From Zanthoxylum bungeanum (taxonomy: Eukaryota; Streptophyta; Magnoliopsida; Sapindales; Rutaceae), in assembly GCA_019454045.1 (NCBI GenBank), contig SKCR01034793.1, positions 1 to 64,000 of the forward strand: a DNA stretch of 64,000 bases, read 5' to 3'. The translations under genes were made by a program, and so were the position numbers. The notes under the pieces are model-generated. The model was not told the DNA's origin. It did not search any database and worked only from the letters and a program-made list of their open reading frames with translations. Each line of letters opens with the position of its first letter. Within the stretch, counting starts at the first letter, position 1. Below, piece after piece: positions 1-64,000 of this stretch.

Positions 1-284
1 AACCTATTCTAGAACTACACAACCATAAGTAAAGACAAAAAACCTATATATTCAAGTAATATACATGCAGTGGATTAGAAGTATAAATCTATAAACAATA
101 TAGAATGTAAGGAAAACAAAAGCAGTAAATTCCAAAATATTACGCACTGTTAAGTTATGGATTTTAAATTCAGCAGTGTCTCCCACTACTTTACGTAATA
201 CCGTAATCCCCAACGGACAACATGAATTCGATAATTAAATCAAATTCCATAGTGAGTAGGATCCCATGAATATATTTCGACTCA

Positions 285-577
285 CAGCTTTGGCACGTTC
301 TCGCCTACGTATATTCATTAGGTAGACAACACTTTGTCAATCACTTACCAGTGACTCCTGGTTTCGATCATGACCGTTTCTCGCTGTGACAGCTTTGGCA
401 CATTCACAGGGAGGCGTATCAAGGCTACACTTGTCAATGACATACTCAAGCTACCAGTGTAGTCATGACAACTTTGGCACGTTCAGGATTTCCACTTTCA
501 CTTGAATTTATCCAGTATCAATATACAACCGGTATGGATAATAATCCTATAACTACACCCTCACAGCTTTGGCACGA
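285..577 (-). repeat. Four-copy leader motif of element Y
   Basis: The motif cagctttggcac (one variant caactttggcac) starts at 285, 390, 469 and 564, giving spacings of 105, 79 and 95 bp. The intervening sequence is not repeated but is alignable to the Copia-1 leader. Equivalent four-fold motifs of different sequence occur in Copia-1, X and Copia-2. Function is unknown; a Gag-binding or packaging role is only a guess. Confidence 0.75.
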
Positions 578-929
578 TCTCGGATGCACTTATAGAAAAT
601 ACCCATAAACCGTATTGACAAGACAGACCAAGAAACATGTATCTAATACACGTTACTTTACAGCCATATTTAAAAGCAGGGATTTTCCTTATGGAAGCTA
701 TAATCTACATCAAATGCAGAATTTTAATCTAAATCATTTTCTAAACATTTCAATTCTACTTTAGAAAACATAACATAATTTAACTATTAAATTTTCGTTA
801 TATTTTCCGCTAATGTAAAACCGAAAAGTAAAGAAACATATCTAGATTACAAACATGTACGAACATTAAAATTGTATTAAATATCAAATATCAAGCATGA
901 GTAATGTAATGGATGAAGCATCAGACCCG

Positions 930-939
930 CTCTGATATA
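930..939 (-). other. Primer-binding site of element Y (degenerate tRNA-iMet)
   Basis: The plus strand reads gctctgata next to the LTR. Its complement matches the start of the plant initiator tRNA-Met primer site TGGTATCAGAGC, with decay at the LTR-proximal end. It fixes the element as minus-strand. Confidence 0.55.
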
Positions 940-942
940 ATT

Positions 943-3431
943 TTTTGGGCTTTTGGGTGATGAGACGTAGCGGAAGCGCGGGTTCGGGCGAAATCGTATT
1001 TTAAACTTTTTCAAAATACCAAATAAATTATTCAATATCTAATATGAATAATTTATTCATATTTCACCTAAACCTATTTATTCAATATCAAATATTTACA
1101 TAAACAAGTTGAAAACGCACGAAACTTTTACGAAAATCATTTTTCCGCAAAATTGCCTAAAACACATTTTTGACCAAACCAACTACCCGACACTAATGGA
1201 AACGGTCCAGGTCAGCTCCAATGGTGTCGGGGCAGTTCATGGGCTGCCCAAACAATGACAGGCTCACTGTTGGGATAGCCGTCACCTGGTTGGCTCAAAA
1301 TCCACCTGGTAAAGCCGTTTTTGACCGTTTTCACTTATTTCAAGTTGGAAACACTTTCCGGCAATTATGCCAACACCCAAATTACATCCAAAACATTTAA
1401 AAGACAACATTTTCATCACAAAAACAGGAAATTTTCCAGGTCTGAAACAGTGACCAAATTTGCCAAATGTTTTCATGCTTTAATCCAAAATTCACAAAGA
1501 TCAATCTAATTAATCCAACACCAATTGAGTCCCACCACATATGAACAACCCAAGAAAAATTCTAGGCTATTTAGAGTGGATCAATAACTCTAGAATGACA
1601 ACTAAATTGTCCAACAACAATTTGAACAAATTGGAAATAAATTACACTAATTAGTTCCTTAATCTACTTCACACATGCCTCAACCACTTCCATTCATCCA
1701 TCAACAACCAAAAGCCCCAAATATTATAAGCTAAGAATCCCTAGAACAATTCTAAGAAATCAAGAAACAAGAAACAAATTTCAAGCTTTAGGGATTTGAA
1801 GATTACCTTTTGAAACTCCAAAATTCCATAAGCCATTTTCTTGATTTTCTTCACTTATATGCTTGAATCATCAAGCAAAATCAAAAACCCATTTTGTTAG
1901 AAGGTTTCGGCAGCCATGGATTGAACAACAAGAGAGAGAAATAATTTCTTCCCCTTTTATATTCAAAATGGCGTGAAAGATGGGGGGGGGGGGGGGGTAT
2001 TTGGTCATTTTATTTTAATTTGGTCAAATACCAAATCAAAGAAAGAAAAACAATTTCTTTTCAATTTTAATTAAAAATAAAACGCTTGGTAAATAATCAT
2101 GACACATGGCACAATATTTATCACATATTACTTTTAATATACTTTAAATAAAAGTGCAACTATTACACATTTAAATCAAATAATAAAAGTCAAACAATTA
2201 TTATTTAATTTACATGTGTCATCAACTAATTTACCAAATAATATGTATCTAATCTAATTATATACCAAATACAAATACATATTAGAACGACCAAAATTAC
2301 CCCCGACATGTGAAAATTCGTTTACCAATTAAACGATTCGAATTAACTAATTTAATCCGATGAAGTATTATGAATAATTTGTATTATTCATATCGAGTTG
2401 CCCAAGTGCTCAACGAGTACGCTTCATATTGTGCGACTCTCTAAGTTTAAGTCTATCCGTCACGAAATCTAATTTCGTATCCATAATCCACCCACTCATG
2501 GATTATGACGACCACAGATAATCTCGCTAAACTATGCAAGTCGAGGTCATAACATATGTATAATCCCTTCGTCACAGGCCATCCATATTATACCTGGGAT
2601 ATAGATGAGAACGTCAAATCTGTTCGGTATAATACAATCGACTTTCAATTTATGATATCTAAATAACACTCGGAACTAGTTTTTGACGTTATACCATGGC
2701 CATGGATTTACTAGATCGTAAACACGTGAGGATGCCTATGCCCTATACACAGGACTGACAGATCCTATCTTGATATGCACATGATATCATGAGCATCAGT
2801 CCACACCCAACGAACATGCGGAGGTCTGATCATGGCTAGATCATTGACGTAACAGCCATCAAAGTGTGGAAGATATCTCATATATCCACGGTGGTATCTC
2901 AAATCGAATGACCACTATGCTCGCTCAACTCGAGAAGGTTCCTATTGACGTTTGTGTACCATCTATTAGAAAAACTTCAGTGAGTCGTTCAGTGTCTTAT
3001 CAAATAAACACCTACATGTCTATACGAGTCTCCCAAGACTCATGGTTCACTGGGATAAACCATCGGACCAAGTCACGATATACGATATGTAATGGTCTTA
3101 GCAGATTTTACTAACCGACCCGTGTTAGCAAATCATGACCATGAACTTTATTTAAGGATATACAACTAATAGTGCGCTTCCTAATGTCAATTAAAAACTA
3201 CGTTGTAACTGCACACTATACTATAAATCCTAGGGTCTTTGTCTAATATACACGTATCACTGAACCAGATTCAGTTTCGATCTAATCGTAATCAGATTAG
3301 ATTGAATAAGTGTATAAAAAACAAGGGTGCTACCAGTAAAATTAGTAATATTATGGAAAATTGAACCTCTTGTATTAATGAATCAGACATAAATACGATC
3401 TGGATTGGCACTCGGAGAACCAACCCTTACA
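943..3431 (-). repeat. 5' LTR of Copia element Y
   Basis: About 2.5 kb, non-coding. The right edge is set at the TGTAAGGG start (minus strand, 3431), where X1 gag similarity ends. The left edge is approximate because the terminal bases next to the primer site are decayed. Apparent ORFs inside, such as the one at 2866-3114, have no recognisable protein. The LTR is related to but clearly diverged from the Copia-1 LTRs. Confidence 0.6.
1982..1997 (+). repeat. Poly-G tract (G16)
   Basis: A run of 16 G in an otherwise AT-rich LTR. It could be a genuine homopolymer or have an assembly-uncertain length. No other homopolymer of G or C this long is seen in the window. Confidence 0.9.
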
Positions 3432-4165
3432 ATGTCCTTAGTCTTCCCAGAAGACATTGATGATTTGGCCCTGCCCTTTTTCTTCCTTTTCTTCACACCC
3501 CCAGAAGCCTTCGACCAAGCCTTGGTCTTCTGGGATGTCGAAGTAAGGTGCGCCTCCCGCTTCTTGCCCTTCAGAAGCTCTGGCTCTACTTCTTTCAGCA
3601 TTGCCATTAACTCTCCAAGAGTTTTCTCTTGGGTCATCATATTATGGTTCATGATGAATCCGCCCCAGCAGTCGGGCAGAGACTGTAAGATCAAATCTAT
3701 GGAAGTCTCGGCCTCGAAGGTTATGCCCAGCTGACCTAGCTGTTCGATGTCAGCAATCATCTGCGACACATGGTGCTCGACAGATGTACCATTTGACATA
3801 GGCGAGTGAAAGAGCTTCTTTTGCAATTCATACTTCTGAGATCTAAGGTTAGATATGTGAAGATCCTTCAATTTTAACATCATACTATAAGGATCCAATC
3901 CTTTATTCTGACAATGAAACTGAGGAGTCATTGTGGCAAGCATGACAGATTGAGCACTAAAGTTATCACCACGATGAAACTTCCAAAGCTCATGCTCTAC
4001 TATTTGCTCAACTCCGGGCTCAGGCCCAAGAGGTTTCCCTATGACATAGAGTAACTTCTCAGCTCCCAGGACTATCCTGAGGTTCATCTCCCAATCTGGA
4101 AAATTTGAGTCGTTAAAGATATTATCGCCCATGACGATGTCCCTAACGCTAATCTTTCCAGCCAT
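3432..4165 (-). pseudogene. Copia gag (X1), 3' end replaced by Y insertion
   Basis: Encodes the capsid-type Gag of a Copia element. I start it at the ATG at 4165 (MAGKISVRDIVMGDN), because the upstream extension begins at a non-ATG codon. Recognisable gag_2/UBN2-type features are the N-terminal 'FPDWEMNLRIVLGAEKLLYV', the central 'LQSLPDCWGGFI' and the 'TLGELMAMLKEVEPEL' segment, followed by a lysine/serine-rich tail. The frame is open throughout, about 245 codons. The last dozen codons of the longer open frame (to 3383) are LTR Y sequence, not gag, and no zinc knuckle is reached before the insertion. It is the best preserved gag of family X here. Confidence 0.8.
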
Positions 4166-6347
4166 CTTGATTGCAATAGTCCAACTATCCAATCAACGAT
4201 TTCGGGTACACTCAAATGAAATGATTACTATAGTCCCACTATATAACCAAGTACAAATGGAGTAATTTGAATACAGTCCAACTATTCAAAGAAAGCAATA
4301 ATCAATATTAGTCCAACTAATAAATTTATAACAACGATAAATAAAATAAAAGAGCGTGTATTAGCAAGTATTAAACGAAATTATAAATTTAATACTGGCC
4401 TCCCACTATTTTATGCAAGCCTCTAACCCTCTATGGAGTACTCGGGAAACCCAATTTCCTAGTGGGTTAGGATCCCGTTAAATAACACACAACCTTGACT
4501 TTGGCCAACAAGCTGTATGAAACTTAACTAGGTAGATCTCTAAGATCAATTATATCTCATCCAATTCCTAGATCCGATAGGTGGACCTCCAAGTCCAAGA
4601 TATATATCCAATATATATTTCCTAACCTTTTCCTCTGAATCAACTAAGCATTGGCTTTGGCTCAACAAGCTTAATTATTCCAGTTAAGCTCGACCCATTG
4701 ATAATGGGAAAGCTTCGTAATCCACGTCGATGTACAGAAGTGGCCTTGACTTTGGCCAACAAGTCACAACTGCCCAAGACATGCGATATATAACAAAGCT
4801 TTCGTGGTTCAAACACATCCGCGAGTATATAGGAAATCACTTAATATTAAAGTGAGGGTTTTCGCGTAAATTGACAACGAATTTATTATCTTTGATTAGG
4901 TCTCATCATACACCCTTAAACATGCATTCTAAAAGCATAATAAGGTGCGATTAAAATAATAATGATATGCGGATGAATATATAAAAAAAATTTCGTAGAA
5001 CAAATCTTTCCATTTCCTCTCTCCCACTAGCACTTTACATACTTCTACCCAATTACATAATATATTATAGAAACCTCATTTACATTGAGGGGAATTGGTG
5101 AGAAGAGAAATACAAAGAGTAAGAGATAATAGGCTGGACACGCATGTCCAATTTAATAAATTCCAAATTTATTACAATAATTTCCAAAATTGCCCCAACC
5201 CTTCTAATATCCATATGATATACATTATTCATACAAATACATCCAAGTATTCACACAAAGCATGTTATTCAATCAATCTAATCCAATTAATTAATCTTTA
5301 AATTAATGACCATCCAATGTTCATACAACGATTTGATTTTCTCGAGTTCAACTCATTTAAGAATAAATACTCAAAGTACGTATTCTTGAATTATATTGAA
5401 CTATAATTTTAAATCCAATTTAATTTGTATTCAATACTAATTCGAATTTAATTCCAAATTAAATAATTACATTATTTTTGTACCTTAAAGACTTGGATTC
5501 CAAATCCAATCCAATTAGGTCTCAAAGAACCAATTAGCATCAAATGCTAATTTAATTAAAGTCCAATGGGCTTTCAATTAATTCTTTAGGCATGAGCTTT
5601 GGCAATTATGGATCCAATCCAATAGCCAAGGCCCAATAAGGAATCACCATTTTGCCAAAAATCAATTTAGGCCCATTAGGCCCAATTAAATTATTTAAAG
5701 GCCTAAAAGTCATATTTGGACTTTATGGAAATGGTTTTAGGCCCAATTTGGATCCAATCCAATTGTCCAAAACCATGCTTGGCCCAACCAAGCCCATTAA
5801 GCTCAAATACAACAAATTAGCCCAATCCAATTTAAAGACTAATTTATTATTAACATAATATTTCAAATATCACATTAATTTAATTAAAGTGTAATTACCA
5901 TAATTAATTGATTAATTTAATATTTCCAAAACATCAATTAATCAAATTAATCATACTTTAATTCTCAAATTCATGTCCAACACAAAATTGAGGCAAAATC
6001 AATCCATTCCAACATGCTTAATCTCACGGCATTTGCATAAAATAACACTCAATTTGATTTCAATCCAATTAAATCAACATACAAGATTTATTTCATGCTT
6101 TAAACATATCCAATTGTCTAATTTTCAAAAAAAAAAACACTATGAGCATTATAGGGTATACATTCGGCCACAATAAGGAATTTGGGAAAATTTTGATCCA
6201 ATCAATTTTCTCAAATCCAATGATGCACAAATCTAATTTATCATCATCTAATCATAACCAAACTATCAATTTGGAAAAATCAAGCTCCAAGCAAAAAAAA
6301 CCCAAATTAAAGTTAAAAACCCTAAAATTTAAAATCAAGTTTAGGTG
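4166..6347 (-). other. X1 untranslated leader with repeated motif
   Basis: AT-rich, non-coding leader of about 2.2 kb between gag and primer site. The motif cttgactttggccaacaa occurs at 4494 and 4745, with a variant at 4650. A fourth copy expected near 4830 is not recognisable. The 5400-5650 stretch is rich in short hairpins with CAA or CCA loops, such as the one centred near 5545 with arms AATTAGCAT. Small ORFs at 5095-5301, 5652-5858 and 5973-6366 are low-complexity and not supported as genes. Confidence 0.65.
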
Positions 6348-6359
6348 GCTCGGATACCA
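6348..6359 (-). other. Primer-binding site of X1 (tRNA-iMet)
   Basis: Plus strand gctcggatacca; its complement TGGTATCCGAGC differs from the initiator tRNA-Met site TGGTATCAGAGC at one or two positions. It abuts the LTR start at 6361. Confidence 0.75.
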
Positions 6360-6360
6360 T

Positions 6361-7672
6361 TGTTAGTGTACACATGCCAAGGATCCTAAACATGATTCTA
6401 GTGTGAATAAAATCAAAAATAAGTTGTGGAACACTTACATTGATTTGGATGAGAAGTTCAAAACTTTTGTTTGTTGTAGATGCTCCAAGCCTTTGTGTTG
6501 AGTTCCAAACTCTTGGGTGAGTTTCTTTATCACCTTGTTTGACTCTTTAAAGTGCTAGCTTTGTCAAAAAAATTGAAGCAAAATTGTTCCCCTCCAAGAG
6601 TGAAGAATTCGGCCATGGTGAAATTTTGAGGAAAGAGAGAAAATGAATAGTAGTTACAAAAGTTGGTTGGTGTGTTGTGTTTTAAAGTCCAACATTAATT
6701 AGCCAACTACACCCATCATGAATAGTGATAAATGATGTAAGTAATGTGGGTCCCACCACTTTTAAATTCCAAATTTGAGTTGGCTTGTACAACACACTTT
6801 GGGCCCGGGTTCGTTTAATCTAACTAAATGAATTTTTCGTCGCGACATAATTAAATCCAATTTAATTAAATAATAATGCCTAGCAAAATTATTACGAAAG
6901 TCACTTACGAATTAATTCTAAATTAATTCGTTCGCTTGAATTAAAATCCAATTTTAATTCCGTATTGAAATCCAATTTCAATTAATATATCCAATATATT
7001 ATTTTAGCCCAATTATATAAATTAAATAGTAAAATCCAATTTAACTATTAAATTTACTTTGCCGATTAATTCCAAATTAATCGCGTTTTCTCTTCTCGAC
7101 GAATTAATCACAGATTAATTCTTGCCGCAATTAATCCCAGATTAATTTTCTCTCTCATAATTAATCCCAGATTAATTCTTTTCGTAATTAATCCCAGATT
7201 AATTCTGTTCGAGTCAAATATAATCGGTGAATCTTTGGGATGCGACCCAAGAGATCCCTGGATATGTTGGCAGTAAATATGGTCATCGGACTATCCGAAC
7301 ACGTGCGTACCCGATACCACATTCTTACCGATTTACAAGACATGGTTGGCTTCTAGCAAAGCATCGTGCCTACCCAATTCTCCAGAAATATTCAACGAGG
7401 AATATATAATCTTTATCAGGCATAGTATACAATGTATTGCGTATTATGATCCAGTATCTGATGTCACATGCTTGGCCTAGGGCTGGAATTGTGTCTACCC
7501 CGTACGAAACATATATCGGATCACAAGCAACTAGTCTCTGTAATCGGATAATCATGACCTAGTCATACTATCTCGATAGCTGCAGCATTTAAGAGTACTA
7601 GTTCTGTATCTCTGCGTGATCATCATCTTCATATGACTGAAGTGATACTTCCATCTTGACATCACACCCAAT
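6361..7672 (-). repeat. Partial 5' LTR of X1
   Basis: Begins TGTTAGTG on the plus strand and aligns with X3 (28879 on), X5 (58792 on) and, inverted, X2 and X6. Similarity stops at about 7672 after 'cttgacatcacacccaat'; the remaining roughly 600 bp of the family LTR are missing. Positions 6836-7205 hold the hairpin array typical of this family. Confidence 0.75.
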
Positions 7673-7757
7673 CATCATCTCTCTTGGACCCATTTTTATT
7701 GATGACGAAGCCATTGCCACAGCCTCATTGGCGTAGGTATTTCCTTCTATTTCTAAC

Positions 7758-9299
7758 ATGCCCCTTCCAGAGCCTCTGAATATTTCATCCTTGAATCAGT
7801 CTAAACTCATTCGTACATGGCCCAAATCCGATTCTTCATTTGAGACATGGTTTCATCGCATGATGTCGTGTGCAGATACCCGTATTTTCTTCGAAGACAC
7901 TAATATTCTCTCTCTCATAGAACTTTCCCTTGTATTGCCTTCTTTCGACCGAAACCTCTTCCCTATATCACTATTTTTTGGTCTTCTGATTATAAGGTCT
8001 TTCTTTTTCCTTCCGGTCCTTTGACCATCACATTACATGATATTGGTGCCTTGACTGGGTTGGCTCATTTGGGCGCGACTATCTCCGCCCGTACCAAATT
8101 ATGTTTTCCTCATCCTCAAATGGACACTTCATCTTTCTCTTCTTATTCTTCCTTATTTCGTTCATTCTCCGAGTCGACCGGTCCAGTCACGGTATTGGAG
8201 CGTACCGCATTCATTCATTATTGGTTTTGCTAATATATCATTTGTGTGCCTAGTCAGAAATCTATGGCGGGTTATCTCCCCGTCTATTCGGACATTATCA
8301 ATGGTTGTCCTATGGATCTATCTTTTGTCCTTTTATCTACCGTTTATCGAGATCTGGCCGTTCTTCAAAAATAGCTACAGTCCGGCTCGTCGCTCATTGC
8401 TTCTGGCCATTTTTGGCTCGTGCAACTGTGGCTCATGGCCTATTTCCCTATTTTTGGCTCTATTGAGTCAAATCATTCCTTTTCAAATGTTGGTCTTCTG
8501 TTTGCCCAATTAGGGCCAACCCCTCTCATTCCTCGTACCATTTTCGATTATTTTTACATAATTTCTTTCGTCCCTTCTTATTTTCCTTTTTCATCGGGCG
8601 ACAGCCGTTCATTCGTTCATGAGCTTCCACAGTCAGATGGAGATGAATCTATTAATCAGATCTGTCGAAAATTTTTATGTTCCCGCGATCTGATTCACGA
8701 TATCTTGACCGGGGCTAATAGCAAGGCTGCGGTGGAAGTGTATTCTCCCAACTTCATCGCTCGTCAATTCAACTTTATCCAATGATGGCCTCTTCCATTA
8801 ATCTGCTCTCGCTCTACTCCAGCAGAGCATTTCAAAGTTCTTTCGCCCTCAGACATTGACCAATACTTGTCTGAGATGAGGACTTTGTTATCTTCTTTTT
8901 CTTGTGATTCCTTCTCCCCTTGTACATCCGCTCACCCTTTCTTCGAGCCTTTTTGGCCAGCTAGCCGTGAAAAGCTTTTCTCATTGTCGCCCTCCTCTGT
9001 CTTTTCCAGCATCGCCTTTTCCTCTTAAACCTCTGAAAAAGCTGGGCCGAAAAAGGCAAGTTCTAAACCCCCTACCAAAAGGAAGCACACTTCATCCGCT
9101 CATGGTTCTGATTCAGATGAGCTTATATTGCACAGACGAGCTAAGGTACGCCTTTCCCCTCTCTCTTCTATCTCTCTTTCTTTTTAACTGTCTGTTATGT
9201 TTCCTTGTGTAGGTTTCCAGGATCGAGCAATCGTCAGATATGGCCGCATCGGCTCAAACCTCATCTCCCGAAACTCTGGCATCTAAAGGCACCCATCAC
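7758..9299 (+). pseudogene. Plant mobile domain (PMD)-like antisense ORF of Tat element, with candidate intron
   Basis: Plus-strand coding remnant, opposite in direction to the surrounding pol. It starts MPLPEPLNISS. Around residues 27-38 it reads 'SFETWFHRMMSCAD', and further on 'TITLHDIGALTGLAHLG', matching the plant mobile domain/aminotransferase-like family. Coding similarity continues in shifted frames through 8420-8785 and a serine/lysine-rich tail. A clean GT-AG intron candidate, 9146-9212 (67 nt, pyrimidine-rich), joins two open segments in frame (CGA GCT AAG | GTT TCC AGG) and reads on to a TAG near 9314. Antisense ORFs after pol are known in Tat elements; the function is unknown. 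Several frameshifts and stops (for example after 8233) make it a pseudogene. Confidence 0.6.
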
Positions 9300-10560
9300 A
9301 TGTTGGACCACTAGTTGTGAATCCCCCTTAATAGACATATTTTTACTCCCATATCAAGGAGTATTTCTAATCCAAATATTAAAGTCTCGTATTCGGCCTG
9401 ATTGTTGGTACAATATTCGTCCAACGTGACAATAAAAAGAAATATTTCTCCTAAAAGACTGACAAGTACGATCCTTATTCCTACCCCCTTGACGTGCTAG
9501 ACCCGTCAAAGTACATCGTCCATGATTTTAAGTCATATTCACATATTTCCATTTCAATTTCTTTAGTTATGCTTAAACAATGGTGATCAGCTAAAAAATC
9601 AGTAAGGACTTGGTTTTTTATGGCCTTTCGAGGTTCATGTCATATTTTGAATTCCGATAATGAAAGAGACCAAAACCTACCCTTTGATGAAAAATTGGGT
9701 GAAAGAACATGTATTTTACTATTTTGATCTTTGTAACTAGATACACGGTAGTTAGCCTAATATAGGCTCGTAATTTAATGCATATAAAATACAAAGCCAA
9801 ACATAATTTCTCCATTGGAGAATAATTACATTCATATTTCAAAAAATATATGATGACATAATAAATGGCTCTTTCTACGCCCATGTTATCATCCTGCGTG
9901 ATCATTCCAGCTATAGACCGTTCCTCGACATATATGTACAGCTTCATCGGCTGTCCTGGCACATGAGGCACCATTACCGGCGACTTCGCTAAATAGTTTC
10001 TTAGGCTCTCGAAGACTCTTTGATGCTCTTCTGTCCAGACGAAATCATCCTTTTCTTTTAGCCTTAATAAAGATGAGAATGCTTTAATTTTACCTGCACA
10101 ATTAGAAATGAATCTCCTTAAAAAAATTAATTTGCCCTAGAAACCTTTACAATTCTTTCGTGTTCTTAGGGGATCTGGCCTCTATAATTGCTCAAGATTT
10201 ATTTTCATCGATTTCGATTCCCCTTCGATGGACTAGAAAACCTAGAAAATTTCCGGCGCTAAATCCGAAAGCGCACCTGGCAGGGTTTAATTTTAGTTTG
10301 AACTTCCTTATCCGCTCAAAAATCATTCTTAAGTGGTTAAAATGTTCTTCTATGGCCATAGACTTAGCCACTATATCGTCCACATAAACTTCCATAAAAT
10401 TATTAATCATGTCATGAAAGATTAAGTTCATATCTCGTTGGTAAGTGGCCCCATCACTTTTTAGACCGAATGACATCACTACACACTCATAACATCCCAA
10501 AGACCCTGGGCATCTCAAAGCCGTTTTATGAACGTCATCCTCGGAGATATAAATCTGGTT
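9300..10560 (-). pseudogene. Gypsy C reverse transcriptase (C-terminal half) and RNase H
   Basis: Minus-strand remnant. At 10560-10192 it encodes 'NQIYISEDD', 'FGLKSDGATYQRDMN', the catalytic 'VYVDDIVAKS' and 'KLNPARCAFGF', all typical of Tat-type Gypsy RT. RT/RNase H connection pieces follow at 9974-9618. Near 9430-9305 the RNase H core 'NNQAEYETLIFGLEIL' and 'GDSQLVV' are readable in another frame. Similarity stops at about 9300, directly against the antisense ORF, so the rest of RNase H and all of integrase are deleted. The N-terminal RT part lies beyond Copia-2 at 23966-24116. Confidence 0.8.
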
Positions 10561-10565
10561 ATACC

Positions 10566-11193
10566 TGTAGGAAACGACTTTCCTTAGCGCGGCGGAAATT
10601 TCTTGTGTGGACACCAGCTCCGGTATAGATCTTTAGAATTTTCTTTATTTCTTCCTTTGTTGTAGTGGCTGAAATCAATCATTTGATGTCCAACGCTTGG
10701 ATCAACCACTCAATCTTCCGAACTATGACACGAAACCAACAAACCGAAGTGTGGGCTTCACTCACAAAGATTAAACTCTAAACAATTTAGAGAATAAAGA
10801 TGTCACAATGGTGTTTGGCTTTTGGAATTTCAAACACTCTCACAACACTTGTGAATGCTTGAACTCTCTCTATTTTCTCTCCTTTGCACTTATGTGAATG
10901 AATGCAAAAATGTTAACCTTAGAAGTGAGAGAAATGATAGAGATTATATTCTCTTACACAAGCAAACTAACCTTTTCATTAAGCATCTAATGCTTTCTTT
11001 CAATGGCAAACACATAAATGTGGAGGCCATACCAAAGTATAAAAAAGGATTAGTTAATAAAAAAGGATTATTAACTCCGTATTATTCCACTAAAAACTAG
11101 AAGTTGAACTCTCGTTATTGTAGATGGACAAAATAAACCGAAAAAATTCGGTGTCCATCGATATAGTCATTACATATGGATATAGCCCTTCAC
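10566..11193 (-). repeat. Truncated Copia-2 LTR (outer left)
   Basis: Begins TGTAGGAAAC like the other two LTRs but lacks an internal block (present at about 12905-13330 in the middle LTR) and stops at 'gcccttcac', where internal sequence starts. The join shares 'ttcac' with the internal region, consistent with short-homology deletion. Confidence 0.75.
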
Positions 11194-12418
11194 TAATCCA
11201 TTTTAACTCTTAAAATTTTATTCACTAATCCTAACTAGTCTCTACTAACCAATTAACTTAATTAAACTAATTTAATCTAGTTGCTATAGTGATCTAATCA
11301 ATTTAACTCTTAAATTATTAGTCCACTAATAGGTTTTAAAATTTAGAATTCAACGAACGAACCAAATGTCATTAAACCATTTAATCGATAAAAAACACAT
11401 TATTTATTCCAAAGGTACTTGGTATTGTATCCCGAGTGCAGACCATATTACCGTCCATTGGGAATCGACTATGGAATTTTCGTCTCGGTTTCCATCCAAT
11501 ATACTAAAGTAAATAATGTATTCATAAGGTCCATTTGTTTCTAAAACTTGAATTCATAATTTTTAAAACTTTAAACCAATTAATCTTATTAATCTGTTTG
11601 CATCCATCTCATATTCTTATTTAACTTTTAAATTACATAAAATCATATTTTATGACTAGAATATCATGCATATCTACATGTTATGGCATGTGAAAATACA
11701 AGACTAGGCACCCTAGACTATATTACATGTTAATAAACAATTTAAAACATACATATATACCAGATACGGGCGTCGCGACGCCAACAATTAAAGAAACTGG
11801 AATTGGATCTGGTCTGTGTCGCGTCGCGACATGAAGTGACATATGTCGCGACGCGATTGAGGCAAAAGCCTCAAGTAGTTCTCGCATGCGTTGCGCATCG
11901 CGACACGTTAAGGGTTGCGTCGCGACGCAACCCAGTTTCCAGGGCTGGAAATTACAAAAACATACACATTTCAAATTGCGTTGATCGGGCTCTTATTTTT
12001 CTATATTAATCTAATTAGTACAATAAATCCAAGGCATCCATGGTCTTCAAATCTTGTTCCATGGAGTGTTGATGAGTTCTTCACGGAATTTATCCGTCAT
12101 AAGTCTTTCGCGGTATCGACTCCTCCAAGTTACAAATAGGGTTACATAATGGACTTATTACAAAGGAAATAAATTTACAACACATGAAAGAATATGACCT
12201 TATGGTCTTACATTTCCAATGCTAAAAACAAGAGCCGGAAAAATTAACGATCAATGTAATACATTCATCACATTAACATTAAAACCATTCATCTCATTAA
12301 TCTAATTGTGCATACTCATCACAACATGCATTTCAATAATCTATATCTCATATAAATTATTAAAACTAAAATGAGAAAGTTTAAGAAAACTTTTCAACCT
12401 TAAGCTCTCGATGCCAAT
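11194..12418 (-). other. Copia-2 partial internal region (leader) and primer site
   Basis: Non-coding; nearly parallel to 20900-22148 in the full internal region. The primer-binding site is at 12404-12416 (plus strand gctctcgatgcca; complement TGGCATCGAGAGC, a tRNA-Met-like site) just before the LTR at 12419. Contains the TCGCGA-rich island at 11771-11933. Apparent ORFs at 11723-12139 lie in this GC-rich island and match no known protein. Confidence 0.75.
11912..11933. repeat. 22-bp perfect palindrome, core TTGCGTCGCGACGCAA
   Basis: The 16-base core is flanked by GGG and CCC, giving a 22-bp perfect palindrome. Five further TCGCGA sites or close variants lie upstream at 11771-11903. The second copy of this region (21478-21640) retains several decayed versions, for example gcatcgcgacgc. 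Confidence 0.9.
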
Positions 12419-14272
12419 TGTAGGAAACGACTTTCCTTAGTGCGGTGGAAGTTGCTTGTGTAGGCACCAGCTCCGGTGTGGATATTTAAATTTTTCTTTG
12501 CCTTGTTCCTTTGTTGTAATAGCCAAAATCAATCCTTTGATGTCCAACACTTGGATCAAACACTCGATCTTCCGAACTATGAATCAAAACCAACAAACCG
12601 AAGTGTGGGCTTCACTCACAAAGATTAAACTCTAAACAATTTAGAGAATAAAGATGTCACAATGGTGATTGGCTTTTGGAATTTCAAACACTCTCACAAC
12701 ACTTGTGAATGCTTGAACTCTATCTATTTTCTCTCCTTTGCACTTGTGTCAATGAATGTAAAAATGTTAACCTTAGAAGTGAGAGAAATGGTAGAGATTA
12801 TATTCTTTTACACAAGCCAACTAACATTGTCATTAAGCATCTAATGCTTTCTTTCAATGGAAAACACATAAATGTGGAGGCCATACCAAAGCATAAAAAA
12901 AGGATTAGCTAATGACAAAACTATTAGGTGTATACATGCCACCTAATAGACATAATAAGTTTAAGAGCATGGCAAGCCATATGGTTTTGTCTCCAAGGTA
13001 AATAAAAATAACTATCTTAATAATGATTAAATTACCTTTAATTATGTTGTAGTAATTATCTCATAATTATTACTAACTTGATTATCTCATAATCAAGATT
13101 TGATTATCTCATAATCAAAGAATTCTAGAAAATATTTAATTAAACTAATTTAACATAGTTTTCTTTTGTGACAATAAATATTATTAATCTAATTAATAAT
13201 ATATAAATATAATGTGAGCATTTTATTAGACAATCTAATTATATTAGGTTTGCTACAGTTAATCGAGCTAGCACGGTTCCGAGCTCCAATAATTCGGAAA
13301 TATTAATTAAACTCTTTAATCAAATATTACGAATTATTAAATCCGCATTATTCCACTAAAAACTAGAAGTTGAACTCCCGTTATTGTAGATGGATAAAAT
13401 AAACCGAACAACTTCGGTGTCCATCGATATAGTCATTATATATGGATATAGCCCTTCACGAATATCTCATAAATAGAGTCGGGTCAAAAGTTCGTTAAAC
13501 CCCTCTAAATATTTTGTCTCTTAAGCATCATTGATTCTATAATGAACAATTAATTCATAACAATTATGAATATAAAATTTTCTATTCGTAATAGAAAAGT
13601 TTAGCACTCAAATTGTTCAAGTCCCGAATCAACTCTTAAAAGAGATATTCATCTACTTCTCGTAAGAAGGAGTGAATTCCATATCTATGTAAAATGTTCC
13701 CAGCTACACACCAAACCATATCTCTAAAATACGTAGTTATTGGCAAGTAATGCAACACCAACCTCACCATAGTAAATCAAAGGACATAGCCTGTCATGCA
13801 GAAGTTCGTAGTACACTCAGGATTAATATCGAATCCATATATGACCATTTATTAGTTAAAATGAATTTCTTCGGTTAACAAATATTAAAAAAAATTTGTA
13901 TTTCTCTGAGCCAGTCTTATATGATCTCATCATACAAGGTGCCTCCATTCCCATGTCACTACATGAATGATCCCAGATCAAGGTCGTTATACAAGTATGG
14001 AATGGACCGTAGCTATAGATAAACCGCAAACAAAGTACCCTCTTTGTTTGCTCTATATGGACTATTTAGATTACTAATTCCAGACTTAGATCCTCTTGTA
14101 CATCAAACATACACTAAGTCTAAAGGTACAAGAGTAATCAAGGTAAACAAGATAATTGGACAATATGCGATAGAAATCAAACAACTTTGATAAAAAGAAA
14201 AATACATTTATTATTAATACAATAATCAATTTCGTTTACAATATATGAAGCTCTAGGACATAAATCCCAACA
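12419..14272 (-). repeat. Copia-2 LTR (middle, full length)
   Basis: 1,854 bp, plus-strand TGTAGGAAAC...ATCCCAACA. It serves as 3' LTR for the pol-bearing unit on its right (purine tract at 14273) and as 5' LTR for the deleted unit on its left (primer site at 12404). Non-coding. Confidence 0.85.
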
Positions 14273-14290
14273 ATCTCCCACTTGGACTAG
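14273..14290 (-). other. Polypurine tract of Copia-2
   Basis: Complement of atctcccacttggactag; reads CCAAGTGGGAGAT toward the LTR on the minus strand, the usual plus-strand primer site of plant Copia elements. Confidence 0.7.
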
Positions 14291-14397
14291 AGCAAATGGG
14301 ACATGACATGTAATCCTAAACCCTTTAGGTGACCTTCAAACACTTTAGCCAATAAGGTCTTTGTAAACGGATCAGCCAGGTTGTCTGCGGATGAAAT

Positions 14398-14766
14398 CTA
14401 CGTGACAGCTACATCTCCTATCTGTACTATCTCTCTGATGAGGTGATATTTCCTCTCAATATGCTTACCCTTCTTGTGGCTTCTTGGTTCTTTTGAATTC
14501 GCCATTGCACCACTATTATCACAATAAAGTGTGAGCGATTTATCCATATCTGTAACAACTTCCAGATCTTCCAAGAACTTACGAAGCCAGACTGCTTCCT
14601 TAGCTGCTACATATTCAGCCTCCATGGTGGAGTTTGAAATACAAGATTGCCTTATGCTCCTCCATACTATAGCCCCACCACCTAGGGTGAACATTGATCC
14701 AGATGTTGATTTCCTATAATTGACATCCGTTTGAAAATCAGAGTCAGTATAACCTCTCAGAATCAT
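14398..14766 (-). pseudogene. Copia-2 RNase H domain
   Basis: C-terminal RNase H of Copia Pol. Diagnostic stretches in order: 'GYTDSDFQTDVNYRKSTSG', 'GGGAIVWRS', 'STMEAEYVAAKEAVWLRKF', 'LYCDNSGAMANSKEPRSH' and 'KHIERKYHLIREIV'. These contain the acidic residues expected of the fold (D in YTDSD, E in MEAEY, D in CDNSGA). The frame is open but separated from RT by a stop near 14768 and a changed frame beyond. The tail normally containing 'ADPLTK' follows after a stop (about 14397). Confidence 0.85.
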
Positions 14767-14769
14767 ATC

Positions 14770-16118
14770 CTAACTTGTATATACAAGCATATCATTTATC
14801 GTTCTCCGAAGATACTTGAGAATATGTTTCACGGCTACCCAATGATCTAATTCTGGGTTGGATTGAAACCTACTGACTACTCCCACTGTAAAATAGATGT
14901 CCGGTCTCGTGCATAACATAGCATACATAAGACTTCCAACTGTTGAAGCATATGATATATGTCTCATCTCCTCAACTCGTTGAGGTGTCTTAGGAGACTG
15001 TTCCTTAGAAAAATGAATTACATGCCTTAAAGGTAAATTATCTTTCTTGGAATTCTGCATACCAAATCGCACAATAATCTTCGACATAGGATGCTTGAGA
15101 CATTGCTAACAGTCATTTCTTGCGATCCCGAATGATCTGGATCCCAAGTACATAACTTGCCTCTCCCAAATCTTTCATTTGGAATTGGTTAGCTAGCCAG
15201 ATTTTCATGTCCGATAATATCTTTACTCATTCGCAATGAGTAAAATATCATCAACGTATAACACAAGGAAAACCACTTTACCATCAATGATGCGCTTGTA
15301 GACATAAGCCTCATCAATGTTCTGCTCAAAGTTATAAGACTTGATCATAGTATCAAACCTTATGTTCCAAGATCTAGATGTTTGCTTAAGTCCATAGAAA
15401 GACCTTTGCAACTTGTAAACTTTTTGCTCTTGACCTTGGGTAATGAATCCCTCTGGTTGTACTATATAGATACTCTCATCAAGATTGACATTCAAGAATG
15501 TAGTCTTGACGTCCATTTTCAAATCTCATAGTCATAATATGCGGCAATGGAAAGAAGAATCCTGATAGATTTAAGCATGGAAACTAGCGAGAAAGTTTCT
15601 TCATAGTCAACTCACTTCTTCTGGGTATAACCCTTTGCCACTAGCCTAGCCTTGAAAATCTGTACTTTCCCATATATTCCTCTTTTTCTCTTATAGATCC
15701 ACTTGCAACCTATGGGTTTTACTCCATCAGGTTGGTCTACAAGTTCCTAAACTAAGTTAGAATACACAGACTCCATCTTGAGGTTCATGGCTTTGAGCCA
15801 TTCCTCTTTATCAGTATATTCCATTGCACTATGATAGGTCAATGGATCATCTATACCATCACATGATGCAATAACTTGCACCTCTATATTTCCTAGATAG
15901 CGTTCAGGTTGTCTTACAACCCTCCCACTACGTCTAAGTGGTATGGTATCGTAATAAACTTGCATCTGACTTTCAGATGTAGAATATGTTATGTCTTTGT
16001 CAATATTTGACAATGGTGTACTAGTCGTTCCAGCAAGTAACTCCTCAAGTAACACTTTACTTCGAGGTTTGAACTCTCTCATATAGTCCTCCTCAAGAAA
16101 TATAGCATTTATCGACAC
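14770..16118 (-). pseudogene. Copia-2 reverse transcriptase (broken)
   Basis: Three minus-strand pieces. 16118-15747 is the RT N-terminal linker, with 'RRSGRVVRQPERYLG' and 'DGIDDPLTYHSAMEYTDKEEW'. 15522-15223 is the core, with 'MKMDVKTTFLNVNLDESIYI', 'QPEGFI', 'FYGLKQTSRSWNIRFD' and the catalytic 'LYVDDILLIAN'. 15087-14770 contains 'TPQRVEEMRHISYASTVGSL', 'YAMLCTRPDIYF' and 'HWVAVKHILKYLR'. Frameshifts separate the pieces. The conserved A-F-L-N-G-x-L motif reads TFLNVNL here, a substitution at the usual glycine. Confidence 0.85.
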
Positions 16119-17065
16119 AAATACTTTATTATCTTCTGGACTATAAAATAATCCACCCTAGTTTCCTTAGGATGGCCTACAAATAGGCATGCTTGTGAAC
16201 GTGGTTCCAATTTAGTAGTCTTGTTCTTTAGCACATGTGTCAGACACCCCTATATACAAAAATGTCACAAACTAGCTTTACGACCATTCCACAACTCTAA
16301 GGGAGTCTTAGGAATAAACTTAGAAGGAACTACATTCACGATATATATTTCTGTTTGCAATACATACCCCCAGAATGAACTAGGTAGAGTGCTATAACTA
16401 AACATTAATCTCATCATGTCTAGTAGGGTCCGATTTCTCCTTTCTGCAACACCATTTTGTTGTGGTGTTCCAGGTGCTGTGAGCTGTGAAACAATTCCAT
16501 GCTCAACTAAGAATTCCTCGAAATCTCTATCAAGGTATTCTCTTCCACGATCTGATCATAGAATTTTGATGCTTTTACCGAACTAGTTGTCAACCTCAGC
16601 ACGATACTCTTTAAACTTTTCAAATGTATCTGACTTGTGCTGCATTAGGTAAACATACCCATATCTGGTATAATCGTCAATGAAAGTGACGAAGTATTCA
16701 TAACCACATCGGGATTTTACATTCATCGGTCTGAAAACGTCCGAATGGGTCTGAAAACGTCCGAATGTATTAGCTCAGGTGTTTCTTCGGCTCTTATCTC
16801 TTTTCCAATAAAAATTCTCTTAGTCATTTTCCCTTCTAGACATGATTCACAGACAGGTAAAGTACCGAGTCTTAACTGATTTAAAACTCCGTTCTTAATT
16901 AGTTTATCTATTCGGTCAAGGTTAATGTGACCAAGTCTAAGGTTCCATAAATAGTTATCATCATGAGAAATCTTTTTCCATTTAGTTTTAGATCTTTCAA
17001 TCTTAAATATTTCAGTACTAAGCAGTGATTCATGTATTAACGGTCTTAATACATATAGATTATTC
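16119..17065 (-). pseudogene. Copia-2 integrase with GAG-pre-integrase finger (broken)
   Basis: The HHCC-type finger is readable: 'LWNLRLGHINLDRIDKL' followed by 'CESCLEGKM'. 'TPELIHSDVFRPIRTFSDR' contains the first catalytic Asp but has FRP where CGP is usual. The second Asp lies in 'SDRGREYL' (about 16545), just after a stop that looks like a CGA-to-TGA change. The 'PQQNGVAERRNRTLLD' block with the catalytic Glu is at about 16425-16470. A perfect 20-bp tandem duplication at 16728-16767 shifts the frame after the first catalytic motif. Confidence 0.8.
16728..16767. repeat. 20-bp perfect tandem duplication in Copia-2 integrase
   Basis: The unit ggtctgaaaacgtccgaatg occurs twice without a mismatch. 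Because 20 is not a multiple of three it breaks the integrase frame. Perfect identity indicates a recent slippage event. Confidence 0.95.
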
Positions 17066-17404
17066 TCAGAGTTTCCCATGCATATTTAATCCATTTTTAT
17101 TAATAATAACTGACTTATTATTAAATGAAATAGAAAAACCACATTCCATAAGTTTTGTTACAGACATAAAATTCCTGTGAAAACCAGGAATATATAGCAA
17201 ACCATTCAAACATAAATAACTCTTATTAAAATTTAAATTTGAAACTCCCACTGCTTTTGCTGAAACAGCATCCCCTGTCTCAACTCTCATGGTAAAGCTA
17301 CCTTCAACAAGGTCCCTCCATGAGTCAAGTAGGTGCAAGGAATAACAAACATTGTTAGTGGCACCAGAATCAACAATCCATATGGATTTATCATCCTCCA
17401 TCAA
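17066..17404 (-). pseudogene. Copia-2 protease and pre-integrase segment
   Basis: Aspartic protease of Copia Pol: 'SIWIVDSGATNNVCYSLHLL' with the catalytic DSGAT, then 'VETGDAVSAKAVGVSNL' and 'CLNGLLYIPGFHRNFMSVTK'. The open frame spans 112 codons. Upstream (17405-17529) the zinc knuckle is read in a neighbouring frame. Confidence 0.85.
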
Positions 17405-20305
17405 AAGAGACTCAATGACAAGTAAATCGTAATTACCTGAATTCTTATTCTCTTTAAGCTCGGTAAGGTATTTCAGACAATTCCTTTTCCAATGCCCCTG
17501 TTGTTCACAATGGAAACATTTTCCTTAGGCACTGGTTCCTTTAGAGCTTTTGTTGTTCTTCTTTTTAATTGGTTTTGCCTTTGCCTTTGCCTTCCAATTT
17601 CCTTTCTTATTCTTCTTTGCAGATTTAGAAAATTCGACAACATTTACCTCGGCATTGGACCTACGAGGACCATTCATAACGGACTCGTAATTAGTAAGCT
17701 CATTTAGCAATTCAGTCAACATAAAAGTGAACTTATTCATAGAACAATTGCTTTTAAACTACATAAAACTCTTCAGAAGGGTTTCCATGATCATTGTCAC
17801 CTGGCTTTGCACAATGATACGTACACCATGGGTTTCAGCCATATTAAGATGAGACATCATCCTTAACATATGGTCTCGAACTGATGTGTCTTCCTTCATG
17901 TTGGATAATTATGACCCATAGCGTCACTATTTGTACAGATCATGGTGTTGTTGTACAAATTAACTATGTGACAAAGGAGATTGCACTCTTATCATTTGTG
18001 ATTAGATCACCTAGATGTATAAATGATAGGAGGTCCCTATAATTTGTTCCTGGATTGAGAATGATATGAGACAGTATCAGTCCACGAAGGATAAATCATT
18101 AAATATCCCTAGCCATAGTATTATCGAGATTGGACATCGATAAATACGTAAAAGACTAGTATTACACTTGTGCGCGTTGTGAGGGCACAACGACATAATT
18201 CTCATATATTTGGGTATAGGATACTCATGCAAGTGTAATAGGAGGTTGTGCTTTACCGATAGTACGGGAAACAGCTTCACTCTCGATAGACCCCCTCAGA
18301 ATTCCATTGGTAGTATGACTATGTGTCTATGGAAGTCCGAAATCAGGGTAGGTGTATTTGGTCTTAACCTGAGACTTGCACCGCTAATACTTGCGACAAT
18401 CAATATACTTTGGTTGCGGTCGTCCAGGGCTTTAACAGGTTCTTTGTACGCCAATGCTGGGTATATTGAGAATCGTAGTGTGTTGGGTGTGATGTCAAGA
18501 CGGAAGTATCACTCCAGTCATAGTGGAGATGATGGTCACGGAGGATACGAGACTGGTTCCCTTAAATGATGCAGCTATCGGGATAAAATGACAAGGTCAA
18601 TTTTATCCGATTATAGAGACTAGTCACCAGACATCCGACATGTGCTTCGTACGGGGCAGACACAATTCCAGCCCCAGGCATAGCACGTGATCATCCGATA
18701 CTGGACAGAAATACACAACACCACGTATACTATGCCTGATATATATCTTTATTCCTGTAAGGATATTTCCAGAGAATTGGGTTGGCATGGCGCTTTGCTA
18801 GAAGCCAACCTTGTCTTGTAAATCGGTAAAACGTAGTACTTGGTACTTACGTGTTCGGATAGTCCGACGACCGAATTTACTGCCAATATATCCGGGGATC
18901 TCATGGGTCGCTTCCCAAAGATTCACCGATGACGTATGACTCGCACTCTAAATTAATCTGGGATTAATTACGGAGATATTTTATCTGGGATAAAATATCA
19001 ATTAAAGAGAGATACGATTAATTTGGAATTAATCGATTAAATTAATATATTCGATATATTAAACGAAATTAGATTTCGATGCGGAATTAAAATTAGATTT
19101 TAATTCGGGCGAACGAATTAATTTAGAATTAATTCGTTAGCGACATGAATAGTAATTATGCTTGGCATGATTATTTAATTAAATTAGATTTAATTACGTC
19201 GCAATGGAAAATTCGTTAATTTGGAATTAGCGAACCCGAGATTATTGTGAGCTCATTCGCATTTCGAATTCGAGTGCGGCACGGAATTCAAATCGAGCGT
19301 CAAATTGCTAGTCGTATCCAGCGTCACATTATTCGTCAATCAAGTGATAGATGTCTTTCACTTTGAGTGATTGACGCCAGTCACTATTCACTGATTGATG
19401 GCAAGTGATGTGTGTGGTTGGCAAGCATTTATTGCTTTAATTGCTTGACTTTTTGGAGGCAAAAATTGTGTATATGATTTTAGGAAAATCATTTACCATT
19501 TTTTCTAACAAATAAACATCTCTCTTCTCCTTCTTCCTCTCTCTATTCACACCCAAGGGGCTGAATATTTTCTTCACTGGTTTTTCTTAAAACCGTGAGC
19601 AGTGGGAAGCTTAGAGTCGCGATTTTGTGGCAAAATCGGGAGTGCTAGTACACTACGAATTCATGCGAAGGTGATAGGGAAGTCTACCCATGAGCCGGGA
19701 ATCGTTCGATGAAGCTTGGAGCTTGACGAAGGAGCAGCCATGGCCGAACTTGGAGGGCAGTGGCAGTGAACTGCCGTGACAGTCCAAAGAGGCACAATCT
19801 GATTTTTTTTGCCTTCCGCGACGCTCAACCGATCGATGTAAGTATTCCGCAACTTCGTCGTATGTATTCGCATGTGTTTTCTTACTTTTGATTCGATACT
19901 TGGGACTTAAAAGAAACCAACACTTCATTCTAGTAGTCAATATAGAGACTATTGCCTCATGTTGTTGCCGGTCTGAAGGTTGCCCAAACATGTCCTATAA
20001 TGACTGCATAATCATTGACGATGTCGCCATAGGCTCATGCTGTGCAGCAAGAACCTCAGACATGGATGCTATCAAATAGATATGGGCTTTTTCATCAGCT
20101 TTAATCCAATTATTATAGGCATTACGTGCAGCTCTGCCAGCATTTGGTGCTGGTTGAGGAGGACATTCCTCCATTTGGAAAACTTTAAGGTCTCCACAGA
20201 CCAAGATAGCATTCATGTCACTTTTCTATTTAACATAATTATCCCCAGTTAATATTTCTTGTTGTTTAAGAATTGAGATAATTGCAGATTAAAATTGTTA
20301 AACAT
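17405..20305 (-). pseudogene. Copia-2 gag, split by solo LTR X2
   Basis: Gag begins at about 20305 (ATG; MFNNFNLQLSQFLNNK), has a frameshift and a TGG-to-TAG-type stop, then reads 'MNAILVCGDLKVF', 'EECPPQPAPNAGRAARNAY', 'ASMSEVLAAQHEPMATSS' and 'MFGQPSDRQQHEA' to 19928. The X2 insertion (17899-19922) interrupts it. It resumes at 17893 with 'RDHMLRMMSHLNMAETHG', then a lysine-rich segment (17740-17525). The zinc knuckle CFHCEQQGHWKRNC (about 17488-17529) is intact as CX2CX4HX4C but lies after a one-base deletion that creates a stop. Confidence 0.8.
17899..19922 (+). mobile_element. Solo LTR X2 (Copia family X), TSD CTTCA
   Basis: 2,024 bp, TGTTGGATAATT...GAAACCAACA, flanked by CTTCA at 17894-17898 and 19923-19927. 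Orientation is plus, inverted relative to X1, X3 and X5. A single LTR with one clean duplication means the internal part was lost by LTR-LTR recombination. The ORF at 18210-18569 inside it has no recognisable protein and is not a gene. The hairpin array spans 18950-19235. Confidence 0.9.
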
Positions 20306-22148
20306 TTAGGCATAAAATTAAACATGATGCATGATCAATGTATAATGAATTAGAAACCTAAAAGAATTACTATGCCATGGTTATCTATCATCCCGCAAAT
20401 AAGTACCGCCGTAGGGTAGGTCAAGTATTCGTATGATAGATTGAGACATTCTCAATTGATTAATATACTGAAATAACTCTTATTCCTATATTAATCAACT
20501 ACCGTTATTTTGATCAATGAAGCTTTAATTAACAACTTAATCATTCCATTGTGTGTGTGACCCATTATTTCAGAACCTTTGGACTTAACTATTGAAGTGC
20601 CACCGTAGGATAGGTCAAACCACCTGATACATCTAGAGTCCTTATCCTTTCGGAATCCAAACATGATATTGACCCAAAAGGACATCATCCGTAGGGGGAC
20701 GAAAGCAAAGCCGTCTCGAGGCACCTATTGAATATCACATTTCTGGATAACAATGGAGATCGCATGATATATTGTGGTATACCCCTCTCCCACTCACTAT
20801 TTTGAAGTGTAAGGTTTCTATCTCACTAGTATCTTATGAATCTTAGATTATGCTAGGCTAAAGTCATAACCTTATTAATATTAGTTGATGATTTAGTGAT
20901 CTAACCAATTTTAACAGTTAAAATTTTATTCACTAATCCTAACTAGTCTCCACTAACCAATTAACTTAATTAAACTAATTTAATCTAGTTGCTATAGTGA
21001 TCTAATCAATTTAACTCTTAAATTATTAGTCCACTAATAGGTTTAAAAATTTAGAATTCAACGAACGAACCAAATGTCATTAAACCATTTAATCGATAAA
21101 AACACATTATTTATTCCAAAGGTAATTGGTATTGTATCCCGAGTGTAGACCATATTACCGTCTATTTGGAATCGATTATGGAATTTACGTCCCGGTTTCC
21201 ATCCGATATACCAAAGTAAATAATGTATTCATAAGGTTCATTTGTTTCTAAAACTTAAATTCGCAATTTTTAAACCTTTAAACCAATTAATCTTATTAAT
21301 TGTTTGCATGCATCTCATATTTTATTTAACTTTTAAATTACATAAAATCATATTTTATGACTAGAATATCATGCATGTCTACATGTTATGGCATGTGAAA
21401 ATATAAGAGTAGGCACCCTAGACTATATGACATGTTAATAAAAATTTATAACATACATATATACCCAGGTACGGGCGTCGCGATGCCCACAATTCCAGAA
21501 ACTGGAATTGCATCAAGTCTGTGTCGCGCCGCGACACGAAGTGACATGCATCGCGATGCGATCGAGGAATAAGCCTCAGGTAGTTCTCGCATATGTTACG
21601 CGTCGTGACACGTTAAGGGTTGCATCGCGACGCAACTCAGTTTCCAGGGCTGGAAATTACAAAAACATATACATTTCAAATTGCGTTGACCGGGCACTTA
21701 TTTTTCTATACTAATCTAATTAGTATAATAAATCCAAGGCATCCATGGTCTTCAAATCTTTTTCCATGGAGTGTTGATGAGTTCTTCACGGAATTTCTCC
21801 GTCATAAGTCCTTCGCGGCATCAGCTCCTCCAAGTTATAAATAGGGTTACATAATAGACTTATTAGAAAGGAAATAAACATACAACACTTGAAAGAATAT
21901 GACCATATGGTCTTACATTTCCAATGCTAAAAACAAGAGCCGGAAAAATTAACGATCAATGCAATACATTCATCACATGAATTAAAAGTAAACATTCATC
22001 AAATAAACATTAAAACCATTCATCTCATGAATCTAATTGTGCCTACTCATCACAACATGCATTTTATAATCTATATCTCATATAAATTATTAAAACTAAA
22101 ATAAGAAAATTTAAGAAAACTTTTCAACCTTAAGCTCTCGATGCCAAT
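20306..22148 (-). other. Copia-2 leader (full copy) with repeated motif and primer site
   Basis: Non-coding. The motif ccgtagg(g/a) occurs at 20409, 20603 and 20689, with a degenerate ccgttatt at 20512, giving four sites at 103, 91 and 86 bp spacing. 20900-22148 repeats the sequence found at 11194-12418, including the TCGCGA island (21478-21640). The primer-binding site is 22134-22146, next to the LTR at 22149. Confidence 0.7.
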
Positions 22149-23960
22149 TGTAGGAAATGACTTTCCTTAGCGCGGCAGAAGTTGCTTGTGTAGGCACCGG
22201 CTCCGGTATGGATCGTTAAAATTTTCTTTGCCTTCTTCCTTTGTTGTAGTAGCCGAAATCAATCATTTGATGTCCAACGCTTGGATCAAACACTCGATCT
22301 TTCGAACTATGACCCGAAACCAACAAATCGAAGTGTGGGCTTCACACACAAAGATTAAACTCTAAACAATTTAGAGAATAAAGATGTCACGATGGTGTTT
22401 GGCTTTTGGAATTTCAAACACTCTCACAACACTTGTGAATGCTTGAACTCTCTCTATTTTCTCTCCTTTGCACTTGTGTGAATGAATGTAAAAATATTAA
22501 CCTTAGAAGTGAGAGAAATAGTAGAGATTATATTCTCTTACACAAGCCAACTAACATTGTCATTAAGCATCTAATGCTTTCTTTCAATGGCAAACACATA
22601 AATGTGGAGACCATACCAAAGCATAAAAAATGATTAGCTAATGACAAAACTATTAGCTGTATACATGCCACCTAATAGACATAATAAGTTGGAGAGCATG
22701 GCCAGCCATATGGTTTTGTCTCCAAGGTAAATAAAAATCACTATCTTAATAATGATTAAATTACCTTCAATTATGTTGTAGTAATTATCTCAGAATTATT
22801 ACTAACTTGATTATCTCATAATCAAATAATTCTAGAAAAATATTTAAATAAACTAATTTAACATAGTTTTCATTTGTGACAATAAATATTATTAATCTCA
22901 TTAATAATATATAAATATAATGTGAACATATTATTAGACAATCTAATTATATTAGGTTTGCTACAGTTAATCGAGCTAGCACGGTTCCGAGCTCCAATAA
23001 TTCTGAAATATTAATTAAACTCTTTAATCAAATATTACAAATTATTAACTCCGCGTTATTCCACTAAAAACTCAAAGTTGAACTCCCGTTACTGTAGATG
23101 GATAAAATAAATCGAACAACTTCGGTGTCCATCGATATAGTCATTACATTTGGATATAGCCCTTCACGAATATCTCATAAATAGAGCCCGGTCAAAATTC
23201 CGTTAAACCCCTCTAAATATTTTGTCTCTTAAGCACCATTGATTCTATAATGAACAATTAATTCATAACAATTATGAATATAAAACTTTCTATTCGTAAT
23301 AGAAAAGTTGAGCACTCAAATTGTTCAAGTCCCGAATCAACTCTTAAAAGAGATATTCTTCTACTTCTCGTAAGAATGAGTGAATTCCATATCTATGTAA
23401 AACGTTCCCAGCTACACACCAATCCATATCCCAAAAATACGTAGTTATTGGCCAGGAATGCAACACCAACCTCACCATAGTAAATCAAAGGACATAACCT
23501 GTCATGCGGGAGTTCGTAGTACACTCAAGATTAAGATCGAATCCATATATGACTTTCTGTTAGATAAAATGAATTTCTCTGATTAATAAATATTAAAAGA
23601 AATTTTTATTTATCTGAGTCGAGTCTTATATGATCTCATCATACAATGTGTTGAATGATCCCATATCAAGGTCGTTATACAAGTATGGAATGGACCGCAG
23701 CTATAGATAAACCACAAATAAAATACCTTCTTTGTTTGCTCTCTATGGACTATTTAGATTACTAACTCCAGACTTAAATCCTATTGTGCATCAAACATAC
23801 ACTAAGTCTAAAGGTATAAGAGTAATCAAGGTAAACAAGACAATTGGACAATATGCGATATAAATCAAACAACTTTGATAAAAAGAATAATGCATTTATT
23901 ATTATTACAATAATCAATTCCATTTACAATACATGAATCACTAGGGAATAAATCCCAACA
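22149..23960 (-). repeat. Copia-2 LTR (outer right, 5' LTR)
   Basis: 1,812 bp, TGTAGGAAAT...ATCCCAACA on the plus strand, followed by the ATACC duplication. It aligns end to end with the middle LTR, with small indels such as the shorter segment around 23640-23660. Confidence 0.85.
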
Positions 23961-23965
23961 ATACC

Positions 23966-24472
23966 CTGCGTACCCATCCATGAAGGAATACATGTGGTAT
24001 CTCGCGGTTGTGTCTGCTAAAGAATCTACCGTAGGCATAGGGTATTGATCTTTTGGTGTTGCCAAGTTTAAGTTTCGAAAATCTATGGAGATTCTCAATT
24101 TTCTATTTTTCTTCATTACTGGGATAATATTTGATAACCATTCTGCATATCTGGTTGATAACCATTCTGCATATATGGTCGTCCTAATGAATTTTTTCTT
24201 TATTGATGTTCATCTTCTTTCTTATTGTCGGGCAAGACATTTGGTACAAACTTCCTCGGAAGTTTTTTATATGGTTTATAATTTGGCAGGATATATAGCA
24301 TGTGCTCTACTAAAGTTTTATCTAAACCAGGCATTTCTTCATAGTCCCATGCAATGCAATCTCTATAACTTTTTAGGAGAGAAATTAGTTCTTTACGTAC
24401 CTGGGCATCAAGTTGCTCGCTGATATATGTGCTGCACTTTTCCCCCTCGTCTCCCAAGTTTACCTCCTCCAT
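23966..24472 (-). pseudogene. Gypsy C reverse transcriptase N-terminus and PR-RT linker
   Basis: 24472-24200 reads 'CSTYISEQLDAQVRKELISL', 'DCIAWDYEEMPGLDKTLVEH', the segment before RT in Tat elements. 24116-23966 reads 'RKLRISIDFRNLNLATPKD', 'YPMPTVDSLAD' and 'YHMYSFMDGYAGY', the fingers of the RT domain, which then continue at 10560 across Copia-2. A short tandem duplication near 24130-24180 ('gataaccattctgcatat' twice) breaks the frame between the two. Confidence 0.85.
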
Positions 24473-25239
24473 AAAATCTCACGCTCTTGTAATGCCCGTC
24501 TTCTGGTGTCCGTTTAGATTGCATTCTAGATCCTTATTTTCTTCCTCTGGCCGTTCATCCAATTCCTTTAGTGATTCGCCCAAACAATCTATCTAGTATG
24601 CTTCTCTTATTCTATTTTCTATCTGATGAGTCATCAGTTTTCCTTTTAAGGCTGAGATTACGGCATCGAGTTTAACTTCCCGTTCCTGAAAATAAGCCAT
24701 TAAGTTGGCTTTGGCAGCCGCGAGTGCGGCTTTTTTTTTAATTTGCTCACTCTTATTCATTCGACTTGCTGGTGTCTTGTCCACATACTGGCTTCTTGAA
24801 GGCCACTATGTTTGGCCTCATTTGTATGAATAAGTCGTTCAATAACTCTGCAACGTATGGCTCATCATTTTGGGCAACTACAGATGCATTCTCATTTTCA
24901 TTCGACATCCTGACTGGTCCATAATTTCCTTCTTACATGAAATATTCTGCCGAATTTATTTTGCCGTGAAAGGTCTATTATCAACGTGCACCACTTCGAC
25001 CTCGTCCCTCTAATTCCAAAAAAACCAAACATTGATGAGAGAGAAGAATGCATGCACCGTATGTCATGGATCCAATCTCATCCCAAAAGCATGTTATATG
25101 TGGTCAGTCCATCTATGACAAAAAACATTATCGTCCCAGTGGTGCTCCCCACCTGTAGGTCTAATGGGATGACTCATTTAGCTGTCGTTGCCCCATTGAA
25201 GCTTGTGAGCACCACTTCTATCGGAATGAGATCAGCTTC
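24473..25239 (-). other. Gypsy C protease-RT spacer, degraded
   Basis: Minus-strand coding remnant with frameshifts (for example the piece at 24784-24593). I recognise no domain here beyond continuity between protease and RT. Confidence 0.45.
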
Positions 25240-25365
25240 TGACTTTGATAAACGTCCAAGCATCCTAGTTGGGATGGCATTAATGGCCGCCCTGTTATCG
25301 ATCAATATTTTAGTAACTAGTATTCCATTTATCTTCGCCTTGACATATAATGGTTAGAGGTGCTT
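25240..25365 (-). pseudogene. Gypsy C protease active-site region
   Basis: Minus-strand reading gives 'PLYVKAKINGILVTKILIDN' followed by RAAINAIPTRML. This corresponds to the Tat-type protease motif in which the active-site Asp is usually followed by N-G/S-A. Here the third residue is Arg, so the active site is altered. The surrounding frames are interrupted. Confidence 0.65.
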
Positions 25366-27606
25366 TGTTATTTACTGCAGAGGTTTTGGACATGTTACTT
25401 TCCCCGGTACTCTTATTCCTCACTTATATCCTTTCAAAGTGAATTATTCTCTGAATCCCACCCGGAAGGTGGCAATGTGGCCGAGCCACTGGACGATGCA
25501 TCACCAGTCTTGCTGGTGAATATCCTCTGTTTCTCTACTCTGGTCACGATCCGTTTTAACTTGGGCTTTCCGTATAGTACAAGATTTGGGACCATCCCAA
25601 GTCTTCCCCCAATGTCCCTACAACTGGATTTTCGGCTTCGTATAATTCCTTAAGAAGCTAACTTTGCATTATTCCTCTTCTTTGCGCTTCAGTGCGCACA
25701 TCTATTTCTTCTTCTACATCCGTCATCTCATTATCTGAAACCTCCATGCTTTCTGTGGTAAGCGTTGCAACTCATGTCTCTTCACACTCTTAGACGTCCT
25801 CATTCCTTCCAGAGGTCTCATCATTAACCCGTTTGAATTTCTCAAACAACAAATAGTGATTAGCCACCACCGGTGGCATGCTGCCAAATTAAATAACAAT
25901 GGGTGGTCTTCATCATCCGTTTCATCCCGCTTTTTCCATCGGTCAAACTTTGTTCGTTCTTTGCATTCCTGACTGATTCCTTCTACCAACATCTTTGGTC
26001 TTCATAGCTATTTTACCTTTTCATAGTGGTGTCGGTTGAAATGGCTTTATTTTTCATGCCCAATGGGAGCCTTCACCTCGCGCCGCTGGCGCATCATCCG
26101 ACCATAATTCCTTTGATGTCGTCTTAACTGCGTCCTTGTCATCTCATCCGCAGGAACATAGTTCTTTCCTTGTTGGTTATATGAATGCCAAATATTGGGC
26201 CGGTGAAACTTCGGCCTAAAAGTCTTGACATTTTGAACGAAGTTTAAGTGTTCTCCATAGAACCTTGGTGCGAAGGTTTTCAGGCGCCATGCTGCCGGCT
26301 CCTTTTTTGGTGGAGCCCTTTTACAAGTTTCTTCTCGTTCTTTCATCCATTCTATACTGTTCTGACAGTGAATACATAAATTTTATGGACCATTTCCTTC
26401 TCAGTGCAACTCTATGCTCTCAAGAGCACTGGGGCGTTGATCGCTTTGATCTTCATCTAAGACCAGATTAGATTTTGGAAAATTCATCTTAGTTAGGTCC
26501 GAGTTAATCATATTCATTTCCAATGGCTTAGGGAATGGGTTGTCATCCACAGCCATCTTGTCTCTCTTTATGAATGTTATTCATCCAGACTCTATGGCAT
26601 CATGTAACACATTCCGAAATACAAGGAAACTATTAGTTGAATGAGACCATGCATTATGCCACATACAATATTTTTTACCACTAACTTGCTCGGAGTTTGG
26701 CAATTTATGGCGGTCACTTAGTTTAATATGTTTATCCTTATATAATTGATCAAATATGGCATCTACTTTAGTGACGTCAAAAGAAAAAGTCCTAAATTAT
26801 TTATCATTTTTCGCCTTTGGGCGTGGTTCGCCCACGCCTTACAGACATATGACTTTTCCTTAATTAATTCGGCCAGACATAGGTTGGCCGATTCAACATT
26901 CATTTCTCATACTTCGTAGTTTGCATTCCTATAGTAAATTCCTTTACTAGCATTCTTCATTTGCTATTCTTCCCTCAACAATCGCTCACATCTAACTACG
27001 TTAGTAGTGAGTTGGAGGAGGTCCCAGAACTCTCAATCTTGGAATTTCTTTTTTAAGTCAAAGTTAAGATAACTTTGGGCAATTTTCACAAACTCTTTTT
27101 CTGGCAAAAGTATGCAGCATCGGCCTCGAGTCGTTTTAAATTTTTTGCAAAAATATTTTGGCCCACTCTCCTGGAAAATGCCTTAAATTTTCCAAATCAG
27201 CCAGGGTAACTTCGGACTCGGTTTTATAAAATTACGCATGGAACAATTGTTCCATTTGATACCAATTTTCCATCGAATTGGGCGGTAAGCTGATATATCA
27301 GGAAAAAGCCATTCCTGATAATGAACCATGGAATAATCTTAGTTTATGGAAATCGTTTGCCTCTCCACATTGAAGAGTAAATCGCCATATATGCTATATA
27401 GTGGAAATTTCCCCAGATCTCGTGAAGAAAGAGAATTATAGTATCTTATAGTTCCTGGGCCACCGATACGCTAAATAAATCCAATCCGGATATTGATTTT
27501 GGAGAATTATAGTATCTTGGCCGAATTGGCCTCACCCATAAACCGAATTGATTTTGGAGAATCTCGGATATTTGTTCTTTTAGTACATTGTTGCCATTAA
27601 ATGGCA
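25366..27606 (-). pseudogene. Gypsy C gag (degraded)
   Basis: Tat-type Gag remnant. Its N-terminal part near 27600-27500 reads 'LRGLQPPLVGVPFNGNNVLK' and 'EQISEILQNQFG'. The capsid-like region is heavily shifted. Near 26700-26560 it reads 'CMWHNAWSHSTNSFLVFRNV' and 'LHDAIESG', and at 26346-26047 a basic tail with 'PAAWRLKTFAPRFYGEH'. No open frame exceeds 100 codons. Confidence 0.7.
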
Positions 27607-27780
27607 CCCCTACAAGTGGTGGTTGTAGTCCTCTCAGAAATAGGACATGGTCTTGACCATGCCCCCTACAGGTGGTAGTTGTGGTCCCCTAATAGATGAG
27701 ACATGGTCTTGACCCTGCCCTCTATAGGCGGTGGTTGTGGTCCCCTCACAAATGGGACATGGTCTTGACCCTACCCTTGT
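27607..27780. repeat. 56-bp tandem repeat, about three copies
   Basis: Unit starts at 27607, 27663 and 27719, each containing 'gtggtggttgt', 'ggacatggtcttgaccctg' or close variants. A period of 56 is not divisible by three, so the amplified segment of gag 5' sequence changes frame in every copy. Confidence 0.85.
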
Positions 27781-27892
27781 AAACCTTGGGGCAACACTAC
27801 CTCATGTTACGTCATGTTCGGCCCTAGGTGTGGGCCAAAACTAACGGGGTTTGTCCTACCGCGAGACATTGTTGGGGCAACGATCCCTTATT
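27781..27892. other. Unassigned spacer between Gypsy C and element B
   Basis: About 110 bp including 'ccttggggcaacactacc' and 'cgagacattgttggggcaacg'. It is probably upstream sequence of Gypsy C. No gene or terminal repeat is recognised. Confidence 0.4.
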
Positions 27893-28288
27893 GATGAGAA
27901 ATCGATAAGTGCATAAAAGTGTATTTTGAACATCAATAACTCGGCTTAATTATCTTGTATTTAATCTTAATTAGAGTTTATTTTTTGCTTTGTTATTAGG
28001 AGCAATAAAATATGAAGTTTGGATCAATTACGCGTGTTTCTGGACCTTATGGACTCATTGGAAGCATGCGGGAAGAGTTGAAACGAAGAAAGTGCGAAAC
28101 CATATAAGCAGACACGCGTCGCGATGCGCCTCTCACTGGTATCACAACGTACCCCAAAAATCACCATACACATATGTTCCCGCATGATTGGCACCCCAGC
28201 ACCCAAACACCAGTGCTGCAACGCCTCGAACGCCCGAAAACCCTGATTTTGACATATTTTGATGCACATAAGGACTCCAGAACTTTTC

Positions 28289-28297
28289 TATATAAAT
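28289..28297 (+). promoter_or_regulatory. TATA box of element B LTR
   Basis: Tatataaat, followed about 30 bp downstream by the purine-rich start-like region, in the position expected for the U3/R boundary. Confidence 0.5.
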
Positions 28298-28878
28298 CCA
28301 ACTTCGTCCAAACCCTAAAAAGAGGAAAAGAGAGAGAGAAAAGAGGAAAATAGGAGAAAAAAAGAGAGAAACACATAACAACGAGCCAAAAACATAAAAT
28401 CAAGAGAGGATAACGAAGAACTTCAAGGAAATCATGACGTCTCTCCGATCTAGCAAGCATGTATTTCTTTCTTCCATGGAGAACTAATATCTTAGGCAAA
28501 GCTAAGGATGAACTCTTATATTTGAATAACTATGTTTATGTTGTTGATTCTTAAAGTACTTTTTAATGTTTAATACAATTGATAGTTGTTCTTTATTATC
28601 TTTCGCTTTATAATCAAGAAACTTATTTTGTCAACTCCCATATAGATCCAGTTATGCTTCTTCTATGTGTGATTTGTGAAACCAGCTGTGACTGTTAAAG
28701 TTATTTTATGTGTTGGTCTTCTGCTACAGTATTGCCTAAAGTATATTTTCGACGTTAGATAGCTCGTAATGATAACTTGTGTGTGTTGTTAACATAGAGA
28801 AAATAATCATTGATTACCTTAGAATTTAATATGTTTAGAATTGAATATCTTCTGATTGTTGGTTTGGGATATGAAACA

Positions 28879-30853
28879 TGTTGGGTTTACTAGGTCAAAC
28901 CAAGATCAATTAAGCAAGAAATCATATGAATACAACAAAGTAAGAATGCGGAACATACTCACTTTGATCGGTTTTGGATGTAGGAGATAACAAAAATTCC
29001 AAGCCCGTGTTGTGCTCCAAGCTCCCATTTGATGTATGTTGAGCTTCCAAGCTTGTCCTTGAATTCCAAACTCATGGATTGGTTTCCCTAACACCTTTGA
29101 ATGACTCATTTAATGTGCTAGAATTTTTGATTTTGAAGCAAAATCAAGAAGAAAATAAAGCCTAGCTTCACGCCAATGAGAGGAGAAAGAAGGCTATAGA
29201 TTCGGCCAAGAGAGGAGGAAATGGTGAAGTTCACGCCACTTGTGTGTTGAGAGAATGAATGAGCTTTTTCAATTTTGTTAAATGTAATAATGATTTCAAA
29301 AATCAAAAACCATTTACAAAAGTGTAGTTGGAAAATGTCCATCACAAGTCAAACTTGTGTAAGCAACAAGTTACCAATTATATGCTCACTTACTTCCATC
29401 ACCTTAAAGAAAATAAAGTGACTCATGATGTGACTTGATGTGGGCCCCACTTGATTCAAAATCCGAGTGGGCCCTCAACACATCCCGGGCTTGGGTTTAC
29501 TAATTCTGAATTAACGAATTTTCCGTTGCGACGTAATTAAATCAAATTTAATTAAATAATTATGCCTAGCAAAATTACTATTCTTGTCGCTCACGAATTA
29601 ATTCTAAATTAATTTGTTCGCCCGAATTAAAATCTAATTTTAATTCTATTATGAAATATAATTTCATAATATATCGAATATATTATTTTAATCGATTAAT
29701 TCCAAATTAATCGTTCTCTCTACTAATAGAATTTTATTCCAGATAAAATCTTTCCGCAATTAATCCTAGATTAATTTTCTCTCTCTTCCAATTAATCCCA
29801 GATTAAGTATGTTCGAGTCATACGTCATCGGTGAATCTTCGGGAAGCGACCCATGAGATCCTTGGATATGTTGGCAGTAAATCCGGTCATCGGATTATCT
29901 GAATACGTGCGTACCTGGTACCACGTTCTTACCAATTTACAATACATGGTTGGCTTCTAGCAAAGCACCGTGCCTACCCAATTCTCGAGAAATATTCTTT
30001 TAATGAATATATAATCTATGTTAGGCGTAGTATACGTAGTATTGCATATTACTATCCAGTATCGGATGTCACATGTAAGGTATGGGGATGGAATTGTGTC
30101 TGCCCCGTACGAAGCATATATTGGATCTCTGGTAACTAGTCTCTATAATCGGATAAACATGACCCTAGTCATATTATCCCGATGAATGCAGTACTTAAGA
30201 GCACTAGTTCTGTAACCTACGTGATCATCATCTCCATATGACTGAAGTGATACTTCCATCTTGACATCACACCCAATACACTATAATTCTCAGTATACCC
30301 AGAAGAGGCGTACACAGAACCTGTTAAAGTCCCGGACGACCAAAACCAAAGTATACTGATTGTCACAAGTATTAGCGATGCAAGTCTCAGGTTAAGACCA
30401 AATACACCTACCCTGATTCGGATTCCCATAGACACATAGTCATATTACCAATGGGTTTCTGATGGGTCTATCCAGAGCGAAGTTGTTTCCGTACCATCGG
30501 TAAACATAACCTCCTATCACACTTGCATAAGTATCCAATACTTAAATATATGAGAACTATGACGTTATGCTCCCACTACGCGCACAAGTGCAATACTAGT
30601 CTATTCCGCATTATCGATGTCCAATCTCGATAATACTATGACTATGGATTATTTAATGATTAAACCTTAGTGGATTAATATTGTCTCATATCTTATTAAT
30701 CTGGAACTATTCATATGGACTTTTACCATTTATATATCCTGGTAATCCAATTACAAATGATAAAAGAGCAATTTCCTTTGTCACATAGTTAATTTGTACA
30801 ACAACACCATGTTCTATACAAATAGTGATGTTATGTGTCATAATTGTCCAACA
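28879..30853 (-). mobile_element. Solo LTR X3 (Copia family X)
   Basis: 1,975 bp, TGTTGGGTTTAC...TTGTCCAACA, inserted in the LTR of element B. The flanks are AAACA (28874-28878) and AAACC (30854-30858), a one-mismatch duplication. Same orientation as X1 and X5. The hairpin array is at about 29519-29810. The ORF at 30217-30435 is not supported. Confidence 0.85.
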
Positions 30854-31123
30854 AAACCTTCAATTGAGTAATAAAACGGAATCAATAACTGAATATAGGG
30901 ATTTGATACAAGAGGGATTCCTGACACTTTGTTGTTTATCTCTACTGATATTACTGATATTTCCCATAGTTTTTATTTTATTGCCAATTCAATCTTTTCT
31001 TTAAATAAGTTACTGCTAAAGTTTTTGTTTGAGTAAATTAGTTCTTGTAACCATCTCTCTGAGGAATCGAAACCCCAGCTATATTGCGATAGCCGCAAGT
31101 ATGTTTTGGGCGTAATCAAAATT

Positions 31124-31141
31124 TGGCACCGTTTCCGGGGA
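31124..31141 (+). other. Primer-binding site of element B (tRNA-Asp-like)
   Basis: TGGCACCGTTTCCGGGGA differs at two positions from the site complementary to plant tRNA-Asp(GUC) used by Athila and Tat elements. Confidence 0.75.
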
Positions 31142-31199
31142 GACGGTTTACAAGCAAAAGGAGCAAGCTTGCATAGTCACCAACGAACCGGTAACTTCG

Positions 31200-31440
31200 T
31201 TCTATATTTACTTTTTTATTTTATTATTTTAGTTTATTATTTTATTTTATTTATTTCATTTATTTATTTTAATTTTTAGTTTTTTTCGATTTTGATTTTT
31301 TTTTTGTTGATTCTTTTAATTTTTGTTTCTAGTATTTTTATTTTTGTCTTTATTTTATCTATTTTATTTTTGTTTTAGTTTTAGTAGACTTTAATTTCTA
31401 GTTTCATTCTTTTTATTTTATTTTATTTTGTTTCTCGTAT
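31200..31440 (+). repeat. T-rich low-complexity leader
   Basis: About 240 bp of TTTTA/ATTTT-type sequence ending in several TTTTAG steps just before the gag ATG. It could act as a polypyrimidine tract for a leader intron, as in the LOG-bearing Athila element. Confidence 0.7.
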
Positions 31441-31457
31441 TATTTGTGTTGAAGTTC

Positions 31458-31810
31458 ATGCCTAGACTTAGGGATAAGTTAGGTAAATTTGCTAAAGTAG
31501 AAAAGGAAGATTCAGAGTCAGACTCGGACTCTAACAATATATTTGAAAATATTTTTGCCACACCTTCCGCATCTAGCGCACACACTATGATTGAATACGA
31601 GAGACCACATGTGATGACTCTTGAAGAGTACCTCCACCCAACTCGCATAGCTACACCTTTGTGCATAATGTTTCCTCCTAATGCATCAGACATAGAATTA
31701 AAGCCAGAAATGATACAATATATCCCAACTTTCCATGGTTTGGAGAAAGAGAATCCATATGTGAAAATTAGAGAATTTGAAGAGGTAGTAACAACCTTCC
31801 ACGACCGGTT
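31458..31810 (+). pseudogene. Element B gag, N-terminal part
   Basis: Starts at ATG 31458 (MPRLRDKLGKFAKVEKEDSE); the longer open frame to the left begins at a non-ATG codon. It continues with an acidic serine-rich stretch, 'MTLEEYLHPTRIATPLCIMF' and 'MIQYIPTFHGLEKENPYVKI', then 'REFEEVVTTFHDR', the lead-in to the Athila-type retrotransposon gag domain. The open frame ends at the Copia-1 insertion (TSD CGGTT, 31806-31810). The coding sequence resumes at 40949. Confidence 0.85.
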
Positions 31811-34215
31811 TGTTGGGACAGTTGTGGAGCCCCTAGGGTCAAATCAGTGCCCCACACAGAGGAAATTGGTCTAACCCATGGATATCAAGTATGGATGTAA
31901 TTTCAAATAATTTAATGAAATACTATATTCCATTACGAGGGTATAGGAAAAAACCGGGACTGAATCGGAGTCCGGAAGCTCCAGAACAAGAGAAAACAAA
32001 ATCAGCGCACTGTAGCGCCAACAACCTTTTTTTTGTTTTCAATTGCAAATGAAAGCTTCAGCTCTCTGGAAAATTTCCAGAGAGCTGAAGCAATTAGGGT
32101 ATATTACCCTAATAGATTTCGATCTTCCCTAACCACTTCAAAAACACCAAAAATTAATTTTTAATTTCAAAACCAACATCAACACATGTTATAGAATAAA
32201 AATCAAGTTTTTCAAAATATCAATATTTTACAAAAACATAAATTTATTCTAAATACGCACTTGCGTAAAATTTTAATCCAATGCACAAACCAAATTAGAA
32301 TCCCAATACGAAATGTCTCATGAACAATTTTAGGTCAACCAAAGGTGGTCAAGTGATTCTAGAATGGTAGTCATAGCTCTAAGCTTTAATCTAGAGTTCC
32401 AAACTCTTATTAATTTTTCCATGTCCAACATGAACATCTTTGACCTAAATTGTAAGCATGTGTTGTTTATACTTCTAAAGTATCCTAACACAATTAATTA
32501 GCCCTATTTCAACATTAAGCTATGTGATCATGCATCTAATACACAAATGAACATAGCTTATGAGAAGATCAAACATTACCTAGTAAGCTTGATGCAAGAT
32601 CCAATCTACTTCTCCTTGTTGAAATTGTTGGAGAACATCCAAGGTGTGCAAGCTTGACTTTAAGATCCAATCTTGTTTCCAATACTACCAAACTTTACTT
32701 CAAGTTCCAATCTTGATTACTCTTAGATGAAATATTGTAGAGACCTCACAAGCTTCTCTAAACACTTCTCTAATTTAGGCTAATCTCTCTTGCTTATGCT
32801 TATACTTGTTCTTGTACTTGTAATAAAACCTTCATAAAGCTTGCTATTTATAACAAAACTTAAGCAATTTTTAATTAATAAAAGTTCTAATCAACTTTTA
32901 AGTGGGCTTAATCTAGTTTGTCCAAATATGTATAATTAGGTGTGACTAATCTCCATTGTCTCCCACATTAATTTAATCCAATTAAATCAAGCCAAGGATT
33001 AGGAAATGGATTAGTTAAATGTTTGCCACCTTGATTTAATCCAATTAAATCAAACCAAAATCACATATTATTACATACTTACAATTACCATAATATCCTC
33101 AAATGGTAGAGATAATTATGATTTTACAATTAAGCCCTTGTGTAATTATTGAATTAATCCAACTAATTCAATTATTTCAAAGTAAATAATCAATCTTATC
33201 TAATAACACTTGATTATCTTAGTTGATAATTATAATATCGAATATTATATTTTATCAAAATTAATCGGTTACCCAAGTGCTCAACGAGTACACTTCATAT
33301 GGAACTCTCTAAGTTCACACACGTTCGTCATATAAGCCTAGCTAATATGTACGCAATTCGGCCACCTCCGAATTCACAAAGAACATGAACGACCTTTCTG
33401 AACTATACAAGTCGAGGTCATCACATATTTTATTAACAATACCTCTGTCGTAGGCTATTCGAGTTGTGCTTAGGAAACATAGAATACACCGTCAAGTTTC
33501 CAAGGCGCACATCTCATGTCGACAACTGATGTGATCCACCCTAGGTAATCGTCTTTGGCCAAAGTCTTTAAGAATCGTGACTTACTCACATGGATACCTA
33601 AACCCCTTATGGTACACATATGGGCCGACGGATCCTATCTTGCTTCGCACTTGATTACTGAGTGCATCGATCCATACCCAACGAACATCTAGAGGCTAGA
33701 CCATGAAAGGTTTCTTACATATATGGCATCAAAGTGTGGAGGATCTCACACAAAATCAATGATATCCTATAGTCAAAGGATTACATATGCTACTCGATTC
33801 GAGAAGATTCGTATTGACGGTGGTGTGTACTTCCAACTATTAGGAATCACCTGTGAGTCATTCTGTATTCACTCTAACGAATACCCAGATGTCTATACGA
33901 GTTTTCAAAACTCATGGTACATCGCATTAAACCATTAGAACTACAATTCCAATATACGACATGTGCTAGTCTTCTAGGTTATAGGAATTTGAATGTATTT
34001 CAAAACCAACGACTATGAATATTTACTTTAAGAATAATTTAAACCTACTTTCAAAACTATTCTAAGGTCGATGTCATTCTTAGCATAGTTATACATCAAT
34101 TTAATATGCGTAATGACAATACCATTATAAAGTATGAAATGAAAAATGTAGTTATTTTATTAATAAATAATAAAATGTAGAATTCGGATTGGCACTCCAA
34201 GCACCAACTCTATCA
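31811..34215 (-). repeat. 3' LTR of Copia-1
   Basis: 2,405 bp, plus-strand TGTTGGGACAG...AACTCTATCA. A minus-strand TATA-like tataaata lies at 32845-32852. It contains CCA-loop hairpins (for example at about 33037-33060, with 10-base arms) and an 18-bp-arm hairpin at 32055-32091. The ORF at 33723-33938 is not supported as a gene. Confidence 0.9.
32055..32091. repeat. Perfect 18-bp-arm inverted repeat in Copia-1 3' LTR
   Basis: Arms GCTTCAGCTCTCTGGAAA and its exact complement surround a single A. The other LTR has the same hairpin at 38770-38806 with a T in the centre. Confidence 0.95.
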
Positions 34216-34232
34216 AACTCCCATTTGCTTGT
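34216..34232 (-). other. Polypurine tract of Copia-1
   Basis: The minus strand reads GCAAATGGGAGTT immediately before the LTR start TGATAGAG. Confidence 0.65.
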
Positions 34233-34239
34233 TGCCAAT

Positions 34240-34650
34240 CCGGATGGTACCGTAGTCTCATCTCCTCCACAAGTTTATCGAATAACTTAGGAGGTAATGC
34301 CTTGGTAAGCGGGTCTGCTATGTTGTCTTGTCCTTGAACCTTCAAGACCATTATGTCTTTTCGTTCAATAATCTCTCTAATTACGCGGTATTTCATTTCC
34401 ACGTGTTTAGACTTGGAATGCGCCCTTGGCTCCTTAGCCTGCGCGATGGCTCCGTTATTATCACAGTACAATGGGATCGAATCCGCAATATTAGGCACAA
34501 CGTCAAGTTCTGTGATAAAATTTCTAATCCAAACAGCTTTTTTAGCAGCTTCTGAAGCCGCTATAAATTCTGCCTTAGTGGTGGAATCAGCTGTTGAGCC
34601 TTACTACCGTATCAGAAAGGTATATTTGCTGCCTTGCAGTTGGTAAAATT
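34240..34650 (-). pseudogene. Copia-1 RNase H
   Basis: Minus-strand readings include 'DSTTKAEFIAASEAAKKAVW', 'IPLYCDNNGAIAQAKEPRAH', 'KHVEMKYRVIREIIERKD' and the terminal 'GQDNIADPLTKALPP', diagnostic of Copia Pol C-termini. Frames change near 34560. The conserved upstream 'YTDSD' part is lost. Confidence 0.85.
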
Positions 34651-35661
34651 GTACCTTTCTAACATCTTATCTATGTACGTTGTGACAACCCTATAAGCTT
34701 CCTAACTCTATCTGGTAGAGCCTATACCTAGTATATAGGAAGCTTCACCCATATCTTTCATGGAGAAGTTCTTGCAAAGGTAGGCCTTCACACTTTGCAT
34801 CATCCATATTTCATTTCCTATGATAAGGATGTCATCTACATATAAGACTAGGAAAACTATCATGCTCCCACTAACGTTTTTATAAACACATGGTTCTTCC
34901 TCGTTCTTGATGAATCTAGATAATCTAATTATCTCATCAAAATGACGATTCCAGCTTCGAGATGTCTGTCGATTCCAGCTTCAGGATGCCCGTATAAGTC
35001 CATAAATAGACTTTCGGAGCTTACAAACCAAGTATGAAGTCTCACTGGATACGAAACCCTATGGTTGTTCCATATAGATATCATCTTCAAGGAATCCATT
35101 TAGGAAAGTGGTTTTCACATCCATCTATCATATTTTATAATCGTGATATACAACAATGGCTAAAAGAATCCTAATGGATTTTAGCATGGCTACTGTGTGA
35201 AAACGTTTCCTCATAGTCAATCCCATTACGTTGAGTGTAACCTTTCGCTACGAGTTGGGCCTTAAAGGTTTCCACATTTCCATCGGGCCCTCGCTACTTT
35301 TGTAAACCCATTTACAGCAAATAGGATTAACTCTTTCAGGTAGTTCAACTAAGTCCCATACTTGATTGGCATGCATTGAATCCATTTCAAATTTCATGGC
35401 TTCCTGCCATTTTCCCGAATTGATATCCAATATTGCTTCTTTATACATAGTCGGATTTATTTCCTCTAAGAGAAGAACATCAAGGCTCACATCAGATGTT
35501 AAAAACAATCTCTTAGGAGCCCTTGATATTCTATTCGACTTATGTAGAACCTGTGTTGTAGATCCTTCACCTAGTTGGATCTTTGGTTCCATCTCAGGTT
35601 CTTTACTATTGGGATCAAACTCATCAAGTTTAATATCTCTACAATTCCCACTTTCTCTCAA
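34651..35661 (-). pseudogene. Copia-1 reverse transcriptase (fragmented)
   Basis: 35661-35248 gives the N-terminal linker: 'NRISRAPKRLFL', 'KWQEAMKFEMDSMHANQVWD' and 'LVELPERVNPICCKWVYK'. The catalytic 'VLYVDDILIIGNE' is readable near 34865-34815. A 22-bp imperfect duplication ('gattccagcttc' twice at about 34946-34985) and several frameshifts disrupt the palm domain. Confidence 0.8.
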
Positions 35662-36520
35662 AAATTACTTTTCAAGAAAAGTTGCAAAGTGAACAACAAA
35701 TACATTTCGTTGCTCGGAATCATAGAATTGATATCCCATGGAATTATCAGGATATCCAACGAACCTACATTTATACCTTTGGGTGCTAGTTTATCCCGCT
35801 GCGCAATTCTAAAATGCAGGACAACCCCAAATCTTTAAATGTCTAAGACTTGGATTTCTACTGAACCATATCTGATATGGGGTTGTAGAAACAATTTCGA
35901 TGGAACCATATTAAGTATGTAGGCAGCAGTTTATAAAGCGTAACCCCAAAGGTAATATGGAATATCTGTATAGCTCATCATCATTCGCACCATATCCAAT
36001 AAAGTACGATTTCTACGCTCAGATACTCCATTTTGTTGAGGTGTTCCTGGTGGGCTATATTGGGGGAGAATTCCATTATCCCTTAAATAATTTCTGAATT
36101 CTTCACTCATGTATTCACCGCCTCGATCTGATCTAAGGCATTTGATGAATTTACTAGTTTGTTTTTCTACTTCATTTCGAAATATTTTGAACTTGTCAAA
36201 TGTTTCCGACTTATGTTTCATCAGATAGACATATCCATATCTAGACTTGTCATCTGTGAAAGTAACAAAGTATGTGGAACCATCATGAGCGACATGATTT
36301 AATGGACCACACACATTGTTGTGTATTAGCTCCAATAAATCTCCAGCACGGTGCCCAACACCTTGAAATGAGGCATTTCTCATCTTTCCTTGGATACATG
36401 ACTCACAAATCGGATAAGGATCTAAGGTAAGATTTTCAATCAACCATCTTTTACCAATTTGGATAGATGTCTAACACCTATGTGGCTTAATCTCATATGC
36501 CATAATTCAGTATTATTTAA
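35662..36520 (-). pseudogene. Copia-1 integrase
   Basis: 'LWHMRLSHIGVRHLSKLVKD' (about 36500) and 'CESCIQGKM' give the HHCC finger. The catalytic core (36443-35931) has 'LLELIHNNVCGPL', 'FTDDKSRYGYVYLMKHKSE', 'CLRSDRGGEYMSEEFRNYL' and 'PPGTPQQNGVSERRNRTLLD'. The second Asp and the Glu of the DDE triad are present. The first Asp, normally in the residue pair before VCGP, is Asn, which would abolish catalysis. The core itself is uninterrupted for 170 codons. Confidence 0.88.
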
Positions 36521-37123
36521 CTCAGACTTCCTACTTGTATTTTTCTCTATATTAAAGACATTTTTATATGTTTCCAAAACATAGTGATTGTTTGATAAAG
36601 AATATTCACATTTCAATAAATTTTCTTTATCATACAAACATAAAGTTTCATCCTTAATGTTTATTTTATATCCCTCTTTATCTAATATTGGCAGTGATAT
36701 TATTTGTCTGATAATTGAAGGAACATAATAACAGTCATGCAAATCTAATTTACATCCATTTGGGAGATCTAGAATAACAGTTCCTATGGCCTTGACATCC
36801 AATGTCTCGCCATTGTCAACTCTAAGTTGGATCTCCCCTTTATTTAGCCTTCTTTTAACCCTCATTTCCTGTAGGGAATTACAAATATGAGTAGGACTGC
36901 CAGTGTCTAACACCCATCCACTATTTGCATCTAAGGCTAATGAGACGTCAATAATTGGAAAAATACAAAGTGTACCTAAGGGTCCTGTTTTTCCTTTTAG
37001 CTCTAGAAAGTCCTTCTTCCAGTGTCCAGACTTCTTGCATTGTAGACATTGATCACGAGATACTTTCAGTTTTGCACCTTTGCGCTTCTTGGAGTTTTTC
37101 TTTGATATGTTCTTCTTCCCCAT
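36521..37123 (-). pseudogene. Copia-1 protease with degenerate zinc knuckle
   Basis: Open from 37123. 'CLQCKKSGHWKKDF' has C-X2-C-X4-H but Phe where the fourth ligand Cys is expected. The protease follows: 'SGWVLDTGSPTHICNSL' (DTGS at the catalytic position), 'RVDNGETLDVKAIGTVILDL' and 'LHDCYYVPSIIRQIISL'. The start of the open frame is an artefact of a frameshift between gag and protease. Confidence 0.85.
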
Positions 37124-37796
37124 CTTTATTTTCTTTGACTTCCCAGAAGTCTTTGAAGAGCCAGCTCCACCATGGAGATACAGTGTAGGGTTGTCTTTTT
37201 CAAATCTTGCTCCGCCATGCGTAGCATGTTATGAAGTTCTTCATATGTGGCTTGCATCGAATGCGTATGGAAATTTAATACAAAGCCAACATAAGAACCA
37301 GACAAAGAAGACAGAATCAAATTACGGCATGGCCGTTCATGAAACACAATGCCCTGTCATTCCAGATATCGAATTTGGTCTATCACGTTCAAAATATGAG
37401 CGCTGACAGCTCCTCCCTCCTTGAGTTCAACACAGAACAATTCCTTAGACCTTCGATAAAGTTCCATCTCTTGATTTGCCTCGGACAACTCCTTGAGTGT
37501 TCGCATGATGCTCCAAGCATTCGGTACTTCAATGTACTATCTCAGCAAATTTGGAGCCATCGATCCCAAGATGTAGGATTTCACCTTCAGGTTATCATCC
37601 ATCCATCTATCAAAATTTCTCGCTCTTCTGGAGTGGAGTCAGGATCGATATCAACAGGCAGTGGATTGATCGTGACATAAGTCAACTATTCATACTCCAA
37701 AACAAGGCGTATGTTCATTTCCCATTCGAAATAGTTCTCGACTCCTTTTAGCTTATAGGAATCCAAGAGTTTCATCAATGGATTAGCGGCAGCCAT
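37124..37796 (-). pseudogene. Copia-1 gag
   Basis: The start ATG at 37796 gives 'MAAANPLMKLLDSYKLKGVE' then 'NYFEWEMNIRLVLEYE', a typical Copia Gag N-terminus. Later, in another frame, 'LILSSLSGSYVGFVLNFHTH' and 'MQATYEELHNMLRMAEQDL' (37347-37200) represent the UBN2-type region. Multiple frameshifts. Confidence 0.8.
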
Positions 37797-38542
37797 CTAC
37801 AAGACAACATTTTTGAGTAGTAGCAGAACAGTTTTCATTTCAAAAGTGATCACTAATTGATAATGGAATTTTAAATCTATTAGTGTCTTCGCACTACTTT
37901 ACGTAATTCCGTAATTTTCCTTAACGGAAAAATAAAAATTTGACTATCAAAATTTCACAGCGGGAAGTGGATCCCATGACATATACTTCAACCTCACACT
38001 AATGATGATATTGGATTTTGTAAACTCAATAGGTAGACCTCCAAGGTCAATCACTTCATGTGACTCCTGGTTAGGTCCAGAACCATTTCTTATCCTCACA
38101 CTAATGACGATATTAGATTAAGATGTTTTCTAGGTGTATACTTGTCAATGTGCACTAATGAGCTTCATATGTATAACCTCACACTAATGACGATATTGGG
38201 TGACTATGTTAACTCATCACGCTACATCTAATATTTTACAGGAGCGACCTAAGTTCTGAGCACTTATACCCTCACACTAATGACGATATTGGATATAAGT
38301 AGTAAGACTCATTCATCTCTGTATTGACAAGACGGACCATCCAATAATGCTCCAATATTATTAATACTATTACTTAAAAGTAATCACCTAATCACGGGAG
38401 ATTTATGACAATCAAGTCATTAACTTAATTAGGTCAAAGTTTTAATTTAAACATGCAATACATATCCAATATGTCTTATGCATAATTAAATTAAAATTAT
38501 TATGGCATAGATTTAAAACATATGTTGTGTGGTTAAGCCTTT
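37797..38542 (-). other. Copia-1 leader with four-copy motif
   Basis: Non-coding. The motif ctcacactaatgacgatatt (with variants) starts at 37993, 38095, 38178 and 38271, spacings 102, 83 and 93 bp, closely matching the Y leader spacing although the motif differs. The phrases 'ggatcccatga', 'ctcctggtt' and 'gtattgacaagac' between motifs are shared with Y. Confidence 0.8.
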
Positions 38543-38554
38543 GCACTGATACCA
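38543..38554 (-). other. Primer-binding site of Copia-1 (tRNA-iMet)
   Basis: Plus strand gcactgatacca; complement TGGTATCAGTGC, three bases from the LTR at 38558. Close to the initiator tRNA-Met consensus. Confidence 0.85.
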
Positions 38555-38557
38555 TTC

Positions 38558-40943
38558 TGTTGGGACAGTTGTATAACCCCTAAGGTTAACCCATGGATAT
38601 CAAGTATGGGTGTAATTTTAAATATTTTAATGAAATAGTATATTCCATTATGAGTGTATAGGAAATAACCGGGACTGAATCGGAGTCCGGAATCTCCAGA
38701 ACGAGAGAAAACAAAATCAGCGCACGTAGCGCGAACGTGCCATCAATTTTTTTTCAATTGCAAATGAAAGCTTCAGCTCTCTGGAAATTTTCCAGAGAGC
38801 TGAAGCAATTAGGGTCTATTACCCTAATAGTTTTCGGTCTTTCCTAAATACTTCAAAAACACCCAAAATTAATTTTTAATTTCAAAACCAACATCAAAAC
38901 ATGTTATAGAATAAAAATCAAGTTTTTCAAAATATCAATATTTTACAAAAACATAAATTTATTCTAAATACGCACGTGCGTAAAATTTTAATCCAATGCA
39001 CAAACCAAATTAGAATCCCAATAAGAAATGTCTCATAAACAATTCTAGGTCACCCAAAGGTGTCAAGTGATTCTAGAATGGTATCCATAGCTCTAAGCTT
39101 TAATCTAGAGTTCCAAACTCTTATTAATTGTTCCATGTCCAACATGAACATCTTTTACTTAAATTGTAGCATGTTGTGTTTATACTTCTAAAGTATCCTA
39201 AGACAAGTGATTAACCTTATTTCAATATTAAGCTATGTGATCATGCAACTAATACACAAATGAACATAGCTTAGGAGAAGATCAAACATTACCCAGTAAG
39301 CTTGGTGCAAGATCCAATCTACTTCTCCTTGTTGAAATTGTTGGAGAACCTCCAAGGTGTGCAAGCTTAACTTCAAGATCCAATCTTGTTTCCAATGCTA
39401 TCAAGCTTCACTTCAAGATCCAATCTTGATTTATCCTAGATGAAATATTGTAGAGACCTCACAAGCTTCTCTAAACACTTCTCTAATTTAGGCTAATCTC
39501 TCATGCTTATGCTTATACTTGTTCTTGTACTTGTAATTAAAATCTTCCTAAAGCTTGCTATTTATAGCAAAACTTAGGCAATTTTTAATTAATAAAAGTT
39601 GTAATCAACTTTTAAGTGGGCTAAATCTAATTTGTCCAAATATGTATAATTAGGTGTGACTAATCTCCATTGTCTCTTACTTTAATTTAATTCAATTAAA
39701 TCAATCCAAGGATTAGGAAATGGAATAGTTAAATGTTTGCCACCTTGATTTAATCCAATTAAATCAAGCCAAAACCACCTATTATTACATACTTACAATT
39801 ACCATAATATCCTCAAATGGTAGAGATAATTATGATTTTACAATTAAGCCATTGTGTAATTATTGAATTAATCCAATTAATTCAATTATGTCAAAGTAAA
39901 TAATCAATGTTATCCAATAACACTTGATTATCTTAGTTGATAATTATAATATCGAATATTATCTTTTATCAAAATTAATCGGCTACCCAAGTGCTCAACG
40001 AGTACACTTCATATTGGGACTCTCTAAGTTCAGACACGTTCGTCATATAAGCTTAGCTAATATATACGTAATTTGGCCACCTCTGAATTCGTGAAGAACA
40101 CGAACGACCTTTCTGAACTATACAAGTTGAGTTCATCACATATGTTTAACAATCCCTCCGTCGTAGGCTATCCGAGTTGTGCTTAGGAAACATAGAATAC
40201 ACCGTCAAGTTTCCAAGGTGCACATCTGACCTCGACATGTCCACGATTCTTTACAACTAATGAGATCCACCGTAGGTGATCGGCTTTGGCCAAAATCTTT
40301 AAGAATTGTGACTTACCCATATGGATACCTAAACCCCTTATGGTAAAAATATGGGCCGACGAATCCTATCATGCTTCGCACTTGATTACAAATTGCATCG
40401 ATCCACACCCAACAAACATCTAGAGGCCAGACTATGAAAGGTTTCTGACATATATGGCTTCAAAGTGTGGAGGATCTCACACAAAATCAATGTTATCCTA
40501 TAGTCAATGGATTACATATGCTACTCAACTCGAGAAGATTCCTATTTACGGTGGTGTGTACTTTCAACTATTAGGAATCACAGTGAGTCATTCAGTAATC
40601 GCTCCAACGAATACCCACATGTATACGAGTTTCTAAAACTCATGGTACATCGCGTTAGACCATTGTAACTCCAATTCCAATATACGACATTTGTTAGTCT
40701 TATAGGTTATAGGAATTCGACCGTATTCCAAAATCAACGACTAGGAATATTTACTTTAAAAATAGTTTACACCTAGTGTCAAAACTATTCTAAGGTCGAT
40801 GTCATTCTTAGCATATTTATACATCAATTTAATATGCGTAATGACAATACCATTATAAAGTATGAAATGAAAAATGTAGTTATTTTATTAATAAATAATA
40901 AAATATACAATTCGGATTGGCACTTCAAGTACCAACTCCATCA
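38558..40943 (-). repeat. 5' LTR of Copia-1
   Basis: 2,386 bp, plus-strand TGTTGGGACAG...AACTCCATCA. It carries the perfect hairpin at 38770-38806. The ORF at 40454-40636 and others inside are not genes. Confidence 0.9.
39559..39566 (-). promoter_or_regulatory. TATA box of Copia-1 5' LTR
   Basis: The minus strand reads TATAAATA in the context CTATAAATAGCAAGC, conserved in the other LTR (32845-32852). Transcription would start around 39530. Confidence 0.6.
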
Positions 40944-40948
40944 CGGTT

Positions 40949-42071
40949 TGGGACAACAGACACAATTAGACTTAAGTTCTTCCCTTTTGCCCTTAAGGAT
41001 AGAGGTAAAAGATAGTTGTATTCTTTAAGACCTATGACAATAGGATCATGGGGCGAGATGACACATGCAATCTTTAACAAAAACTTCCCACACCATAAGA
41101 CGAATGCCTTGAAAAGAAAAATCTCCACCTTCTCCCAGAGAGACAATGAAATTATTTATCAAATATGAGAGATGTATAAGGAGATGCTAGCTAGTTGCCC
41201 TCACCATGGATATGAAGTTGGCACTTAGTAAGTTATTTTTAATGATGGTTTAACCCCTAGAGAGTGCCAATTCATAGAGACAATGTGCAATGGTGAGTTT
41301 ATAAGAAATGGCCCTGATGAGGCATTCAGGTACTTAGATGACTTAGCCGAGAAAACCCACACTTGGACTAGACCTAATGCCCTGGATAACACGATAGGAC
41401 ACACACTCCTTCTAGTAGAGACATACACCACTTCAGGGAAGAGGATAGTCTTAGGGAACATGATGAGCTATTGACTAGAGAGTTAGGAGCCTTAAGAGCT
41501 AGAGATAGCAAGACTATAATGCAGTCGCCCACCTGGAACCCGAAGAGTGTCTTGTATATAGTGAGATGATGGGATATATGAGGAACAATGTAATAATTAA
41601 TAGATGTACAAGAAGACATACACACCTTATTCAGATACCTATAATCCTGGTTGGCGGAACCATCATAATCTTAGTTGGAAATAGGAGAGTCTCATCAGCC
41701 TACTCAAGCACCTCAAACTAAGAGTTACAGTGCGCCTCAGTTTCCTACACATGCCACCACCCCTAGAAATTCTTTAGAAGACAGTGTGCATGCATTTATA
41801 GATGCCCAGAGTAAAACTAATCAAAGGTTTGAGTCGTTCATAGATTATATTGTTGAGGATAAGAAAGAATTAAGAGTCAAATCTCTAAATTGACTAATGT
41901 CCTAAGTGTGCAAGAACAAGGAAAATTTCTATCTCAGACTCAACCAAATCCACAAGGGCAACAAATGGCACAGGCTGATCATGAAGCCTCCAATGTAAAA
42001 GGTGTTATTTCATATTCACTAGGAGTGGTAAGGACGTAGGATTGTCGGACACCCCTAACATTATATGTGAC
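40949..42071 (+). pseudogene. Element B gag, C-terminal part
   Basis: Continues the gag broken at 31810. In successive frames it reads 'IRLKFFPFALKDRGKR', 'SWGEMTHAIFNKNFPHHKTN' and 'RKISTFSQRDNEIIY', then 'NGEFIRNGPDEAFRYLDDLA', and a proline-rich segment ending 'NSLEDSVHAFIDAQSKTNQR'. This is Athila-type gag. Stops and frameshifts are frequent. It ends at the GTGAC target site (42067-42071) of the Athila element. Confidence 0.8.
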
Positions 42072-42375
42072 TGATGAGTGGTAAAACTATCACTATTTCC
42101 CACTCATTTAACCTAATATTTTGTACAGTTTCTTGGGTTTTGTGAATATTTTGATGTGTTTTATGTTATTTGTATATAAATAAAGTTTCGGGACATTCTG
42201 GAGGTGATTTGGGGCAAAACAGGAAAAATTGGAAAAAAGGGCATTTTGGTAATTTTGGGCGTCTCGACGCCCAAGCCCTTGGCGTCGCGACGTTTAACAT
42301 GCGCCGAGTCTTCGACGTGCGCCTGGTCAACGAGTCAGAATTTGAAAAGTTTGACTTTGCTAACGTACACCGTGC

Positions 42376-42588
42376 CACGTGTCACCATCAGAGCCGATTT
42401 GCTAACGTGCGCCGTGCCATGTGTCATCATCCTACGATGCCGACAATCACCATTGCCACGTGTGCCACATGGCATCCTACGTGCCTCCATGTAATCATCC
42501 ATGTCAGCAAGTCAACAAGTAAACACATTCCACGTGTCGTGCCACATCATCATCAGCTAATCACAAGCGTGACACGTGTCGCCACGTG
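42376..42588 (+). promoter_or_regulatory. Cluster of five G-boxes (CACGTG) in U3
   Basis: CACGTG at 42376, 42457, 42531, 42573 and 42583, most within GCCACGTGTC, plus several decayed CATGTG or CACGTC versions between 42410 and 42690. This motif is the binding core of bZIP and bHLH factors. It lies 200-410 bp upstream of the TATA box. The 3' LTR keeps CACGTG at 52795, 52997 and 53066. Confidence 0.7.
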
Positions 42589-42740
42589 TCGCAATCCTAC
42601 GGTGCCGACAATCGATTTCGCCATGTGTCACCACGTCATCGCCATGTCAGCATCATAATTGGGCTCTCAGCCACCTCTTATCCGAATCACCATGTGTCAA
42701 GCCGAGAGCATGCCACAAATCACTGTTCCAGCATCGCGAC

Positions 42741-42761
42741 GACGCCCAAGCTCTTGGCGTC
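42741..42761 (+). repeat. Near-palindrome GACGCCCAAG...CTTGGCGTC in U3
   Basis: A 21-bp hairpin-forming sequence just upstream of the TATA box. The 3' LTR lacks this block, keeping only one 'gcgtcgcgacgcccgagg' copy, consistent with a deletion of about 24 bp between cgcgacg repeats. Confidence 0.7.
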
Positions 42762-42785
42762 GCGACGCCCGAGGCCTATCCGTGC

Positions 42786-42793
42786 TTATAAAT
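42786..42793 (+). promoter_or_regulatory. TATA box of the Athila 5' LTR
   Basis: Ttataaat in 'gtgcttataaattgagc'. The 3' LTR has tatatatt at 53136-53143 in the same context. Transcription would start near 42815-42825. Confidence 0.65.
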
Positions 42794-44180
42794 TGAGCTC
42801 GAAATTTCAGATTTTGTTATACCATTCCCTCCCATTTCTTTGATGTAAATAGGGGGTCTTCTCTCTCTAAGTTTCTTTTTAATTTTAGTTTTGTAATTAA
42901 TTTTAATTACGTTCTGTAATAATAGTATTTACTTTCTTTACTTTTTGACAGTTTTTACTATTACCATGATGAGGTAACTTCCTCCTACTATGGTGAAAGG
43001 TAATTCTTTTACTATTGCTATTTAGATTAATCTCCCTTAATATAATATATTCACCATTTAAAATTTGACTTAATGAGGATACCGTTATATTGGAGGTTGG
43101 TTATTTAATTTAAACTGGTTAAACCTGACTAAGCAAGGATACCGCCAGATTGGTCGATTGGTAATTTAATTTTGGTTCCGCCTTTATGGCTGGTTATTTT
43201 GATTCCGCCTATATGGCTGGTTGGACTTAATTTGACTTAATCAGGTTACCGCCTATATGGCTAGTTGGTAATATCATCACGAGTAAATATATTATTTAAG
43301 GGAGATATCTAAATAGTAAATAGTAGAAGTTAATTCCTTTTGCCTTAGCATTTTATTTTATTTTTACTTTTCAGTATTTACTTTACCGCATTTACTTTTC
43401 AGCATTTTATGTCTTTTATTTTACTAGCCCTAGTTATGTGTTGTAACTAAATTAGTTATCTGGGGTGTGATGACTTTTAATATCACCGGTTTATAAGGGG
43501 TTAGATTATAGTTGAAGTAATATAAAGATTTATTTATTGAGTCTTAATCTTAATACTTTTTAATTAACTGGCCATTAATTAAATTGATTAGGTAAACTTA
43601 AAATGAACTAGACATAGGGATTTTAAGTTTAAGACCTTAGACTCAATAGCCCACGATCTTCTTGAGGATAGATAACCCTTTAATAGATTTCCTTACAGGA
43701 TAGGAATATACCTGTCGAGCGGGGGTAGCCATAATTGGAACTTAATCTTAATGAATCTAGGTAATTTGATTGACATAGACATATGGTTCAATTGGATTAT
43801 ACTGGGTATTTGTAATTGACCATCGGAAGAGGCTTTTACATAATTTAGTGTTCCAGGTTAATAAATCAATATATTATCCAACTTTAAGATAATCACTTCA
43901 TCTTTAAATAATATTGGAAGAAATCACAACCTAGATAGTTTTATAAATTTGGATTTTTTTTTCTCAACCTACTTTTACGCAATTTTATTACTTGTTTTTA
44001 AATTTAGAATCATCGCCATTTTAATCAATCAAACCAAACAACCTGTTAGATACCAGTAATCACTTGACCTCATAAAATTGATAACAAAAGGTTTAAGTCC
44101 TCGTGGGATCGATATTTTTTATACTCCTTGAACGATACGTACGCTTGCGTTATACGCGTGTGTAATCACCGGTCATGTTT

Positions 44181-44198
44181 TTGCGCCGTTGCCGGGGA
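44181..44198 (+). other. Primer-binding site (tRNA-Asp)
   Basis: TTGCGCCGTTGCCGGGGA matches the tRNA-Asp(GUC) primer site TGGCGCCGTTGCCGGGGA at all but one base and lies five bases after the LTR end. Confidence 0.9.
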
Positions 44199-44254
44199 CT
44201 TATTTATCTTTTACTATTAGTTTAGGGGATAGATACCTTTACTTGTATCTAATT

Positions 44255-44292
44255 TTCTTTTTACTTATTGTTTTTGTTTTCTTGTGTTTCAG
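44255..44292 (+). promoter_or_regulatory. Splice-acceptor-like site before gag
   Basis: A pyrimidine-rich run of about 35 bases ends in TTGTGTTTCAG at 44292, 15 bases before the gag ATG at 44308. Candidate donors in the transcribed leader are AAAG|GTAATT near 43000 and CTAG|GTAATT near 43757. This may be a leader intron; RNA evidence is needed. Confidence 0.45.
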
Positions 44293-44307
44293 GTTCTTAA
44301 GAACTTC

Positions 44308-45640
44308 ATGAGACGAACCAGAAGTTTTGAACTTCGACCGCTTGACCCGGAAATTGAAAGAACTATCAGACAGTTGAGAAGGGAAAGACGAGAAGGCCAA
44401 GAAGCTTTAGTCAACATGGAACCTGAACCGTTGGAGGTTGCTTCACCAATTCCCATTCGAGACAGAGCCATTCCGGTGATTGACAAACTCATTTCTTGTA
44501 TTATACTTCCTCCCTTACCAGCAAATGTAGGTGACATCAAAACATGCATTCAGATGATTCAGAAGTCAGTTCAGTTTGGGGGGAATGCAACTGAAGATCC
44601 TAATGCCCACATCAGTAACTTCCTGGAAGTTTGCGGCACTTTCAATTACAACCGAGAAGCTGAAGAAGCAATGAGATTGCGAGTTTTTCCATACTCCTTG
44701 AAGGACAGAGCTAAATCTTGGCTACATTCACTACCAGCAGGTTCTATCACAACATGGAACACTTTAGCCACCAAATTTATTGCAAAGTACTTTCCACCAG
44801 CCAGAACTGGAAAACTGATGAATGACATCACATCCTTTGTACAACAAGACTCTGAAACTCTCTACGAAGCTTGGGAAAGGTATAAAGATCTGCTTCGGAA
44901 ATGTCCTCACCATGAGATTCCAAAATAGCTTCAAGTCCAAACATTCTATAATGGGCTTTTTGGAATAATGAGAACCACAATCGATGCTGCTGCTGGAGGA
45001 GCTTTAATGGCAAAAGGAGAAGATCAAGCCTGGGAACTAATTGAAGAAATGGCCAACAACAATTCCTATGGCCAACTGAAAGGAGCATGATCCAAAGAAT
45101 TACAGGAATTTATGAAAGTGGAGCCAATACAGCAGTCAACACCAAGCTAGATCAGATATGCAAATTCATGAAACTCTTACCACTGGATCTACAAGTTCAC
45201 CATATGGAGGAGCACCAGAATCAAACAAACCAACTTGAAGAAACGGTGAATTTTGTCAACAATTTCAACAGACAGGGGAACAATCCTTATTCCAACACCT
45301 ACAACCCAGGGTGGAGGAATCATCCTAATTTTCATGGAGCAACAATTCAGGCCAACAACAGCGGACTATCAACCACCTGGATTCCAGCAACAGAACAAAG
45401 GCCAGGAGCAGGAAAATGAACCAGGAACAGCAGAAGTGCTGGCTCAGTTAAAAAATATGATGCTATCTTTCAAGCCAATCAGCTTCCATCAAAGCACTGG
45501 AGAATCAATCGGACAACCGGCCAATGCTCAGAGTTACAGACCATCAGGAAATCTTCCCAGCAACACAAAACCCAATCCAAGGAACCGAGGGAAGGAGCAA
45601 TGTCAAGCCATTACTTTGAAAAGCGGTACTGAAATCAACA
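44308..45640 (+). pseudogene. Athila gag
   Basis: Starts at ATG 44308 (MRRTRSFELRPLDPEIERTI). The longer open frame begins at a GTG and is not used. The retrotransposon gag domain reads 'DPNAHISNFLEVCGTFNYN', 'LRVFPYSLKDRAKSWLHSLP' and 'ITTWNTLATKFIAKYFPPAR' up to 'RYKDLLRKCPHHEIPK', where a TAG (44926-44928) replaces the usual Trp. The frame continues 'TTIDAAAGGALMAKGEDQAW' and then glutamine/asparagine-rich linker sequence in shifting frames. It would encode the structural Gag polyprotein. Confidence 0.9.
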
Positions 45641-45643
45641 AAG

Positions 45644-46339
45644 ATGTTGGAATCAAGATGTCCCAAGAAGAAGTTCCAAAAGAAGCTGAGAAACGGATGG
45701 AGGAAAAAGAAGCAAAGGAAAAGAAGCAAAGGAAAAAGACCAGAAAGAATCATTCCACCTCCACATTTTCCTCAGCGTCTTCAGAAAAACAAATTGGACA
45801 AGCAGTTTGCTCGATTTCTGGAGGTTTTCAAAAAGCTGCACATCAACATCCCATTTGCAGAAGCTTTGGAAGAAATGCCCAGTTATGTCAAATTCATGAA
45901 AGATATTCTTTCACGAAAATGGAGATTGGGAGACTACGAAATAGTAGAATTAACGGAAGAATGCAGCGCCATTATTCAGAGGAAACTTCCCCCAAAGTTG
46001 AATGATCCTGGCAGTTTCACAGTTCCATGCACCATTGGAGAACATTATATCGGTAAGGCTTTATGTGATTTAGGTGCTAGTGTTAACTTGATGCCTTTTT
46101 CTATTTATAGGAAACTGCAGATTGGAGAAGCAATGCCTACCTCAGTTTCATTGCAACTTGCTGACCGAACACTTGCATTTCCAAGAGGTGTTGTTGAAGA
46201 TGTGCTGGTGAAAGTAGACAAACTAATTCTCCCAGAAGATTTCATCATCCTTGACATGGAAGAAGAAAAAGAAATAACTATCATTCTTGGGAGACCATTT
46301 TTGGCTACAGGTAAAACTGTGATTGATGTGCAAAAATGA
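45644..46339 (+). pseudogene. Athila protease
   Basis: Open for about 231 codons. A lysine-rich start and 'KKLHINIPFAEALEEMPSYV' precede the protease: 'CTIGEHYIGKALCDLGASVN' with the active-site motif DLGAS (about 46066-46080), 'LMPFSIYRKLQIGE', and 'DFIILDMEEEKEITIILGRP' followed by FLATG. This is the typical Athila protease. It ends at a TGA (46337-46339), with the frame resuming directly in RT-linker sequence. Confidence 0.9.
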
Positions 46340-46348
46340 GAACTGACC

Positions 46349-48225
46349 ATGAAAGTACAGGACCAAGAAGTGACTTTTAATGTTTTCAAGGCCATGAAAT
46401 TTCCGAGCGATGAAAAGGAAGAAGAATGGTTCATAGTTGATGTTGTTGATAGTATCGTTCAAAATACTGAGCCAAATCCCACAGATACACTTGAAGCTTG
46501 CATCACCAACATGAATGACAGTGAGCTAGACGCTGAAATCCTGGAATGTATCAACTACCTTGACAAACCATTCCGATTCAAAGCAACACCACCAGTTGAA
46601 AGTTTGGAACTTCCAAAGAAAGATCGAATCAAGCCTTCGATTGAAGAACCACCACAGCTGGAGATGAAGTTACTTCCGAGCCATCTCAGGTATGCATTTC
46701 TTGGAAACTCTTCTGAATTAAATATTATTATTTCTTCTTCACTAACATTAGAGCAGGAAGAAAAGTTGCTGAGAGTGTTACGAGAGCACAAGAAAGCCAT
46801 TGGCTGGACTATAGCAGACATTCGAGGCATTAGTCCATCATTTTGCATGCATAAGATCCTGATGAATGATGAGTAGAAACCCATAGTGGAACATCAACGG
46901 AGACTCAATCCAATCATGAAGGAAGTCGTGAAGAAAGAAATCATCAAATGGTTAGATGCTAGCATCATTTACCCCATCTCAGACAGTAGTTGGGTGAGTC
47001 CTATGAAGTGTGTGCTGAAGAAATAAGGAAATACTGTGGCCACTAATGAAAAAAATGAATTTATTTCGACAAGAATGGTGACTGGATGGAGAGTATGCAT
47101 GGATTACCGAAAGCTGAACAAAGCCACGAGAAAGGACCATTTTCTGTTACCATTTATTGATTAGATGTTAGACAGACTGGCAGGACATGAGTTCTATTGC
47201 TTTCTGGACGGATATTCAGGATACAATCAGATTGCCATCGCCCCAGAAGATCAGGAGAAAACCACATTTACATATCCTTATGGTACTTTTGCTTTCCGCA
47301 GGATGCCATTTGGACTATGTAATGCCCATACCACATTTCAGCGTTGCATGATGGCCATTTTCTCAGACATGCTGGAGCAGAGTATGGAGGTTTTCATGGA
47401 TGACTTTTCTGTGTTTGGAGATTCTTTTGATCATTGTTTGCAAAATTTGGAACAGGTGTTACAAAGATGCGAAGATACAAACCCGGTACTCAACTGGGAG
47501 AAATGCCATTTCATGGTGCAAAAAGGCATTGTTCTTGGACACCGGATCTCACAAAAGGGAATCGAGGTAGACAAAGCAAAGATCGAGACAATTGAGAAAC
47601 TACTTCCACCAACATCAGTCAAAGGCATTCGGAGTTTTCTCGAACATGCAGGTTTTTACAGGAGATTTATCAAAGACTTTTCCAAAATTGCAAAACCACT
47701 TTGCAATCTTTTGGAAAAGGATGTACCTTTCAACTTCACCAAAGAATGCCATGAAGCCTTTGAAATCTTAAAACAGAAGCTGGTCTCTGCTCCCATCATA
47801 GTAGCACCAGACTGGACCGTTCCATTTGAGGTAATGTGTGATGCTAGTGATTTTGCTGTAGGTGCAGTTTTGGGACAACGTAAACCAAAGACTTTCCACA
47901 CCATTTACTACTTCATTAGAACTCTGAATGAAGCTCAACTCAACTACACAACCACTGAAAAGTAGTTGCTCGCAGTTGTGTTCGCTTTTGACAAATTCTG
48001 CTCTTATCTGTTGGGTCCCAAAGTGGTGGTCTACACAGATCATTCAGCAATCAAATATCTGATCACAAAGAAAGATGCAAAACCCAGATTGATCCGTTGG
48101 ATACTTCTTTTGAAAGAATTCGACGTGGAGATCAGAGACAAGAAATGGACAGAAAACCAAGTGGCAGATCATCTATCGAGGCTCGAAAATGGAGAAACAG
48201 TTGACAAATATCTGTCAATCAAAGA
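46349..48225 (+). pseudogene. Athila reverse transcriptase and RNase H
   Basis: 46349-46876 is the PR-RT linker ending 'HKKAIGWTIADIRGISPSFC'. The RT continues with 'RVCMDYRKLNKATRKDHF' (about 47090-47150), a stop at 47161, then 'FYCFLDGYSGYNQIAIAPED', 'TYPYGTFAFRRMPFGLCNAH' and the catalytic FMDD (47393-47404). RNase H: 'FEVMCDASDFAVGAVLGQ', a TAG at 47963, '[20 protein letters not shown]' and '[14 protein letters not shown]'. At least three premature stops. Motif style (GYSGYNQIAIAPEDQEKTTF) places it in the Athila lineage. Confidence 0.93.
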
Positions 48226-49561
48226 AACTTTTCCATATGAACAGTTTTTTGCCATAAAACAGCAGGAAGTCCCTTGGTATGCTGACTATGTCAACTACAT
48301 TGTGTCAGGAAAATGGCCGTTGGAATGGACAACTCAGCAACGGAAGAAGTTCTTCAAAGAAGTCAAGCACTATGTCTGGGATGAATCGTACATGTTAAAA
48401 CACTGTGCTGATCAATTATTGAGACGGTGTATTCCACATGAGGAAATCAACAGTGTTTTGCAGCACTGTCATTCATCACCATATGGCGGACACTTCAGCG
48501 GAAACAAAACTGCAGCCAAAGTCCTACAATCAGGTTTGTTCTGGCCCACTCTTTTTAAAGATGCTTATCTTTTTGCTTTTCAATGTGACAGGTGCCAGAG
48601 AATGGGAAATATTTCCAAGAGAAATGAAGGACCGTTGCGAAATATTCTAGAAGAATAAATATTTGATGTATGGGGTATTGATTTCATGGGACCCTTTGTT
48701 CCATCATTCGGAAACTTGTACATCCTGGTTGCTGTTGACTATGTTTCCAAATGGGTCGAAGCAATTGCACTGCCATCCAATGATTCAAAATCGTGATCAA
48801 ATTCCTGAAAAAAGAATATTTTCACTCGGTTCAGAACACCTCGTGCAATCATTAGTGATGGTGGCTCTCATTTCTGCAACAAATACTTCGATGTACTCCT
48901 ATCCAAATACGGAGTTACTTACAAAGTTTCCACTGCTTACCATCCACAGTCAAATGGACAGGTTGAGGTTTCAAACAGAGAGATCAAAAGAATCTTAGAG
49001 AGAACCGTTGGATCAACAAGGAGGGACTGGTCAACAAAACTAGATGATGCATTATGGGCCTACCGGACAGCTTACAAGACACCCATTGGTATGTCCCCAT
49101 ATCGATTGGTGTTTGGGAAAGCGTGCCATCTACCAGTTGAGCTTGAGCACAAGGCGTACTGGGCACTGAAGAAGTTGAATTTTGATTCACAAGCTGCATG
49201 AGAGAAAATACTTCACCAGCTCAATGAATTGGAGGAATTTCGCTTACAGGCTTATGAAAACGCCAAATTGTACAAGGAAAAGACCAAAAAATGGCATGAC
49301 CAAAAAATAGTGCACAGACAGTTGGAACCAAGGTAGCAGGTGTTGTTGTACAACTCGAGGTTGAAACTTTTCCCTGGAAAGTTAAAATCTAGGTGGTCAG
49401 GACCATTTGTGATCACTCAAGTTTTACCTTATGGAGCAATTGAGTTATTGGATCCCAATACCAATAACACATTCAAGGTTAACAGTCAGCGTGTCAAGCA
49501 CTACTGGGGAGAATCATTTGAGCGACAAAAAGAAAGTGTCACACTTTCAGATCCAGCCTAA
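48226..49561 (+). pseudogene. Athila integrase
   Basis: HHCC finger: '[20 protein letters not shown]' then '[11 protein letters not shown]'. Core: '[18 protein letters not shown]', then, after a frameshift near 48790, '[20 protein letters not shown]' and '[20 protein letters not shown]'. The three catalytic acidic residues are present. C-terminal: '[20 protein letters not shown]', a TGA at 49199 and TAG at 49336, and the terminal 'KSRWSGPFVITQVLPYGAIE' to the stop at 49559-49561. Confidence 0.92.
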
Positions 49562-49575
49562 CGTTCAAGAAGTCA

Positions 49576-49621
49576 CGTCTAGCTGACGACTTTAAACTTA
49601 GCGCTCACAGGGAGGAAACCC
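49576..49621 (+). other. Conserved post-integrase motif
   Basis: Cgtctagctgacgacttt, then aaacttagcgctcac, then agggaggaaaccc. Nearly the same string occurs in element B at 55581-55627, although the protein frames around it are lost there. It lies just after the integrase stop and before the extra ORF. Function unknown. Confidence 0.7.
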
Positions 49622-49654
49622 ATGCAATTCTTGTATATGTTGTGATTTAATTTT

Positions 49655-49673
49655 GTGTGTTTAGTTTTTGCAG
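49655..49673 (+). promoter_or_regulatory. Splice-acceptor-like site before the CRP-like ORF
   Basis: Tgtgtttagtttttgcag ends at 49673, 17 bases before the ATG at 49691. Good polypyrimidine tract and TGCAG. It would let a spliced mRNA translate the ORF first, like an env subgenomic message. Inference only. Confidence 0.4.
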
Positions 49674-49690
49674 ATTAAGATATTTCAAAG

Positions 49691-50233
49691 ATGGAAGAAG
49701 CTCTCGCAAATTTTCACAAGCAATTTCATTCTCTCCCTCAAAAATCTCTGATAAAAATCTACAAAACTCACTTGGAACGGATGAGGTTATTGACAATCCA
49801 TGGTATTCCTAATGATATTTGTTGGGTAATTGAAGCACGAGTCCGATTGGCAGGTGAGTCTTCTGACTCTTTTATTAAAAATATGTCTGTTTTTGGAAGA
49901 AGCACCTATGCAAAGAAACGTAGAGCTAAGAAAATGGGTGTTTGTTACAAATGTGCACGCTGGAATTGCAATACTCGTTGTCGTTATTTAGGAATGGTGT
50001 CTGATAATCGCGAAGACAAAATTAAATTCATTAGGGATGGCTTGAGTAAGGAGTCTTTAGATGATATATCTTCGACTCTTGAGACGCATCCCAGTGGATA
50101 TGTTCACATAGCCTTCGTAAATTACATACACAATTTCAAAAAAAAAAAGACAACTGTTAAGTCTCAGGAATCTGACTCAAAAAGACCCTGTTTGCCAATT
50201 TATAAGAAAATTGGATGGGAAGCTTGTCCCTGA
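49691..50233 (+). CDS. Cysteine-rich, basic accessory protein, Carla_C4-like (possible nucleic-acid-binding/silencing-suppressor type)
   Basis: A 180-codon ORF with a true ATG and no interruption, the only intact frame in this element. Residues 1-55 are a mostly helical-looking N-terminus ending 'DICWVIEARVRLAGE'. Residues 69-81 are the basic patch GRSTYAKKRRAKK. Four cysteines follow at 85, 88, 93 and 97 (VCYKCARWNCNTRC, CX2CX4CX3C), then 'NREDKIKFIRDGLSKE' (106-121) and a lysine/serine-rich tail. The basic patch followed at once by a Cys cluster and a short V/IxxFIxxG-like segment resembles the cysteine-rich nucleic-acid-binding proteins of carla- and allexi-type plant RNA viruses, some of which suppress RNA silencing. 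No signal peptide or membrane segment is seen, so it is not an envelope-like protein. The relationship is recognised by motif only. It could also be an unrelated zinc-binding protein. Confidence 0.6.
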   Translation: MEEALANFHKQFHSLPQKSLIKIYKTHLERMRLLTIHGIPNDICWVIEARVRLAGESSDSFIKNMSVFGRSTYAKKRRAKKMGVCYKCARWNCNTRCRYLGMVSDNREDKIKFIRDGLSKESLDDISSTLETHPSGYVHIAFVNYIHNFKKKKTTVKSQESDSKRPCLPIYKKIGWEACP

Positions 50234-50483
50234 CGCATAGACGTCAATCAAGCCACTACTTTTCTTGTAAATATTATATCTCTTTTTCTTTTCCTAATAA
50301 CTGTAATTTGTTTTGTTGTACTTTATCCGACAGGATCCAGACCTTTTTGACTATCACGATTTATTTTACTGTTTAACTAATATTTTTTATTTGGCAGGTA
50401 CTAGTGCTATTATTTTACTCACCCTTTTCAGGTGTTATAAATTCAACTTATCATTGCACTTTTGAAGACATCCAGAGTAAAAC
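50234..50483 (+). promoter_or_regulatory. Spacer with three acceptor-like AG sites before LOG
   Basis: No ORF of note. Pyrimidine-rich tracts end in gacag (50333), ggcag (50397) and cccttttcag (50431). The last is the best acceptor and lies 52 bases before the LOG ATG. A donor-like CAG|GTACTAG overlaps the second. This would suit alternative splicing of a second accessory message. Confidence 0.35.
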
Positions 50484-51137
50484 ATGGAAGCCACTTCAAG
50501 AAGACGAGTTGAAAACATCTGTGTGTTTTGCGGTAGTAGTGTTGGTACTAAACCACAATACGTAGAAGCAGCACAAGAATTGGGTCGAGTCTTAGCTGCA
50601 AGGAATATGTAGTTAATATATGGCGGAGGAAATCTTGGACTAATGGGGATCATTTCAAAGGCTGTACAGGAGGGAGGCAGTCACGTTTTGGGAATCATCC
50701 CAAAACCCTTGGCAGAATCAAATCTTATTGAACCATCAAACGGAGAGGAACTGATCGTGCCAGGTATGTCTGAACGACTAGTGGAAATGATTAACCGTGC
50801 TGATGCTTTTATTGCTTTGCCAGGTGGCTTGGGTAGACTGGAGGAAATTTTTATTGTGTTATCTTGGGCGAACCTGAACATACACCAGAAACCAATTGGA
50901 CTGCTCAACGTTGATGGATTTTATGATTTTCTTTATGTGTTTCTTGATGATGCTCGGAGAAATGGGTTCGTGTCAAAACCTTTAAAAGAACTCATCTTTA
51001 CTGCCAGAACTGCTCCGGATCTAATAGACCAACTCTTAGCCTATGAACCACAAGTTGACCCTATCCTCTCAAAGATAAATTGGTCCGAGGACGATCGTGG
51101 TAAGGGGCGTCGGATTAATCATGATCTTAACCTTTAA
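50484..51137 (+). pseudogene. LOG-like: LOG-family cytokinin riboside 5'-monophosphate phosphoribohydrolase, captured, intronless, one in-frame TAG
   Basis: Enzymes of this family release free cytokinin bases from their riboside monophosphates in the cytosol. From the ATG at 50484: 'RRVENICVFCGSSVGTKPQY' is the conserved N-terminal fold. TAG at 50610-50612 interrupts codon 43. Beyond it come 'LIYGGGNLGLMGIISKAVQE', 'SHVLGIIPKPL', 'MSERLVEMINRADAFIALPG' and GLGRLEE, then 'NIHQKPIGLLNVDGFYDFLY'. The family signature PGGxGTxxE is PGGLGRLEE here: Thr is replaced by Arg, while the Glu and the upstream Arg in MSERLVEM are kept. Total 217 codons, the usual LOG length. Plant LOG genes have several introns and this copy has none, so it was copied from mRNA. 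Without readthrough the product is truncated; an ATG at 50643 could start a shorter form. Confidence 0.9.
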
Positions 51138-52434
51138 TTTCCTGTAGAATTTCAACTAACCAGGTATTATCCTTTAAACTCTTCTTCTACCGTTTAAGAC
51201 ATTGGGGACAATTTCTCATTTAGGTTTGGGGGAGGGAATTAGTTGATTAATATTTTTTTTAGTTGTGTGTTTTTTTTATTTTTTAGTCCAAAATATTTCG
51301 AAAAATACAAAAAAAAATGAAAAATTTTCAAAAATTACAAAAATATTTTGTGTTTTTGTTTTGACTAAAAAGTTGAAATTGGTAAGAGATATCTGAGTAA
51401 GGAGTTTCCACTCCTGAGACGTATCTCAAACCTATTTTGAAACAAGTTAATTTTTGTTTATTTCCTTTTGAATTATTTAATTTGTAAATTCTCCATAAAA
51501 CTGACTAAAATGGACCTTCATATGCTCAGTTGGCAGGTATTATCAACATACATAGTAACATACGGACATGAGCTGTAATTGAAAAGTTTGTAATATTCAG
51601 TGCTCTAGATTAATTGGAAGAAGCATCTCAAAAAGTGATGGAGTAAAAAAAAAACATATGAGATCCGAGTTTTTAAGTCTATAAGGGTGTTTTAACACCT
51701 AGTGTCCTAAAACCAACTAGTTTGGGAGTCACTAGCCCAAAGCTCGCTATATGGATCAAAGATGCTGCAAAAATATATATATATATCGAATTCTGAGTAA
51801 TTAAGTCCGTAGGGGTGTCTTAACACCTGGTTCCCTAAAGCCAATTGGTTTGGGAGCCACCGACCCAACACTCACTACATAGACGGAAGGTATTGTATAT
51901 AAATAAAAAAATAGAGAAAAATCAAAGAAAAAATCAGGAAAATTTATTCCATTGCTACAAAAAGATGTGAAATCTGATAGAACTTTAGGACAAAAATATT
52001 TTACTCTCTTATCAACTGTACTCATGACTGTTGTGGGCAAAAATGAGTTGATTAATATTATGTTAGTTGTGTATATGGAGAATGGTAAATATAATCGAAG
52101 AATTTACTTATTCAGTAATTTAGAATGAAACAAAACAAGTAGTAACTTGGAGTAGAAGTTTCACTTGAATAGTCACTAACTTCTTTATTCTCTTTTCTCT
52201 TGTCTTTTTGCTTTTGTGTGCATTAGTTTCACTACCTTTTTACTTTTTAAAATATTTGTGGGTATCATTGTTGTAAACCCTCACGAGACTACAACTCGTC
52301 CACTGGGGACACCTAGGGGTTTAAAGGCTTGTTGCATATGATAAATGCAACCGTGATCCCTACGGAAGTGGCTTAGTTAAATTTTATTTATGTTATTTTA
52401 TTCTGTGTTTTGCTCGAGGACTAGCAAAATGTTA
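51138..52434 (+). other. Athila 3' untranslated region
   Basis: Non-coding. It holds an internal purine-rich tract, 'taggtttgggggaggga' at 51221-51237, preceded by 'cattggggacaa', which looks like a second polypurine tract. A duplicated segment of about 90 bp occurs at 51674-51764 and 51799-51889 (125 bp apart), each copy with a small hairpin ggtgt(t/c)ttaacacc. No gene is seen. Confidence 0.65.
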
Positions 52435-52446
52435 GGTTTGAGGGTG
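52435..52446 (+). other. Polypurine tract of the Athila element
   Basis: Ggtttgagggtg immediately before the 3' LTR TGATGAGTGG. It follows 'gctcgaggactagcaaaatg', a common lead-in in plant Gypsy elements. Confidence 0.75.
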
Positions 52447-54525
52447 TGATGAGTGGTAAAAATATCACTATTTCTCACTCATTTAACCTAATATTTTGTA
52501 TAGTTTCTTATGTTTTGTGAATATTTTGATGTGTTTTGTGTTATTTTGTATAAATAAAGTTTCAGGACATTCTCGAGGTGATTTGGGGCAAAACATGAAA
52601 AATTGGAAAAAATGGCATTTTGGTAATTTTGGGCGTCGCGAAGCCCAAGCCCTTGGCGTCACGACGTCTAACATGCGCCGAGTCTTCGCTAACGTGCGCC
52701 TGGTCAATGAGTCAGAATTTGAAAAGTTTGACTTTACTAACGTACGCTGTGCCACCTGTCACCATCAGAGCCGATTTGCTAACGTGCGCCGTGCCACGTG
52801 TCATCATCCTACGATGCCGACAATCACCATTGCCACATGTGCCACATGGCATCCTACGTGCCTCCATGTCATCATCCATGTCAGCAAGTCAACAAGTCAA
52901 CATTGCCATGTGTCGTGCCACATCATCATCAGCCAATCACAGTGTGACATGTGTCGCCATGTGTCGCAATCATACGGTGCCGACAATCGATTTCGCCACG
53001 TGTCACCACGTCATCGCCACGTCAGCATCATAATTGGGCTCTCAGCCACCTCTTATCCGAATCGCCACGTGTCAAGCCGAGAGCATGCCATAAATCACTG
53101 TTCCAGCGTCGCGACGCCCGAGGCCTATCCGCGCCTATATATTGAGCTCGAAATTTCAGATTTTGTTGTACCATTCCCTCCCATTTCTTTGATGTAAATA
53201 GGGGGTTCTTCTCTCTCTAAGTTTCTTTTAATTTTAGTTTTGTAATTAATTTTAATTACGTTCTGTAATAATAGTAATTTACTTTCTTTACTTTTTACAG
53301 TTTTTACTATTACCATGATGAGGTAACTTCCTCCTGCTAGGGTGAAAGGTAATTCTTTTACTATTGTTATTTAGAGTAATCTCCCTTAAATATAATATAT
53401 TCACCATTTAAAATTTGACTTAATGAGGATACCGTTATATTGGTCGGTTGGTTATTTAATTTAAACTGGTTAAACCTGACTAAGCAAGGATACCGCCAGA
53501 TTGGTCGGTTAGTAATTTAATTTTGGTTCCGCCTTTATGGCTGGTTATTTTGATTCCGCCTATATGGCTGGTTGGACTTAATTTGACTTAATCAGGTTAC
53601 CGCCTATATGGCTAGTTGGTAATATCATCACGAGTAAATATATTATATTAAGGGAGATATCTAAATAGTAAATAGTAGAAGTTAATTCCTTTTGTCTTAG
53701 CATTTTATTTTATTTTTACTTTTCAGTATTTACTTTACCGCATTTACTTTTCAGCATTTTATGTCTTTTATTTTACTAGCCCTAGTTATGTGTTGTAACT
53801 AAATTAGTTATCTGGGGTTGTGATGACTTTTAATATCACCGGTTTATAAGGGGTTAGATTATAGTTGAAGTAATATAAATATTTATTTATTGAGTCTTAA
53901 TCTTAATACTTTTTAATTAACTGGGCATTAATTAAATTGATTAGGTAAACTTAAAATGAACTAGACATAGGGATTTTAAGTTTAAGACCTTAGACTCAAT
54001 AGCCCACGATCTTCCTTGAGGATAGATAAATCTTTAATAGATTTCCTTACAGGATAGGAATATACCTGTCGGGCGGGGGTAGCCATAATTGGAACTAATC
54101 TTGATGAATCTAGGTAATTTGATTGACATAGACATATGGTTCAATTGGATTATACTGGGTATTTGTAATTGACCATCGGAAGAGGCTTTTACATAATTTA
54201 GTGTTCCAGGTTAATAAATCAATATATTACCCAACTTTAAGATAACCACTTCATCTTTAAATAATATTGGAAGAAATCACAACCCTAGATAGTTTTATAA
54301 ATTTGGATTTTTTTTCTCAACATACTTTTACGCAATTTTAATTACTTGTTTTTAAATTTAGAATCATCGCCATTTTAAATCAATCAAACAAACAACCTGT
54401 TAGATACCAGTAATCATTTGACCTCATAAAATTGATAACAAAATACCGGTCAGTGGGATCGATACTTTTTATACTACTTGAACGATACGTGCGCTTGCGT
54501 TATACGCGTGTGTAAGCACCGGTCA
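52447..54525 (+). repeat. 3' LTR of the LOG-bearing Athila element
   Basis: 2,079 bp, colinear with 42072-44175. Differences include a missing GC-rich hairpin block before the TATA box and many C/T or G/A differences at CpG, for example in the CACGTG boxes. The ORF at 52496-53197 is a histidine/cysteine-rich artefact of the CCACGTGTC-type repeats. Confidence 0.95.
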
Positions 54526-54530
54526 GTGAC

Positions 54531-55440
54531 CCCAAATATAGTAATGAAAATACCCCTTAGGAAAAACAAGAGATTTATTTCCAAGTTAGAGTATCTTTCC
54601 CTCAGGCACTTAGGCCCACAATGAGAGCCCCAGACCTAAATGGTGAGATCCTAGAACACCTGAAGTAAGTAAAGATTAACCTTCCGTTGTTACATGTGAT
54701 CAAACAAGTTCCTACTTATGCGAAGGTTTTGAAGGATCTATGCACCATGAAGAGGAAGCATAATGTGAAGAATATTGCTTTCCTGACAGAGCAAGCAAGT
54801 GCAATAATTAAACAGAGGACTCCACCAAAGTATAAAGATCCGGGATGTCCCACCATAACCTGTCACATTGGTACATATGAGTTTGGTCAAGCTTTATTAG
54901 ATTTAGGTGCTAGTGTTAATCTCATGCCATATTCGATCTATGTGCAGTTAGAGCTTAGTGAGATTAAACTTATATCAGTAGCATTACAGTTAGCTGACTG
55001 ATCCATTAGAACACCACGGGGGGTAGTTGAAGATGTTTTAATATAGATCGATAAATTCTACTACCTCGTTGACTTCCTAATCTTAGATACGCAGTCTGTG
55101 GTTAACATTGAGTCAAAAACCCCTCTTATTTTAGATAGACCTTTTTCTTGCTACGGATAATGCTCTTATTAATTGCAGGAACGGTCTCATGAAGATATCA
55201 TTTTGGAACATGACAATGGAAGTAAATATTTTTCATGTTGAAAAACAACCACAAGGTGATGATGAGTGCCAATATACATACATGCTAGAAGCAGTTCTGC
55301 CAGAAACAGCTTCTCTACAACCTGAATCAAATCCCCCCAAACTGAAACTAGTCCCAAAGAACCGAAAAAATGAGGAAAACGTGAATTAGTACTATGTTGA
55401 AGATGATCCCTAGGAAGTTAAAAATGAGATTGAATAAATA
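54531..55440 (+). pseudogene. Element B protease
   Basis: Continues element B beyond the Athila insertion. 'LHVIKQVPTYAKVLKDLC' and 'IIKQRTPPKYKDPGCPTITC' lead to the active site 'FGQALLDLGASVNLMPYSIY' (DLGAS), 'LISVALQLAD', then a stop and a degraded continuation ('RTPRGVVEDVL'). A later piece (55189-55389) reads 'KISFWNMTMEVNIFHVEKQP'. After 55440 the sequence passes to the post-pol motif without any RT, RNase H or integrase. Confidence 0.85.
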
Positions 55441-56035
55441 TTTCCATATATGCGGCCTAAAATCTCAACCACCAGACCCTGAGGGATCTTTGAATAAAAT
55501 TCTGCAGCCAGCTAGAAATCCTTTCTCATGTCTTCATCAGTTCGCTACATGGTAGCCACCATGACAACATTAAGTGGTTACGTCTAGCTGAAGACGTTAA
55601 ACTTAGCGCTATTAGAGAGGCAACCCTTCCATCTACATTTATTTATTTATTTATTTATTTTATTTACTGTAGTTTTATTTTCTTGTGTGCTAATTGCATG
55701 TTTATTATTTTCATAAGCATTTATGCAAGTGTTCAGTGCAACTTACACAGTCACACAACCCAAATCTTACCAGCAGGAACCTGATCAACTCTGTGCCTGG
55801 TAGTGTTGTTCCTTAATCATTTTTCTTTATATTTATCTTACATTGAGGACAATGCAAGTTTTAAATGTGGGGGTGTCTGCATGCGCATGATAATACCTAT
55901 TATAAAAAAATTATTTTGTTTGCTTTTAGTCATTAATAGTAAAGCATAGTCCAATGATGATATTGTTTACTTTAGGGTGAAATCTTAGAAATGATAAGTT
56001 CTTTAATGTACTTTTATCTAATACCTTGAGTAGTT
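55441..56035 (+). other. Element B post-pol motif and 3' tail
   Basis: The conserved string cgtctagctgaagacgttaa...gcgct...gagaggcaaccc lies at 55581-55627. A short attt repeat is at 55640-55665. 'Acattgaggacaatgcaag' followed by 'tttaaatgtgggggtg' (55845-55872) is a polypurine-type tract. No coding sequence. Confidence 0.65.
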
Positions 56036-59000
56036 GAATTAATACTTCTTAAATCTAAAATTAGATTTATGACAAGTATATTAAATTAAGCACTAAAGTC
56101 ATCATCACATAAATCTTCCAAAGATTCTATGCTCTACTTATATTGCTTAATTTTGGGCTTAAGGTATAATAAGTCATTTTATCAAATAAAGTAACCTATT
56201 ATTTATTCTCAATTTGAAAATTAAATCATTTAAAATATTTTAATCCCAGATTATATTTTAAATATCCAACTTTTCAATGATTACAATAGTCCAACTATTT
56301 AATCAACGATTAGTGGTACTATATATATTATAATGATTATAATAGTCCAACTATATAATCAAATATAATCCAAATTAATTAACCTCAATTACATTGATTA
56401 CTATAATCCAATTATAAAATCAACTGTAAACTGAAATTAATTAATTCAAATATATTGATTAATATAATCCAATTATATATAATCAACTATAATACAGTCC
56501 AACTGTTTATTAAAACAATAATTTAAATATTAGTCCAACTAACATTTAATTTATATGACGAGTGATATTTGAATGAGCGCGTATGGCGAGTAATTGAACG
56601 AATATTGCAAATTCAATTCTTGCCTCCCACTATTTTTCGTCGAGCCTCTAACCCTCTGTCGAGTACTCGGGAAACCGTGTTTCCTAGTGGGCTAGGATCC
56701 CGTTAAATATCACACAATCTTGACTTTGGCCAACAAATTGTATGATAATTAACTAGGTAGATCTCTAAGATCAATTGGATCTAATCCAACTCCTAGATCC
56801 AGTAGGTGGACATCCAAGTCCTAAACATATATCTTATATATGCCTATATATCCAATATATACCCTAACCTTTTTCCTCTGAATCAACTAGGCCTTGGCTT
56901 TGGCATAAAAAACCTAGTGATCCCAGTCAAGCGTGGACCCATTGACCATGGAAGCTTCATAATCAATGTCGATGGACAAGAAGTGGTCTTGACTTTGGCC
57001 AACAAACCACAACTTGGACAAGACACCAATATGGAACAAAGCCTCGTGATTCAAACACATCTTCGACGGACAAGAGCTTGACTTTGGCCAACAACCCATG
57101 CCAATCTAGGATCTTGAGTAAGAATCACTCAATGGAAGGAAAAGACGCATGATATTTGATGAGGGCTTTTCGCGTGCAAATTGGCTACCAATTTCATTAT
57201 CTTTGTTAAGGTCTCATCATACCTTAAACATGCATTCTAAATACATAATAAAGCGAGTATGAAATAAAATAATAATGATATACGGATGGATACTTAACAC
57301 ATTGATCCTAGATCAAATCTCTCCCTTTCTCACTCAAGCTAGCACTTGTATTACTTCTACCCCTTACACTACACTTCTAAAGAAACCTCATTTACATTGA
57401 GGGGAATAGGTGAGAAGAGAATACAAAGAGAATAGAGGTGATAAGGCTGGACACGCAGGTCCAATTTAATAAATCGAATTTATTACAACAATTTCCAAAA
57501 TTGCCCCACCCGACTAATATCCATCCGATATACATTATTCATTCATCACAACCACGTATTCACACATAAGCATGCTATCAATCAATCTAATCAAATTAAT
57601 TAATCTGATAATTATGTGATCATCCAATGTTCAAATAACGATTTGATTTTGGTCGAGTCAAACTCGTTTTTGCGAATAAGTACTCAAAGTACGAATTCTT
57701 GAATTAAATTAAACTACATCATTAAATCCAATTTAACATGTATTTAATACTAATTCACTATTCAATTCCAAATTAAATATTACACTTTATTTAATAAACC
57801 TTTAACGACTTAAATTCCAAATTTAATTGTGTCGGGTCTCAAAGCCCGATTAACGTCCAACGTCAATTCAATTCAAGTCTAATGGGCTTTAATTAATTTC
57901 TTTAAGGCGTGGGCTTCGGCAACCAAAGCCCAATCAAGGAGTAACCCCATAAGCCCAGAAATCAATTTAGGCCCATTACGCCCAATTAAACTTTAAAGGT
58001 TTATAAGTTGTATTTGGGCTTAACGGAAGTGGCTTTGGGCCCAATTGGATCCAATCCAATTTGTCCAAATCCAAATTTGTACAACAAAGCCCAATAAGCC
58101 CATTTACAACATAATAAGCCCAAATCCAATTTAAGGCCTAAATAACTAAATTACATGAATCCAATTCCGCAATTTAATTACCTAAAGTGCATTACATGAT
58201 TAATCACCCAAATCAATATTTCCAAAACATTAAATTAGCTTAATTAATCATGTTCATTATCATCATCACATGTCCAACACATAAATGAAAAATCAAACCC
58301 ATTAACCATGCTTAAAGTCTCGGCCAAGGGAGTAATTTTTGTCCGATTTGAATTTAATCCAATTAATTCCACAATCGACATCTAATTTACTTCCCAAATG
58401 ATTTCCAATACATCCAATTATCAAAATCAAAAATCCAAGACATTAAAGGGCATTATTGAATTCGGCCAACATAAGCAAATTAGGGATTTTGTTCAATTCA
58501 AAATTCAATCCAATTAATTTCAAATTAACATCATCCTACATGATTCTAACTCATCCAATGAATCAAAATCAAAAAATTCCAAATTTCCAAAATTCCTTAC
58601 ATATTCGGCCAACACATTATTTTGGGGAAATTTGATCCAATCACAATTTCAACAAATTGATCCAATCAATCTTAAATTAAACATGTTATAAGCATACTCA
58701 AACATTCAATTCATTCAAATCATGCTCAAAACAAGTTTACCCAAATTTTAGCCCTAAAAATTTCATGCTTGAACCTAGGCTCTGATACCATTGTTGGTTT
58801 TATTCTAGGTCCCAAGATCATCAAACAAGCATGATAAAGTGTGAAATACATATCAAAGAAGTTGCGGAATACTTACATTGATCGGTTGTGCGACGCGGAA
58901 GAAACAAAACTCCAAAAATGCTCACTGGTTTTGGCGAACTGCAGTGCAGATTTTGCTCACTGTTTTGACTTCGTTTTTGGTCCTTCGTCAAGCTCCAAGC

Positions 59001-60840
59001 TTCGTCGAACGGTTCCCGGCTCATGGGTGAGCTTCCCTATCACCTTCGCATGTCTCGTAAGTGTGCTAGCACTTGTGATTTTGCCACAAAATCACACTCC
59101 AAGCTTTCCTTACTGCTCACGATTTTTCCTTGAAAAACCAGTAAGTTTTTCAGCCCCTTTTGGGCGTGAACAAGAAGAAAGAAATGGGAGAGAGAGAGAG
59201 TTTGTTTGGTTTCCAAATTTGTGTATTATATACACTCATTTGAATTTCACAAGCATTTCATGTGAATTTGGCTTTATAAAGTCAAACAAATAAAAGCCAA
59301 CAACCATTCCAACAACTCACATCAAGTCTTGTCAATCAATCAATCCAATCAATTATCACATCACTCAAAGTGACATGATTTGACGCTTGATGTGACGCTA
59401 GATGCGACTAGCGATTTGACGCTTGATTTGATTTACCGCACTCGAATTCGAAATACGAATGCGCTCGCAAATAATCTCGGGCTCGGGTTCGCTAATTCTA
59501 AATTAATGAATTTTCCGTCGCGTCGTAATTAAATGATTACGCCTAGCGAATTCACTATTCACGTCGCTAACGAATTAATTCTAAATTAATTCGTTCGCCG
59601 AATTAAAATCTAATTTTAATTCTGCGTCGAAATCTAATTTCGTTTAATATATCAAATATATTAATTTCTCGATTAATTCCAAATTAATCGTTATCTCTCT
59701 TTAATTGATATTTTTATCCCAGATAAAAATATCTCTGCAATTAATCCCAGATTAATTTTCTCTGTCTTCTAATTAATCCCAGATTAATTTAGAGTGCGAG
59801 TTATACGTCATCGGTGAATCTTTGGGAAGCGACCCATGAGATCCCCGGATATGTTGGCAGTAAATACGGTCACCGGAGTATCCGAACACGTACGTACCAA
59901 GTACCACGTCCTACCGATTTATAAGACAAGGTTAGCTTCTAGCAAAACGCCATGCCTACCCAATTCTCCCGAAATATTCTTACAGGAATATATAAGGATC
60001 TATATCAGGCGTAGTATACCAAGTATCGTGCATATCGGCCCAGTATCGGATAGTCACGTGCTAGGCCTGAGGCTGGATAAGTGTCTGCCCCGTACGAAGC
60101 ACATGTCGGATGTCTGGTAACTAGTCTCTATAATCGGATATACATGACCTTGTCATAATATCCCGATGGCTGCAGCACCTCAGAGTACTAATACCGTATC
60201 CTGCGTGACATCATCTCCACTATGACTGGAGTGATACTTCCGTCTTGACATCACACCCAATACTCTACGATTCTCAATATACTCAGCTTCGGCGTACACA
60301 GAACCGGTTAGAGTCCTAGACGACCTCAACTAAAGTATATTGATTGTCGTAAGCATTAGCGGTGCAAGTCTCAGGTTAAGACCAAATACACCTACCCTGA
60401 TTTCGGATTCCCATAGACACATAGTCATAATACCAATGGGATTCCGAGGGGTCTATCCAGAGCGAAGCTATTTCCCGTACCATCGGTGAAACACAACCTC
60501 CTATCGCACTTGCATGAGTATCCAATACCCAAATATATGAGAACTATGATGTTGTGCCCTCACAACGCGCACAAGTGCAATACTAGCCTATTCCGCATTA
60601 TCGATGTCCAGTCTCGATAATACTACGACTAAGGATATTTAATGATTAATCCTTCGTGGACTGATACTGTCTTATATCATCTCAATCCAGGAACTAATCA
60701 TATGGACCTCTCTTCATTTATATATCTAAGGTGATCTAATCACAAATGATGAGAGTGCAATTTCCTTGTCACATAGTTAATTTGTACAACATCACTATGA
60801 TCTGTACAAATAGTGACGTTATGGGTCATATTATCCAACA
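56036..60840 (-). mobile_element. Copia element X5, truncated (gag remnant, leader, PBS, 5' LTR)
   Basis: Minus-strand member of family X: LTR 58792-60840, primer site 58778-58790 (plus strand ggctctgatacca), leader to about 56280, then a gag remnant about 56050-56250 still alignable with X1 ('agcactaaagtcatcatcac', 'ttctatgctctac') but without an open frame. The left limit is approximate. The leader motif cttgactttggccaacaa lies at 56719, 56988 and 57077, with a variant at 56893. The right flank is cacac. Confidence 0.75.
58792..60840 (-). repeat. 5' LTR of X5
   Basis: 2,049 bp, plus-strand TGTTGGTTTT...TTATCCAACA. A minus-strand TATA-like TATATAA lies at 59225-59231. The hairpin array is at 59498-59790, with loops CTA, CCA and CAA. 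The ORF at 58841-59293 crosses LTR sequence and matches nothing known. Confidence 0.85.
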
Positions 60841-61032
60841 CACACACTATGAGTTTGGCTTAGATGATTTATTTAAATACTTGGATTTGAGTTACGTTGA
60901 GTACTTTGAATGTTCTCTGATTTCATTGCTAGACATTCTTTGAGGACAATAATATATATAACTATTGGGACTATTTCAATTTGTTATTCCATTTTGTTTT
61001 TGCATTAATGTATGTGTTTTGAATGACGTTTG
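60841..61032. other. Spacer between X5 and X6
   Basis: About 190 bp of non-repetitive sequence containing 'cattctttgaggacaataa', which resembles the phrase before polypurine tracts in Athila-like elements. It is therefore probably the tail of element B. Confidence 0.45.
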
Positions 61033-62983
61033 TGTTGGACAATTATGACCTATAGCATCACTATTTGTACTGAACATGGTGTTGTTGTACAAATTAACTA
61101 TGTGACAAAGGAAATTGCTCTTTTATCATTTGTAATTAGATTACCAAGATATATAAATGATAAAAGGTCCATATGATTAGTACCGGATTAATAAGATATG
61201 AGACAATATTAATCCACTAAGGTTTAATCATTAAATATCCCTAGTCGTAATATTATCGAGACTAAACATCGATAATGCGGAATAGACTAGTATTACACTT
61301 GTGCGTGTTATGGAAGCGTAACAGCATAGTTCTCATATATTTGGGTATTGGATACTCATGCAAGTGTAATAGGAGGTTCTGTTTACCGATGGTACGGAAA
61401 CAGCTTCGCACTGGATAGACCGTTCGGAATCTCATTGGTAGTATGACTATGTGTCTATGGGAATCCGAATCAGGGAAGGTGTATTTGTTCTTAACCTGAG
61501 ACTTCCATCGCTAATACTTGCGACAATCAGTATACTTTGGTTTTGGTCATCCGGGGCTTTAACAGGTTATGTGTACGCCTCTTCTGGGAATACTGAGAAT
61601 CCTAGTGTATTGGGTGTGATGTCAAGATGGAAGTACCACTTCAGTCATATGGAGATGATGATCACGTAAGATATGAAACTAGTACTCTTAAGTACTGCAG
61701 TCATCGGGATAATATGACTAGGTCATGATTATCCGATTATAGAGACTAGTTACCAGAGATCTGATATATGCTTCGTACGGGGCAGACACAATTCCAGCCC
61801 TAAGCCTAGCATGTGATATCGATATTGGATCGTAATATGTAATACTACGTATACTACGCCTGACAAAGATTATATATTCCTTAAAGAATATTTTTGGAGA
61901 ATTGGGTAGGCACGGTGCTTTGCTAGAAGCCAACCATGTCTTGTAAATCGGTAAGAACATGGTACTGGGTACGCACGTATTCGGATAGTCCAATAACGGG
62001 ATTTACTGCCAATATATCCAGAGATCTCATGGGTCGCTTCCCGAAGATTCACCGATGACGTTTGACTCGAACATAATTAATCTGAGATTAATTAGGAGAG
62101 AGAGAAAATTAATCTGGGATTAATTACGGCGAGAATTTATCTGGGATAAAATTCAATTAATATAGAGAGAACGATTAATTTGGAATTAATCGATTAAATA
62201 ATATATTCGATATATTAAATGAAATTATATTTCAACGCGGAATTAAAATTGGATTTTAATTCGGGCAAACGAATTAATTTAGAATTAATTCGTAAGCGAC
62301 TTTAATAGTAATTTTGCTAGGCATAATTATTTAATTAAATTTGATTTAATTAAGTCGCAATGGAAAATTCATTAATTCGGAATTAACAAATCCGAGCCTG
62401 GAATGTGTTTTACGGGCCCACTCGGATTTTGAATCAAGAAGGGCCCACCTCAAGTCACATCACTAGTCAATCTCATCACTTTTTGGTGATGAAAGTTGTT
62501 GGTTGATTTTGGCTTGTAAAACACACTTTCATTATTTAATTATGAAAATGTGAAAGACATCTACCAACTTGGATTTGGTATTAGGTCTTTTTGATTTTTG
62601 AAAATCATTCACACTTCACACTTTTTCATTCCCTTTTCTTATCTCTTCACCGTGAAACTCTCCCCCTCTTTTCTCTTTGTATTGCCGAGAGTTGTTCTCA
62701 AGAATAAGGAAATTTTGTAACAATTTTTCCTAAGCTAGCACATAAAAGGGTCAACAAAGGTGATAGGGAAACCATTCCCATTTAGTTTGGAATTCAAGAT
62801 TCAAAGCTTGGAGCTCAACCATACAAATCAAAAGGAGCTTGGACCACTTCAAAGGATTCAAATTTTTGAACTCAACACATCCACAAAACCGAGCATTGTA
62901 AGTATTTTCCGCTATATTACTTTGCGTATTCACACATCTTTTATGCTTAAATGATATTGGCATTGTTCTTAGAGAACCCAACA
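61033..62983 (+). repeat. 5' LTR of X6
   Basis: 1,951 bp, TGTTGGACAATT...GAACCCAACA. The hairpin array is at 62078-62390, with loops TGG and TAG in this orientation. The ORFs at 61451-61669 and 61718-62052 are not supported as genes. Confidence 0.88.
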
Positions 62984-62997
62984 ATGGTATCAAAGCC

Positions 62998-64000
62998 AAT
63001 TTTAAGCATGAAATATTTTAGGGTTCATAGACTTTATTTTGGGGATTTTGTTATTTGAGCATGATTTCCTCAAATTGAATGTTTGGTTATGCTTAGATTA
63101 TGATAACTTAGAGTTATGCATGATTAATTTTGAGAATAATTGATTACATTAATTTTTCCCAAATTTGATGCCATGGCCGAATACTTGGACCCTTGTAGCT
63201 CATGGTGATTTTTTGATTTTATACCATTGGATGTGTTTAAAATGCATGAGTATATTGAATTGTGATTTAATTGGATTGAAATCAAAATCGGATATAAAAA
63301 GCCTAAATTGCTGTGAGCTTAAGAGCATGTTATGACTTGATTTTGTTTCAATTGTGTTGGACATATATTGAATATAATAAAGCATGATTAATTAATTAAA
63401 TTGGTGTTTTGGAAATGTTAATTTAACTAATTAATTATGGCTGTACACTTTAATTAAAAAAATTGTGATATTTGGAATATTGGAATTTAATTAATTAGGC
63501 TTCAATTTGGAATTGGGCTATTGATATTATATTTGGGCCTTATGGACTTGGTTGGGCCAAGTTGGTTTAGGACAATTGGATTGGATCCAAATTGGGCCTA
63601 AAACCATTCCGTTAAGTCCAAATATAATAAATGGGCCTTTTAAATTTAATTGGGCCTAATGGGCTGAAATTAATTTTATGACAAATAGGGTGATTCATTT
63701 ATTGGGCCTTGGCATTTGGGTTTGACCCATATTGGCCAAAGCCCATGCCTTATGAATTAATTAAAAGCCTATTGGACTTTAATTAAATTGACATTAGATG
63801 TTAATTGGGCCTTTGAGACCCATTAAGATTAGATTTAGAATCTAAGTCGCAAAGGCACATTAATAAAGTGTAATTGTTTAATTTGGAATTAAATATAAAT
63901 TAGTATTGAATATATTTTAAATTGGATTTAAAATTGTAGTTGGATATAATTCGAGAATACGCACTTTGAGTACTTATTCTTAAACTAGTTGGACTCGCGC
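62998..64000 (+). other. X6 leader
   Basis: AT-rich, non-coding, with short inverted repeats around TGG or TTG, for example near 63780-63800. Nothing else is recognised. Confidence 0.6.

Follow-up and report, generated by a model that had tools for sequence, protein, structure and literature searches.

The window analysed here, a 64,000-nucleotide stretch of a Zanthoxylum bungeanum contig, contains an LTR retrotransposon that spans positions 42072 to 54525 and is flanked on both outer sides by GTGAC, a perfect 5-bp duplication. Both LTRs, the duplication and the domains of a gypsy-type pol are present, and two additional genes lie between the integrase and the 3' LTR: one of the type of the cysteine-rich nucleic-acid-binding proteins (NABP) of carlaviruses, the other of the LOG family. 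The features are as follows.

42067..42071, no strand: target site duplication GTGAC, left copy
42072..44175, plus strand: 5' LTR, TG...CA, 2104 bases
44181..44198, plus strand: primer binding site TTGCGCCGTTGCCGGGGA, read from the sequence
44233..44928, plus strand: gag frame (PF03732, Retrotrans_gag, E 5.4e-19)
45868..46470, plus strand: protease-like region, matching the first frame of the reduced element L033
47165..48658, plus strand: frames of reverse transcriptase, RNase H and the zinc-binding domain of integrase, broken by a stop (PF00078, PF17919, PF17917, PF17921)
48809..49201, plus strand: integrase core, C-terminal part (PF00665, E 9.3e-5; 23.1 bits, short of the curated cut-off of 32.6)
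49691..50237, plus strand: NABP-like gene of the carlavirus cysteine-rich nucleic-acid-binding type (PF01623, PF05515)
50484..51137, plus strand: LOG gene with one TAG and one motif change, a basic C-terminal tail and a DLNL end
52435..52446, plus strand: polypurine-rich stretch ahead of the 3' LTR, seen in the sequence
52447..54525, plus strand: 3' LTR, 2079 bases
54526..54530, no strand: target site duplication GTGAC, right copy

The two LTRs are 95.0% identical over 2069 aligned bases (66 transitions and 38 transversions; K2P 0.052). We take the primer site to be of the tRNA-Asp type, as in Athila elements, and the polypurine-rich stretch presumably serves as the polypurine tract; the region at 45868..46470, for which a Pfam scan gave no match, is labelled a protease on our reading of its motif. 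The gag, reverse transcriptase (RT), RNase H and integrase sequences match Pfam profiles, with frames that are broken in this copy. On its general features we assume that the element belongs to the Athila lineage, with which it shares the gypsy order of pol and the placement of extra genes between the integrase and the 3' LTR; it differs in carrying NABP and LOG, whereas neither ATHILA ORF-1 (PF03078) nor an env-like gene, nor any Athila-specific domain, was matched by Pfam in the frames scanned. The absence of ORF-1 is not defining because the majority of Athila elements lack it, the domain being given for 16% of them in the available part of PMC6317226. Elsewhere the window is rich in retroelements, with copia- and gypsy-type pieces on the minus strand at 3383-4192, 9618-10136, 17066-17524 and 35931-37228.

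The LOG frame is intronless and comprises 217 residues, with the internal TAG at codon 43 and an Arg in place of the Thr of the PGGxGT motif at codon 118. Its open 174-residue part matches PF03641 (E 7.2e-35, Pfam) and Arabidopsis At2g37210 (E 5.4e-46). A preliminary description, made from the letters alone, had reported just such a frame, with one TAG and a Thr-to-Arg change, inside an LTR element bounded by a 5-bp duplication, downstream of the integrase and upstream of the 3' LTR; domains, LTRs and duplication were all found, and this observation is confirmed.

The NABP-like gene, situated between the integrase and LOG, was absent from that description. It matches Carla_C4 (PF01623; E 4.4e-6, 27.0 bits, curated cut-off 20.9) and Viral_NABP (PF05515; E 7.6e-6, 26.5 bits, curated cut-off 23). 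A tblastn search with P0122 indicates a change of frame for its last ~30 codons, and the window copy is broken in both LOG and NABP. We found 243 related proteins, and the named ones among the 120 listed come from Xanthoceras, Acer, Citrus, Rhamnella and Orobanche. Each of the two profiles matches 54 of 61 aligned relatives at E 0.001 or less (best E 1.1e-8), and in this alignment a basic KKRRAK stretch and four cysteines are nearly invariant and a C-terminal block is shared. The fold model is poor (pLDDT 67); the top Foldseek matches are flexivirus NABPs and silencing suppressors, the best at E 0.037 and none at E 0.001 or less.

The element protein resembles the carlavirus proteins in its profile matches, its basic stretch, which is of the nuclear localization signal (NLS) type, and its central cysteines, and it differs from them in its length (~182 residues), in the conserved N-terminal helices and C-terminal block that extend beyond the viral match, and in being encoded by an LTR element. 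A non-viral origin, with flexiviruses having acquired an older element gene, or with both deriving from an unknown plant gene, is a possibility that we rate as rather low: the viral-family match is moderate and limited to the middle of the protein, and the additional terminal parts of the element proteins are conserved, but both profiles are named for plant viruses. According to the available part of PMC12172455, suppression of RNA silencing is common among the carlaviral cysteine-rich proteins, proteins related to them have both an NLS and a zinc finger, and the one from Chrysanthemum virus B is a transcription factor that induces hyperplasia. An integrated citrivirus-like replicase is described in the part of PMC3136472 available to us. 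Among the IMG/VR viral contigs we found no NABP relative.

Copies of the element and selection on LOG

Copies were sought in the same genome (3.96 Gb in 51,709 contigs). With the LOG DNA as query, the first look gave 3,750 candidates, and all 40 scored places, the window included, were at least 95% identical. Twenty copies were fetched, which with the window make a set of 21 (the window set). NABP is present in 19 of these and unbroken in six; LOG is open in 11 and not open in 10; RT is open in three, RNase H in three and integrase in nine, these pieces, of differing lengths, being present in 16 of the 21. For sampling independent of LOG, we took plus-strand copies, 12 of the 40 listed by an integrase search and 8 of the 150 listed by an NABP search. 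LOG, in some cases broken, was at the expected place in 12/12 and 8/8 of them. All 150 scored places in the NABP search were 90-99% identical to the query, with about 122 stop-free by hand count. Within the Z. bungeanum genome, this family regularly carries the NABP-LOG pair.

Variants were analysed in the 13 copies that retain all six gene pieces and divided into those shared by at least two copies and those private to one. Among shared variants, pN/pS is 0.10 for LOG and for gag, 0.02 for RT, 0.11 for RNase H, 0.03 for integrase and 0.39 for NABP, compared with 0.40-0.58 across the pieces among private variants (0.40 for LOG). The contrast between the two classes gives a Fisher p of 0.019 for LOG (six tests, uncorrected) and p of 0.005 or less for the gag and pol pieces, and is lacking for NABP (p 0.6; 13 copies).

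Pairwise comparisons, in which the pairs are non-independent, point the same way. In the window set, dN/dS of LOG is 0.23 at dS 0.06 and 0.17 at dS 0.13 (95 pairs each). In a second set of 22 copies, described below, it is 0.21 at dS 0.08 (2 pairs), then 0.13 and 0.13, and in the older bins 0.10 at dS 0.55 (85 pairs) and 0.07 at dS 0.88 (4 pairs). Between the two sets it is 0.136 at dS 1.65 (430 pairs). Overall, the ratio is ~0.2 in young pairs and 0.07-0.14 in old ones, values in which dN is lowered, most in the second set with its protein query, because the copies come from best-match lists. The LOG frame is under purifying selection.

At L057:477-2635 (minus strand) there is a second element, a decayed one, in which an integrase piece is likewise followed by NABP and then LOG. 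Its LOG lies at dS ~1.45 from the window set, with a dN/dS of 0.265. NABP copies compared with one another give a dN/dS of 0.47-0.77, and comparison with this relative gives 0.39; given these values and the lack of a contrast between private and shared variants, the case for constraint on NABP rests on the cross-species alignment.

The preliminary description had proposed that LOG is a captured component of the element, and had considered a one-off passenger as the alternative. The further copies and the purifying selection bear out the former; the latter, for which that description had named a missing second copy or a dN/dS near 1 as the signs, is rejected by the copy counts together with dN/dS. 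Its statement that LOG is much better preserved than the surrounding pol stands for open frames (11 of 21, versus three, three and nine for RT, RNase H and integrase) and fails for selection, the shared-variant pN/pS of LOG (0.10) exceeding those of RT (0.02) and integrase (0.03).

The second set was obtained with the LOG protein P0009 as query; all 150 scored places matched at 84-98%, and about 80 of the 150 were stop-free by hand count. In the 22 loci that we fetched, a protein search of ~1.5 kb upstream of LOG found NABP in none (0/22), and five contain a ~60-base piece matching NABP DNA; most retain a piece of the integrase end. Three of the loci, L055-L057, were taken as 9.9-kb stretches, the 3' LTR lying beyond the stretch end, and each shows an LTR repeat, a primer site and an interior of 3.7-3.9 kb in which tblastn found, out of seven element proteins, LOG alone. 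The 5' LTR of these loci is followed by a long frame, of 306-309 codons (but 165 in L056), which matches no Pfam profile significantly; to judge by its CCHC-like stretch, it may be a gag remnant kept beside LOG. In L033 the deletion is different, and protease-like sequence is fused to the integrase end. The position of the catalytic Arg is occupied by Gln in 18, Arg in three and His in one of the 22 second-set copies, as opposed to Arg in 20/20 of the window set. These reduced elements have lost pol and NABP, and their LOG, which in most of them has Gln in place of the catalytic Arg, has stayed under selection.

The LOG protein and its relatives in other plants

We aligned 121 element-type LOGs, the window included and some of them fragments, and compared them with 120 host LOGs. 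In CgLOG, according to the available part of PMC4979012, R99 and E122 are catalytic, and K100, H97 and E125 contact the base or prenyl group. The equivalents of R99, E122 and T119 are kept in 107, 118 and 116 of the 121 element-type proteins, respectively, whereas K100, H97 and E125 are kept in 11, 35 and 11; all six are kept in 120/120 host LOGs. W129 is kept in 119 of the 121. The fold model of P0002 (pLDDT 86.6, tail disordered) has as its best solved match At2g37210 (2a33, E 1.1e-19), and the LOG fold is present. Of the 121 element-type proteins, 86 have a strict C-terminal LxLxL (76 of the 97 near full-length ones), compared with 0/120 hosts, and a basic cluster near the C-terminus is found in 106/121 and 1/120, respectively; in Xanthoceras and some other members, the basic cluster is present and LxLxL is absent. 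The LxLxL sequence may be an EAR motif, a type that recruits TOPLESS. Thus, the LOG fold is retained and so, outside one abundant sublineage, are the catalytic residues, with the pocket changed and a tail added. Compared with the plant LOGs At2g37210/LOG3 and At5g11950/LOG8, to which it is 46% and 41% identical in the structure alignment, the element LOG shares the fold and PGGxGTxxE, and differs in its separate tree group, changed pocket, new tail and lack of introns.

In a careful 43-row tree rooted with a bacterial LOG, in which the element rows were hand-picked and the bootstrap was not fully settled, the 31 element-type LOGs fall together on one side (bootstrap/SH-aLRT 89/88) and the 11 host LOGs on the other (93/96). 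A larger but quick tree (103 element-type rows, 41 host rows), for which a careful search was unfinished, shows this split too, with SH-aLRT 94. Since the host rows were found with a piece of AtLOG3, plus one of LOG8, they are mainly of the AtLOG3 type. On the sequences compared, the element-type LOGs are separate from those host LOGs that were sampled, and unsampled host groups may be nearer to them.

Element-type LOGs are conserved among rosids and asterids, the term being based, outside Z. bungeanum, on similarity, on multicopy clusters and, in Orobanche and Citrus, on four gene models. In these models, P0182 and P0237 (Orobanche) and P0189 and P0232 (Citrus), NABP and LOG occur together, and beyond the Z. 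bungeanum genome the element context is seen only as such fused models. Proteins of Populus (P0046, P0052 and P0088) and Xanthoceras (P0010, P0020 and P0110), named LOGL10 or hypothetical protein, group with the element-type LOGs. The LOG DNA had no match among phage records, and four LOG relatives (L001-L004, 32-40% identity) were found in IMG/VR viral contigs; the one at L001:1-567 (40% identity), located at one end of a 45.7-kb contig, is perhaps a phage or bacterial LOG.

Known elements, competing explanations and a possible role

The association of LOG with LTR elements has precedents. Steinbauerova et al. 2011 reportedly described two Athila-like elements with an extra ORF in the 3' part and similarity to LOGL4. 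The YgdH/LOG domain has been found in the consensus sequences of LTR elements from two Citrus species and, once a filter is dropped, from Populus trichocarpa as well, a finding presented as consistent with that of Steinbauerova et al. 2011 (PMC9289625). These elements and ours share a LOG domain in Gypsy-type LTR elements, and the available part of the report is silent on the NABP, the tail and pocket changes and the reduced LOG-keeping elements that are present here (PMC9289625). The preliminary description, in stating that it knew of no LTR family carrying LOG, had missed this published work. In the same source, in the part available to us, orchid Gypsy elements are described that have likewise captured and fixed an enzyme, an AlkB-like RNA demethylase thought to act against host control; enzyme and lineage are different, and for the orchid enzyme activity was demonstrated (PMC9289625). 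Other extra ORFs are reported for sunflower Athila and Tekay elements (PMC11728184, available part). PMC7264820 makes no mention of LOG, cytokinin, Citrus or carlavirus, nor does the available part of PMC6317226 mention "lonely" or Citrus. The NABP-LOG pair and the reduced LOG-keeping elements are unreported in the open-licence literature searched, in the titles and abstracts of which we also found no report of a carlavirus-type gene in an LTR element. LOG capture is already known, then, and what seems new is the pairing of LOG with NABP, together with its remodelling and its retention in reduced elements.

We consider it likely that the window holds a decayed copy of an abundant Ty3/gypsy (Athila-like) family carrying NABP followed by LOG and acting as outlined below; our confidence in the structural and evolutionary part of this explanation is very high, and the mechanism is offered tentatively. 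By analogy with its published viral relatives, NABP would counter RNA silencing of the element. The LOG-derived protein may act in the nucleus through its tail, with the NLS-like cluster and the EAR-type motif recruiting a corepressor, and hydrolysis of cytokinin or other nucleoside monophosphates would be kept solely by those lineages whose active site is intact. The two proteins together could render dividing or germ-line-forming cells permissive for transposition.

The preliminary description had favoured a canonical enzyme that raises active cytokinin where it is expressed and promotes division. The modelled LOG fold with its closest solved match in At2g37210, the catalytic R99 and E122 of most members, the Arg in 20/20 copies of the window set and the MHERK retained by a Xanthoceras group would all fit such an activity. 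However, the base and prenyl contacts invariant in hosts are mostly replaced, the tail is new and conserved, and Gln stands at the catalytic Arg in 18/22 copies of the second set, which remains under constraint; the replaced contacts and the Gln make cytokinin activation doubtful for part of the family. Simple raising of active cytokinin by the element LOG thus appears doubtful on these residue patterns, and as an account of the family we judge the canonical enzyme to be possible, on the improbable side. The earlier interpretation is, accordingly, partly supported.

A passenger status, in which the element gains nothing from LOG and NABP, might be suggested by the broken window LOG, the 10 of 21 copies that are not open and the moderate dN/dS of NABP. 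It is, nonetheless, very unlikely in view of the low dN/dS of LOG at high divergence (0.07-0.14), the retention of LOG by reduced elements devoid of pol and NABP, and the conservation of element-type LOGs across rosids and asterids; for LOG it is already refuted, unless best-match bias explains the low dN. Equally improbable, in our estimate, is domestication, that is, constrained LOGs that are host genes residing in old elements and kept by the host. Some Populus records are indeed annotated as LOGL10 genes, but there are hundreds of near-identical copies in LTR-bearing elements, and the constraint is visible in variants common to several copies.

Beyond the favoured explanation of a family carrying NABP and LOG, we put forward as a speculation, with the odds against it, that a eudicot lineage of elements fixed a virus-type suppressor and a LOG turned regulator, with a nuclear, corepressor-recruiting tail and a changed active site, and that LOG-only elements persist through LOG aiding their spread. 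If this is true, a retrotransposon stably holds genes of an anti-silencing type and of a hormone pathway, and the role of the extra ORFs of plant LTR elements, an old question, becomes directly testable. Caution is also due with plant genes annotated as LOG or LOGL10, some of which could belong to elements and encode altered active sites.
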